DNA of 47,761 bases from Azoarcus sp. Aa7 (GTDB taxonomy: Bacteria > Pseudomonadota > Gammaproteobacteria > Burkholderiales > Rhodocyclaceae). Where the stretch lies: assembly GCF_014822185.1 (NCBI RefSeq), contig NZ_QVLR01000088.1, positions 1 to 47,761 of the forward strand, written 5' to 3'. The translations under genes and the position numbers were made by a program. This document shows positions 1 to 47,761 of this stretch, piece after piece; position 1 is the stretch's first letter; every line of letters starts with the position of its first letter. A model generated the notes under the pieces. It was not told the origin of the DNA. It saw only the letters and a program-made list of their open reading frames with translations, and did not search any database.

Positions 1-55
1 CATCAGCCACAGGGGGCGGGGGCCGGCCGCCGGCCCCCGCCCCCTGTGGCTGATG
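1..55. repeat. Perfect 55-base palindrome at the window edge
   Basis: Bases 1-27 are the exact reverse complement of bases 29-55, with C28 at the centre. The right arm is coding (end of imuB). A perfect 27-base inverted repeat starting at base 1 is more like a fold-back or contig-end artefact than a biological element, although a real cruciform cannot be excluded. Confidence 0.9.
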
Positions 56-253
56 AGCGAACCGCGCGCGCTCGGGTCGATCCGCGCGCTGACGCTGCTG
101 CACGGACCGGAGCGCATCGAGTCGGGATGGTGGGACGGAGCCGACATGCGCCGCGACTACTACATCGCCCGCGCGCCCGATGCCGCGCTGTGGTGGGTGT
201 TCGAGCAGCTCGATCCCCCTGGCGGCTGGTATGTGCATGGATTTTTTGGCTAA
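1..253 (+). CDS. imuB: ImuB-type Y-family DNA polymerase homologue, C-terminal end (partial)
   Basis: This is the 3' end of a gene that begins outside the window; the open frame is codon phase 2 and ends with TAA at 251-253. The readable tail contains PLWLMSEPRAL, GPERIESGWWDG, RRDYYIAR and GGWYVHGFFG. These are the characteristic closing motifs of ImuB, the catalytically degenerate Y-family protein that bridges ImuA/RecA and DnaE2 in SOS mutagenesis. None of the polymerase core is present here, so activity cannot be judged. The first 28 bases mirror bases 29-55 exactly, so the codons before about position 29 may not be genuine. dnaE2, its usual operon partner, lies downstream at 7871 after three unrelated genes. 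The family call rests on the C-terminal motifs only. Confidence 0.8.
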   Translation, partial: ISHRGRGPAAGPRPLWLMSEPRALGSIRALTLLHGPERIESGWWDGADMRRDYYIARAPDAALWWVFEQLDPPGGWYVHGFFG

Positions 254-313
254 ACTCGCTTCCCCGCACCCGGCATCCGCCGGGCCCTCTTCCCCCGGCC
301 CGAACCCGATTCC

Positions 314-1693
314 TTGAGCGCCTCCGCCTCGTCGCCCGTTTCATCGTCCATCATTGCCCGCCAGCTGCTGCACCATGCGTGGCCGGTGCTGGTCGCACAG
401 ATCCTGTCGATGAGCATGATGATCGCCGACACCGTGATCGTCGGGCGCTACAGCACCGTCGACCTCGCCGCAGTCGCGGTCGGCAGCGGCGTGTACATCT
501 CCATCGTGATGCTGGTGGTGGGCGTGCTGCAGGCCGTCGCTCCGACCGTCGCGCATCATTTCGGCGCCGGCCGCACGGAGCGGATCGGCCCCGCCCTGCA
601 GCAGGGCTTCTGGCTCGCGCTGATGCTCGCCGTGCCCGGCATCGCGCTGATGGTCTTCCCCGGTTTCCTGCTGGAGTTAAGCAGCGCCCCGCCTGATGTC
701 GACGCAAAAACCCGCGAGTACCTCCTCGCGACCGCCGCGGGCCTGCCCGCCGTGCTGCTGTACCGCACCTTCTATGCCTTCAACAACGCCGTCGGCAAGC
801 CGCGCGTGCTGATGGCGATCAGCTTCGTCGTCACCGCGACCCACGTCCCGCTCGCATGGGCGCTGGTGTACGGCCACCTGTGGCTGCCGCCGCTGGGCGT
901 GCTCGGCTGCGGCATCTCGACGGCGATCGTGAACTGGCTCGCCTTCGCCTGCGGCGCCACCTATCTCGCCCGCAACCCCGGCTACCGGCCGTATCGCCTC
1001 TTCTCGCACTGGCGCGGACCGCAGGCCGCGGAAATCCTCGGGCTGCTGCGCCTGGGCGTGCCGATGGGCCTGTCGACCTTCATCGAGGTGTCCTCCTTCA
1101 CGCTGATCGCGCTTTTCGCCGCCCGCCTGGGCGCCGAGTCCGTCGCCGGCCATCGCGTCGTCGCGAACATCGCCGCGCTGATCTACATGCTGCCGCTGGC
1201 GATGTCGATCGCCGTGCTGGTCCTCGTCGGCCAGGCCGCCGGCGCGCGCGACTGGGCCCGCGCGCGCATGACAATACGGGTGGGCATGATCGTCACCGCG
1301 GGACTCGCGTCGCTCATCGGCATCGCGCTGTGGATTGCGCGCAAGCCGCTCATTGCCCTGTTCTCGGAAGACGTCGCCGTGCGCACGGTCGGCCTCATGC
1401 TGCTGATCTACGTCTGCCTCTACCAGCTGTTCGACTCGGTGCAGACCGTCGCCGCGCACGCCCTGCGCGGCTACAAGGTGACCTTCGTGCCGATGTTGAT
1501 GCATGCCGTGTGCTTCTGGGGGGTGGGCCTCGCCGGCGGCTACTGGGCGAGCTTCCATGCGCCCTGGCGCACCACGGGCCCGCACGTCGCCGGCTTCTGG
1601 GAGGCGGGCGTGATGTCGACGACAATCGCCGCGGTGCTGTTCGGCTGGCTGCTGCGCGTCGTGATGCGGCGGCAGGGAAACTCGTCCGCCTGA
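314..1693 (+). CDS. MATE-family multidrug/cation antiporter
   Basis: The 459-residue polytopic inner-membrane protein has about 12 hydrophobic segments, the usual size of MATE (NorM-type) exporters that expel cationic drugs in exchange for Na+ or H+. The first segments (HHAWPVLVAQILSMSMMIADTVIVGRY) and the repeat-like second half starting near LGLLRLGVPMGLSTFIEVSS show the two-bundle MATE arrangement. The only start that keeps the whole N-terminus is TTG at 314, because no ATG or GTG lies just upstream; it sits 61 bases after the imuB stop. The stop is 19 bases from the convergent peptidase gene. The substrate cannot be read from sequence. There is no visible link to the SOS genes on either side. 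Confidence 0.88.
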   Translation: MSASASSPVSSSIIARQLLHHAWPVLVAQILSMSMMIADTVIVGRYSTVDLAAVAVGSGVYISIVMLVVGVLQAVAPTVAHHFGAGRTERIGPALQQGFWLALMLAVPGIALMVFPGFLLELSSAPPDVDAKTREYLLATAAGLPAVLLYRTFYAFNNAVGKPRVLMAISFVVTATHVPLAWALVYGHLWLPPLGVLGCGISTAIVNWLAFACGATYLARNPGYRPYRLFSHWRGPQAAEILGLLRLGVPMGLSTFIEVSSFTLIALFAARLGAESVAGHRVVANIAALIYMLPLAMSIAVLVLVGQAAGARDWARARMTIRVGMIVTAGLASLIGIALWIARKPLIALFSEDVAVRTVGLMLLIYVCLYQLFDSVQTVAAHALRGYKVTFVPMLMHAVCFWGVGLAGGYWASFHAPWRTTGPHVAGFWEAGVMSTTIAAVLFGWLLRVVMRRQGNSSA

Positions 1694-1712
1694 GGTCCGC
1701 GCCGGCGGACGC

Positions 1713-3524
1713 TCAGCTGCCCAGCCAGCCCTCGCGCAGGGTGCGCATCGGCGCCGACACCCGCTTGCCGCTCGCGAGCTTCACCGTGTCGGCCGGCGGA
1801 GCCGCGAGTTCGGCCGTGAACGTCATCAGCTCGTCGCGACGGAAGGCGTGGATCGTCACCTGCTCGCCCGGCCGGTGGCGCGCGAGCTGACCGTCCAGCG
1901 AAGCGGCCGTCACCTTGAGGCCATCGACGGCGACGAGCACGTCCCCCGCGGAAAGCCCGCATCGCTGCGCCGGGCCGTCGTCGAATACGTTCGCGAGCTT
2001 CGCCTCGCCATTGCCGCCTGCAAGCTTCACACCCAGCGATCCTCCCTTCACCGCGGCCTCGGTACGGAATTCGATCCCGAACGGGCGGAGGAACTCGTCC
2101 AGCGGCAGGTCCTCGGTCCCCTCGACCGCGTCCTTCAGCCAGCGCGACAGGCGCCGCCCCGCACCCTTGAGGCCCGCCTCCGCGACCTCGCCGACCAGCG
2201 CGAACAGCCCGTCCTCCGCGACCCCTTCGCCCGTCAGGCCGTGCCGCTGCCACAACAGGCGCATGACGTCGTCGAGGCTCTTGCGCCCCGCGCTCGCTGC
2301 GCGCAGCTGGAGGTCGAGGGCGAGCGCGATCAGGGCCCCCTTCGCGTAGTAGCTGACGATCGCGTTCGGCGCGTTCTCGTCCTGCCGGTAATACTTGATC
2401 CACGCATCGAAGGACGATTCGGCGACACTCTGCTTCGACCGGCCGCTGCCGCGCAGCACGTTGGACATCGTCTTGCCGAGCAGCGCGAGGTAGTCTTCCA
2501 CGCCGATCACGCCCGAACGCACCAGCGCGAGGTCGTCGTAGTAGGACGTGAAGCCCTCGAACGCCCACAGCAGGCGCGTGTAGTTCTCGCTGGCGAGGTC
2601 GTAGGGCGCGAACGCCGCCGGCTTGATGCGTTTGACATTCCACGTGTGGAAGTACTCGTGGCTGCACAAGCCGAGGAAGGTCCGGTAGCCGTCGGTCTGC
2701 TCGCGCATGCCCGCGTACGGCAGGTCGTTGCGGCTCGTGAGCAGCGCGGTCGAGGCGCGGTGCTCGAGGCCGCCGTATCCGTCACCGACCACCATCGTGA
2801 GGAAGAGATAGCGATCGACCGGGGCGGGCGTACCGAACAGTTCGATCTGCCACGTGCAGATGCGCGACAGATCGGCGCACAGGCGTTCGAGGTCGCAGTC
2901 GTGGCGCCCCGTGAGGACGACATCGTGGGGCACGCCGGCCGCCTCGAAGCGCGCGTGCGTGAAGCAGCCCATCTCGACCGGGTGATCGACCAGTTCGTCG
3001 TAGTTTTCCGCACGGTACAGGCCGAAGCCCATCGCCGGCGCCGCGAGCGGATCCCCTGCCGGACGCCGCAGCGTCGTCGCGACCTTCCACGTCTGCAGCG
3101 CCGGGCCGTCGGGCGGCAGGATATCGACATAGCAGGGCTCGTCGGTCTTGCCTTCCACTGCGAGGAACACGCTTGTGCCGTTGAAGAATCCGTGCGTGGC
3201 ATCGAGATGGGCGGCGCGCACCGAAAGATCCCACGCGTACACCTCGTAGCTCAGCGTCAAGGCACGTCCGGCGTCGACCGGCGCCGCGCGCCAGCTGTGC
3301 TTGTCGAGCTTTTCCACCGCAACCGGCCGGCCGTTGCATTCCGCGCGCAGCGTGATGATGTTGCGGGCGAACTCGCGGATCATGTAGCTGCCGGGAATCC
3401 ACGCGGGAAGGCGAAACACCTGCCCGGCCGGATCGGGGGCGGCGACGGTGCAGCTGACTTCGAAGATGTGCGCCTCCGGACGCGCGGGGGCGATGGCGTA
3501 CGACACGCGGGGCTGGTGGGGCAT
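1713..3524 (-). CDS. M61 family glycyl aminopeptidase with C-terminal PDZ domain
   Basis: The 603-residue protein belongs to peptidase family M61 (glycyl aminopeptidase type). An N-terminal beta-rich domain (about 1-180) leads to a zinc-peptidase core with the gluzincin motif HEYFH at residues 289-293, followed by WNVKRIKP and the downstream glutamate region WAFEGFTSYYDD. A PDZ domain (about 500-580, GGNGEAKLANVFDDGPAQRCGL onward) closes the protein. The frame is open 90 bases further upstream. I chose the ATG at 3524 (MPHQPRVSY) because family homology begins there and the extra residues are low complexity. No signal peptide is visible, so a cytoplasmic location is likely. The gene stands alone, convergent with the MATE gene. 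Confidence 0.88.
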   Translation of the reverse strand: MPHQPRVSYAIAPARPEAHIFEVSCTVAAPDPAGQVFRLPAWIPGSYMIREFARNIITLRAECNGRPVAVEKLDKHSWRAAPVDAGRALTLSYEVYAWDLSVRAAHLDATHGFFNGTSVFLAVEGKTDEPCYVDILPPDGPALQTWKVATTLRRPAGDPLAAPAMGFGLYRAENYDELVDHPVEMGCFTHARFEAAGVPHDVVLTGRHDCDLERLCADLSRICTWQIELFGTPAPVDRYLFLTMVVGDGYGGLEHRASTALLTSRNDLPYAGMREQTDGYRTFLGLCSHEYFHTWNVKRIKPAAFAPYDLASENYTRLLWAFEGFTSYYDDLALVRSGVIGVEDYLALLGKTMSNVLRGSGRSKQSVAESSFDAWIKYYRQDENAPNAIVSYYAKGALIALALDLQLRAASAGRKSLDDVMRLLWQRHGLTGEGVAEDGLFALVGEVAEAGLKGAGRRLSRWLKDAVEGTEDLPLDEFLRPFGIEFRTEAAVKGGSLGVKLAGGNGEAKLANVFDDGPAQRCGLSAGDVLVAVDGLKVTAASLDGQLARHRPGEQVTIHAFRRDELMTFTAELAAPPADTVKLASGKRVSAPMRTLREGWLGS

Positions 3525-3874
3525 CGGCAATTCCGCAGAACGAAGCAAACCGTCGATTCTAGCTGCAGCGGACCGCAGCGGACGACCAACAAGCACGTTG
3601 TGTCGATGCCTCATTTTTGCGCAGAAGCAACATTTCCTTTCGCATCAGCCCTCTGCGACGCATCCCCACAAGTTGTCCACAGGACTGCCCACGCCCGATG
3701 GGGATAAGCAGGGACTTTCCCACACCACGTGTTGCGCAAATGCCTCATTTTTGTGCAGACACAACATTCCCTTGTCCATCAGTACCCTGCACCGCATCCC
3801 CACAAGTTGTCCACAGGACTGCTCACGCCGTGTGGGGATAAACGGATCGGCCCCGGAAAAGCACCGCGCCGGCG
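3525..3874. other. 350-base gene-free region holding a duplicated block
   Basis: No credible gene is visible between the peptidase start and the 3' end of the hybrid kinase gene. The region is dominated by two diverged direct copies of a 102-base block (listed separately). The bases just upstream of 3524 must contain the peptidase promoter, but I see no strong consensus elements. Confidence 0.7.
3606..3841. repeat. Two direct 102-base repeats with DnaA-box-like motifs
   Basis: Copy 1 spans 3606-3707 and copy 2 spans 3740-3841, a period of 134 bases. Both begin ATGCCTCATTTTTG and end TGGGGATAA, and both share a 29-base identical core (3660-3688 and 3794-3822). Each copy carries TTGTCCACA (3673-3681, 3807-3815) and TGGGGATAA (3699-3707, 3833-3841). 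These are one mismatch from the DnaA box TTATCCACA on the plus and minus strand respectively. No A+T-rich unwinding element or replication gene is adjacent, so an origin is unlikely. Confidence 0.75.
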
Positions 3875-6800
3875 TCAATCCGCAGTCGCGCAAGCCTGAT
3901 CGGAGAGCGGCCCGCTCGCGGGAGGCGTCCGCGCGGCGGCGAGAAAGCGTGCGATCCCGGCGAGCGTCGCATCCATCACCTCGTCCAGGCGCTCCAACGC
4001 CCCGCGAGGTTCGGGGCCATTCAAGACCGTCTCGGCCGCGCCGGCCGCACTCGCAAGGCGCAGCAGGCCCATCGCACCCGCTGCGCCGCGCAACTTGTGC
4101 GCGGCACCCGCGGCCGCTGCCGCATCGCCGCTCTGCAGGAAAGCGCCGACCCTGGCGGACTCCTCGCCGTAGGTATCGACGAAACGCTGCAGGTAGGTCG
4201 CATAGGTCGTCGCGTCGCGCCACAGCCTGAGGCCGAGCGCGACGTCGAGCAGAGCCTCGCCAGCATCGGCCGCAGCGGAGACGGACACGACCGGCGCCGC
4301 AGGCGATGTCCTCTTCGGCGCGTAAGCCTGCAACGCGGATATCAGGTCCTCGGCCGCGAACGGCTTGGACACGAAACCGCTCATTCCGGCCCGCAGTGCG
4401 GCCTCATGCTGATCGTGGAAGGCACCGGCCGACACCGCGATCACCGGAAGCGCCCGCAGCGCTTCCGATGCACGGATACGGCGCGTCGCTTCGTAGCCGT
4501 CCATGACCGGCATCTGCACGTCCATCAGCACCGCATCGAAGCCCGAAGGCTGTCGCTCGAGCAGCGCAAGGGCCGCCCCGCCATGCTCCGCCTGCGCAAC
4601 CTGTGCGCCCTCGCCCTCGAGAATCCCCTGGGCAACCTCGCGGTTGATGTCACTGTCGTCCACGACGAGCACCCGGTATCCGGCAAGACGGCCCGATCGC
4701 GTCGGGGATGGCGCGCGGACCACGCCACCGCCCCTGTCCGCGACCAGCTCCGCCACCGCTTCGAGCAAGGTCGTGCCCGTCACCGGCTTGGTCAGGACGC
4801 GGTCGGCGAAGCGGCTGTCCGGATGACTGCGCAGCGCTTCCCGGTCGGCCGCCGTCACCATCACGATGACCGGCTGCGCTTCGCTGCCGAACATGACGCG
4901 CATGGCTGCGGCGGTCGCCAGCCCGTCCATGCCCGGCATGCGCCAGTCGAGCAGCACGATGTCGAACGGCTGCCCGGCGTCCCGGCGCGCCCGCGCAGCG
5001 TCGATCGCCGCCGGACCCGATTCGGCGAGTTCGGCCGTCCAACCCAGCGCCATCACGATCGCCCCCAGGGTTTCGCGCGCCAGCGGATGGTCATCGACGA
5101 TCAGAACCCGCTGCGGGCCGAGTACGGGCGATGGCGCGACGGGCCTTTCGGCAAGCGCGAACGACAGCTCGAAGAAGAACTCGCTGCCCTGCCCGGGCTC
5201 GCTGCGCAAGCCGAGCTGCCCGCCCATCAGTCCCACGAGCTGCCGGCTGATCGCCAGGCCGAGGCCGGTTCCGCCGAAGCGCCGGCTCGTCGAGGTATCC
5301 GCCTGGCTGAAAGGGGAGAAGATCTCCTCCTGTTTCTCGGGCGGGATGCCGATCCCCGTATCCGACACCGTGAACCGCAGACGCAGGCGATCGCCGTCGT
5401 GCCCCGCCAGCGCGACGCGCAGCGCCACTTCGCCCCGCTCGGTAAACTTGATGGCATTGCTCGCGAGGTTGGTCAGCACCTGCCGCAAGCGCAGTGCATC
5501 TCCCGTGAGGAAATCCGTGCCGGGCGGCGGCGGCCAGACCGCGACCTCCAACGGCTTTCCTTCGCACGCATACGCCATCGTGCTCGCCAGCTCGTCGAGC
5601 ACCTCCGAGAGGCGGAAAGGCTGATCCTCGATGTCGAGCCGATGCGCCTCGATCTTCGAGAAGTCCAGGATGTCGTTGAGGATGCCCAGCAACGAACGGC
5701 CCGCCCGCTGGATCTTGCGTGCCAGCTCGCGCGCGGCGGGCGATAGTTCGGCCCTCTCCATCAGATATGCCAGGCCGAGCACCGCATTCATCGGGGTGCG
5801 GATCTCGTGGCTCATGTTCGCGAGGAATTCGCTCTTGGCGCGGCTCCCCGCCTGGGCGAGTTCCGACTGGCGGGTGAGTTCGAGGTTCAGCTCTTCCAGG
5901 CGGATCTGCGCTTCCTTCAGTTCGCTCACGTCCGAAACCACCGCATATACGCCGCGCACGCGCCCGCCGTCGTGGTCGGGAACCAGATGCCACCACAGAT
6001 GCGTCACGCCCCCCGGCCGATTACCGGCCGAGCTCGCCTGGAACTTCTGCGGCTGCCCCGCGAGCGCCGCCTCGATATATGGCCGACTCGTCTCGTACAG
6101 GGCAGGTTCGAATACGAAATCGATCGGCGCATTGCTCACCGAAACGGCAGGTTTGCCGAGGAATTCCAGCAGCGCGCGGTTCGCGAAACGGCATCGCAGG
6201 CGATCGTCCCAGTACGCGATCATCGTCGGAATGTTTTCGGTAACCGCGCTCAGGAAACGCTCGCTTTGCCGCAGGGCCTCCTCGTTCTGCCGCTGCTCGG
6301 TCACATCCAGCGTGACACTCACCACCCGCAGTGTCTCGCCCGTTGCGCTCCGCTGCGCCCGCCCGAGCGAGCGGACGACGCGCTCGGCGCCATCCACTCG
6401 CACGATGCGAAAGCTGGCGTCGAAGTTTCCACCCTTCAGGGCGCGATCGAAGGCTGCACCGACGTCCGCACGATCGTTCGCGGCTACGTGCGACAGCCAG
6501 TCCTCCACCCGCCCGGGTAAATCGTCTGCGGATATACCGTAGATGTCGCGGAGACGATCATCCCAGCTCAGGCGCCCGTCCTCGCAGCGGTATTCGGCCA
6601 CCCCCATCCCGGCAGCCTCGGTCGCGAGCTGCAGCCGCTCGGCGATGCGCTGCTGGCGCGCGCCCTGCTCCACGAGCGCGGCGTGGCGCGCTACCGCGGC
6701 GCTGGCACCGATGCGGCGCTGCACATTCTGCAGATAGATGTAGGCAAGACTCGCGAGCAGTGCGGACAACGCGAGGATGCCCGCTGCGAACCAGCGCGGA

Positions 6801-7711
6801 TCGGGCAGGTTCAGCGCCTTGTGGAAGGGCGCCAGCGCCCTGACCTCGACGAACCATTCACGGCCGTACAGCTCCACCGGCAGCTGCCGGATCAGCCCTG
6901 CGGCCGTTTCCTGATCGCTCCCCGGCGATGCGTAGAAACGGAACGGCTGCTCGGCGTAGGCGGCGTCGTAGATCGAAACCGCGAATTCGCCGCCGCGAAA
7001 ATCGAAATCCGCCAGCAACTCGTCGATGATCAGCGGCGCATAGACCCACCCCAGCAACGACCTCCAGCGCTCTTCCGGCGTCGCGGGCTGGTACCCGCCG
7101 CGATAGACGGGCAGGAGCAGCACGAAGCCGCGCTCCGGCTTGCCTATCGCCTGCAACAGCGTGAGCGGCGAAGTCAGCACGGGCCGCCCGGTACGAACCG
7201 CCGCCAGCGCCGCAATGCGGCGGTTCAGTTCGGACGCGATGTCGAGCCCGATCGCCTCGCGGTTGTTCGCCTCAGGCTCGACATGCAGGATGACGAAGCG
7301 TTCGCCCGCATGCGGCGCGAACTGCTTGATGCGGAAATCCGGCCTGCCGTCGCGACGTGCGGCGGCGACGAAATCCGCCTCGTCGGCAGGATCCACGCGG
7401 CGGATGAACCCAAAGCCGCGCGCGCCCGGGAATTCCCTGTCGGCCTCGCGCGACTGCGTGTATTGCAGGAAGCGCATGCGCGGAATCGATTCGCTGCCGG
7501 CCCCGATGATCGCGCCGCGCGCCCCCCTCAAGCCGTACTCGAAGGTCTGGAAACGCGCCACCAGCGCGGTGGTGGTCCGGGTGGCGAGCGCGTCGAAACG
7601 GGCGTTCGCGGTCTGCCGGTTCGTCTCGGCCGTCCGAAGGGCGACGCCCAATGCGACGGCAAGGCCGATCAGGATGACCGTCAGGGGAAACACGAGGGTT
7701 CGCTTGCTCAT
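3875..7711 (-). CDS. Hybrid sensor histidine kinase (CHASE-PAS-PAS-HisKA-HATPase-REC-REC-HPt)
   Basis: The 1278-residue membrane kinase carries a complete internal phosphorelay. TM1 is at about 6-25, a periplasmic CHASE sensor domain at about 45-295, and TM2 at about 306-328. Two PAS domains follow (about 355-475 and 485-600). The HisKA dimerisation domain has phospho-accepting H635 in NMSHEIRTP, and the HATPase domain has SNAIKF, SDTGIGIP and GGTGLGL. Two receiver domains carry D922 (LLDWRMPG) and D1064 (LMDVQMPVMDG). A C-terminal HPt domain has H1205 in AHKLRGAAGAMG. The ATG at 7711 (MSKRTLVF) sits just before TM1 and has a GGACGGAG stretch upstream; longer starts would run into dnaE2. No dedicated response regulator is adjacent, so the output partner and ligand are unknown. 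It is divergent from dnaE2 across 159 bases. Confidence 0.9.
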   Translation of the reverse strand: MSKRTLVFPLTVILIGLAVALGVALRTAETNRQTANARFDALATRTTTALVARFQTFEYGLRGARGAIIGAGSESIPRMRFLQYTQSREADREFPGARGFGFIRRVDPADEADFVAAARRDGRPDFRIKQFAPHAGERFVILHVEPEANNREAIGLDIASELNRRIAALAAVRTGRPVLTSPLTLLQAIGKPERGFVLLLPVYRGGYQPATPEERWRSLLGWVYAPLIIDELLADFDFRGGEFAVSIYDAAYAEQPFRFYASPGSDQETAAGLIRQLPVELYGREWFVEVRALAPFHKALNLPDPRWFAAGILALSALLASLAYIYLQNVQRRIGASAAVARHAALVEQGARQQRIAERLQLATEAAGMGVAEYRCEDGRLSWDDRLRDIYGISADDLPGRVEDWLSHVAANDRADVGAAFDRALKGGNFDASFRIVRVDGAERVVRSLGRAQRSATGETLRVVSVTLDVTEQRQNEEALRQSERFLSAVTENIPTMIAYWDDRLRCRFANRALLEFLGKPAVSVSNAPIDFVFEPALYETSRPYIEAALAGQPQKFQASSAGNRPGGVTHLWWHLVPDHDGGRVRGVYAVVSDVSELKEAQIRLEELNLELTRQSELAQAGSRAKSEFLANMSHEIRTPMNAVLGLAYLMERAELSPAARELARKIQRAGRSLLGILNDILDFSKIEAHRLDIEDQPFRLSEVLDELASTMAYACEGKPLEVAVWPPPPGTDFLTGDALRLRQVLTNLASNAIKFTERGEVALRVALAGHDGDRLRLRFTVSDTGIGIPPEKQEEIFSPFSQADTSTSRRFGGTGLGLAISRQLVGLMGGQLGLRSEPGQGSEFFFELSFALAERPVAPSPVLGPQRVLIVDDHPLARETLGAIVMALGWTAELAESGPAAIDAARARRDAGQPFDIVLLDWRMPGMDGLATAAAMRVMFGSEAQPVIVMVTAADREALRSHPDSRFADRVLTKPVTGTTLLEAVAELVADRGGGVVRAPSPTRSGRLAGYRVLVVDDSDINREVAQGILEGEGAQVAQAEHGGAALALLERQPSGFDAVLMDVQMPVMDGYEATRRIRASEALRALPVIAVSAGAFHDQHEAALRAGMSGFVSKPFAAEDLISALQAYAPKRTSPAAPVVSVSAAADAGEALLDVALGLRLWRDATTYATYLQRFVDTYGEESARVGAFLQSGDAAAAAGAAHKLRGAAGAMGLLRLASAAGAAETVLNGPEPRGALERLDEVMDATLAGIARFLAAARTPPASGPLSDQACATAD

Positions 7712-7858
7712 CCGCTTACGGCTCCGTCCCTGCACTGCGCTGATCGGCGCGACCGATTCACCGGCATGGTAAGCCAAAAAAATGACGTTCGCGCGGGCGG
7801 ATGGCTCTTCCGGCAGGACGGGAGTCACACGGGCGCAGCCAATCCGGCGCATGAAGTT

Positions 7859-7864
7859 TATACT
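7859..7864 (+). promoter_or_regulatory. Candidate -10 element of dnaE2
   Basis: TATACT matches five of six bases of the sigma-70 -10 consensus and ends seven bases before the dnaE2 ATG at 7871, so the predicted transcription start falls on or beside the start codon. No good -35 element is visible at 16-18 bases upstream. Confidence 0.5.
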
Positions 7865-7878
7865 GTACTTATGTACAG
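7863..7878. promoter_or_regulatory. LexA (SOS) box overlapping the dnaE2 start codon
   Basis: CTGTACTTATGTACAG fits the enterobacterial-type LexA pattern CTG-N10-CAG and is almost fully palindromic. It overlaps the candidate -10 element and covers the ATG at 7871-7873. LexA bound here would block RNA polymerase at the promoter core. This agrees with the known SOS control of imuB/dnaE2 cassettes. Confidence 0.88.
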
Positions 7879-10800
7879 CCACCCGATCCTTTCCGCCCCA
7901 CCCGGCGAAGCGGGATACGCGGAACTCCACTGCCTGAGCAATTTCAGCTTCCAGCGCGGCGCCTCGCACCCCGAGGAACTCGCCGCACGGGCGGCCGTGC
8001 TGGGCTACACCGCGCTGGCCATCACCGACGAGTGCTCGCTCGCCGGCGTCGTGCGCGCACACCAGGAGATCCGGCGCCAGGCGCTGCCGCTGCACCTCAT
8101 CGTCGGCACCGAGATCCGCCTCGCCGACGGCCCCCGCGTCGTCCTGCTCGCCACCGACCGCGCCGCGTACGGCCGGCTCTCGCGCCTCATCAGCCGCGGG
8201 CGGCGTGCCGCCGACAAGGGCGAATATCGCCTGACCCGCGCCGATCTCGCAGACGGCCTGCCGGGCTGCCTCGCCCTGCTCGTGCCGCCCGATGGCGCTC
8301 CGGACCACGCCGCCCTCGTCGCGGACGGCCGCTGGCTAGACGGGCGCTTTCCCGGCTCGGCCTGGCTCGCCGTCGAACTCGCGTACGGACCGGACGATGC
8401 CGGACGGCTCGCGAGCCTGCTCGCGGCCGCCCGTGAAGCCGGCCTCCGTCCCGTCGCGGCCGCGGGCGCACTGATGCACGAGGCCGCACGACGGCCGCTT
8501 GCCGACGTGCTCGCCGCGGTCCGTCTCCATTCCACCGTCGCAGAAGCCGGCTCCCGGCTCGCGGCAAACGCCGAACGCCGCCTGCACGAACGCAGCACCC
8601 TCGCCCGCCGCTACCCGCCGGAACTGCTCGCGGAGACCCTGCGCATCACCGCGCGCTGCCGATTCCGACTCGACGAGCTGCGCTACGAATACCCCGCCGA
8701 GCTGGTCCCGGACGGCGAAACTCCGTCGGGCTGGCTGCGCCGCCTGGTCGAGGACGGCCTGTGCTGGCGCTATCGCCCGGACGGCGACGCCCCCCCGCGG
8801 GTACGCAAACAGATCGAATACGAACTCGCGCTGATCGCCGAACTCGGCTTCGAAGCCTATTTCCTCACCGTACACGACATCGTGCGCTTCGCCCGCAGCC
8901 GCGGAATCCTGTGCCAGGGACGCGGCTCGGCGGCCAACTCGGTCGTGTGCTGGGCACTCGGCATCACCGAAGTCGATCCCCGGCTCGGCATCATGCTGGT
9001 CGAGCGCTTCATCTCGAAGGAGCGCAACGAACCGCCCGACATCGACGTCGATTTCGAGCACGACCGGCGCGAAGAGGTCATCCAGTATCTGTACGCCAAA
9101 TACGGCCGCGAACGGGCCGCGCTCGCGGCCACCGTCATCCGCTACCGCGCACGCAGCGCCCTGCGCGACGTCGGCCGCGCCCTCGGCTTCCCGCTGGCGC
9201 AGATCGAGCGGCTCACGCGCGACCACTTCTGGTTCGACGGCCGCCATATCCTGCCCGAACGCCTGCGCGATGCCGGCCTCGACCCCGACAGCCCGACCGT
9301 CCGGCGGTTCGCCGCCCTCACCGAGGAACTGATCGGTTTTCCGCGCCACCTCTCGCAGCATGTCGGCGGCTTCGTCATCGCCCGCGGCCGCCTCGACGAA
9401 CTGGTGCCGATCGAGAACGCCGCGATGCCCGAACGCACCGTGATCCAGTGGGACAAGGACGACCTCGACGCCCTCGGGCTGCTCAAGGTCGACGTCCTCG
9501 CCCTCGGCATGCTATCGGCCCTGCGCCGCGGCCTCGCGCTGATGTCCGCACGGCACGGGCGGGAGTTCACCCTCGCCGACATCCCGCGCGAAATCGATGC
9601 CGTGTACGACATGCTGTCCGCGGCCGACTCCGTCGGCGTCTTCCAGGTCGAATCGCGCGCCCAGATGACCATGCTGCCGCGCCTCAGGCCCCGCCGCTTC
9701 TACGATCTCGTCGTCGAAGTCGCGATCGTGCGCCCCGGGCCGATCCAGGGCGGCATGGTCCATCCCTACCTCGAAGCCCGCGCCCGCAAGGAGCGCGGCG
9801 AAGAAATCGACTATCCGCGCCCGGAACGCCGCGATCCCGGCGCACCGCAGGACGACGGCGTGCGCCAGGTGCTCGAACGCACGCTGGGCGTACCGATCTT
9901 CCAGGAACAGGTCATGCAGCTCGCCGTGGTCGCGGCCGGCTTCACCCCCGGCGATGCCGACCAGCTGCGCCGTGCGATGGGCGCCTGGCGCCGCCAGGGC
10001 GAGCTCGAACGCTACCGCGCGCAACTGCTTGCCGGCATGGCCGATCGCGGCTACCGGGCCGAGTTCGCCGAACGCCTGTGCAACCAGATCGAAGGTTTCG
10101 GCAGCTACGGCTTTCCCGAATCGCACGCCGCGAGCTTCGCGCTGCTGGTGTATTTCTCCGCCTGGATCAAGCGCTTCGAACCCGCCGTCTTCCTGTGTGC
10201 GCTGCTCAACAGCCAGCCGATGGGGTTTTATTCCCCTTCGCAGCTGATCCAGGACGCCCGCCAGCACGGCGTGACGATACGCGGGACCGACGTGCGCGCC
10301 AGCGACTGGGACTGCACGCTCGAACGCCAGGACGGCACGAACCTGCCCGCGGCGCGCCTGGGACTGCGCATGATCAAGGGGTTCAACGCCGACGCCGCGG
10401 CACGGATCGCCGCGGCACGCAGCATGCACCCCTTCGCCGGAGTGGACGATCTCGCGCTGCGCGCCGCGCTCGATGCCCGCGAACTCAGGCTGCTCGCCAC
10501 CGCCGGCGCGCTGGCCGGGCTCGCCGGCCATCGCCGCCAGGCGCTCTGGCAGGCCGCCGGCGGCCAGCCGGCGGAAGGCGTGCTGCATGGCGCGCCGGTG
10601 CTGGAGAGCGCCGCCGCAATTGCGCCGCCGAGCGAGGCGCAGGAACTGGTTGCCGACTACGCCCGGCTGGGCTTCACGCTCGGTCGCCATCCCATCGCGC
10701 TGCTGCGCGAGCGCCTCAGCGCGATGCGCTTCCTCACCGCCGCGGAAATCTCCGCCTGCCCCGACCGCAAGCTCGCCCGGGCCGCCGGCATCGTGACCTG

Positions 10801-11050
10801 CCGCCAGCGGCCGGGCACCGCGAAGGGAACGCTGTTCATGACCATCGAGGATGAAACGGGGCTCGCCAACGTGATCGTCCGGCCCGAACTCATCGAACGC
10901 CAGCGCCGGGAGCTGCTCGGCGCGCGCCTGCTGGGAGTGTTTGGCCAGATCAGCCGCCAGGGCGATGTCACGCACCTGCTGGCGAGCCGCGTCGTCGACC
11001 ATTCCGCGCTGCTCGGCGCACTCGACGCACAAAGCCGAGACTTCCACTGA
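7871..11050 (+). CDS. dnaE2: Error-prone DNA polymerase III alpha subunit DnaE2 (ImuC)
   Basis: The 1059-residue C-family polymerase performs translesion synthesis in the ImuA-ImuB-DnaE2 mutasome after DNA damage. An N-terminal PHP domain starts at once (YAELHCLSNFSFQRGAS, then LAITDECSLAGVV). The polymerase core shows CQGRGSAANS and the metal-binding PDIDVDFEHDRR motif at residues 389-400. An OB-type domain lies near the C-terminus (GIVTCRQRPGTAKGTLFMTIEDE, split here from its flanks). The length is typical of DnaE2, about 100 residues shorter than replicative DnaE. The only reasonable start is the ATG at 7871, which lies inside the LexA box and has no ribosome binding site. This suggests a leaderless message. 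The gene is convergent with the GGDEF gene 43 bases downstream. Confidence 0.93.
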   Translation: MYSHPILSAPPGEAGYAELHCLSNFSFQRGASHPEELAARAAVLGYTALAITDECSLAGVVRAHQEIRRQALPLHLIVGTEIRLADGPRVVLLATDRAAYGRLSRLISRGRRAADKGEYRLTRADLADGLPGCLALLVPPDGAPDHAALVADGRWLDGRFPGSAWLAVELAYGPDDAGRLASLLAAAREAGLRPVAAAGALMHEAARRPLADVLAAVRLHSTVAEAGSRLAANAERRLHERSTLARRYPPELLAETLRITARCRFRLDELRYEYPAELVPDGETPSGWLRRLVEDGLCWRYRPDGDAPPRVRKQIEYELALIAELGFEAYFLTVHDIVRFARSRGILCQGRGSAANSVVCWALGITEVDPRLGIMLVERFISKERNEPPDIDVDFEHDRREEVIQYLYAKYGRERAALAATVIRYRARSALRDVGRALGFPLAQIERLTRDHFWFDGRHILPERLRDAGLDPDSPTVRRFAALTEELIGFPRHLSQHVGGFVIARGRLDELVPIENAAMPERTVIQWDKDDLDALGLLKVDVLALGMLSALRRGLALMSARHGREFTLADIPREIDAVYDMLSAADSVGVFQVESRAQMTMLPRLRPRRFYDLVVEVAIVRPGPIQGGMVHPYLEARARKERGEEIDYPRPERRDPGAPQDDGVRQVLERTLGVPIFQEQVMQLAVVAAGFTPGDADQLRRAMGAWRRQGELERYRAQLLAGMADRGYRAEFAERLCNQIEGFGSYGFPESHAASFALLVYFSAWIKRFEPAVFLCALLNSQPMGFYSPSQLIQDARQHGVTIRGTDVRASDWDCTLERQDGTNLPAARLGLRMIKGFNADAAARIAAARSMHPFAGVDDLALRAALDARELRLLATAGALAGLAGHRRQALWQAAGGQPAEGVLHGAPVLESAAAIAPPSEAQELVADYARLGFTLGRHPIALLRERLSAMRFLTAAEISACPDRKLARAAGIVTCRQRPGTAKGTLFMTIEDETGLANVIVRPELIERQRRELLGARLLGVFGQISRQGDVTHLLASRVVDHSALLGALDAQSRDFH

Positions 11051-11093
11051 AGACTGCACGCGGTGCCGCCGCGCGCCGCCGCCCTTGGCGCCC

Positions 11094-12335
11094 TTACTGC
11101 ACGTCGCCCGGCGGCTCCTTGCGCAAACAATCCGTAACCGCCACCACGCAGTTGCGCCCCAGGCTCTTAGCCCGGTAAAGCGCCGCATCCGCTGCCGCCA
11201 GCAACTGCTCCAGCTCGTCGCCGGGTTCGAACGCCGCGAAGCCGATACTCACCGTGACACCGATGGGCGTGCCGTCCGCCCCCGCGATTTCGATGGCCGC
11301 GATCTGCTGTCGCAAACGGTCCGCAAGTTCGCGAGCCCCCTCAGGCAACGTCCCCGGCAGCACGATCACGAACTCCTCGCCGCCATAGCGCCCGACGATG
11401 TCGATCTCGCGCACGCTCCCGGCGCAGGTTTGCGCGACCATCCTGATCGCCTGGTCGCCCACGGCATGCCCGTGTTCGTCGTTGATTGTCTTGAAATAAT
11501 CGATGTCCACCATCAGCAGGGCCAGGGGCTGGCCGAATCGCTCGGCCCGCCGCCGCTCCTGCTCGGCGCGCTCGATCAGATGGCGGCGATTCGCGATGCC
11601 CGTCAGCGCGTCGACCTGCGCAAGCTGGCGCAGATCATCCTCGCGCCCCTTGCGCTCGGTGATGTCCTCGCGCACCGCGACGAAATGCGACACCCGGCCG
11701 AAGCGGTCCCGCAGCGGCGAGATCGCCATGTTCTCCCAGTATTCCTCGCCGCTCTTCCTGCGGTTGCACACCTCGCCCCGCCATACGCTACCGGACAGGA
11801 TCGTCTGCCACAGGTCGGCATAGACCTCGCTGCGCGTATGCCCGGCACCGAACATCGCCGGACTGCGTCCAAGGATCTCGCTGCGCGAATACCCCGAAGT
11901 CTTCAGGAAGGCCTCGTTCACGTATTCGATCCGGCCACGGTTGTTGGTGATCATGATCGCGGCCGGAGCGTGATCGACTGCCGCCTTGTAGGTTTCCAGC
12001 GCGTACTCGCTGACCGGGAACTCCACATGACTGAAATCCGGGATTTCGCCAGCGGAAAAGTCGACAGGAGGGGGGAAGATCGTTCCCGGCTCATCGGAGC
12101 CGATGTGCGGCGGCGCACCGGCGGTGCGCAACAGGGGCCACACTGCCCACGCGACGACTACCGCGAGCAGCACCATGGATACGCCGAGGAAAGGAACAAA
12201 GATGTTGCCTCCCGCCTCGGCATTGCCGAAACCGTCGGCTGCGAACACTCCATCCAGCATCCAGAGCCCTACCGCCGTAAGCAACACGAACGCCACCACC
12301 AGGAAGATCGTCAATGACTTGCGGGGGAAAGCCAT
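11094..12335 (-). CDS. PAS-GGDEF diguanylate cyclase, membrane-bound
   Basis: The 413-residue inner-membrane protein probably makes cyclic di-GMP from GTP. Two N-terminal membrane helices (about 8-30 and 45-70) are followed by a PAS/PAC sensor domain (about 112-228) and a GGDEF domain (about 240-400). The active-site loop is GGEEF at 318-322, an accepted active variant. An inhibitory I-site RxxD (R309-E-I-D312) lies five residues before it, so product feedback inhibition is expected. VDALTGIANRR and MVDIDYFKTIND are further conserved blocks. The ATG at 12335 (MAFPRKSL) is preferred over one 78 bases upstream because it directly precedes the first helix and has AAGGG close upstream. It is divergent from pabB. 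The PAS ligand is not evident. Confidence 0.9.
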   Translation of the reverse strand: MAFPRKSLTIFLVVAFVLLTAVGLWMLDGVFAADGFGNAEAGGNIFVPFLGVSMVLLAVVVAWAVWPLLRTAGAPPHIGSDEPGTIFPPPVDFSAGEIPDFSHVEFPVSEYALETYKAAVDHAPAAIMITNNRGRIEYVNEAFLKTSGYSRSEILGRSPAMFGAGHTRSEVYADLWQTILSGSVWRGEVCNRRKSGEEYWENMAISPLRDRFGRVSHFVAVREDITERKGREDDLRQLAQVDALTGIANRRHLIERAEQERRRAERFGQPLALLMVDIDYFKTINDEHGHAVGDQAIRMVAQTCAGSVREIDIVGRYGGEEFVIVLPGTLPEGARELADRLRQQIAAIEIAGADGTPIGVTVSIGFAAFEPGDELEQLLAAADAALYRAKSLGRNCVVAVTDCLRKEPPGDVQ

Positions 12336-12411
12336 CAGCCCTTGAAACCCGGTAAACGAGGAGAATCCGTGCGCATACCGCAATGATAGTAGATACACCG
12401 GCAGCAATGCC

Positions 12412-12424
12412 AAATAAATTATTT
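12412..12424. promoter_or_regulatory. A+T-only palindrome in the GGDEF-pabB divergent region
   Basis: AAATAA-A-TTATTT is a short perfect inverted repeat in an otherwise G+C-rich 228-base divergent spacer. It could be a promoter or UP-like element for the GGDEF gene. No regulator can be assigned. Confidence 0.3.
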
Positions 12425-12563
12425 ATCGACATCGAACGGGGACTTTGACCCGCGCCCGCACCCAATGTGGGGCAAAAACCGCCATGCGCGACCGGAAGCG
12501 CCGTTGCGCTAACATGCTCGTCCCCCTCCCCGCTTCCCGACCTCGGCCGCAGCCCCCGCAACG

Positions 12564-14348
12564 ATGATCGACTCCGCGCACGAATTCGCCCTGTTCGACG
12601 ACAACCAGCACGGCCACGGCGACCTGCTCCTGTCCGGGCCGGAGGAGACCGTCCGCTGCATGGGCGCAGGCGAGCTCGACGCCGCGTTCGACGCCATCGA
12701 GCGTGCTCGCCGGCGCGGGAAATGGGTGGCGCTTGCTGCCTCCTACGAACTGGGGCACGCGCTCGAGCCCCGTCTGCGCAAGTTGCTGCGCGACGACGGG
12801 GCCCCGCTCCTGACGGCATGGGTGTATGGCCGGGCCGAACGGCTTTCCCCGGCCGAAACCGACGGGCGCATCGCCGCAGCACTGGCCCGGTGCGACGAGC
12901 ACGCGCGGCTTGGCGGCGTGATGGACCTGCAGCGCGAAATCGCGGAGGATGACTACTGCCGCGCCGTCGAACGCATCCGCGACTACATCGCCGCCGGCGA
13001 CTGCTACCAGGTGAACTTCACCTTCGCGCTGCACGGACGGCTCTACGGCTCCCCTCTGGCCCTTTACCGCGCCTTGCGCGCGGCGCAGCCGGTACGGCAC
13101 GGGGCGCTGATCCGCCACACCGACGGCGCAATACTCTCGCGCTCGCCCGAGCTGTTCGTGGAGCGCCGCGGCGATCGCCTGAGCTGCCGTCCGATGAAGG
13201 GCACCGCAGCGCGGGACAGCGATCCCGCGGCACTCGCGTCGTCGGAGAAGAATCGCGCCGAGAACATCATGATCGTGGACCTGATCCGCAACGACCTGGG
13301 CCGTCTCGCGCCCAGCGGCGGCGTGCGGGTCGAACGGCTGTGCGAGATCGAACCCTATCCAAGCGTGTGGCAGATGACTTCGACGGTCGTCGCCGAACCC
13401 GTTACGGCGAGCCTCGCGCAGGTGTTCCGCGCGCTGTTTCCCTGCGGCTCGGTCACCGGCGCCCCGAAGATCCGCGCCATGCAGATCATCCACGAACTCG
13501 AGACCGCGCCGCGCGGCATCTATTGCGGCGCGCTGGGATGGATCGCGCCCGACGGCGACTTCCGCTTCAGCGTGCCGATCCGCACGCTGGAGATCGGGCG
13601 TGACGGCCATGCGCGGCTTGGTCTGGGCAGCGGCGTCGTTGCCGATTCGGAGCCGGCCGCCGAATCAGCCGAGTCGCTGCTCAAGGGCCGTTTCCTGACC
13701 GATCTCCAGCCGGCATTCGGCCTCATCGAAACGCTACGCTGCGAACCGGGTGCCGCCGAGCCCTATCCACTGCTGGCGCGCCACTTCGGGCGACTCGCCC
13801 GATCCGCCGCCGCATTCGGCTTCGCGCTGGACGTCGACGCGATCCAGCGCGCGCTGATCGACAAGGCGAAGGAGCTGAGCGGGCCGCAGCGCGTGCGTGT
13901 CGAGCTTGCTGCCGACGGCAGTTTTGCGCTATCGGCCGGCGCCCTCGAAGACGGCGCGGCGGCGACACCGACCGTCATCGTTTCGCAGCACACGATATCG
14001 AGCGGGGATCCCCTGCTGCAGCACAAGACGACCGCGCGCGAGCTTTACGATGCGGAACTGCGCGGCGCAATGGCGCACGGGCACTTCGACGCGCTGTTCT
14101 TCAACGAACGCGACGAACTTGCGGAAGGCGCCCGCACCAATGTGTATCTGGACCTCGGCGAAGACTGCCTGCTGACGCCGCCGCTGCACTGCGGCGTGCT
14201 GGACGGGGTGTATCGACGCAAACTACTCGACGAGGGGAAGGCACGCGAGCGATGCCTGACCCGGGCGGACCTGTCACGCGCCCGGGCAGTCCTGTTGTCG
14301 AATGCGGCCCGCGGCCTGTTTCGCGTCGAGTTGGCTGACACGCCCTAA
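12564..14348 (+). CDS. pabB: Fused aminodeoxychorismate synthase component I and aminodeoxychorismate lyase (PabB-PabC)
   Basis: The 594-residue bifunctional enzyme acts in para-aminobenzoate (folate) synthesis. Residues 1-380 are the chorismate-binding PabB part, with PMKGTAARDSD (K212, the lysine of the PIKGT motif), SEKNRAENIMIVDLIRNDLG and GSVTGAPKIRAMQIIHELE. Residues about 385-594 are a class IV PLP-dependent lyase (PabC type) starting GLIETLRC, with HKTTARELYD (K488, the likely PLP lysine) and EGARTNVYL. The fusion would make aminodeoxychorismate and release pyruvate to give PABA in one polypeptide; a separate PabA supplies ammonia. The ATG at 12564 has no good ribosome binding site, so the start is moderately certain. 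The stop overlaps the stop of the convergent small gene. Confidence 0.92.
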   Translation: MIDSAHEFALFDDNQHGHGDLLLSGPEETVRCMGAGELDAAFDAIERARRRGKWVALAASYELGHALEPRLRKLLRDDGAPLLTAWVYGRAERLSPAETDGRIAAALARCDEHARLGGVMDLQREIAEDDYCRAVERIRDYIAAGDCYQVNFTFALHGRLYGSPLALYRALRAAQPVRHGALIRHTDGAILSRSPELFVERRGDRLSCRPMKGTAARDSDPAALASSEKNRAENIMIVDLIRNDLGRLAPSGGVRVERLCEIEPYPSVWQMTSTVVAEPVTASLAQVFRALFPCGSVTGAPKIRAMQIIHELETAPRGIYCGALGWIAPDGDFRFSVPIRTLEIGRDGHARLGLGSGVVADSEPAAESAESLLKGRFLTDLQPAFGLIETLRCEPGAAEPYPLLARHFGRLARSAAAFGFALDVDAIQRALIDKAKELSGPQRVRVELAADGSFALSAGALEDGAAATPTVIVSQHTISSGDPLLQHKTTARELYDAELRGAMAHGHFDALFFNERDELAEGARTNVYLDLGEDCLLTPPLHCGVLDGVYRRKLLDEGKARERCLTRADLSRARAVLLSNAARGLFRVELADTP

Positions 14349-14707
14349 TGTGTGGCGCAGCGCCGGTTTGCGCAGTTGCAGGGCAGGAGCCGCTGTCCAT
14401 CGTCGGTACACATGCAATAGTGATTCCCCGTGCCGACGTCAGGCATGCCGGTCGGCTCGCCCGGCTCGAAGTCCTCGATGCGCAACAGCTTGAGAAAATG
14501 CAGTGCTGCGCTCAGGCCGTGGAATACCGTCAGTTCGCCCGAACCGGCGCACAGCCAGCGCCCGTCCATTGAAATCGCATAGCACGTGCCGTCCCGCGGA
14601 CCGACCGCGTGCACCTTGATCTTGCTTCGTTCCCGACGCCAGTCGGGGGCCACCGCAAGCTCCAGCCAGCTTGCGACCTTGCCTTGAATCGCCGTTGCAG
14701 CATCCAT
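14345..14707 (-). CDS. Small Cys-rich protein of unknown function
   Basis: I do not recognise this 120-residue protein. It has no signal peptide or membrane segment. The first two thirds look like a compact globular domain (WLELAVAPDWRRE, TCYAISMDGRWLCAG, FHGLSAALHFLKLL). The tail carries a cysteine cluster, CMCTDDGQRLLPCNCANRRC, with C-x-C, C-x-C and a final C, which could bind a metal or Fe-S cluster. The ATG at 14707 is well supported by an AGGAGGGAG ribosome binding site. The gene is convergent with pabB and the two stop codons overlap. It may be transcribed from the 249-base spacer shared with metY. A real gene is likely because of the strong SD; the function is open. Confidence 0.72.
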   Translation of the reverse strand: MDAATAIQGKVASWLELAVAPDWRRERSKIKVHAVGPRDGTCYAISMDGRWLCAGSGELTVFHGLSAALHFLKLLRIEDFEPGEPTGMPDVGTGNHYCMCTDDGQRLLPCNCANRRCATH

Positions 14708-14956
14708 TGATCTCCCTCCTTGTTTCCTTGTACATCCGGGTTGTTGCAGCCCGGTGAAATCGTTATTTTCGACAGCTTTTCATATTAGAAATATCCAACA
14801 TAGGCGCTCAACAGGACGATTGCAACATATTCATACCGACTTACTCGATTCGGGCATGGTCATAAGCATTTCAGAAATCCGTCTTCTTCAAGTCTCACAC
14901 GCTGGCTATACTTTTCGGTCTGCAACCGAACCTCGCCAACCATCCGGGATGAACGC
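14708..14956. other. Divergent spacer between the Cys-rich gene and metY
   Basis: The stretch 14750-14930 is markedly A+T-richer than its surroundings and presumably holds promoters in both directions. A TATACT hexamer at 14907-14912 is a plausible -10 element for metY, with only a weak -35 match (TCTTCA, 14885-14890). I see no SAM riboswitch-like fold or MetR-type site. Confidence 0.45.
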
Positions 14957-16228
14957 ATGAAACTCGAAACGCTTGCCGTGCACGGCGGTTACTCGCCCGA
15001 TCCGACCACCAAGGCGGTGGCGGTACCGATCTACCAGACGACGTCCTACGCATTCGACGACACGCAGCACGGGGCAGACCTGTTCGACCTGAAGGTGCAG
15101 GGCAACATCTACACCCGCATCATGAATCCGACCCAGGACGTGCTGGAAAAGCGTGTCGCGGCGATGGAAGGCGGCATTGCGGCGCTGGCGATGGCTTCGG
15201 GCATGGCCGCGATCACCGCATCGATCCAGACGATCGCCGAAGCCGGCGACAACATCGTCACCTCCAGCACCCTGTATGGCGGCACCTACAACCTGTTCGC
15301 GCACACCCTGCCGCAGTACGGCATCGAGGTGCGCTTCGCGGACTACCGCGATCCCGACGCCTTCGAGCGCCTGATCGACGCCCGCACCAAGGCGGTGTTT
15401 TGCGAATCGGTCGGCAACCCGCTCGGCAACATCACCGACTTCGAGAAACTCGCCGAAGTCGCGCACCGCCATGGGGTGCCGATGATCGTCGACAATACAG
15501 TGCCCTCGCCCTACCTGTGTCGTCCGTTCGAGCACGGCGCCGACATCGTCGTGCATGCGCTGACCAAGTACCTCGGCGGTCACGGCAATTCGATCGGCGG
15601 CATCATCGTCGATTCGGGCAAGTTCCCGTGGGCCGAACAGAAGGAGCGCTTCAAGCGCCTGAACGAGCCCGACGTGTCGTACCACGGCGTCGTCTACACC
15701 GAGGCGCTGGGACCGGCCGCCTACATCGCGCGTGCGCGCGTGGTGCCGCTGCGCAACATGGGCGCTGCGATCTCGCCGTTCAACGCCTTCCTGATCCTGC
15801 AGGGGATCGAGACGCTGGCGCTGCGCATGGACCGCATCTGCGAGAACGCCGTGAAGATCGCACGCCATCTCACCAATCACCCGAAGGTGAGCTGGGTGAA
15901 CTACGCGGGACTGGAGGAGCACAAGGACTACCCGCTGGTGCAGCGTTACATGGGCGGCCGCGCCTCGGGCATCCTGAACTTCGGCGTGAAGGGCGGCCGC
16001 GCGGGCGGCGGTCGCTTCCAGGACGCGCTGAAGCTGGTGACGCGCCTCGTGAACATCGGCGACTGCAAGTCGCTCGCCTGCCACCCGGCCTCGACGACGC
16101 ACCGCCAGCTCTCGCCCGAGGAACTGGTACGCGCTGGCGTCACCGAAGACATGATCCGCCTGTCGGTCGGCATCGAGCATGTCGACGACCTGATCGCGGA
16201 TCTGGATCAGGCACTCGCTGCGGCCTGA
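14957..16228 (+). CDS. metY: O-acetylhomoserine sulfhydrylase (homocysteine synthase)
   Basis: The 423-residue cytoplasmic PLP enzyme of the Cys/Met metabolism family converts O-acetyl-L-homoserine and sulfide to L-homocysteine in methionine synthesis. It opens with the typical LETLAVHGGYSPDPTTKAVA, followed by PIYQTTSYAF and YTRIMNPTQDVLEKRVAAMEGG. The PLP-binding lysine is K204 in HALTKYLGGHGN. CHPASTTHRQL and RLSVGIEHVDDL close the fold. Length and motifs favour MetY over cystathionine gamma-synthase, which is about 40 residues shorter; a cystathionine gamma-lyase activity is less likely. The ATG at 14957 has only a weak GGGA upstream. A G+C-rich hairpin follows the stop. The gene is monocistronic. 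Confidence 0.92.
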   Translation: MKLETLAVHGGYSPDPTTKAVAVPIYQTTSYAFDDTQHGADLFDLKVQGNIYTRIMNPTQDVLEKRVAAMEGGIAALAMASGMAAITASIQTIAEAGDNIVTSSTLYGGTYNLFAHTLPQYGIEVRFADYRDPDAFERLIDARTKAVFCESVGNPLGNITDFEKLAEVAHRHGVPMIVDNTVPSPYLCRPFEHGADIVVHALTKYLGGHGNSIGGIIVDSGKFPWAEQKERFKRLNEPDVSYHGVVYTEALGPAAYIARARVVPLRNMGAAISPFNAFLILQGIETLALRMDRICENAVKIARHLTNHPKVSWVNYAGLEEHKDYPLVQRYMGGRASGILNFGVKGGRAGGGRFQDALKLVTRLVNIGDCKSLACHPASTTHRQLSPEELVRAGVTEDMIRLSVGIEHVDDLIADLDQALAAA

Positions 16229-16237
16229 TCGTCCGAC

Positions 16238-16257
16238 GCTCCGGCCACGGCCGGAGC
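16238..16257 (+). terminator. Hairpin after metY
   Basis: GCTCCGGCC-AC-GGCCGGAGC is a perfect 9-bp stem ten bases after the metY stop. It lacks a T-tract, so it may pause polymerase or stabilise the mRNA end rather than act as a strong intrinsic terminator. Confidence 0.5.
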
Positions 16258-16280
16258 CAATCGCACGACTCGGGTGGAGC

Positions 16281-16368
16281 GGGGAAGCGTAGCGCCTCCC
16301 GTCAATCCAGGCGCCGAACTCCAGTCGACCGCCGCGTGGCGGGAGGCGCTTCGCTTTCCCGCCCTACG
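16281..16368. repeat. REP-like palindromic repeat pair, locus 1
   Basis: GGGGAAGCGTAGCGCCTCCC (16281-16300) and GGGAGGCGCTTCGCTTTCCC (16341-16360) form an imperfect inverted repeat with 18 of 20 bases paired. The right unit continues into CGCCCTACG. The same sequence family recurs at 22853-23019, so this is an interspersed intergenic repeat. Confidence 0.75.
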
Positions 16369-16452
16369 AATCCGGCCAACCGATCAGCATCATGGCACCG
16401 CGCCGATTGCGTTCGTGCGATCGCCCCGCCGACTCTGGCGGCGCTTCGCTTT

Positions 16453-16749
16453 TCAGCTTCCCGCCGCGGCCTGGTCGATGAAGCGGGCGAGCGCGATGTC
16501 GCGCTCGCTCAGCCCGCCGGCGTCGTGCGTCGACAGGGTGATGACGACGCGGTTATACACGTTGAACCATTCCGGGTGATGGTCCATCTTTTCCGCCTTC
16601 AGGGCGACACGCGTCATGAAGGCGAAAGCGGCGTTGAAGTCCTTGAAGCGGATGCTGCGCGTGATCGCATCGCGTCCGGGCACGAGCGCCCAGTCGGGTA
16701 GCGTAGCGAGCACGGCAGCACGTTCGTCGTCACCGAGTTTCGGAATCAT
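16453..16749 (-). CDS. phhB: 4a-hydroxytetrahydrobiopterin dehydratase (pterin carbinolamine dehydratase)
   Basis: The 98-residue cytoplasmic protein matches the PCD/DCoH family, which dehydrates 4a-hydroxytetrahydropterin, classically to recycle the cofactor of phenylalanine hydroxylase. The family signature is clear: [20 protein letters not shown] followed by [14 protein letters not shown] and [14 protein letters not shown]. The paired histidines and HPEW segment form the pterin site. The frame is open nine codons further upstream, but the ATG at 16749 has GGAG at a good distance and fits the family N-terminus. No phhA (phenylalanine hydroxylase) is nearby, so the pterin-dependent partner must be elsewhere. 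Its stop is followed by the end of the DUF748 gene 44 bases upstream on the same strand, so co-transcription is possible. Confidence 0.9.
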
Positions 16750-16792
16750 GATCGTCTCCGGTTGATGAGCACGCACGGGTGCCGCAGCCCCG

Positions 16793-19700
16793 TCACTTCA
16801 GCGAGAACATCGCGCGCCGTGAGGCGCCCCCTGCGCCCCCCTCGCCCGCCTTGTCGCCGCCCGCCGCCTCGACTTTCGGGCTGAGCAGGAAGACCCGCTC
16901 GGCGGGAACCTTGCCGTCCTCGAGCAGCTTGTCCTTGATCGCCTGGCCGCGCTGCAGGGCGAGCTGACGCAGGGCCTCGTCGTCCACCTTGGTGTTGGCG
17001 AGGATCAGCGCCTCCATTTCCTCCACCGGCAGGTCCTTGAGCAGGCCGATCGCGTTGCGCGGGCGCTTGAAGTCGGCGTCGCGATAGACCTTCCTGAGCC
17101 AGGTGGCGTATTCCTCCTGCGTCAGCGCCAGCTCGTCGAGCGACGGCGCCTCCTCGCCCTTGCGCACCATTTCCTTGAGCTTCGCCGCCTTGACGCTGCG
17201 CTCCATTTGCACGCGGCGGACGCCGTCCGGATCGGTGGCGGGGTCGGCGTGGGCAGTGATTTCCAGCTTCAGCGCCGGCCGGTCGGCCAAGGCGCGCGCG
17301 AGCGTCGCGACCTTCTCGGTGGTTGCCGTGTCGAGGCTCGCGCGGCCCGGCGCGAATTCGATGTAGGACAGCTCCTCGCCGCCGCCGAACATCGAGCCGA
17401 GCAGCGAGAACGGTGCCGTCAGCGCCTTGCCGATGAGGTTGATGATGGCCTTGATGACGATGCCGGCGACGCTGAACTCAGGGTCGTCGAGCGAGCCGCC
17501 GATGGGCATGTTGAGGTCGATTTCGCCGCGGCTGTTCTTCAGCAGCGACACCGCGAGCTGCACGGGCAGGTTCAGCGCCGTGGGACTGTCGACCTTGTCG
17601 CCGAAGGTGAGCTGGTCGAGGAAGACGCGGTTGGTCGCGCTGAGCTTGCGGTCCTCGATCTTGTATTGCAGGTCGGCCGACAGCTTGCCCTTCTGGATAC
17701 CGTAGCCGACGTACTTGCCGGAATACGCGGAGACGGCGGTGAGTTCGAAATCCTTCACCGACGCGGCGATGTCGAGATAGCGGTCCTGCCGGAAGGGGTT
17801 GAGCTGGCCGGCGACGGTGACGGGGGCGGCATTGTCGACCTTGCCGCGCAGGTCGAGCTTGGCGATGGTTGTCGGATCCGACGACAGCCCGACGAGCTCG
17901 CCTTCCATGCCGGTGAGGTTGGCGTCGTAGTTCGGGCGGATGAAGCGGTCGCTGAACTGGATGTTGCCCTGCTTGATCGCGACCTTGCCGATGGAGATCG
18001 GCGGGGGCGGTGCGCTCGGCGGCGCGACCGTCGTTTCGGCCTTTCCGGACGCTGCCGGCGCCGGAGCGGGCGGCACCTCGCCTGGCGCCGGCGCGGGCGG
18101 GGGTTGCACGCCTTCAGGCGTGTCTCGATGACGGATCTCGCGCAGGTTGAGCCGGCCCTGTTCGTCGAGGATCAGGCGGGTGTAGAAGTCGTTCAGCGAG
18201 ATCTCATTGACGGCGACCGCGAGCGGCGCGAGACGGAAGTCGATGCCGGTGACGGCGAGTTTCTTCCAGCGCAGGAAGTCCGCGGCCTGGGTCTTGTCGA
18301 TGGACGCGAAGTTGTCGACCCCGACATCGCCGCGGAAGCTCGCCTTGAAGCTGCCGTCCCGCACCTGCTCGAACGCCAGCTTGCCGCGCGTGCCGAGGTT
18401 GCCGCGCGAGATCGCGATATTGAGCTGTTCGACGACATAGGGCTGCAGCGGCAGGAGGTCGACGGCCTTCAGGTCGAGGCTGAGGTCGCCCTTGAGCGGC
18501 TCCATGCCGACGACGCCCTTCACGCCGACGCTTCCGCGCTTGTTCACGCGTGCCGCGAGATCGAGTTTGGCCGTGGAGCCCTTCACCGTGCTGATGCCTT
18601 CCGCTCCTAGCTTGATCGCGTCGGCGAGCAGCACGATGGGTGTGCCCTGGGTACGGTCCTCGAAGCGCGCCGACCAGTCGTCGAGCGCGAGCTTGTCCAC
18701 GGTCACGGCCCAGGGCTTGGCCGCGCCGTCGTCGGCGGATTGCGGCTTGCCACCCTTCACCGGCTTCGCTGGCTTGGTTGGCTTTGCCGCGGGTGCGGCC
18801 TTGTCCGGCGTGGCCTCGCCGAGCAGGCCGAGGACGTCGAGCCTGCCCTGTTTGTCCCTGACCGCCGCGAAGGCGGCACCGTTCGATTCGACGCTGCCGA
18901 CGGTCACGGCGCGGTCGGCCGGCACGACCTTGACGCCATTCACGGCGAAACGCGCGAGCTTCGCGACGGGCTGTTTCTGCCCCTTGAGCGCGAGCTCGAA
19001 TTCGCGCAGCACGAGCGCTTCGGCAAGCAGGTCGATCTGCGGCTCGTCGCCGGCCATCTTCACCTTGTATTGCACGGTCACGTCGGCCCGGCCGCCGCGG
19101 ACGTCGCCGCCCGGCAGCTGCGCGGCGTAGTAAGGCAGGTAGCGCGAGACGAGGAAGTTCTCAGCGGCGACGCGCCCCTCCACCTCGAGCGGGCTGAGAC
19201 GCACGCGGTCGCGGTGGCTGCTCTTTTCGCCGGCGTCGGTGGCGAAGTCGAGGGCGAGTTCGGCGACGGCGTCCGGCGCGGTGCTGACATTGCGCGCCTC
19301 GAACTGCAGGTCCCGGATCTCGGTGCGGAAAGGCTCGCCGCCGCTGTTCGGTCCGCTCGCAGCGCGGTCTTCGACACGGATGGTCGCGCCGGTGATCTTC
19401 GCGTTGTCGAGGGTGAATAGCAGCGGCTCGGGAGCAGCCAGTGCTGCCGCAGGGGGCGCGGGAGGTGCTGCGGCCGGCGGGTTGCCCGCCACCTGCGCGG
19501 TGCTCGCGTCAGGCGCGGCTGCGGCGGGCTTGTCCGCTGCCGGCGGCGGCAGGATCTCCTGGAAATTCAGGCGCCCGTTGGCAAGGCGCACGACGTCCAC
19601 CGTCGGTTGCCCGATTTCGAGGCGGTCGAAATGGAGCTTGCGCGCGAGGGGCTGCACGTCGGCAAGGCCGAGCGAGAGCGTGGGGATGGCGAGCAGCGGA

Positions 19701-20587
19701 GCGCCGTTGGCGTCCTGCAGCGTGATCGCGGCGAAGTCGACCGAACCTTTCAGCGCGACTTTCGGCGTTTCGTCGGCGGCCTGCGAAAAGGCGAGTTCGA
19801 GATTGGTCGATACGCGACCTTCGGGTAGCCGGAACGCGGGCTTGAAAGGCAGGTAGGCGACATAGGGGGTGAAGTCGAAGCCGTCGAGCTTGAGGTCGAG
19901 GATGGTGTCGCGGTCGTTCGCAAAGGGACGGGTGCGTCCGACGAGCTGCAGCGGACGGCCGTTGATGAGCGCGGAGACGACCGGCTCGATGAAGAGTTCG
20001 ACCTTGACCGGCAGATTAGAGACGAAGGGCAGGCCGATGGTGAGGTCGGTGATCTCGTTCTTGACCCCGACCAGCTGGTCCTCGACGTGCACCGCGCCGT
20101 CGACGAGCTGGATGTTGTTGAGCGAGAACAGCGCCGGCTTGTCGTCCTCCGGTTTCGGGCGCGCGGCGAGCCGTTCCTGGACGTCGCTCCAGCTGTGGCG
20201 CGTCTCGTCGAGACGCACGAAATTGACGCGCGGCGCCTCGAGGCGGATCTCGCGCAGCACGGGCGCGCCGCGGAAAATCGACTCGCCTTCGAGGTTCGCA
20301 TAGAAGGAACGGAACGAGAACGCGCCCGGCTGGCCGTCGGCCTCGGCGATGTCGAGCCCCGTTGCGGTGACGGACAGCGCGAACGGGTTGATGTCGATGT
20401 CCTGGATGGAGACTTGGCGGCCGAGCACGTCGGATGCGATCTTCTGGCCGAAATGTCGCACCAGCGGCGGCGCGGCGAGGAAGCCGAGCACGGCGATCAC
20501 GAGGACGGTACCGGTCAGCCATTTCGCCGGGCGTTTGAACCGGGCCGGATCGAAACGCGAACTGCGCGCCTGCGCCTCAACGGACAT
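16793..20587 (-). CDS. AsmA-like DUF748 envelope protein
   Basis: The 1264-residue protein has a single N-terminal membrane anchor (about 23-45, [20 protein letters not shown]) and a long periplasmic, beta-rich body. Repeated units of the type [36 protein letters not shown] and [16 protein letters not shown] mark DUF748/AsmA-like proteins. Low-complexity Ala/Pro/Lys linkers interrupt the body. The C-terminus has an OmpA-like segment ([11 protein letters not shown], then [14 protein letters not shown]), common in this family. AsmA-like proteins are thought to bridge the inner and outer membrane and help move phospholipids; that role is inferred here. A strong AGGAGGA site precedes the ATG at 20587. 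It is divergent from the hemerythrin operon. Confidence 0.87.
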
Positions 20588-20887
20588 TCACTTCCTCCTC
20601 GAGAATACCGGACAGTTGGGCGGACGCTGCGCGCCCATGACATCAATCTAGCAGGCCACTGCACGGGTGTGAATCTCGGCCGCGCCATTCCTCGATCTTG
20701 CGCCCTTGCGTTGTTGCGGACATGGCGCAAATGTTTCCGGATTTCATTGGCATCGCATCGACCGCCGCGCAAGCCGGATCGGTGCGCCGGGGCGAATTGA
20801 TTGGATACACCGACGGTTTGACACGCATCAAGGATCACCCTGCTGGGTTTGGGAGAATTCCTCCACCCACACAGGAGACACGCGACC
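20588..20887. other. 300-base divergent regulatory spacer (DUF748 / hemerythrin)
   Basis: No credible gene is visible. The right end holds an FNR/DNR-type box for the hemerythrin operon (listed separately). A half-site-like TTGATTGGA lies at 20808-20816. The left end holds the strong ribosome binding site of the DUF748 gene. Confidence 0.6.
20818..20831 (+). promoter_or_regulatory. FNR/DNR-type box upstream of the hemerythrin operon
   Basis: TTGAC-ACGC-ATCAA matches nine of ten conserved bases of the TTGAT-N4-ATCAA consensus bound by FNR, ANR and DNR regulators. It ends 56 bases before the hemerythrin ATG. A class II arrangement would put transcription start near 20866, just ahead of the AGGAG ribosome site. 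Oxygen limitation or NO is the expected inducing signal. Confidence 0.72.
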
Positions 20888-21331
20888 ATGAGCCAGATCA
20901 CTTCCCTGATGACCGACGACCACCGCCACTGCGACGAATCCTTTGCCTGCGCCGAAACCGCCGTGGCGAAGGGCAGATGGGATGAAGCGAATACGGCCCT
21001 GGCGCAGTTCGCCGCCGAACTCGAAGGGCACTTCGACACCGAAGAGTCCCTGCTCTTCCCGCGCTTCGAGGCGGCCACCGGGATGACCGAAGGCCCGACG
21101 AAAGTAATGCGCGGGGAGCACGTGGAGATGCGCAATGCGGTGGCACGGATGCGCGAGGCATTGGCGAACAAGGACAAGGACGATTACGCCGGCGAGGCCG
21201 AGACGCTGCTGATCCTGATGCAGCAGCACAACATGAAGGAAGAGAATATCCTTTATCCCATGTGCGACTCGCACCTGTCCGGCACGGACGTCGCGAACGG
21301 GTTGAGCGAGCGCCTGCACGCGAGGGCCTGA
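20888..21331 (+). CDS. Hemerythrin domain protein
   Basis: The 147-residue cytoplasmic four-helix protein shows the His/Glu pattern of a diiron hemerythrin: DDHRHCDE at 10-17, GHFDTEESLLFP with H48 and E52, GEHVEMRNA with H78, and QQHNMKEENILYP with H114 and E118. Such domains bind O2 or NO or sense them. In denitrifiers they are often under FNR or NO-responsive control and may buffer NO or protect iron centres. The ATG at 20888 with AGGAG upstream is preferred to an in-frame ATG 39 bases earlier. The stop overlaps the next gene's start (TGATG), so the two are translationally coupled. It lies behind the FNR-type box. Confidence 0.88.
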   Translation: MSQITSLMTDDHRHCDESFACAETAVAKGRWDEANTALAQFAAELEGHFDTEESLLFPRFEAATGMTEGPTKVMRGEHVEMRNAVARMREALANKDKDDYAGEAETLLILMQQHNMKEENILYPMCDSHLSGTDVANGLSERLHARA

Positions 21332-21546
21332 TGAAGAAAACCGTAGACGCGCGCGGCCTGGAACCACCGCAGCCTTTCGAACTGGTGATGGATGCACTGG
21401 CGGATCTACCGAAGGGCGAGAGCCTGTTGCTCCTGCTCGACCGCATGCCCCATCCGCTGTTCCGCATCCTGGACCGCGACGGCTACAAGTACGAAAGCCG
21501 TATCCGCGACGACGGCGTCGTCGAGATCGACATCCTGAATCCATGA
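21331..21546 (+). CDS. DUF2249 domain protein
   Basis: The 71-residue protein is almost entirely one DUF2249 domain, a small TusA-like fold: VDARGLEPPQPFELVMDAL, then GESLLLLLDRMPHPLFRIL and a closing DGVVEIDIL. DUF2249 proteins of unknown biochemistry recur beside hemerythrins and denitrification genes. Unlike TusA it has no cysteine in the CPxP position (LEPPQPF here), so sulfur transfer is not expected. It overlaps the hemerythrin stop by one base and the next gene's ATG by four (ATGA), making it the middle of a coupled three-gene operon. Confidence 0.82.
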   Translation: MKKTVDARGLEPPQPFELVMDALADLPKGESLLLLLDRMPHPLFRILDRDGYKYESRIRDDGVVEIDILNP

Positions 21547-22805
21547 TTCCTGACGGACAGACCCTCAGCTACGACGCGGCGCCGGCCTTCTCGACGCCGC
21601 TGCGTTTCTTCATCACCGCCCCGCTCTTCGGCGCCGCGGCCGGAGCGACCCTGCTGGCGGCGCCGGATCTGCTGGATTCGCGCTGGACGCCCGGTGCGCT
21701 GGCGGTAACGCACCTGGTGGCCGTCGGTTTCATGCTGACGGTGATGCTGGGGGCCCTGTTCCAGGTCTTGCCGGTGGTCGCGGGGGCCGTGATCCCGCGC
21801 TCGGGACCGGTCGCGACGGTGGTGCATCTGGCGATGACGATCGGTGCGGTGTGTCTGGCGTGGGGGCTGGGCAGCGGCTCGCATGCTTTTCTCGTGCCGG
21901 CAACGGTGTTGCTCGGGGGAGGACTCGCACTCTTCGTCGTCGCCGCCTTCCTCGGGCTGCGGCGGATCCCCGTGGCGCAGGCGACGCCGCGCGACCTGCG
22001 CATCGCGCTGCTCGGCTTCGCGGTCGCCGTCGCACTCGGCATCACGCTGGCGCTGGCGCTCGGGGGGCGACTCGATCTGCCGTTGCTGACGGTGCTGAAG
22101 CTGCATGTCGGCTGGGCCCTGCTGGGCGGGTCCGGCGTGCTGCTCGCGGCGGCGAGTTGGGTCGTCGTGCCGATGTTCCAGATCACGCCGAACTATCCGG
22201 TGGCCCTCACCCGCTTCTGGGCGATGGGGACGGGTGCGGTATTGCTGGTGTGGAGCGCGGCCGTGTATGGCGAACTGGGCTCCGCGGAATTGGCGCTGTC
22301 GGCCGTGCTCGCGGGGCTGTGCGTGCTGTTCGCGGTGATCACGCTGAAACTGCAGCGGCAATCGCGGCGCTCGGTGCCAGACATGACGACACGGGCCTTC
22401 CAGATCGGGATGGGGAGTTTCATCGCGGGACTCGTCTGCGTGCTCGTCGCGCAGCAGTCGGAGCATCAGGTCTGGCCCCTCCTCGCCGGGATACTGATCC
22501 TGCACGGCGGCTTCGTCAGCGTGATCGTCGGCATGCTCTACAAGATCATCCCGTTCCTGGCCTGGCTGCACCTCACGCAGGATGTCGGCAAGGCGCCGAA
22601 CATGAAGAAGCTGCAGCCGGACTCGCCGATACGACGTCATCTGGCCCTGCACGCCGTCGCGCTCGCGGCCCTGCTCATCGCGGCGTTCGTCGGCAATGCC
22701 TGGCTGATCCGCCTCGCCGGACTGCTCGTCGTCGCCGAGTTCGCCCTGCTCCTCGCGAACATCATCAAGGTGTTGGGCAACTATCGCCGGGCCCACGCGG
22801 CCTGA
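21543..22805 (+). CDS. NnrS/heme-copper-oxidase-like multi-pass membrane protein
   Basis: The 420-residue protein has about 12 hydrophobic helices and no large soluble domain. Spaced histidines sit inside helices: VTHLVAVGFMLTVMLGALFQVLPVVAG (about 60-85), LKLHVGWALLGG (about 180-190), and HGGFVSVIVGMLYKIIPFLAWLHL (about 320-345). The layout resembles NnrS and the heme-binding subunit I of heme-copper oxidases, but the classic copper-site motifs are not obvious, so this is a superfamily-level call. Coupling with hemerythrin and DUF2249 genes behind an FNR-type box suggests a role in the NO or low-oxygen response. Translation starts within the upstream stop (ATGA). Palindromic repeats follow its stop. 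Confidence 0.65.
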   Translation: MIPDGQTLSYDAAPAFSTPLRFFITAPLFGAAAGATLLAAPDLLDSRWTPGALAVTHLVAVGFMLTVMLGALFQVLPVVAGAVIPRSGPVATVVHLAMTIGAVCLAWGLGSGSHAFLVPATVLLGGGLALFVVAAFLGLRRIPVAQATPRDLRIALLGFAVAVALGITLALALGGRLDLPLLTVLKLHVGWALLGGSGVLLAAASWVVVPMFQITPNYPVALTRFWAMGTGAVLLVWSAAVYGELGSAELALSAVLAGLCVLFAVITLKLQRQSRRSVPDMTTRAFQIGMGSFIAGLVCVLVAQQSEHQVWPLLAGILILHGGFVSVIVGMLYKIIPFLAWLHLTQDVGKAPNMKKLQPDSPIRRHLALHAVALAALLIAAFVGNAWLIRLAGLLVVAEFALLLANIIKVLGNYRRAHAA

Positions 22806-22852
22806 GCGAGTGGGCGGCGGATTGGTGCAGTTTGCCTGTCCGCCGGCGGTGT

Positions 22853-23019
22853 GGCGGGATTCGCTGCGCTGCTCCCGCCCTACGAGGTCTATTGTTCGGT
22901 TACGCGTGTCGTAGGTACGGAACGTAGGGCGGGAAAGCGCAGCGCATCCCGCCATGCGGCGTTCGGGCGGCCTCCGGTGCTTGGGTTGGCGGGATGCGCT
23001 TCGCTTCTCCCGCCCTATG
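22853..23019. repeat. REP-like palindromic repeats, locus 2 (three units)
   Basis: Units lie at 22853-22884 (forward), 22923-22953 (inverted) and 22988-23019 (forward). Each reads about GGCGGGATGCGCTTCGCT followed by TCTCCCGCCCTA, or its reverse complement. They are the same family as 16281-16368. The alternating orientation lets neighbouring units fold into long hairpins, as in BIME-type elements. Confidence 0.8.
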
Positions 23020-23042
23020 AGGTTCCCTTCTCCCTCCCGACC

Positions 23043-23088
23043 CGGGACTAGTTCCGAAGTACTAGTCCCGCCGGCGCGCGACTAGTCC
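23043..23088. promoter_or_regulatory. CTAG inverted repeat cluster upstream of narK1
   Basis: CGGGACTAGT (23043-23052) and ACTAGTCCCG (23061-23070) are perfect 10-base inverted arms around an 8-base centre. A third ACTAGTCC follows at 23081-23088. The cluster lies about 100 bases before the narK1 start and could be an operator or the end of an upstream transcript. No known regulator site fits well. Confidence 0.55.
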
Positions 23089-23187
23089 TTCAACCCCTGC
23101 TTTCGGCGAATGTTCGCGGGCAGTCGCGGGGCATAACCTTGTTTCCAGCATGGAGCGCAGTGCGTTCCGCCCTGGAGGATGAGGAAG

Positions 23188-24444
23188 ATGGTCTCGCAAC
23201 GCCGCAAGCAGCTCTCCGTTCTGGTGATGAGCACGACCGCATTCACGATGTGTTTTGCGGCATGGATGCTGTTCGCCGTGATCGGGATTCCGATCAAGGC
23301 CCAGCTCGGGCTCAATGAAACCCAGTTCGGCCTGCTCGCGGCGACCCCCGTGCTGACCGGCGCGCTGGTGCGTCTGCCCCTCGGGATGCTGACCGACAAG
23401 CTGGGCGGCCGCTTGGTGTTCTTCGCGCTGATGGTGGCGACGGTCGTGCCGATCTGGCTGATCAGCGAGGCGACGGCATACTGGCACTTCCTGCTCGCAG
23501 GGCTCTTCGTGGGGCTCGCCGGCGGCTCGTTCTCGGTCGGGATTGCCTACTGTGCGCGCTGGTTCGAGCGGAAGAACCAGGGCTTCGCGATGGGGGTGTT
23601 CGGTGCCGGCAATTCTGGCGCAGCGGTCACCAAGCTGGTCGCACCGGTGCTGGTCGTGGCCTTCGGCTGGGAGTTCGTGCCCAAGGCGTTCGCGGTGGCG
23701 ATGCTGCTGATTGCGCTGGCATTCTGGTTCTTCACCTACGAGGACCCCGAGCATCGCGTGTCGTCGGGGGTGAAGTTCGGCGACCAGTTGCGGGTACTGA
23801 AGAATCCGCGCGTGTGGAAATACTGCCAGTACTACTCGATCGTCTTCGGCGGCTATGTCGCGCTCGCGCTGTGGATGACGAAGTACTACGTCACCGAGTT
23901 CGGTCTCGGCCTCGAGACGGCGGCACTGCTCGCGGCCTGTTTCTCGCTGCCCGGCGGCGTGTTGCGCGCGGTCGGCGGCTGGTTCTCGGACCGCTTCGGA
24001 GCGCACAAGGTGACGTGGTGGGTGATGTGGGTGTCGTGGGTGTGCCTGTTCCTGCTGTCCTACCCCCACACCGAATTCACCGTGATGACGGTCGCCGGCC
24101 CGAAGACTTTCGCGATCCATCACAACGTGTGGTTCTTCACCGCGCTGATGTTCACCGTCGGCGTGGCCTGGGCCTTCGGCAAGGCCTCGGTGTTCAAGTA
24201 CATCTCCGACGAGTTCCCGCACGAGATCGGCGCGGTGTCCGGGATAGTCGGCCTCGTCGGCGGCCTCGGCGGTTTCCTGCTGCCGATCATGTTCGGCGCC
24301 CTGCTCGACCTGACCGGCGTGCGCTCCAGCGCGTTCATGCTGCTCTACTGCGTGACCTGGGTGTCGCTGATCTGGATGTACTGGACCGAGGTGCGCCGCA
24401 CCGACGTGATGCACGGCGGCGCGGCAGCGACCGCATCCAAATGA
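23188..24444 (+). CDS. narK1: NarK1-type nitrate/nitrite transporter (MFS)
   Basis: The 418-residue 12-TM major facilitator protein of the nitrate/nitrite porter family is of the short NarK1 type, usually thought to be a nitrate/proton symporter. Family motifs are visible: GALVRLPLGMLTDKLGGR with the substrate-binding arginine, GLAGGSFSVGIAYCARWF, FGAGNSGAAVTKLVAP (nitrate signature) and GIVGLVGGLGGFLLPIMFG. Two ATGs compete. The ATG at 23179 abuts the GGAGG at 23174-23178, whereas 23188 (MVSQRRKQL) is spaced nine bases from it, so I choose 23188. narK2 follows after 29 bases. It is the first gene of the nar cluster. Confidence 0.92.
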   Translation: MVSQRRKQLSVLVMSTTAFTMCFAAWMLFAVIGIPIKAQLGLNETQFGLLAATPVLTGALVRLPLGMLTDKLGGRLVFFALMVATVVPIWLISEATAYWHFLLAGLFVGLAGGSFSVGIAYCARWFERKNQGFAMGVFGAGNSGAAVTKLVAPVLVVAFGWEFVPKAFAVAMLLIALAFWFFTYEDPEHRVSSGVKFGDQLRVLKNPRVWKYCQYYSIVFGGYVALALWMTKYYVTEFGLGLETAALLAACFSLPGGVLRAVGGWFSDRFGAHKVTWWVMWVSWVCLFLLSYPHTEFTVMTVAGPKTFAIHHNVWFFTALMFTVGVAWAFGKASVFKYISDEFPHEIGAVSGIVGLVGGLGGFLLPIMFGALLDLTGVRSSAFMLLYCVTWVSLIWMYWTEVRRTDVMHGGAAATASK

Positions 24445-24473
24445 CCCCGAATACCTGAAACAGGAGCGAATTC

Positions 24474-26171
24474 ATGGCACCTGCAAAACTCCGCCCGTTT
24501 CCCCCGGTCCCCGGTCCGGCCCCTGCGGGCGTCAGACCGGGCGAGCGCCCACGTGGCCCGGATATCACCGACTGGCGTCCCGAGGACGAACAGTTCTGGG
24601 CGCGTGAAGGCAGTCGCATCGCCGGCCGCAACCTGTGGATCTCCATCCCGAGCCTGCTCTGCGGCTTCGCCGTGTGGCTGATGTGGGGGATCATCACGGT
24701 GCAGATGGCCAATGCGGGCTTCCCCTTCACGCCCGACCAGCTCTTCTCGATCGCGGCCATCTCGGGCCTGTCGGGCGCCACGCTGCGCATTCCGGCGTCT
24801 TTCTTCATCCGCATCTGCGGCGGCCGCAATACGGTGTGGCTGACCACCGCGCTGCTGATGATCCCGGCGATCGGCACCGGCATCGCGCTGCAGGACAAGA
24901 ACACTCCGCTGTGGGTCTTCCAGTTGATGGCGCTGCTCTCGGGAATCGGCGGCGGCAACTTCGCGTGCTCGATGGCCAACATCAGCACCTTCTACCCCAA
25001 GCGCCTGCAGGGCACGGCGCTGGGCCTTAACGCGGGCCTGGGCAACTTCGGCGTCACGACCTCGCAGATTCTGATTCCGGCGGTGATGACCTTGGGTCTC
25101 TTCGGCGCGATCGGCGGCGACGCGATTCCGCTCGCGAAGGATTCGGCCACGCTGATCGGCAAGATCGCCGCCGGCACACCGACCTTCGTGCAGAACGCCG
25201 GCTTCATCTGGCTGCTCCTGCTGGTGCCGTTGGCGGTGGTGGGCTGGTTCGGCCTGAACAACCTGCGGACGGTGTCGCCCAATATCGGTTCGACCGGCGC
25301 GGCGATGGGCAAGATCCTGTTGCTTTACACGGTGGCGCTGGTCGTGTCCGGCATTGGCCTCTATCTGTACCTGCCGGCCCCCAGCGGCAACGGGCTGCTG
25401 TCGGGGAACGGCATGTGGGCGGTGCCGCCGCTGGTCATCGTCGGCACGCTGTTCGCAATGAAGGCGGTTGCGACCGGCGACATGAACGTCAATCTGACCA
25501 AGCAGTTCGCGATCTTCCGCAACAAGCACACGTGGTCGATGACGGCGCTGTACCTCGTCACCTTCGGCTCCTTCATCGGCTTTTCGATGGCGGTGCCGCT
25601 GTCGATCACGGTGATCTTCGGCAACACGCACGTGTTCGATCCGGCGACCAACGCCTGGGTGCATGCGAAGAATCCGAATGCGCCGTCAGCGCTGATGTAT
25701 GCATGGATCGGCCCCTTCGTTGGCGCGCTGATCCGCCCGGTGGGCGGCTGGATCTCGGACAAGCTGGGCGGCTCCATCGTCACCCAGGTGATCTCGCTGG
25801 TGCTCGTGGTCGCCTCCGCGGTCACCGGCTACGTGATGCACCTCGCCTACCAGTCGGCCACGCCGGAGACCTACTTCCTGGCCTTCATGCTGCTCTTCAT
25901 CGTGCTGTTCGCCGCATCGGGGATCGGCAACGGTTCGACCTTCCGCACCGTGGGCTTCGTGTTCGACCAGGACCAGCGCGGTCCGGTGCTGGGCTGGACC
26001 TCGGCGATCGGCGGCTACGGCTCCTTCATCGCGCCGGTGGTGATCGGCGGCCAGATCAAGGCCGGCACGCCGGAGCTTGCGATGTACGGCTTTGCGGTCT
26101 TCTACGCGGTGTGCCTGGTCATCAACTGGTGGTTCTACCTGCGCCGCAACGCCTACATCCGCAATCCCTGA
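24474..26171 (+). CDS. narK2: NarK2-type nitrate/nitrite transporter (MFS)
   Basis: The 565-residue member of the nitrate/nitrite porter family is of the longer NarK2 type associated with nitrate/nitrite antiport, which feeds the cytoplasmic NarG site and removes nitrite. A polar N-terminal extension (about 1-55, rich in Pro and Arg) precedes the first helix. ATLRIPASFFIRICGGR carries the arginine motif, and GIGGGNFACSMANISTFYPKR and LNAGLGNFGVTTSQ are the nitrate signatures; the second-half signature is SAIGGYGSFIAPVVIG. AGGAG lies eight bases before the ATG at 24474. narK1 and narK2 together recall the tandem or fused NarK1-NarK2 of other denitrifiers. narG begins 58 bases later. Confidence 0.92.
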   Translation: MAPAKLRPFPPVPGPAPAGVRPGERPRGPDITDWRPEDEQFWAREGSRIAGRNLWISIPSLLCGFAVWLMWGIITVQMANAGFPFTPDQLFSIAAISGLSGATLRIPASFFIRICGGRNTVWLTTALLMIPAIGTGIALQDKNTPLWVFQLMALLSGIGGGNFACSMANISTFYPKRLQGTALGLNAGLGNFGVTTSQILIPAVMTLGLFGAIGGDAIPLAKDSATLIGKIAAGTPTFVQNAGFIWLLLLVPLAVVGWFGLNNLRTVSPNIGSTGAAMGKILLLYTVALVVSGIGLYLYLPAPSGNGLLSGNGMWAVPPLVIVGTLFAMKAVATGDMNVNLTKQFAIFRNKHTWSMTALYLVTFGSFIGFSMAVPLSITVIFGNTHVFDPATNAWVHAKNPNAPSALMYAWIGPFVGALIRPVGGWISDKLGGSIVTQVISLVLVVASAVTGYVMHLAYQSATPETYFLAFMLLFIVLFAASGIGNGSTFRTVGFVFDQDQRGPVLGWTSAIGGYGSFIAPVVIGGQIKAGTPELAMYGFAVFYAVCLVINWWFYLRRNAYIRNP

Positions 26172-26229
26172 CCCCATCCCTTCCAGAAATAAGACCGACT
26201 ACGAAACGCAGGATCCAAAGGAGTAAGCA

Positions 26230-29200
26230 ATGAGTCATTTTCTCGACCGCCTGAAGTTCTTCGACAAGGTGAAGGACACCTTCGCCGACGGACACGGCAT
26301 CGTCACGAACGAGGACCGCAACTGGGAGGACGCCTACCGCAACCGCTGGCGCCACGACAAGGTCGTGCGCTCGACGCACGGCGTGAACTGCACCGGTGGC
26401 TGTTCGTGGAAGATCTTCGTGAAGAACGGCCTGGTGTCGTTCGAGATGCAGCAGACCGACTACCCGCGCACCCGCGAGGACCTGCCGAACCATGAACCGC
26501 GCGGCTGCCAGCGCGGGGCGTCGTTCTCGTGGTACCTGTACTCGCCGCACCGCATCAAGCACCCGATGATCCGCGGTCGCCTGCTCGAGTTGTATCGCGC
26601 CGAGCGCAAGAGCGGCAAGGATCCGGTCGAAGCCTGGGCGGCGATCCAGGCGGACAGCAAGAAGCGCGACAAGTACGTGAAGGTGCGCGGCCTGGGCGGC
26701 TTCGTGCGCACGGACTGGCAGGAGGTGAACGAGATCATCGCCGCGGCGAACATCTATACGATCAAGAAGTGGGGTCCGGACCGCATCTACGGCTTCTCGC
26801 CGATTCCCGCGATGTCGATGATCTCCTACGCGGCCGGCGCGCGTTACCTGTCGCTGATCGGCGCCGCCTGCGGCTCCTTCTACGACTGGTACTGCGACCT
26901 GCCCGCGGCGAGCCCGCAGACCTGGGGCGAGCAGACCGACGTGCCGGAAGCGGCCGACTGGTACAACTCGACCTACCTCATCATCACCGGCGCGAACCTG
27001 CCGATGACCCGCACCCCGGACGCGCACTTCGCGACCGAAGTCCGCTACAAGGGCGCGAAGATTGTATCGATGGCGCCGGACTATGCGGAATACGTGAAGT
27101 TCGCGGACTTGTGGATGCCGGTGAAACAAGGCACCGACGCCGCGGCCTTCCTCGCGATGGGCCACGTGGCGCTGAAGGAATACTTCATCGATCGCCAGGA
27201 GCCCTACTTCCAGGAATACGCGCGCAAGTACACCGACCTGCCGATGCAGGTGATCCTGCGTGCGCACGACGGCGCCTTCGTGCCGGACCGCAACCTGCGG
27301 GCGTCGGACTTCGACGACCTCTTGGGCGAGATGAACAATCCCGACTGGAAGACCATCGTCGTCGACGCGCGCACGAACTGCTACGTCGCGCCGAACGGAT
27401 CTGTGGGCTTCCGCTGGGGCGAGGAAGGCAAGTGGAACCTGTTGCCGAAGAACGCGGCCAACCAGCAGGACATCGAAGCCGAGCTGTCGTGCATCGACAG
27501 GCGTGACGACGTCGTGTCGGTCGGCTTCCCGCACTTCCAGCCGGGCGAACCGGGTCTGCTGTACCGCAACGTGCCGGCGCGCAAACTCACGCTCGCTTCT
27601 GGCGAGACCGTGTATGTGACGTCCGTATTCGACCTGCAGGTCGCGCAATACGGCATCGATCGTGGCCTCGGCGGCAAGAACGTCGCCAAGTCCTACGACG
27701 ACGCCAGCGTCGCCTATACCCCGGCGTGGGCGGCCAAGGTCACCGGCGTAAAGGCTGCCGACATCGAGCGTACCGGCCGCGAGTTCGCCGACAACGCGTC
27801 GAAGACGCGCGGCAAGTCCATGATCATCATGGGCGCGGCGATCAACCACTGGTACCACAACGACATGCAGTACCGGTCGATCATGAACCTGCTGCACATG
27901 TGCGGTTGCGTCGGCCAGAGCGGCGGCGGCTGGGCGCACTACGTCGGGCAGGAGAAGCTGCGCCCGCAGGCAGGCTGGGCGCCGATCGCGTTCGCGACCG
28001 ACTGGCAGCGTCCGCCGCGCCATCAGAATTCGACCTCGTACTGGTACTTCCACACCGACCAGTGGCGCTACGAGACCATCGACGCCGACGAACTGCTGCA
28101 GCCGGCGGCGAAGGGCAAGTACAAGGGCTACAAGCTCGCCGACTACAACGTCGCGGCGACGCGGATGGGCTGGCTGCCGTCCGCGCCACACTTCAACCGC
28201 AACCCGCTGGAACTCGTCGCCGAAGCCGAGAAGGCCGGTGCGACCGATGAAGCCGGAATCGCCAAGTACATCGTCGAGGAACTGAAGTCGGGCAAGCTCG
28301 ACGTCGCGTTCGCCGACCCGGATGCCGAGGAGAACTGGCCGCGCAACCTCTTCGTGTGGCGCGCGAACCTGATCGGCACCTCCGCGAAGGGCCACGAGTA
28401 CTTCCTGAAGCACCTGCTGGGCGCCCAGAACGGCGTGCTGCAGGAAGGGGGCGACGGCAAGGGCACGAAGGAAGTGAAGTGGCGCGACGAGGCGCCCGTC
28501 GGCAAGCTCGACCTGATGGTGGACATCAACTTCCGCCTGAACTCGACCGGCGCGTACTCGGACATCATCCTGCCGACGGCCACGTGGTACGAGAAGAACG
28601 ACCTCAACACCACGGACATGCACCCCTTCATCCACCCGCTGTCGGAAGCGGTGACGCCGGGCTGGGAATCGAAGTCGGACTGGCAGATCTTCAAGACCAT
28701 CGCCAAGACCTTCTCGGAACTCTCGGAGAAGCACCTGGGCGTCGCGAAGGACATCGTCGCGCTGCCGATGCAGCACGACTCGCCGTTCGAGTTGGCGCAA
28801 CCGCTCGGCCAGGTGCGCGACTGGAAGCGGGGCGAGTGCGAGCCGGTGCCGGGCAAGACGATGCCGCTGCTGAAGGTCGTCGAACGCGACTTCGCGAACA
28901 CTTACCGCAAGTACATCGCGCTCGGCCCGCTGATGACGAAGCTCGGCAACAACGTCAAGGGCATCGACTGGAACACCGAGCAGGAGTACGACGAGCTCAA
29001 GAAGTGCAACTACACGGTGCAGCTGCCCGGCATCTCGTTCGGCATGCCCTCGCTGGAAAAGGACATCTCGGTGTGCGACGCGGTGATGCGCATGGCCCCC
29101 GAGACCAACGGTGAAGTGGCGCACAAGTCGTGGTCGGCCCTGTCGAAGAAGACCGGCATCGACCACCATCACCTGTACGCCGGCCGCCACGAGGACAAGA

Positions 29201-29985
29201 TCACCTTCCGAGACATCCAGGCCCAGCCGCGCAAGATCATCACCGCGCCGACGTGGTCCGGGATCGAGTCGGAAACCGTGAGCTACACCGCGGGCTACAC
29301 CAACATCCACGAGCACATCCCGTTCCGCACGCTGACCGGCCGCGCCCACTTCTACCAGGATCACGAGTGGTTCCTCGACTTCGGCGAGGGCTTCTGCGCG
29401 TACCGTCCGCCGATCGACATGAAGGCACAGAACCTGATCCCGGATTCCGTGCGCAGGAAGCCGCATCTGACCCTGTCGTGGATCACGCCGCACTCGAAGT
29501 GGGGCATCCACTCCAGCTACCAGGACAACCTGCGCATGCTGTCGCTGTTCCGTGGCGGCCCGTACGTGTGGGTGTCCGAGGACGACGCCAAGGAGATCGG
29601 CCTCAAGGACAACGACTGGGTCGAGGCGATCAACGCCAACGGTGCGACGATGGCCCGCGCGGTGGTGTCGCAGCGTGTGCCGCGCGGCATGGCGCTGATG
29701 TACCACGCCCAGGAGAAGACGGTGAACGTGCCCGGCTCGCCCTCCACCGGCAAGCGCGGCGGCATCCTGAACTCCGTGACGCGCGTAATCGTCAAGCCCA
29801 CCAACATGGTCGGCGGCTACGCCCAGCTCGCGTACAGCTTCAACTACTACGGCACGGTGGGTTGCCAGCGTGACGAGATGGTGGTGCTGCACAAGGTCGA
29901 GGATCAGGACATCGACTGGCTGGAGCGGCCGCTGACGGCCGAACGCGAGCAGCAGCGCAACCCGGTCGGGGTGGGGCCACGGTAA
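26230..29985 (+). CDS. narG: Respiratory nitrate reductase alpha subunit NarG
   Basis: The 1251-residue molybdopterin subunit reduces nitrate to nitrite on the cytoplasmic face of the inner membrane. The FS0 [4Fe-4S] ligands are H50, C54, C58 and C93 (STHGVNCTGGC and RGCQRG), matching the E. coli pattern. The molybdenum-ligand aspartate is D223 in YCDLPAASPQTWGEQTD. TRTPDAHFATEVRYKG and KQGTDAAAFLAMGHV are conserved cofactor-domain blocks. There is no Tat signal, as expected for the cytoplasmic enzyme. A clean AAGGAG site precedes the ATG at 26230. It forms the NarGHI complex with the next genes, with NarJ as assembly chaperone. A palindromic element sits between its stop and narH. Confidence 0.97.
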   Translation: MSHFLDRLKFFDKVKDTFADGHGIVTNEDRNWEDAYRNRWRHDKVVRSTHGVNCTGGCSWKIFVKNGLVSFEMQQTDYPRTREDLPNHEPRGCQRGASFSWYLYSPHRIKHPMIRGRLLELYRAERKSGKDPVEAWAAIQADSKKRDKYVKVRGLGGFVRTDWQEVNEIIAAANIYTIKKWGPDRIYGFSPIPAMSMISYAAGARYLSLIGAACGSFYDWYCDLPAASPQTWGEQTDVPEAADWYNSTYLIITGANLPMTRTPDAHFATEVRYKGAKIVSMAPDYAEYVKFADLWMPVKQGTDAAAFLAMGHVALKEYFIDRQEPYFQEYARKYTDLPMQVILRAHDGAFVPDRNLRASDFDDLLGEMNNPDWKTIVVDARTNCYVAPNGSVGFRWGEEGKWNLLPKNAANQQDIEAELSCIDRRDDVVSVGFPHFQPGEPGLLYRNVPARKLTLASGETVYVTSVFDLQVAQYGIDRGLGGKNVAKSYDDASVAYTPAWAAKVTGVKAADIERTGREFADNASKTRGKSMIIMGAAINHWYHNDMQYRSIMNLLHMCGCVGQSGGGWAHYVGQEKLRPQAGWAPIAFATDWQRPPRHQNSTSYWYFHTDQWRYETIDADELLQPAAKGKYKGYKLADYNVAATRMGWLPSAPHFNRNPLELVAEAEKAGATDEAGIAKYIVEELKSGKLDVAFADPDAEENWPRNLFVWRANLIGTSAKGHEYFLKHLLGAQNGVLQEGGDGKGTKEVKWRDEAPVGKLDLMVDINFRLNSTGAYSDIILPTATWYEKNDLNTTDMHPFIHPLSEAVTPGWESKSDWQIFKTIAKTFSELSEKHLGVAKDIVALPMQHDSPFELAQPLGQVRDWKRGECEPVPGKTMPLLKVVERDFANTYRKYIALGPLMTKLGNNVKGIDWNTEQEYDELKKCNYTVQLPGISFGMPSLEKDISVCDAVMRMAPETNGEVAHKSWSALSKKTGIDHHHLYAGRHEDKITFRDIQAQPRKIITAPTWSGIESETVSYTAGYTNIHEHIPFRTLTGRAHFYQDHEWFLDFGEGFCAYRPPIDMKAQNLIPDSVRRKPHLTLSWITPHSKWGIHSSYQDNLRMLSLFRGGPYVWVSEDDAKEIGLKDNDWVEAINANGATMARAVVSQRVPRGMALMYHAQEKTVNVPGSPSTGKRGGILNSVTRVIVKPTNMVGGYAQLAYSFNYYGTVGCQRDEMVVLHKVEDQDIDWLERPLTAEREQQRNPVGVGPR

Positions 29986-30001
29986 GGACGCAACGTAAGG
30001 A

Positions 30002-30089
30002 GGGTTGGGTGTTTGCGGAGCCGGGCGAGGACTGTCTGAGCGAGCGTAGCGAGCGAGTTCCGCAGCCCGGCGGAGCAAATACCCAACCC
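30002..30089. repeat. Long inverted repeat in the narG-narH spacer
   Basis: GGGTTGGGTGTTTGC (30002-30016) pairs with GCAAATACCCAACCC (30075-30089) at 14 of 15 positions. An inner GCCGGGC (30020-30026) pairs with GCCCGGC (30065-30071). The centre holds GAGCGAGCGTAGCGAGCGAG. The element fills most of the 158-base gap inside the nar operon. It resembles a dispersed palindromic repeat and has no T-tract. Confidence 0.8.
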
Positions 30090-30143
30090 GGAGCGAAGTG
30101 GCACGGCGCCCTCGCCCAACGGATCAAGGATTAGGAGAAACAC

Positions 30144-31694
30144 ATGAAAATCCGCGCGCAATTCGCGATGGTGTTCAACCTCGACAAGTGCATCGGTTGC
30201 CACACCTGCTCGGTGACCTGCAAGAACGTCTGGTCGAACCGCAAGGGCATCGAATACGCCTGGTTCAACAACGTCGAGTCCAAGCCCGGCATCGGCTATC
30301 CGAAAAACTGGGAAAACCAGGAGAAGTGGAAAGGCGGCTGGGAAAAGGTCAACGGCAAGCTCGAGCTGAAGGCCGGCGGCAAGGTGAAGAAGATCGTGCA
30401 GATCTTCGCCAACCCCAACATGCCCGAGATCGACGACTACTACGAGCCCTTCACCTACGACTACGCGCGCCTGCACAACGCGCCGCTGTCGGAGGCCGCG
30501 CCGACCGCGCGACCGGTGTCGCAGATCACCGGCGAGAAGATGGACAAGATCACCTGGGGCCCAAACTGGGAGGACGACCTCGCCGGCGAATTCGCCGCGC
30601 GCTCGCAGGACGCCAACTTCGCGAACATGCAGAAGGAGATGTACAAGCAGTTCGAGAACACCTTCCACCTGTACCTGCCGCGCATCTGCAACCATTGCAT
30701 CAACCCCGCGTGCGTCGCATCCTGCCCCTCCGGCGCGATGTACAAGCGCGAGGAAGACGGCATCGTGCTCGCCGACCAGGACCGCTGCCGCGGCTGGCGC
30801 ATGTGCATCTCCGGCTGCCCGTACAAGAAGGTGTTCTTCAACTGGGAATCGTCCAAGGCCGAGAAGTGCATCGGCTGCTATCCGCGCGTCGAGTCGGGGC
30901 TCCCGACCGTCTGTTCGGAATCCTGCGTCGGCCGCATCCGCTACAACGGCATCGTCCTCTACGACGCCGACAAGCTGCTGGACGCCGCCTCGACCGACAA
31001 CGAGCAGGACCTGTACAAGGCCCACCTCGACCTCTTCGTCGATCCCTACGACCCCGCGATCATCGCCCAGGCGCTGAAGGACGGCGTGCCGCAGAGCTGG
31101 ATCGACGCCGCCCAGAAGTCGCCGATCTACAAGATGGCGGTCGAGTGGAAGATCGCCTTCCCGCTACACCCCGAGTTCCGCACGCTGCCGATGATCTGGT
31201 ACGTGCCGCCGCTCTCGCCGGTGCAGTCGCAGATCGACCAGAAGAATCTGCCGACCGAGTCCGACGGCGTGATCCCGAAGGCCGAGGCGATGCGCCTGCC
31301 GGTGCAGTACCTCGCGAACCTGCTCACCGCGGGCAAGACCGAGTACATCACCACGGCACTGAACCGCCTGCTCGCGATGCGCTCGTACATGCGCTCGATC
31401 CACGTCGAAGGCACACCGGACCTCGGACCGCTGAACCGCGCCGGCATCACCGAGCAGATCGCGAAGGATATGTACCGCTACCTCGCGATCGCGAACTACG
31501 AGGACCGCTTCGTCGTGCCGACCGCTCACGAGGAGATCCGTCTCGACGACTACCACGGCTTCCAGGGGCAGAACGGCTTCACCTTCGGCGCCGACGTATC
31601 CAAGGGCCACGGCACCTTCGCCCTCTTCCCCGAGCGCCGCACGCAGTCGCCAGAACCGCGCGAACCGGCCCCCCTTGCCCGCCCCCGCGACTGA
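30144..31694 (+). CDS. narH: Respiratory nitrate reductase beta subunit NarH
   Basis: The 516-residue iron-sulfur subunit passes electrons from NarI haem to NarG. Four cysteine groups are seen: C16-C19-C22-C26 (CIGCHTCSVTC), C182-C185-C190-C194, C215-W218-C221-C225 (CRGWRMCISGC) and C242-C245-C257-C261. The tryptophan at 218 replaces a cysteine, the known feature that gives a [3Fe-4S] centre beside three [4Fe-4S] clusters. AGGAG precedes the ATG at 30144. The stop at 31694 is followed eight bases later by narJ. The gene is separated from narG by a palindromic insertion that leaves both reading frames intact. Confidence 0.97.
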   Translation: MKIRAQFAMVFNLDKCIGCHTCSVTCKNVWSNRKGIEYAWFNNVESKPGIGYPKNWENQEKWKGGWEKVNGKLELKAGGKVKKIVQIFANPNMPEIDDYYEPFTYDYARLHNAPLSEAAPTARPVSQITGEKMDKITWGPNWEDDLAGEFAARSQDANFANMQKEMYKQFENTFHLYLPRICNHCINPACVASCPSGAMYKREEDGIVLADQDRCRGWRMCISGCPYKKVFFNWESSKAEKCIGCYPRVESGLPTVCSESCVGRIRYNGIVLYDADKLLDAASTDNEQDLYKAHLDLFVDPYDPAIIAQALKDGVPQSWIDAAQKSPIYKMAVEWKIAFPLHPEFRTLPMIWYVPPLSPVQSQIDQKNLPTESDGVIPKAEAMRLPVQYLANLLTAGKTEYITTALNRLLAMRSYMRSIHVEGTPDLGPLNRAGITEQIAKDMYRYLAIANYEDRFVVPTAHEEIRLDDYHGFQGQNGFTFGADVSKGHGTFALFPERRTQSPEPREPAPLARPRD

Positions 31695-31702
31695 AGGAGA
31701 CG

Positions 31703-32248
31703 ATGATGAAAATCTTCCGCTTGTTGTCCGCCCTGCTCGACTACCCGAGCGACGGCTTCCTCGATGCGCTGCGTGAGCTCGCCGGAAACGACCCGTACGC
31801 CTTCGTCGAGTCGCTCGACGAGGAAGTCGCCCTCAGCGTCGAGGAATATCGCAGCGTCGCCGACTTCATTACGACGCTGCTCGCCACCGATTCGCTCGAG
31901 CTGCAGGGCGCCTACGTGCAGTGCTTCGACCTCACCGCCGAGCACAGCCTGCACCTGACGCACCACCTGTTCGGCGAGGAGAAGACGCGCGGCCCCGCGC
32001 TGATCGACCTCGGCGAGTTCTACCGCAGCTACGGCCTGCAGGCCGACGAGAAGGAACTGCCGGACTACCTGCCGGTGATGCTGGAGTTCTGCTCGACGCT
32101 GAGCATCGGCGAAGCCTGGATCTTCCTGGGCGACGTCGCCAAGGTGCTCAAGGTGCTCGCCGACAACCTGGAAAAATCCGCCAGCCCCTACGCGCCGCTG
32201 GTCCGGATCGTGGAAAAACAGGGCAGCCTGACCCGCCTGGCTGCCTGA
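31703..32248 (+). CDS. narJ: Nitrate reductase assembly chaperone NarJ
   Basis: The 181-residue cytoplasmic chaperone (TorD/NarJ family) binds apo-NarG and guides cofactor insertion and membrane docking. It is not part of the final complex. FRLLSALLDYPSDGF at the start, YVQCFDLTAEHSLHLTHHLFGE in the middle and GEFYRSYGLQADEKELPDYLPVMLEF are typical of NarJ. The gene starts with tandem ATGs at 31703 and 31706. AGGAG at 31695-31699 is better spaced for the second, so the true protein may be one residue shorter. It is an all-helical protein with no membrane segment. narI begins nine bases after its stop. Confidence 0.94.
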   Translation: MMKIFRLLSALLDYPSDGFLDALRELAGNDPYAFVESLDEEVALSVEEYRSVADFITTLLATDSLELQGAYVQCFDLTAEHSLHLTHHLFGEEKTRGPALIDLGEFYRSYGLQADEKELPDYLPVMLEFCSTLSIGEAWIFLGDVAKVLKVLADNLEKSASPYAPLVRIVEKQGSLTRLAA

Positions 32249-32257
32249 GGAGACGAC

Positions 32258-32965
32258 ATGAACACAATCAACTTCTTCTTCGGGGTCTATCCCTACATCG
32301 CGCTGTCGGTGTTCGTGATCGGCAGCTGGATCCGCTACGACAACGAGCAGTACACGTGGAAGACGGACTCGTCGCAGTTGCTGTCGAAACAGAACATGTG
32401 GATCGCGAGCAACCTGTTCCACGTCGGCATCCTGTCGATCTTCGCCGGGCACTTCGCCGGCCTCGTGCTGCCGCACGGGCTGTGGATCGCGCTGGGCGTT
32501 TCCGATCTGCAACACCAGTGGATCGCCATCGTCGCCGGCAGCGTGTTCGGCACCATGTGCCTGATCGGCGGCGCGATCCTGTGGCTGCGCCGCATGTTCA
32601 ACCCGCGCGTGCGCGCCGCGGGTCGCCGCATGGACGCCTTCATCCTGAGCTGGCTGATGCTGACGCTGGTTGCCGGTCTGTCGACGCTGCCGGTCTCGAT
32701 CGGCCACGCCAACCACGGCGACCCGGGCGTGATGCTGGCGCTGTCGGGCTGGGTGCAGAGCGTGCTGACCTTGCAGCCGAAACCCGAGCTGCTGACTGCG
32801 GTGGAGCCGGTGTTCCGCTTCCATATGGTGCTGGGCATGACGGTGTTCCTGCTCTTCCCCTTCACGCGCCTGGTGCACATCCTGACCGCGCCGCTCAGCT
32901 ACGTCGGCCGCGCCTACCAGATCGTGCGGTCGAAGCGGCGCATCAAGGCGACCGCATCGGCCTGA
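32258..32965 (+). CDS. narI: Respiratory nitrate reductase gamma subunit NarI
   Basis: The 235-residue, five-helix inner-membrane cytochrome b subunit takes electrons from quinol through two haems b and anchors NarGH. Haem-ligand histidines are visible at H55 and H65 (SNLFHVGILSIFAGH) and at H189 and H207 (FRFHMVLG and TRLVHILTAP), matching the E. coli spacing. GHFAGLVLPHGLW near the quinol site is conserved. GAGGAG precedes the ATG at 32258. It is the last structural gene of the nar operon; narX starts 85 bases later. Confidence 0.96.
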   Translation: MNTINFFFGVYPYIALSVFVIGSWIRYDNEQYTWKTDSSQLLSKQNMWIASNLFHVGILSIFAGHFAGLVLPHGLWIALGVSDLQHQWIAIVAGSVFGTMCLIGGAILWLRRMFNPRVRAAGRRMDAFILSWLMLTLVAGLSTLPVSIGHANHGDPGVMLALSGWVQSVLTLQPKPELLTAVEPVFRFHMVLGMTVFLLFPFTRLVHILTAPLSYVGRAYQIVRSKRRIKATASA

Positions 32966-33050
32966 GGCCATCCCGGTGGCGGCAGCCCCCGGCTTGCAGG
33001 GTGGCGGCAGGCGACGTAGTCTGCACGCCACCCTGCTTCATCGAGCGTTC

Positions 33051-34997
33051 ATGCGTCCCCTCGGCAGCAGCCTCAGCACCAAGATCACCGGCATCCTGCT
33101 GGTGTTTTTCCTCGTCGCCCTGACGGCGATCGGCATCACGCTGTTCATGTCCTGGCAGCTCGAGGGGGCGGCCGCGGCCATCAACGACGCCGGCAGCCTG
33201 CGCATGCGCACGCATCGCATCGGCCATCTTCTCGCCCATGCCCCGCAGGCTTCGCCGGACGAAGCCCTACGCATCCGCGAAACGCTCAGGACGGAACTGG
33301 ACGAGTTCGACCACGTCTTTGCCGAACTGCGCCGTGGAAACCCGCAGCGCCCCCTGTTCGTCCCCCGCGACAACGACATTCCCGCGGACATGCAGCGGAT
33401 GGCGGACTTCTGGTCCGAACAGGTCCGGCCGACTCTGGATGGGCTGCTCGACGCGCCGGATGGCGTCAACATTGCCGCGGATCCACCCGCGTTCGACGCG
33501 ACGATCCGGACATTCGTGGCCGGCATCAACGACGTCGTGCTCAAGATGGAACAGAGCTATGCGCGCAACACCGACATCCTGCGTGCGTCGCAGGTGTCCC
33601 TGATCGCGCTGGCGGTGATCGGCACCCTGTTCCTGATCCGCTTCTTCTTCGTGCTCGTGATCCGCCCGGTCTCGGAACTGCAGACCGGCATCAAGCGGAT
33701 GGAGCAGGAGGACTTCAGCGCGCGCGTCCCGGTCCTCGCCAAGGACGAATTCGGCTAGCTATCCGACGGCTTCAACCGCATGGCCGTCCACCTGCAGGGC
33801 CTGTATGGAACGCTCGAGGAGCGCGTCGACGTCAAGACCCGCAGCCTCGAGGAGAAAAACCGCCAGCTGGAGATCGTTTACGATATGGCGGCCTTCCTGC
33901 GCCAGCCGCAGGATGTGGACGCCCTGTGCCGCGGCTTCCTGCAGCGCGTGCAGCAGATGTTCGGCGCGGCGGCGAGCTCCGCCCGGCTGCTCGACAGGGA
34001 TTCGCGCCAGCTTTGCATGACCGTGCATGCCGGACTGGACAACGCATTCATCGACCGCGAGGCGACGCTCGAATGCGGCGAATGCGTATGCGGGCAGGCG
34101 GCCCGCGGCGGCATCTCGCTCATCTGCGATATTGAACGGCCCGATACCACTCCCGATCTCGGCGTCTGCCGCCGTGCCGGCTTCAAGCTCGTTTCCGCCA
34201 CGCCCATCGGCGCGAACCAGCAGACGCTGGGCATCTACAACCTGTATTTCCGCGAGGCGCGCCCGCTCGGGGACTCCGACCGCCAGCTCCTCGAAACCCT
34301 GGGACAGCAGCTCGGCATCGCGATCGAGAACCAGCGCCTGCATGCGAGCGACCGCGAGCTCGCGGTGTCGGAGGAACGCAACCTCCTCGCACGCGAACTG
34401 CACGACTCCATCGCGCAGGGACTGGCGTTCATGAACCTGCAGGTGCAGATGCTCGACGACGCCCTGCGACACAACGACGCGAACCAGGCGCAGGCCACCC
34501 TCGCCATGCTTCGCCAGGGCGTCCAGGAGAGCTACGACGACGTGCGCGAACTGCTGGTGCATTTCCGCACGCGCGTCGCAAAGCAGGATCTCCCCGGTGC
34601 GATCGGTGCCGCGCTCCGCCGGCTCGCCGACCAGAGCGGGATTGCGACGGAACTGGAGCTGGAAGGCGGCGGCGCGCCGCTCGATGCGGAGGTCGAGACG
34701 CAGGCGCTCTACATCCTGCAGGAAGCTCTTTCCAACGTGCGCAAGCACGCCCAGGCGAAGTCCGTGCACGTCGCCCTGCGCCGCGGCGTGCATGGGCTGA
34801 CGCTCGTCGTGCGCGACGACGGCGTGGGCTTCGACGAAGGCGCCCGCAGCGCCCGCGAAAAGGAAAACCACATCGGCCTGCAGGTCATGCGCGAGCGTGC
34901 GCTGCGCATCGGCGGAAAATTCTCGCTCAGCTCCACGCCCGGCCGCGGCACCGAAGTGCGCCTCGAGTTCCCCCGACTCAACCAGGAACCGAACTGA
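33051..34997 (+). pseudogene. narX: narX nitrate/nitrite sensor kinase interrupted by an in-frame TAG
   Basis: Read through, the gene encodes about 648 residues of a NarX-type kinase that phosphorylates NarL in response to nitrate and nitrite. TM1 is at about 12-34 and is followed by the nitrate-binding P-box AINDAGSLRMRTHR. TM2 is at about 187-207, then HAMP. Codon 236 (33756-33758) is TAG, giving KDEFG-stop-LSDGFNRM. Family members have Glu here, and GAG to TAG is one base change. Both halves are in the same frame, so there is no indel. The membrane half (33051-33758) would be 235 residues and lack the kinase. The ATG at 33051 begins the family-typical RPLGSSLSTKI. Nonsense mutation, sequencing error, suppression or reinitiation are all possible. 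Confidence 0.85.
33780..34997 (+). CDS. Kinase half of NarX (possible reinitiation product)
   Basis: Downstream of the TAG, an ATG at 33780 opens 405 residues with the rest of NarX: a coiled coil (LEERVDVKTRSLEEKNRQL), a GAF-like domain (about 40-190) with a cysteine group CGECVCG, and a HisKA_3 domain with the phospho-accepting histidine at 208 (RELHDSIAQG; codon 34401-34403). The HATPase domain follows (ALSNVRKHA, DDGVGFD, HIGLQVMRERA). No ribosome binding site is visible before the ATG, so efficient translation is doubtful. If made, the protein would be a soluble kinase without nitrate input. The stop overlaps the narL start by one base. Confidence 0.5.
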   Translation: MAVHLQGLYGTLEERVDVKTRSLEEKNRQLEIVYDMAAFLRQPQDVDALCRGFLQRVQQMFGAAASSARLLDRDSRQLCMTVHAGLDNAFIDREATLECGECVCGQAARGGISLICDIERPDTTPDLGVCRRAGFKLVSATPIGANQQTLGIYNLYFREARPLGDSDRQLLETLGQQLGIAIENQRLHASDRELAVSEERNLLARELHDSIAQGLAFMNLQVQMLDDALRHNDANQAQATLAMLRQGVQESYDDVRELLVHFRTRVAKQDLPGAIGAALRRLADQSGIATELELEGGGAPLDAEVETQALYILQEALSNVRKHAQAKSVHVALRRGVHGLTLVVRDDGVGFDEGARSAREKENHIGLQVMRERALRIGGKFSLSSTPGRGTEVRLEFPRLNQEPN

Positions 34998-35686
34998 TGT
35001 CCGCCCCGATCCGAGTGCTCCTCGTCGACGACCACGCCCTCTTCCGCAGCGGCATCAAATCCCTGCTGCAACGCCACCCCGAATTCGAGATCGTCGGCGA
35101 GGCGGGCGACGGCATGGAAGGCGTCAAGCGCGCCGCGCAGCTGCGGCCCGACGTCGTGCTGCTCGACCTGCACATGCCCGGCCTCTCGGGACGAGACGCG
35201 GCGGCAATGATGGCCGAGGAGGCGCCGGAGGCGCACGTGCTGATGCTCACCGTGTCGGAAGACGCCGAGGACCTCATCGAAACCCTGCGCGCCGGCGCCT
35301 GCGGCTACCTGCTGAAGAACATCGAGGCCGAGACGCTCACGGCCGCGATCACGAAGGCTGCCGCTGGCGAATCGGTGATCTCGCCGCAGATGATGGGTAA
35401 GCTCGTGCAGGGCGTGCGCGGCGCCCCGCCCAAGGCGAGCACCGAAGCCGCAGCGCCAGCCGTGGTCGCCTCGGAACTCAACAAGCTCTCCCCGCGCGAG
35501 CGGGAAACCCTCGTACTCGTGGCGCGCGGCCAGAGCAACAAGGAAATCGCACGCACGCTGGATCTCGCCGAGAGCACGGTCAAGATTCACGTCCAGAACG
35601 TCCTGCGCAAGCTCGGCCTGACGAGCCGCGTTCAGGCAGCCGTGTTTGCGGTCGAACAGGGAATCGTGCAGGATCCCCGGATCTGA
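34997..35686 (+). CDS. narL: NarL-type nitrate response regulator
   Basis: The 229-residue response regulator of the NarL/FixJ class has a receiver domain (about 5-120) with LLVDDHALFRSG, phospho-acceptor D57 in LLDLHMPG and the conserved lysine in YLLKN. After an Ala-rich linker (about 140-160) comes a LuxR-type helix-turn-helix: LSPRERETLVLVARGQSNKE and STVKIHVQNVLRKLGL. Phospho-NarL binds heptamer sites to switch nar and other anaerobic genes. All key residues are intact even though the cognate narX is interrupted. It overlaps the narX stop by one base (TGATG), so translation is coupled to the kinase half. Confidence 0.93.
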   Translation: MSAPIRVLLVDDHALFRSGIKSLLQRHPEFEIVGEAGDGMEGVKRAAQLRPDVVLLDLHMPGLSGRDAAAMMAEEAPEAHVLMLTVSEDAEDLIETLRAGACGYLLKNIEAETLTAAITKAAAGESVISPQMMGKLVQGVRGAPPKASTEAAAPAVVASELNKLSPRERETLVLVARGQSNKEIARTLDLAESTVKIHVQNVLRKLGLTSRVQAAVFAVEQGIVQDPRI

Positions 35687-35708
35687 AGGGCGGCCGACGG
35701 AGGCCCGC

Positions 35709-36218
35709 TTGATTCCACCGACCCGCAGCGGCGTCTTCGGCCGCATGGTCCTGCCATTCGCGCTGGTGCCGCCGGTCATGATCCCGCTGGCGATGCGCGA
35801 CCACGCCGCGGTCTATCGCCTCGATCCCGCGGCCGCGAACTGGGAATGGATCGCACTGCTGGTGTTCGTCGCCGAGCTCGTCTCGGTGACGGTTGTCGCC
35901 GGCATGCTGCGGCTGACGACGCCCGCCGACGCCATGCGCCCCACCCGCGCACGCGCCCTCGCGATCGCCGCCCGCGCCGCGGCACCGCTGTGGGCCTCTG
36001 CCGTGGTGCTCGCCGTGCCCAGCCTCGGTGCCCTCGTCGTCGCCCACCTCCTCGCCCACGCCGTCGCGCTGCGCAGGCTCTACTTCGACATCCGCGACGA
36101 ATTGCGGCTGGGCAACGAGATCCAGGCGCTGCACATCACCTACATGGCCTACAGCGTCGCCGCCGTATTGTGGGCGCCGATCTTCGTCATGATCTTCGTC
36201 TCGCTGTCGCCCGCCTGA
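35709..36218 (+). CDS. Small multi-pass membrane protein, possibly Yip1-like
   Basis: The 169-residue protein has four to five hydrophobic segments: MVLPFALVPPVMIPLAM, WIALLVFVAELVSVTVVAGML, ALAIAARAAAPLWASAVVLAVP, LGALVVAHLLAHAVAL and SVAAVLWAPIFVMIFV. The overall pattern resembles Yip1-domain inner-membrane proteins, but I am not certain. GGAGG at 35699-35703 supports the TTG at 35709 as start; an ATG at 35745 is the alternative. It starts 22 bases after narL, so it is probably co-transcribed. Its job in nitrate respiration is unknown. Confidence 0.6.
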   Translation: MIPPTRSGVFGRMVLPFALVPPVMIPLAMRDHAAVYRLDPAAANWEWIALLVFVAELVSVTVVAGMLRLTTPADAMRPTRARALAIAARAAAPLWASAVVLAVPSLGALVVAHLLAHAVALRRLYFDIRDELRLGNEIQALHITYMAYSVAAVLWAPIFVMIFVSLSPA

Positions 36219-36422
36219 ACGCCGGCCGCAAGGGGTGTGCTGCCGACATACCCGCCACGCGTTTTTCCTTATCCGAGATCAAGGAGTCCGCGCGGCCGGG
36301 TACATACAGTTACGTTACCGCCCACTTCGGGCTGCGCTGCATGGGCGTACCGGCACCCCGGCCCGCCCGCAACGGCAGAACACAGGCAGATCACTCGACG
36401 CTTGAACAACGGAGCCCATTAC

Positions 36423-38381
36423 ATGAGCCAGGACCAGAACAAGGATCACAACCTCGACGGCCAGCCCGACCCGAGCCGCCGCAAGTTCCTCAACACCGCC
36501 GCCTTCGCCGGCCTCGCCGGCGCCGGCCTGTCGGTCGGCCTGTCGGCCTGCAAGCAGGAACAGGCCCCCGCTCCTGCCGCCCCGGCAGCTCCGGCGGCAC
36601 CCGCGGCCGCACCGGCCGCGCACGGCACCGCCGGCATCCACCTGAAGCCGGGCGAACTCGACACCTACTACGGATTCTGGAGCGGCGGCCACACCGGCGA
36701 CTTCCGCGTGCTGGGCCTGCCTTCGGGCCGCGAGATCCATCGCGTCCCCTGCTTCGTGCCCGACGCGCTGACCGGCTGGGGCATCACGAACGAGTCCAAG
36801 AAGATCATGGGCACCAAGCCCGACGGCAGCCTGCGCTACACGGTCGCCGACACCCACCACACCCACGCGTCGTACAAGGACGGCAATTACGACGGCCGCT
36901 ACGCGTGGATCAACGACAAGATCAACAGCCGCCTGGCCCGTATCCGCCTCGACTACTTCATCTGCGACAAGATCACCGAACTGCCCAACGTCCAGGGCTT
37001 CCACGGCATCTTCCCGGACAAGCGCGACCCGGTCGATCCTGCAATCAACTACACCACGCGCGTGTTCTGCGGCTCCGAGTTCCAGATCCCGCTGCCGAAC
37101 GCCGGCAAGGACGTGAATGACCCGTCGAAGTACCGCTCGATGTTCAGCTGCGTCGACGCCGAGACGATGGAAGTGCGCTGGCAGGTGCTGATCGACGGCA
37201 ACTGCGACCTCGCCGCCACTTCGTACGACGGCAAGCTCGCCGCGACCAACCAGTACAACACCGAAAGCGGCGTGCTGTACCCCGAGATGATGTCCGCCGA
37301 GCGCGACGCGTGCCTGTTCTTCAACGTCGCCCGCATCGAACAGGCGGTGAAGGACGGCAAGTTCAAGACCTATGGCGACTCCAAGGTGCCGGTGGTCGAC
37401 GGTACGCGCGAATCCAACAAGGATCCGAAGACCGCCCTGACCTGCACCGTCTCGGTGCCGAAGAACCCGCACGGCGTGAACGCCAGCCCGGACGGCAAGT
37501 ACTTCATCTGCGCCGGCAAGCTCTCGCCCACGGCAACCGTCATCGAACTCGCCAAGGTGCTGGAGTGGTTCGAAGGCAATCTCGAGAGCGCGGACAAGGC
37601 CATCGTGGCCGAAGTCGAGATCGGCCTCGGCCCCCTGCACACCGCCTTCGACGGTCGCGGCAACGCCTACACCACGCTGTTCCTCGACAGCCAGGTCGTG
37701 AAGTGGAACGTCGACAAGGCGATCAAGTTCTCCGCCGGCGACAACACCCAGCAGTATGTCGTCGACCGCCTCGACGTGCAGTACCAGCCGGGCCACATCA
37801 ACGCCTCGCAGTCGGAAACCGCGGCAGCGGACGGCAAGTGGCTGTGCGTCGGTTGCAAGTTCTCGAAGGACCGCTACCTGCCGGTCGGCCCCCTGCACCC
37901 GGAAAACGAGCAGCTCATCGACATTTCGGGCGAGAAGATGGTGCTGATGGCCGACCACCCGGTCCGCCCCGAGCCGCACGACTTCATCATCATGAAGCGC
38001 GAGCTGATCAACCCGAAGCAGGTCTACAACATCGACGAATTCCCGCTCGCGATCAAGGATCCGAAGGAATCCGGCGTGTTCCGCGAGGGCAAGAAGGTCA
38101 CGGTGAAGATGTATTCGATGGCCCCGGCGTTCAGCCTCACCGAGTTCAAGCTCAAGGTGGGCGACGAGGTCACGCTCATCCTCACCAACCTCGACAAGGT
38201 GGAGGACCTGACGCACGGCTTCGCGATCCCGAAGTACAACGTCAACTTCATCGTGAATCCGCAGGAAACCGCATCGGTCACCTTCAAGGCCGACAAGCCG
38301 GGCGTGTTCTGGTGCTACTGCACGCACTTCTGCCACGCCCTGCACCTGGAGATGCGCAGCCGCATGATCGTCGAGGCCTGA
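36423..38381 (+). CDS. nosZ: Nitrous oxide reductase NosZ (Tat-dependent, clade I type)
   Basis: The 652-residue periplasmic copper enzyme reduces N2O to N2. The Tat motif SRRKFLN (R19, R20) and a hydrophobic stretch end at LSAC (C43), which fits a lipobox, followed by an Ala-Pro linker (48-65). The seven-bladed propeller supplies the CuZ histidines: SGGHTGDF (H90), ADTHHTHAS, NPHGVNASPDGK, GPLHTAFDG, PGHINASQSET and EPHDF. The C-terminal cupredoxin domain binds CuA through C633, C637, H641 and M644 (CTHFCHALHLEM). Tat export indicates clade I. The ATG at 36423 has GGAG at 36411-36414; the open frame extends upstream but lacks homology. A terminator follows, so nosZ is transcribed apart from nosR. 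Confidence 0.96.
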   Translation: MSQDQNKDHNLDGQPDPSRRKFLNTAAFAGLAGAGLSVGLSACKQEQAPAPAAPAAPAAPAAAPAAHGTAGIHLKPGELDTYYGFWSGGHTGDFRVLGLPSGREIHRVPCFVPDALTGWGITNESKKIMGTKPDGSLRYTVADTHHTHASYKDGNYDGRYAWINDKINSRLARIRLDYFICDKITELPNVQGFHGIFPDKRDPVDPAINYTTRVFCGSEFQIPLPNAGKDVNDPSKYRSMFSCVDAETMEVRWQVLIDGNCDLAATSYDGKLAATNQYNTESGVLYPEMMSAERDACLFFNVARIEQAVKDGKFKTYGDSKVPVVDGTRESNKDPKTALTCTVSVPKNPHGVNASPDGKYFICAGKLSPTATVIELAKVLEWFEGNLESADKAIVAEVEIGLGPLHTAFDGRGNAYTTLFLDSQVVKWNVDKAIKFSAGDNTQQYVVDRLDVQYQPGHINASQSETAAADGKWLCVGCKFSKDRYLPVGPLHPENEQLIDISGEKMVLMADHPVRPEPHDFIIMKRELINPKQVYNIDEFPLAIKDPKESGVFREGKKVTVKMYSMAPAFSLTEFKLKVGDEVTLILTNLDKVEDLTHGFAIPKYNVNFIVNPQETASVTFKADKPGVFWCYCTHFCHALHLEMRSRMIVEA

Positions 38382-38400
38382 CCGGTCCTCGACAAGGACT

Positions 38401-38427
38401 GCGCCGGAACCGTAACGGTTTCGGCGC
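38401..38427 (+). terminator. Hairpin downstream of nosZ
   Basis: GCGCCGGAACCGT and ACGGTTTCGGCGC form a 13-base stem with one mismatch and a single-base tip, 20 bases after the nosZ stop. It lacks a T-tract. It may protect the 3' end of the nosZ mRNA. Confidence 0.5.
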
Positions 38428-38469
38428 GGTAATCCCGCCCCTGCAAAGGGGCAACGATGGGTGATATTC

Positions 38470-38496
38470 GAGGGGCCGTGCGCCCCTCCTTTTTTT
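38470..38496 (+). terminator. Intrinsic terminator after nosZ
   Basis: GAGGGGC-CGTGC-GCCCCTC followed by CTTTTTTT is a classic rho-independent terminator with a 7-bp stem. It separates the nosZ transcript from the nosR operon. Confidence 0.88.
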
Positions 38497-38533
38497 CACT
38501 TTGCGTGCGGCGCAGCAGATGAGTTTGCACCAA

Positions 38534-38547
38534 TTGATCGGAAACAA
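38534..38547 (+). promoter_or_regulatory. FNR/DNR-type box upstream of nosR
   Basis: TTGAT-CGGA-AACAA matches nine of ten conserved bases of TTGAT-N4-ATCAA. Its centre is 41.5 bases ahead of a start predicted from a TAGACT -10 element at 38570-38575, the canonical class II activator geometry. This implies anaerobic or NO-dependent induction of the nosR operon. Confidence 0.75.
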
Positions 38548-38569
38548 TTACGTCACGAGGTCTGGTTCC

Positions 38570-38575
38570 TAGACT
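38570..38575 (+). promoter_or_regulatory. Candidate -10 element of the nosR operon
   Basis: TAGACT matches four of six -10 consensus bases. Its distance from the FNR-type box suits class II activation, with transcription starting near 38582. Confidence 0.45.
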
Positions 38576-38605
38576 GTGTCCAGTCCTGCCGAATCGGAAA
38601 GTGTC

Positions 38606-40786
38606 ATGAATTTTCTGGCTGCACTCCGCAATATCCTGTTGTCCGTCGTGCTTTCGTCGACCGCATCGCTCGCACTCGCCGATACCTACGAAGCGAAGCT
38701 GCCCGACGAGATCAACACCGCCCCCGAGCTGTGCAAGTACGCCCCGTGCGCCGAGGTCCTGCCCGGCGCCACGTCCTTTTCGGAGCGCAAGGGCCAGCCC
38801 CGCTACGTCGAGGGCTATGCGGGGGAAGCCGGCAAGAAGAAGCTCGTCGGCTACGTGATGCTCTCGACGGACATCACCGACACGCCCGCCTACTCCGGCA
38901 AACCGGTGATCACGCTGATCGGCATGGACACCGGCGGCCGTTTCGTCGGCGTGAAGATCCTGAAGCACTCGGAGCCCATCCTGCTCCTGGGCATCCCCGA
39001 GTCGGCGCTGATCCGCTTCAACCAGCAGTACCTCGGCCAGTTCGTCGGCAACAACATCGAGATCGGCCAGTCCCGCCCGGAAGAGAACATCATCGGGCTC
39101 GACGCGATCTCGGGCGCGACCGTAACGGTGATCGCGCAGAACCAGGTGATGATGACCTCCGGCACGGCGGTCGCCCGCCAGGTCGGCATCCTCAAGCCCA
39201 CGATCCGCGAACAGGCGAAATTCCGCGACACCGGAGCGAAACCCGACTGGGCTGCACTGGTGAGGGAAGGTGCCGTCCGGCGCCTCGCGGTAGCGCCCGA
39301 ACAGGTCGGCCTCGAACGCGGCGGCGAGCCCTTCATCGAGCTCTGGTTCGGCTACCTCAATCACCCCGACCTCGGCCGCGCGATCCTCGGCGAGGGGGCC
39401 TGGCGCAACCTGATGGCGCGCCTGCATGAAGGCGAGCACGCCCTCTTCGTGATCCGCAGCGGCGGGAAAGAGTCCTTCAAGGGCTCGGGCTTCGTGCGCG
39501 GCGGCATTTACGACCGCGTACAGGTGCGCCAGGGGGCCGACTCCTTCACCTTCCGCGACCTCGACGCCGTAAACCTCTACGGCATCGATGCCGTCGGCGC
39601 ACCCGCCTACAGCGAATCCTCGATCTTCATCATCCGCTCGAAGGCCTTCTCGGGCGCCTATCCGTGGAAGTTCGTGTTCCTGGGCAACCGCGTCGATCGC
39701 GCCACCGGCGCGCGCAGCTTCGCCAACTTCGACGTCGAGTACTGGCTCCCGGATCAGTACCTGGAGGGCGGCCGCCCGGAAGTCGTGAAACCCGACGCGC
39801 CGTGGGTGCGCGTGTGGAAGACGCGCGCGGTCGAGATCGTGCTCTTCGCCGCGCTGCTGGTTTCCGTCGCCACGGTTTACGCATTCCGCGAAAAGCTCAC
39901 GCGCCGCGCGACGCGCAAGAACAAGTGGCCCGTGAATGCCTTCAAGTACAGCGCCTGGGTCATCAGCATCGGCTTCGTCGGCTTCGGCATGCTCGCCCAG
40001 CCCTCCATCACGCAGGTGCTGACGTGGTTCCACGCACTGCTGTTCCAGTGGAAGTGGGAGCTGTTCCTGTCCGACCCCTTCATCTTCCTGTTCTGGATCT
40101 TCATCATCATCACGGTGTTCGTCTGGGGCCGGGGGCTGTTCTGCGGCTGGCTGTGCCCGTTCGGCTCGCTGTCGGAGCTGCTGTACAAGGTCGGCGGCGC
40201 CGTGGGCCTCAAGCGCTTCCAGTTCCAGCTGCCGCGCAGATGGCACAATCGCCTGAAATGGGTGAAGTACGGCGTGTTCTTCGGCCTGCTCGCGGTGTCC
40301 TTCTTCTCGCTGGGGCTGGCCGAGAAGCTCGCCGAGGTCGAGCCGTTCAAGACCACCTTCCTCGTCGGCCTGTTCAACCGCAGCTGGCCCTACACGCTGT
40401 TCGCCGCCGGCCTGCTGGGCCTGTCGATCTTCACCGAACGGCCGTTCTGCAAGTACCTGTGCCCGCTCGGCGCGTCGCTCGCGATGCCTTCGACCTTCCG
40501 CTGGTTCGGCCTCAAGCGCAAGCAGGAATGCGACAGCTGCAAGGCCTGCGCGGTCGGCTGCGGCTCGCAGGCGATCGACGAGAACGGCCGCATCGACCAC
40601 CGCGAGTGCCTGCATTGCCTCGACTGCATGGTCCTGTATACGGATGATCACGCCTGCCCGCCGCTCGCGCAGGAACGCAAGCGCCGCACCAAGGCCGGCC
40701 TGCCGATCACGCCGATCGGCGCCGACGGCTACTACATCCCGATCAAGCCGGTGCCCGTCCGCGCCGACGCCATGGCGAAGAACTGA
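38606..40786 (+). CDS. nosR: NosR, membrane flavo-iron-sulfur protein for N2O reduction
   Basis: The 726-residue inner-membrane protein is needed to supply electrons to, and mature, NosZ. A signal-type helix (about 8-25) exposes a periplasmic FMN-binding domain with the covalent flavin site DAISGATVT (T172). Further helices follow from about 405. Two CX3CP motifs face the cytoplasm: C513-C517 (CGWLCPFG) and C615-C619 (CKYLCPLG). A ferredoxin-like tail has CDSCKACAVGC and CLHCLDCMVLYTDDHACP. The ATG at 38606 (MNFLAALRN) is preferred to a start 30 bases earlier because it directly precedes the signal helix. It is first in the operon behind the FNR-type box and lies downstream of nosZ rather than upstream as in Pseudomonas. 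Confidence 0.96.
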   Translation: MNFLAALRNILLSVVLSSTASLALADTYEAKLPDEINTAPELCKYAPCAEVLPGATSFSERKGQPRYVEGYAGEAGKKKLVGYVMLSTDITDTPAYSGKPVITLIGMDTGGRFVGVKILKHSEPILLLGIPESALIRFNQQYLGQFVGNNIEIGQSRPEENIIGLDAISGATVTVIAQNQVMMTSGTAVARQVGILKPTIREQAKFRDTGAKPDWAALVREGAVRRLAVAPEQVGLERGGEPFIELWFGYLNHPDLGRAILGEGAWRNLMARLHEGEHALFVIRSGGKESFKGSGFVRGGIYDRVQVRQGADSFTFRDLDAVNLYGIDAVGAPAYSESSIFIIRSKAFSGAYPWKFVFLGNRVDRATGARSFANFDVEYWLPDQYLEGGRPEVVKPDAPWVRVWKTRAVEIVLFAALLVSVATVYAFREKLTRRATRKNKWPVNAFKYSAWVISIGFVGFGMLAQPSITQVLTWFHALLFQWKWELFLSDPFIFLFWIFIIITVFVWGRGLFCGWLCPFGSLSELLYKVGGAVGLKRFQFQLPRRWHNRLKWVKYGVFFGLLAVSFFSLGLAEKLAEVEPFKTTFLVGLFNRSWPYTLFAAGLLGLSIFTERPFCKYLCPLGASLAMPSTFRWFGLKRKQECDSCKACAVGCGSQAIDENGRIDHRECLHCLDCMVLYTDDHACPPLAQERKRRTKAGLPITPIGADGYYIPIKPVPVRADAMAKN

Positions 40787-40803
40787 TTTCGGAGCAGAAA
40801 GAC

Positions 40804-41238
40804 ATGGTCAACCCGACGATGCCGACCGATCCCGCCAGCCCGCCCTATGCGCAGACGACGAGCCTCGTGCGCCTCGTCGCGGCGGAAGCGTGGGATCACT
40901 TGTGGCCGTGGAGCCGCCACGGCTTCCAGCGCCAGCGTGCACTGCAGGCCGCGGGCATGGCGCTCGGCCTCGCCGCGACGGTCGTATGGGTGCTGGCAGC
41001 GATGGGCCAGATGCAGGCCGGCGCCGTGATCGGCTGGTGGTTCGGCTGGAGCGTGTTCGAGGTCTTCGTGCGCCTCGGCTCCAAACCCTACGTCAAGGAC
41101 GGCCCGTGGTGGGGCCGCCGCTACCGCGTTGCGAACACCATGGACATGGTGTGCTACGTCGGCTTCAAGAACCTGCTGATCGGCGCGACACTCTTCATCG
41201 CACTGAAGTCGCTCGGTTTCCTTGTCGTCCAGGGGTGA
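40804..41238 (+). CDS. Two-helix membrane protein of the nos operon, function unknown
   Basis: I cannot name this 144-residue protein. A polar N-terminus (1-45) is followed by two or three hydrophobic segments: AAGMALGLAATVVWVLAAMG, VIGWWFGWSVFEVFVRLG and, at the end, NLLIGATLFIALKSLGFLV. Aromatic and charged residues between them (SKPYVKDGPWWGRRYRVANTMD) suggest a conserved cytoplasmic or periplasmic loop. It starts 18 bases after nosR and nosD starts two bases after its stop, so it is certainly in the operon. This points to an accessory role in NosR electron transfer or NosZ maturation, by position only. Confidence 0.75.
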   Translation: MVNPTMPTDPASPPYAQTTSLVRLVAAEAWDHLWPWSRHGFQRQRALQAAGMALGLAATVVWVLAAMGQMQAGAVIGWWFGWSVFEVFVRLGSKPYVKDGPWWGRRYRVANTMDMVCYVGFKNLLIGATLFIALKSLGFLVVQG

Positions 41239-41239
41239 G

Positions 41240-42538
41240 ATGCACGTATCCAGGGCAGCGCGCGCACCGACCTTCCGGCACGCCTTCCTGGCCGTGCTGG
41301 CGCTGCTATGCGCGTTGCCGGCGTCGGCCGCAACGCTGACGGTCTCGCCCGGCGAGTCCATCCAGGCCGCCATCGAACGTGCCGCTCCCGGCGACGTCAT
41401 CGAGGTCGCGCGCGGGCGGTACACCGAAAACCTGCTGATCGCCAAACCGCTCACGCTGCGCGGACTCGAGCGCCCCACGCTCAGCGGCGGCATGAAGGAC
41501 GACACGATCCGGGTGACCTCGCCCGACGTCGTCATCGAAGGACTGATCGTGCGCGACTCCGGCGACAGCCTGCTCAGGCAGAACGCCGGCATCTACCTGT
41601 GGCCCGGCGCGCACCGCGCCATCGTGCGCAACTGCGAGCTCACCTACAACCTCTTCGGCCTGTGGATCGAGAAGGCCAAAGACGTCCGCATCGAACACAA
41701 CGTCATCACCGGCAAGCGCGACTACCGCTCGTCGCAGCGCGGCAACGGCATCCAGCTGTACAACACCACCGGCGCCCGGATCATCGGCAACCAGATCAGC
41801 TTCGTGCGCGACGCCCTCTATGTCGACGTCTCGCATGATGCCGTCTTCCGCGGCAACCGGCTGCACCATGCCCGCTACGGCACCCACTACATGAACTCCT
41901 ACCGCAATGTGTGGGAGGACAACGACGTCTACATGAACCGTGGCGGCCTCGCGCTGATGGAAGTGCGCGACCAGCTGGTGCGCAACAACCGCGCATGGGC
42001 CAACTCCGACCACGGCATCATGCTGCGCACGATCCAGGACTCCGTCGTCGAGAACAACGTCATCGCCGGCAACAACCGCGGCTTCTTCATCTACGACGCG
42101 GAGTACAACACGCTGCGCGGCAACCTCGTCGTCGACAACGTCGTCGGCACCCACCTGTGGGCCGGCTCCAAGAACAACAAGGTCGAGAACAACGACTTCA
42201 TCGCCAACCGCGAACAGGTCCGCTACGTTGGCGCCAAGGACGAATTGTGGGGCGTCAAGGACGGCAACCACTGGAGCAACTATCTTGGCTGGGACCGCAA
42301 CGGCGACGCCGTGGGAGACGTGCCCTACCAGGCCAACGATCTCGTCGACCGTCTGTCGTGGCAACACCCGATGCTGAAACTGCTGCTCGCGAGTCCGGCA
42401 ATACAGACGCTGCGCCTCGTCGGCCAGCAGTTCCCGCTCCTGCGCGCGCCCAGCGTGGTCGACCCGAAACCGCGCATGCAGCCGAAGAACGAAAACTGGA
42501 GAGAATGGCTTGGCAGATACTTCCCGGGCTCCCGCTGA
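41240..42538 (+). CDS. nosD: NosD, periplasmic copper-centre assembly protein
   Basis: The 432-residue protein is exported by a Sec signal peptide (about 13-32, FLAVLALLCALPASAA) and forms a right-handed parallel beta-helix (carbohydrate-binding/PbH1 repeats). Runs such as NAGIYLWPGAHRAIVRNCEL, NGIQLYNTTGARIIGNQI and ENNVIAGNNRGFFIYDAEYN show the repeating N-x-G/I-x-N ladder typical of NosD. It is thought to work with the NosFY transporter to provide sulfur or copper for the CuZ cluster of NosZ. AGGGG lies four bases ahead of the ATG at 41240. Its 3' end overlaps the nosF start by 29 bases. Confidence 0.94.
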   Translation: MHVSRAARAPTFRHAFLAVLALLCALPASAATLTVSPGESIQAAIERAAPGDVIEVARGRYTENLLIAKPLTLRGLERPTLSGGMKDDTIRVTSPDVVIEGLIVRDSGDSLLRQNAGIYLWPGAHRAIVRNCELTYNLFGLWIEKAKDVRIEHNVITGKRDYRSSQRGNGIQLYNTTGARIIGNQISFVRDALYVDVSHDAVFRGNRLHHARYGTHYMNSYRNVWEDNDVYMNRGGLALMEVRDQLVRNNRAWANSDHGIMLRTIQDSVVENNVIAGNNRGFFIYDAEYNTLRGNLVVDNVVGTHLWAGSKNNKVENNDFIANREQVRYVGAKDELWGVKDGNHWSNYLGWDRNGDAVGDVPYQANDLVDRLSWQHPMLKLLLASPAIQTLRLVGQQFPLLRAPSVVDPKPRMQPKNENWREWLGRYFPGSR

Positions 42539-43451
42539 ACGCGCCGCACCAGTGATCGCGGTGCGCGGCGCGACCAAGCATTACGGCGCAGTGCGGGCCG
42601 TCGACGGCGTCGACCTCGAAGTCGCGCCGGGCGAGCTGTTCGGCCTGATCGGGCGCAACGGCGCCGGCAAGAGCACCCTGTTCAAGATGATGCTGGGCCT
42701 GATCCCGGCAAGCGCCGGCGACATCCGCATCGACGGCTCGCCCGTCACCGGCAGCGGCTTCCGCGCCGTGCGCCGCAAGATCGGCTACCTGCCCGAGAAC
42801 GTCGTCCTCTACGACAACCTCACCGGCCTCGAGACGCTCGAGTTCTTCGCCCGCCTCAAGGGTGCCCCGGCAAGCGAATGCGGCCCCGCGCTCGACCGCG
42901 TCGGCCTCGCCCACGCGGCCCGCCGGCGCGTACGCGAATACTCCAAAGGCATGCGCCAGCGCCTCGGCTTCGCACAGGCGCTCCTCGGCCGCCCGCGCAT
43001 CCTGTTCCTAGACGAACCCACCACCGGCCTCGACCCCGAGGCGATCCGCGAGTTTTACGTGATCCTGCGCGGCCTCAAGGCCGACGGCGTGACGATGATC
43101 CTCACCTCGCACATCCTCGCCGAGATCCAGGAGCGCGTCGATCGGCTCGCGATCATGGCCGCCGGCAAGATCCAGGCCGTCGGCACCGTGCAGGAGCTGC
43201 GCGAACAGATGGATCTGCCGCTGTGGTTCCGCGTTCGTCTCGCGCACGAGGACTTCCATCACGTCCGCGCGGTACTCGGCGGCCTGCCGATACTCGCGAT
43301 CGAGGCACGCGAGGACCACGTCGCCGTGGAATGCCAACGCGAATCTAAGATGGTCGTGATGCAGGCGCTCGCCTCGCTCGGCGACAAGGTGCTCGACCTG
43401 CACGTGCACGAACCCTCGCTCGAAGACGTGTTCTTCGGCTTCTCCGACTAA
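42510..43451 (+). CDS. nosF: NosF, ABC transporter ATPase for NosZ maturation
   Basis: The 313-residue cytoplasmic ABC ATPase has Walker A GRNGAGKST, Q-loop region KIGYLPENVVLYDNLTG, signature EYSKGMRQRLG (a KGM variant of LSGGQ common in this branch), Walker B ILFLDEPTTGLDP and switch histidine TSHI. With NosY it powers the transport step that supports CuZ assembly. The start is uncertain. TTG at 42510 has GGAG at a good distance and overlaps the nosD end by 29 bases; GTG at 42552 would leave only the core. The C-terminal 90 residues form the usual accessory domain. Next is nosY, 11 bases later. Confidence 0.93.
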   Translation: MADTSRAPAERAAPVIAVRGATKHYGAVRAVDGVDLEVAPGELFGLIGRNGAGKSTLFKMMLGLIPASAGDIRIDGSPVTGSGFRAVRRKIGYLPENVVLYDNLTGLETLEFFARLKGAPASECGPALDRVGLAHAARRRVREYSKGMRQRLGFAQALLGRPRILFLDEPTTGLDPEAIREFYVILRGLKADGVTMILTSHILAEIQERVDRLAIMAAGKIQAVGTVQELREQMDLPLWFRVRLAHEDFHHVRAVLGGLPILAIEAREDHVAVECQRESKMVVMQALASLGDKVLDLHVHEPSLEDVFFGFSD

Positions 43452-43462
43452 GGGCGACGCAC

Positions 43463-44278
43463 ATGGAAATCCGCCAGATCGCCACCCTCGCCGGCAAGGA
43501 ATTCTGGGACCGCATCCGCAACCGCTGGGTGCTCGCGGTGGCCCTCGTGTTCACCGTCTTCGCGCTCGTGATCGCCTACTTCGGCGGCGCGCAGCAGGGC
43601 ACGGTGGGCTTCCGCTCGATCGAGTTCACGATCGCCAGCCTCGTCTCGCTGGTCATCTACCTCGTCCCGCTGATCGCGCTGGTGCTCGGCTTCGACGCCA
43701 TCGTCGGCGAGCGCGAACGCGGCTCGCTCGACCTGCTGCTGTCGATGCCGATCACACGCTTCGAGCTCCTGCTCGGCAAGTACCTCGGCCTCGCCGCAGC
43801 GCTCGCGTTCTCGACCATCGCCGGCTTCGGCCTCGTCGCCGTCGTGCTCTCCGCGCAGCTCGATCTCACGGCCCTGTTCCACTTCTTCGGCTTCATGCTG
43901 AGTTCGGTGTTGCTGGGCCTCGCCTTCCTCAGCCTCGCGGTGATGGTGTCCACCTTCGCCGCCGACCGCACGCGCGCGTCCGGCATGGCCATCGCGCTGT
44001 GGTTCTTCTTCGTGCTGGTGTTCGACCTGCTGCTGCTCGGCGGCCTGGTTGTCACCGGCGGCAAGTACGGCGGCGAGATTTTCCCCTACCTGCTGCTCCT
44101 CAACCCCGCCGACGTCTTCCGCATCCTCAATATTTTCGGCCTCGACGACGTCCGCACGCTGTACGGACTCGCGACCGTATTCCCCCGCGCGCTGGCCGAA
44201 CCCTGGCTGCTGGGCCTCGTGATGGCCGCGTGGATCGCCGCCCCCCTGGGCGTTGCCGCATGGAGATTCCGCAGATGA
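43463..44278 (+). CDS. nosY: NosY, ABC transporter permease for NosZ maturation
   Basis: The 271-residue inner-membrane permease of the ABC-2 type has six predicted helices, including WVLAVALVFTVFALVIAYFGG and LVIYLVPLIALVLGFDAIVGERERG. The latter contains the ERERGSLDLLLSMP coupling motif typical of NosY and related permeases. It pairs with NosF in the membrane and with NosD in the periplasm. A second conserved patch is LLLLNPADVFRILNIF. The stop TGA at 44276-44278 overlaps the nosL start (ATGATG), so the two are translationally coupled. Confidence 0.94.
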   Translation: MEIRQIATLAGKEFWDRIRNRWVLAVALVFTVFALVIAYFGGAQQGTVGFRSIEFTIASLVSLVIYLVPLIALVLGFDAIVGERERGSLDLLLSMPITRFELLLGKYLGLAAALAFSTIAGFGLVAVVLSAQLDLTALFHFFGFMLSSVLLGLAFLSLAVMVSTFAADRTRASGMAIALWFFFVLVFDLLLLGGLVVTGGKYGGEIFPYLLLLNPADVFRILNIFGLDDVRTLYGLATVFPRALAEPWLLGLVMAAWIAAPLGVAAWRFRR

Positions 44279-44811
44279 TGTCCCCCATCCTTCCCTTCCG
44301 AACGACCCTGCTCGCGGCCCTCGCGGCCGGCCTCCTCGCCGCCTGCGGGCCGGGCGGCAGCGACGCCGGCAACAAGCTCGCCGCGGTCGAGATCGACCAG
44401 AGCACCGCCTGCTCCCTCGACGGCATGCTGCTCGCCGACTACCCCGGCCCGAAGGCACAGATCGTCTACGCCGACCGTCCCGAACCCGAGTTCTTCTGCG
44501 ACACGGTCGAAATGTTCGGCATCTACCTGAAGCCCGAGCAGGTGCGCCCGGTGAAGGCGATTTTCGTGCAAGACATGGGCAAGGCCGACTGGGACCAGCC
44601 GCGCGGCGCGTGGATCGACGCGAAGAGCGCCTGGTACGTCATCGGCAGCTCGCGCCACGGCTCGATGGGACCGACGATCGGATCCTTCGCGCAGCAGGCG
44701 GACGCCCAGAAATTCTCCGAGGCGCACGGCGGCAAGGTCCTCGCCTTCGACGCCATCACCCCCGACATGGCGGTGCTCGATGGCGGAGCCCTCCACGACA
44801 GCAAGATGTGA
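44275..44811 (+). CDS. nosL: NosL, copper-binding lipoprotein
   Basis: The 178-residue protein is exported and lipidated: a signal helix (TTLLAALAAGLLAAC) ends in the lipobox LAAC, so it should sit in the outer or inner membrane facing the periplasm. NosL is a Cu(I) metallochaperone for NosZ. The metal-binding region is CSLDGMLLADYPGPKAQ followed by FFCDTVEMFGIYLKPEQ. C-x3-GM replaces the common CxxCGM, so one usual cysteine is absent. Tandem ATGs at 44275 and 44278 overlap the nosY stop; GGAG upstream is better spaced for 44275. The next small gene begins nine bases after its stop. Confidence 0.9.
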   Translation: MMSPILPFRTTLLAALAAGLLAACGPGGSDAGNKLAAVEIDQSTACSLDGMLLADYPGPKAQIVYADRPEPEFFCDTVEMFGIYLKPEQVRPVKAIFVQDMGKADWDQPRGAWIDAKSAWYVIGSSRHGSMGPTIGSFAQQADAQKFSEAHGGKVLAFDAITPDMAVLDGGALHDSKM

Positions 44812-44820
44812 GCGACGACC

Positions 44821-45093
44821 ATGGCCAACTTCTTCGAGAACGTAGAACCGACCGATGCCGAGCAGCTCGAGCAGCTGTCGCGGCTGGTCTTCGAACTGCG
44901 CGAGAACCGCGACGCCATCCTCAAGGCCACCGGCGCATCCGACGAGATCGAACTGCTGGAGCGCATCTACACCGGAACGGTCGCCGAGCACCCCTCGTAT
45001 GAGCACTATCTCAGCGCCCGCATCCTCGCCGACACGCGCGAAACCGTGCGCGCGATGCTGACCGAATGCCTGAAGGAGGCCAGACGGACATGA
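44821..45093 (+). CDS. Small acidic helical protein at the end of the nos operon
   Basis: The 90-residue protein is predicted to be all-helical and acidic, without signal or membrane segments (EQLEQLSRLVFELRENRDAI, then SARILADTRETVRAMLTECL). I do not recognise a named family. It starts nine bases after nosL, and its stop overlaps the ATG of the next gene (ATGA). The following protein looks like a TumE/DUF6516 toxin. Small helical partners of that type often serve as antitoxins, but this one lacks a clear helix-turn-helix as in TumA, so the pairing is inference. The ribosome binding site is weak, suggesting coupled or low translation. Confidence 0.7.
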   Translation: MANFFENVEPTDAEQLEQLSRLVFELRENRDAILKATGASDEIELLERIYTGTVAEHPSYEHYLSARILADTRETVRAMLTECLKEARRT

Positions 45094-45452
45094 GCCTGCA
45101 CATCGAACTCGCCGACCACATCGACCGCAGCTTCGGCGCCCGCCTGCCACAACCGGTCGAGCACAAGCAGGACGCCCTCGTCGTACATCTCGAGAACGGC
45201 GTGATGTTGACGGTGCGCTACGCCGCCAACGACGCGTACTCGCTCAGATGGACTTGCGGCGACGCCGAACTGGGGATAGACACCGCACCGCTGCACCGCG
45301 AACTGGCGACCTTCCCCAACCACCTGCACGACGCGGCCGGAAACCTGCACCCGGACCCGCTCACGCGCCCGGAAGACAGCCCCGCGAAGAATCTGGTGCG
45401 TGTCATCGAAGCGCTGATCGCCGACCCGATGCTGGAGCGGTATCGAGGCTGA
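45090..45452 (+). CDS. TumE/DUF6516-like small protein
   Basis: The 120-residue soluble protein has features of the DUF6516/TumE toxin-like family: YSLRW at 50-54, then LGIDTAPLHREL and TFPNHLHD (about 61-81), followed by a helix NLVRVIEALIAD. The D-x-AP-x-H and FPxHxH patterns are the strongest hints. TumE-type proteins are described as toxins of type II modules with TumA-like antitoxins. Here it is coupled to the preceding 90-residue gene by ATGA overlap and has AGGAGG ten bases upstream of the ATG at 45090. A role tied to nos expression is possible. The family call is tentative. Confidence 0.55.
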   Translation: MSLHIELADHIDRSFGARLPQPVEHKQDALVVHLENGVMLTVRYAANDAYSLRWTCGDAELGIDTAPLHRELATFPNHLHDAAGNLHPDPLTRPEDSPAKNLVRVIEALIADPMLERYRG

Positions 45453-45495
45453 TCGAAGCAACCCCGTCAGGTTCGTCCCGACCATCAGACGGAAC

Positions 45496-45522
45496 AAAGG
45501 GGACGCGAAACGCGTCCCCTTT
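45496..45522. terminator. Bidirectional terminator between the nos operon and the secreted-protein gene
   Basis: AAAGGGGACGCG-AAA-CGCGTCCCCTTT is a perfect 12-bp stem with a triple-A loop. It lies 43 bases after the last nos-operon gene and 29 bases after the convergent secreted-protein gene. A/T ends on both sides suit termination in both directions. Confidence 0.75.
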
Positions 45523-45551
45523 GATGCAGGTCGACCCCTGTTGCCGGCTTG

Positions 45552-46355
45552 TCAGAACTCGAAGTCGTGCACGAAACGCACCGATTCCGCGATCATCGAG
45601 CCGAGACCGAACGCCGCCGCGCCCACTGCCGTGCCGCTGCCAATGACGCTCGCGTCCGACGCAACCGCCGCCTTGATCTTGAGCGTATAGACGCCCTGAC
45701 CCACCTTCGGGAAGATGAAATTGAAGGTGTGTGCACTGGTGGTGTTGAGCACCAGGTCGATGATGGACGTGAAGTCGCAGGTTCCGATCTGCGTCGTTCC
45801 AGTCATATCCATGACCGTGCAGGTGCTGAGCGACTGCGTCAGCGTCTGGATGCGTGTATCGAGTTGCACGCCCCAACCGCCGTCAACTTCCTGGCAGCCG
45901 AGGATGCCCGCGGCGCACGAGGACAACGGCGCGGCGACAATCTCGTTGCCCGCGTCATCGACGAGGACGGCCCTCAGGTACACGCCACCCATTGCCTGGG
46001 CCGTGGAGGTGCTGTTGGTCGAGGTTTTGGTCCGCGTCTGCGTGTACAGGCCAGTCACCAGAGACGGCGACACGATCAGCGACTGGCTGTTCGACAGCTT
46101 CATCGGCTTTTCCATGATCGGGATCCACTCATTCTCGGTGGCCACTTCAGCACCGGTGTACAGGTTCACGCAGCTTGCCGGGATCACCGCGTCGCCGTCG
46201 TCGCTGGTTACGGCCGTCATCGTGCACTTGACCAGCGTGTTGATATCCGCGGTCGCCTTGGACGACGGCGTTCCGTTCGATTGCGCAAAAGCGGGGGCGG
46301 CGCACATGCCGGCGAGCAAGGCCGCGACGATGGTCTTCGAAGCAAGATTGGACAT
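45552..46355 (-). CDS. Secreted protein of unknown function
   Basis: The 267-residue protein starts with a clear Sec signal peptide (ASKTIVAALLAGMCAAPAFA, cut near AFA-QSN). The mature part is rich in Thr, Ser and Gly and low in charge, as in extracellular beta proteins. Six or more cysteines could form disulfides (VKCTMTAV, ASCVNLY, SSCAAGILGCQEV, STCTVM, GTCDF). I do not recognise a family. A fimbrial or surface adhesin-like fold is possible but unproven. GAGGAG precedes the ATG at 46355, which I prefer to one 15 bases earlier. Neither neighbour is related. A long A+T-rich gap lies upstream. Confidence 0.75.
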   Translation of the reverse strand: MSNLASKTIVAALLAGMCAAPAFAQSNGTPSSKATADINTLVKCTMTAVTSDDGDAVIPASCVNLYTGAEVATENEWIPIMEKPMKLSNSQSLIVSPSLVTGLYTQTRTKTSTNSTSTAQAMGGVYLRAVLVDDAGNEIVAAPLSSCAAGILGCQEVDGGWGVQLDTRIQTLTQSLSTCTVMDMTGTTQIGTCDFTSIIDLVLNTTSAHTFNFIFPKVGQGVYTLKIKAAVASDASVIGSGTAVGAAAFGLGSMIAESVRFVHDFEF

Positions 46356-46991
46356 TTCTGCACTCCTCAAAAGATTGACCGAGTATCCGGAATGACTGTA
46401 ATTGCTCCCATGGCAATCCTACGATCACCACCAGTTGCGGAGCCGCCGCGCCGAGGGAGCCGGGGTGCGGTGATCGACTGGCAGAGCGCCGGCCGACGCT
46501 GAAACTTAGGGATCCGATCGACATGCAGCCATGGGAAAAAGCTCATCCTGCCCCATGACAAACGGCACGACCTGCGGAACGCGAATACCCGCAAACCAAT
46601 GAAACAAGCGCTTACATCTGTATTTCAATGACATTTATAAAGCCTCATTCTTGCTACGTGAGGCGCATGAACAGGCGCGACACCCCCTGAACCGGGCCAC
46701 ATTCCCCATACGCCAAACACACCCACCTGCACACTCCCGCGCGCATGTCAATAGTCTATTTATCTTTCTCCAGACGCGACATATGTAATGCACAAATGGC
46801 AACCGCCCCAACGACCTGTCGTGCATCGACCGCCAACAATTTGGCATTTCCTTCGGTCGGCGAGACTGCACGCGCCGAGGCCATTAATAGGCATCGGCTA
46901 TGAAAATAATGTTTTTGTTCAATTTCATATATTTCAGCCCGCCGCGTAGCATCTCCATATCCCACTCAGCACCGGCACAAGGAGAGAAACG
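46356..46991. other. 636-base gene-free region with A+T-rich patches
   Basis: I see no credible gene in this spacer. Open frames here lack ribosome sites and family features. Base composition is clearly more A+T-rich than the rest of the window, especially near 46600-46660, 46750-46800 and 46890-46940. Promoters for the secreted-protein gene and rubrerythrin presumably lie at the two ends. CGATCACC (46421-46428) and GGTGATCG (46468-46475) form an inverted repeat. A non-coding RNA cannot be excluded. Confidence 0.55.
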
Positions 46992-47477
46992 ATGGCCAGC
47001 CCCTTCCACAACCCCGATTCGCTCACGATCAAGAACCTCGAATCCGCCTTCGCCGGCGAATCGATGGCGCACATCAAGTACCGCTACTTCGCCAAGCTTT
47101 GCCGCGAGATGGGCGACGAGGAAACCGCGAAGGCCTTCGAGGCGACGGCCGACCAGGAGGTGATGCACGCCTTCGGCCACCTCGACCTGCTCTTCCCCAA
47201 GGAAAGAATGACTCCGGCGCGCGCCCTGCAATTCGCGATCGAAGGGGAAACCTACGAATACACCGAGATGTATCCGAACTTTCGCCACATCGCGGTTGCC
47301 GAAGGCAACGAGGCGGCAGTGAAGGAGCTCGACGAACAGATCGCCGAATCGAAGGAACACGCCGAACAGTTCAAGGCCGTGCTGGAGAAGGCCGCCAAGC
47401 GCTTCGCCGCGCTGGCCAAGGTGGAAGAGCGCCACGCCAACCACTACCAGCAGGTCCTGGACCGGATTTCGGCCTGA
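46992..47477 (+). CDS. Rubrerythrin without rubredoxin tail
   Basis: The 161-residue cytoplasmic diiron protein probably reduces hydrogen peroxide to water, protecting anaerobically growing cells. The ferritin-like four-helix bundle carries paired Glu/His motifs: [44 protein letters not shown] and EEHANH-like [10 protein letters not shown] near the end. Classical rubrerythrin has a C-terminal rubredoxin domain. This one ends before it, and a separate rubredoxin gene follows 50 bases later to fill that role. AAGGAGAG precedes the ATG at 46992. It may be induced by oxidative stress, but no OxyR or PerR site is obvious. Confidence 0.9.
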
Positions 47478-47527
47478 CCCGACCCCGCAACGCCCCCCGA
47501 CAATTCGCAAAGAACGGAAAGAACATC

Positions 47528-47692
47528 ATGAAGACCTATCAGTGCATCGTGTGCGGTTTCATCTACGACGAAGCGGCCGGCCTCCCCGACGAGGGCATCG
47601 CCCCGGGCACGCGCTGGGAAGACATCCCCGCCGACTGGGCCTGTCCGGACTGCGGCGTCGCCAAGGCCGACTTCGAGATGGTTGCCATCTGA
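47528..47692 (+). CDS. Rubredoxin
   Basis: The 54-residue electron carrier has a single Fe(Cys)4 site: CIVC in the first half and CPDCG in the second. Aromatic core residues (Y4, Y13, W37) and [15 protein letters not shown] are typical of rubredoxins. It probably passes electrons from NAD(P)H:rubredoxin reductase to the rubrerythrin encoded just upstream; an alkane hydroxylase partner is the main alternative in other bacteria, but none is near. The ATG at 47528 has a purine-rich GGAAAGAAC stretch upstream. The gene is shorter than any fused version and complete within the window. Confidence 0.93.
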
Positions 47693-47761
47693 CCCGCCCG
47701 GAGACCGCATCGGCGGTCCCGGTCTGCCTCCCCTCCACGCGCCTGCCCCACCCCGTTTCGC

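Follow-up and report, generated by a model that had tools for sequence, protein, structure and literature searches.

The nitrate sensor NarX phosphorylates its partner NarL in the presence of nitrate and dephosphorylates it in the absence of nitrate, and the P-box glycine and arginine are described as having a role in sensors of this type (PMC7247690). The HAMP domain is believed to relay the membrane signal to the kinase (PMC8199190), and in E. coli each nitrate sensor is able to phosphorylate both regulators (PMC3349551). A natural nonsense mutation in a sensor kinase gene has been described for arcB of Dickeya dadantii 3937, where it lies at codon 383, was confirmed by resequencing and is absent from other sequenced Dickeya; the authors left open whether ArcA partners another sensor (PMC3349551).

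The interrupted narX gene and its neighbourhood

The window analysed here, a stretch of 47,761 nucleotides, is the whole of one contig (C88) of a 5.39-Mb draft genome in 107 contigs, rated 100% complete and belonging to a soil and aquifer bacterium of Aromatoleum, a genus of the Rhodocyclales (Betaproteobacteria). Its narX reading frame runs from ATG 33051 to TGA 34995-34997 on the forward strand, with a TAG at 33756-33758 as the only stop between them (Table 1). The start at 33051 was taken over the GTG at 32976 given in the list of open reading frames, as the orthologues also begin with methionine there. An earlier note, made from the letters of this DNA, had claimed that an in-frame TAG splits narX at the HAMP domain, and this is borne out: both halves lie in one frame and the flanking peptide reads KDEFG-stop-LSDGFNRM as given there.

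Table 1. Coordinates of narX, of sites within it and of neighbouring genes in the window
Feature	Position	Strand	Remarks
narG, narH, narJ, narI	26230..32965	+	intact; each above NCBIfam cut-off
narX 5' part	33051..33758	+	235 aa; PilJ/NarX-type sensor and truncated HAMP
In-frame TAG	33756..33758	+	splits narX directly after DEFG (presumed DExG-type) motif
narX 3' part	33759..34997	+	rest of HAMP, GAF, HisKA_3, HATPase_c; open to normal TGA
First in-frame ATG after stop	33780..33782	+	405-aa fragment; Shine-Dalgarno-like pairing not above background
In-frame ATG preceded by GGAG	33885..33887	+	370-aa fragment: GAF, HisKA_3, HATPase_c
narL response regulator	34997..35686	+	intact; ATG overlaps narX TGA; AGGA upstream
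nosZ and NosR-like gene	36237..40786	+	follow narXL; nosZ above cut-off, NosR-like gene with NosR as best match, below cut-off

The upstream part of the gene matches Pfam PilJ (7.6e-19), and its translation contains a P-box-like AGSLRM; its HAMP match covers profile positions 6-38 of 53 and scores 23.9 bits, just under the Pfam cut-off of 25. With a PilJ/NarX-type sensor carrying a P-box and the cognate narL next door, the locus has the features of a NarX/NarQ-type sensor gene, except that a complete HAMP together with GAF, HisKA_3 and HATPase_c does not occur in one polypeptide because the TAG divides these domains. The DEFG in front of the stop is what we take to be a DExG-type motif, the TAG itself presumably replaces the residue that opens the second HAMP helix, and the downstream part presumably includes the S-helix region, which was placed by position. 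The HAMP domain and S-helix of NarX are reportedly the subject of work by Appleman and Stewart in 2003 and by Stewart and Chen in 2010.

The genes around narX are well preserved, with two NarK-type transporters 5' of narG, both below their model cut-offs, and narL, nosZ, the NosR-like gene and nosD downstream. The best NCBIfam match of the narL product is NarL at 216.6 bits, below the model cut-off of 250. The first narK, narG, narH, narI, narL, nosZ and nosD gave stop-free alignments at 95-99% identity to the relative G009, and narJ aligned in frame at 88% without a stop to the open reading frames of relatives, in agreement with the claim that NarL and the nar structural genes (narGHJI) are intact. 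When the window was surveyed for stops against the open reading frames of four relatives (G009, G013, G014 and G015) and judged by eye, narX was the only clear interruption among the matches listed.

Several other places where frames of relatives cross stops in the window were judged by eye not to be broken genes. They were taken as upstream extensions or non-coding sequence and comprise 42938-44275, minus-strand 12527-11100, a frame of G009 reaching into narK2 (23868-26168), and further frames that overlap better conserved genes read in a different frame or on the other strand. A search for plasmid copies of the narX region returned only two 59-base matches, in Caballeronia.

Conservation of narX in the genus and family

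This narX is present in 15 of the 17 Aromatoleum genomes searched, the window's own included, and the stop occurs only in the window's. Whole-gene identity to the 14 other orthologues is 65-94%, the best matches being G015 (94%), whose narX is identical to that of Aromatoleum toluolicum, and G009 (93%); the nearest named narX genes for the kinase half are those of Aromatoleum tolulyticum (96%), A. toluclasticum (95%) and A. toluolicum (94%). All 14 are uninterrupted, with GAG, GAA, GAC or GAT at the column of the stop, that is, glutamate in 11 and aspartate in three, so that the expectation of a usual Glu at this HAMP column is confirmed. The comparison with close relatives that the earlier note had asked for thus gives one-piece orthologues throughout, as would be looked for around a nonsense pseudogene, and it supports a nonsense change of one base at a HAMP position where an acidic residue is conserved. 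Because the 14 orthologues are uninterrupted, the split exceeds chance noise among open reading frames. The possibility that these are two normal separate genes was rejected on the same count, narX being one gene in 14/14. It is probable that the nar-linked narX was split, and the sensor uncoupled from the kinase, by a recent single-base nonsense mutation that no other genome examined shares.

The distribution of narX in the genus follows that of narG, which was found above cut-off in the same 15 genomes, G005 and G008 being without both. Nap without nar has been described for A. diolicum and KH32C (PMC7825797), a pattern that by inference would fit G005 and G008.

The family was surveyed in a sample of 395 genomes, with the best three candidates per genome scored and a match accepted at 1e-90, which gave 106 narX-like rows in 103 genomes (three genomes had two). 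An in-frame stop was flagged in ten rows, eight of which proved on inspection to be ordinary gene ends, leaving genuine premature stops in 2/106, the window narX and a gene of G146. Broken narX is rare in the family sample, and the stop in the window is private among the genomes searched. With two genuine stops left of the ten flagged, recurrent splitting of narX as a pattern was rejected.

The gene of G146 (L206, contig C246) has a genuine premature TAG at codon 146 of the match. It resembles the window narX as another such TAG in the same family, but this stop falls within the sensor region, where it aligns with residue 153, and comes from an 81%-complete genome in 370 contigs.

Identity to the relatives also varies along the gene. 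In bins of 25 codons, identity over codons 51-150 (33201-33500) is 73-95% with A. toluolicum and G009 and falls to 55-71% with A. tolulyticum, A. toluclasticum, A. evansii and G007; on either side, at codons 1-50 and 151-350, it is 84-99% with all of these relatives (loci compared: L010-L013, L016 and L017). This pattern points to block-wise replacement of the sensor domain within the genus. A second divergent block, at codons 351-375 (34101-34175) in the GAF region, is 97% identical to A. tolulyticum and 61-81% identical to the six others shown.

Selection on the two halves and the age of the stop

Both halves of the gene still bear the marks of constraint. Nei-Gojobori dN/dS between the window and A. 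toluolicum is 0.187 for the 5' half and 0.106 for the 3' half, as compared with 0.163 and 0.075 for an intact pair (A. toluolicum and G009); the window values resemble those of the intact pair, which suggests that purifying selection is still to be seen in both halves. Changes private to the window, counted at sites where at least seven of eight near orthologues agree, number 34 and consist of the stop, nine synonymous and three missense changes in the 5' half, and 12 synonymous and nine missense changes in the 3' half. Missense changes are below the neutral expectation in both halves (p=0.001 for the 5' and p=0.005 for the 3' half). The missense share of the 5' half does not differ from that of the relatives (p=0.69), while that of the 3' half (9/21) is nominally above six intact relatives pooled (64/227, p=0.21) but not statistically different from them or from all eight (125/343, p=0.64). 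L014 and L015 were kept out of the first pool for their far larger numbers of missense changes (30 and 31 in the 3' half), an excess taken as reflecting their greater distance. Decay of the kinase half therefore appears to have barely begun.

Such near-normal constraint means that the stop is recent, that the kinase half is still used, or that the stop is an error. Under the last of these, the TAG would have arisen in base calling or assembly, or by mutation in a single laboratory clone, and narX would be a normal single piece in the natural strain. This is rather unlikely, though it finds some backing in the literature: in the deposited genome of M. smegmatis, sequencing errors accounted for a significant share of the interrupted coding sequences (PMC1852416), and the authors of the arcB study left open a laboratory origin of their stop (PMC3349551). 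It would also agree with there being just one substituted base in a gene whose constraint is otherwise normal, and with an assembly that is a draft of 107 contigs. The TAG, however, lies well inside its contig, the survey of the window by eye against the open reading frames of four relatives gave no second clear case of a genuine gene cut short among the matches listed, and all 12 other kinase rows of the genome are free of stops.

Translation beyond the stop

Since selection shows no measurable relaxation, the kinase half could still be made and be useful. Internal starts were scored for Shine-Dalgarno pairing by a simple duplex energy with an anti-Shine-Dalgarno sequence, a score that is not a translation model. 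The earlier note had suggested a soluble kinase reinitiated at 33780. This ATG, 21 bases past the stop, pairs at -2.1 kcal/mol, and 63% of the 545 ATGs in the window pair at least as well, which leaves that suggestion unsupported as it was put; 33780 was rejected as a designed restart. The ATG at 33885 pairs at -6.4 kcal/mol, helped by a synonymous change private to the window (GGAG, 33869-33887). It is kept in 8/14 orthologues, where the pairing is -3.0 or weaker, and 54 of the 545 window ATGs reach -6.4 or better; with four in-frame ATGs scanned, a site as good as this one is expected by chance about once in three. Among the 14 intact orthologues, the stretch scanned holds an equally good in-frame ATG in one (L019, at the counterpart of 33780), and five have an internal start that good when GTG and TTG are counted. 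The interval 33756-33884 holds seven window-private changes including the stop (shuffle P 0.012, for a region picked once the data were known). Windows of 30, 60 or 130 bases give no significant clustering of private changes in general (P 0.30, 0.89 and 0.35). As a sign of restart, the Shine-Dalgarno-like site before 33885 is suggestive at most.

These observations bear on a reading in which narX would now be two genes, one for a stub of the sensor in the membrane and one for a soluble GAF-HisKA_3-HATPase_c kinase with its start at 33780 or 33885; this kinase would act on NarL independently of nitrate and lock nar on or off. It is favoured by the open and constrained kinase domains, by the strength and private improvement of the 33885 site, by the rarity of an equal ATG start among intact orthologues and by the seven private changes of the interval chosen post hoc, and autophosphorylation assays have been carried out on E. 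coli NarX in soluble form (Noriega et al. 2008). Against it stand the background-level pairing at 33780, the one-in-three chance expectation for a 33885-grade site, the five intact orthologues with starts that good once GTG and TTG are admitted and the lack of significant general clustering; moreover, a fragment from 33885 would be without the remainder of the HAMP, and the reading draws on a single genome. This reading is improbable. Still more doubtful is a specific form of it, in which a soluble kinase from 33885, its Shine-Dalgarno site newly improved by the silent change, would drive NarL without nitrate while the sensor stub stays in the membrane and nitrate input passes to a nap-linked NarX2-NarL2 pair.

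Readthrough of the TAG, through an amber suppressor or by programmed recoding, would restore full-length NarX and would agree with the persisting constraint on the kinase half. The genome gave 51 tRNA matches with anticodons assigned by ARAGORN (30 at retrieved loci, the remaining 21 in 18 further stretches), and the check for an amber suppressor called for by the earlier note found no CUA anticodon among them, although a tRNA that is very diverged or falls into a gap of the assembly could escape detection. The release factor 1 gene prfA is present above cut-off and without stops. With no CUA-anticodon tRNA among the 51 and prfA intact, suppression is unlikely and its proposal in that note is weakened. 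A stop at this column in 0/14 orthologues likewise means that there is no conserved recoding, and a full-length NarX made by readthrough of any kind is scarcely to be expected.

The second narXL pair and nitrate control

The genome encodes a second pair on contig C98 (L168:6548-13553, G000), where a 654-aa NarX, with AGSLR in its P-box region, and a NarL, above the NCBIfam cut-off, precede napA and napG. NarX2 is 25% and 33% identical to the two parts of NarX1, and NarL2 is 45% identical to NarL1. A second NarX-like kinase, 30-35% identical to the query, occurs in 17/17 genus genomes (in G004 as two matches in one frame) and lies less than 2 kb from napA in 12 of them, including the two without narG. 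In the others, napA is about 39 kb (G001) or 29 kb (G010) from this gene, on a separate contig (G012), or without a match above cut-off (G002 and G003), and the G002/G003 group may carry a different NarX-like paralogue. Expression of the second narXL pair was not observed in EbN1, in whose group the second NarX is not beside napA.

The recent nonsense mutation, as the probable explanation, would act as follows. Translation would end after residue 235 and yield a sensor with a partial HAMP and no kinase, presumably as a membrane-anchored stub. As the second HAMP helix and all beyond it would be removed from the sensor, no nitrate-controlled NarX kinase or phosphatase would be formed; the kinase half would be made poorly or not at all and, if made, would be detached from the nitrate-sensing part. 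Nitrate-dependent phosphorylation of the neighbouring NarL would be lost, and narL expression might be reduced through polarity or lost translational coupling, though narL has its own AGGA. The intact NarX2-NarL2 pair beside napA could provide partial cover, although, at 25% and 33% identity for the sensors and 45% for the regulators, cross-talk is an assumption. The earlier note, which did not mention the second pair, had considered loss of nitrate sensing, but nitrate sensing as a whole need not be lost because of the intact narXL pair by napA. Rewired nitrate control would be a weaker possibility, suggested by the second narXL pair and by the Shine-Dalgarno-like site before 33885.

Should the stop be real, the strain would show by a natural experiment if Aromatoleum can denitrify without the nar-linked NarX, relying on the second narXL pair or on other regulators; otherwise the case is one of common gene loss at the level of a strain, or it recalls the need to check reads. 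In the literature consulted on narX truncation, pseudogenes and nonsense alleles and on Aromatoleum narX, neither a naturally occurring nonsense allele of narX nor loss of the gene in Aromatoleum was found reported, which is not proof of absence.

Comparison with described systems

The window narX shares its domain order and the P-box-like AGSLRM with the one-piece orthologues of the genus, from which it differs in the stop inside the HAMP, such that no continuous sensor-to-kinase polypeptide is predicted. Its place between narGHI and nosZ is the position reported for the expressed narX of EbN1.

By analogy, the stop would be a known kind of event, of the same kind as that in arcB of D. dadantii 3937. 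The two differ in that the Dickeya stop affects the ArcAB system and was confirmed by resequencing (PMC3349551), whereas the stop in the window comes from a draft assembly and a second narXL pair remains. They are alike in that one nonsense codon interrupts a respiratory two-component sensor kinase while the regulator gene is kept; the arcB stop, too, was not found in the other sequenced members of its genus, and cross-talk with another sensor was proposed there (PMC3349551).
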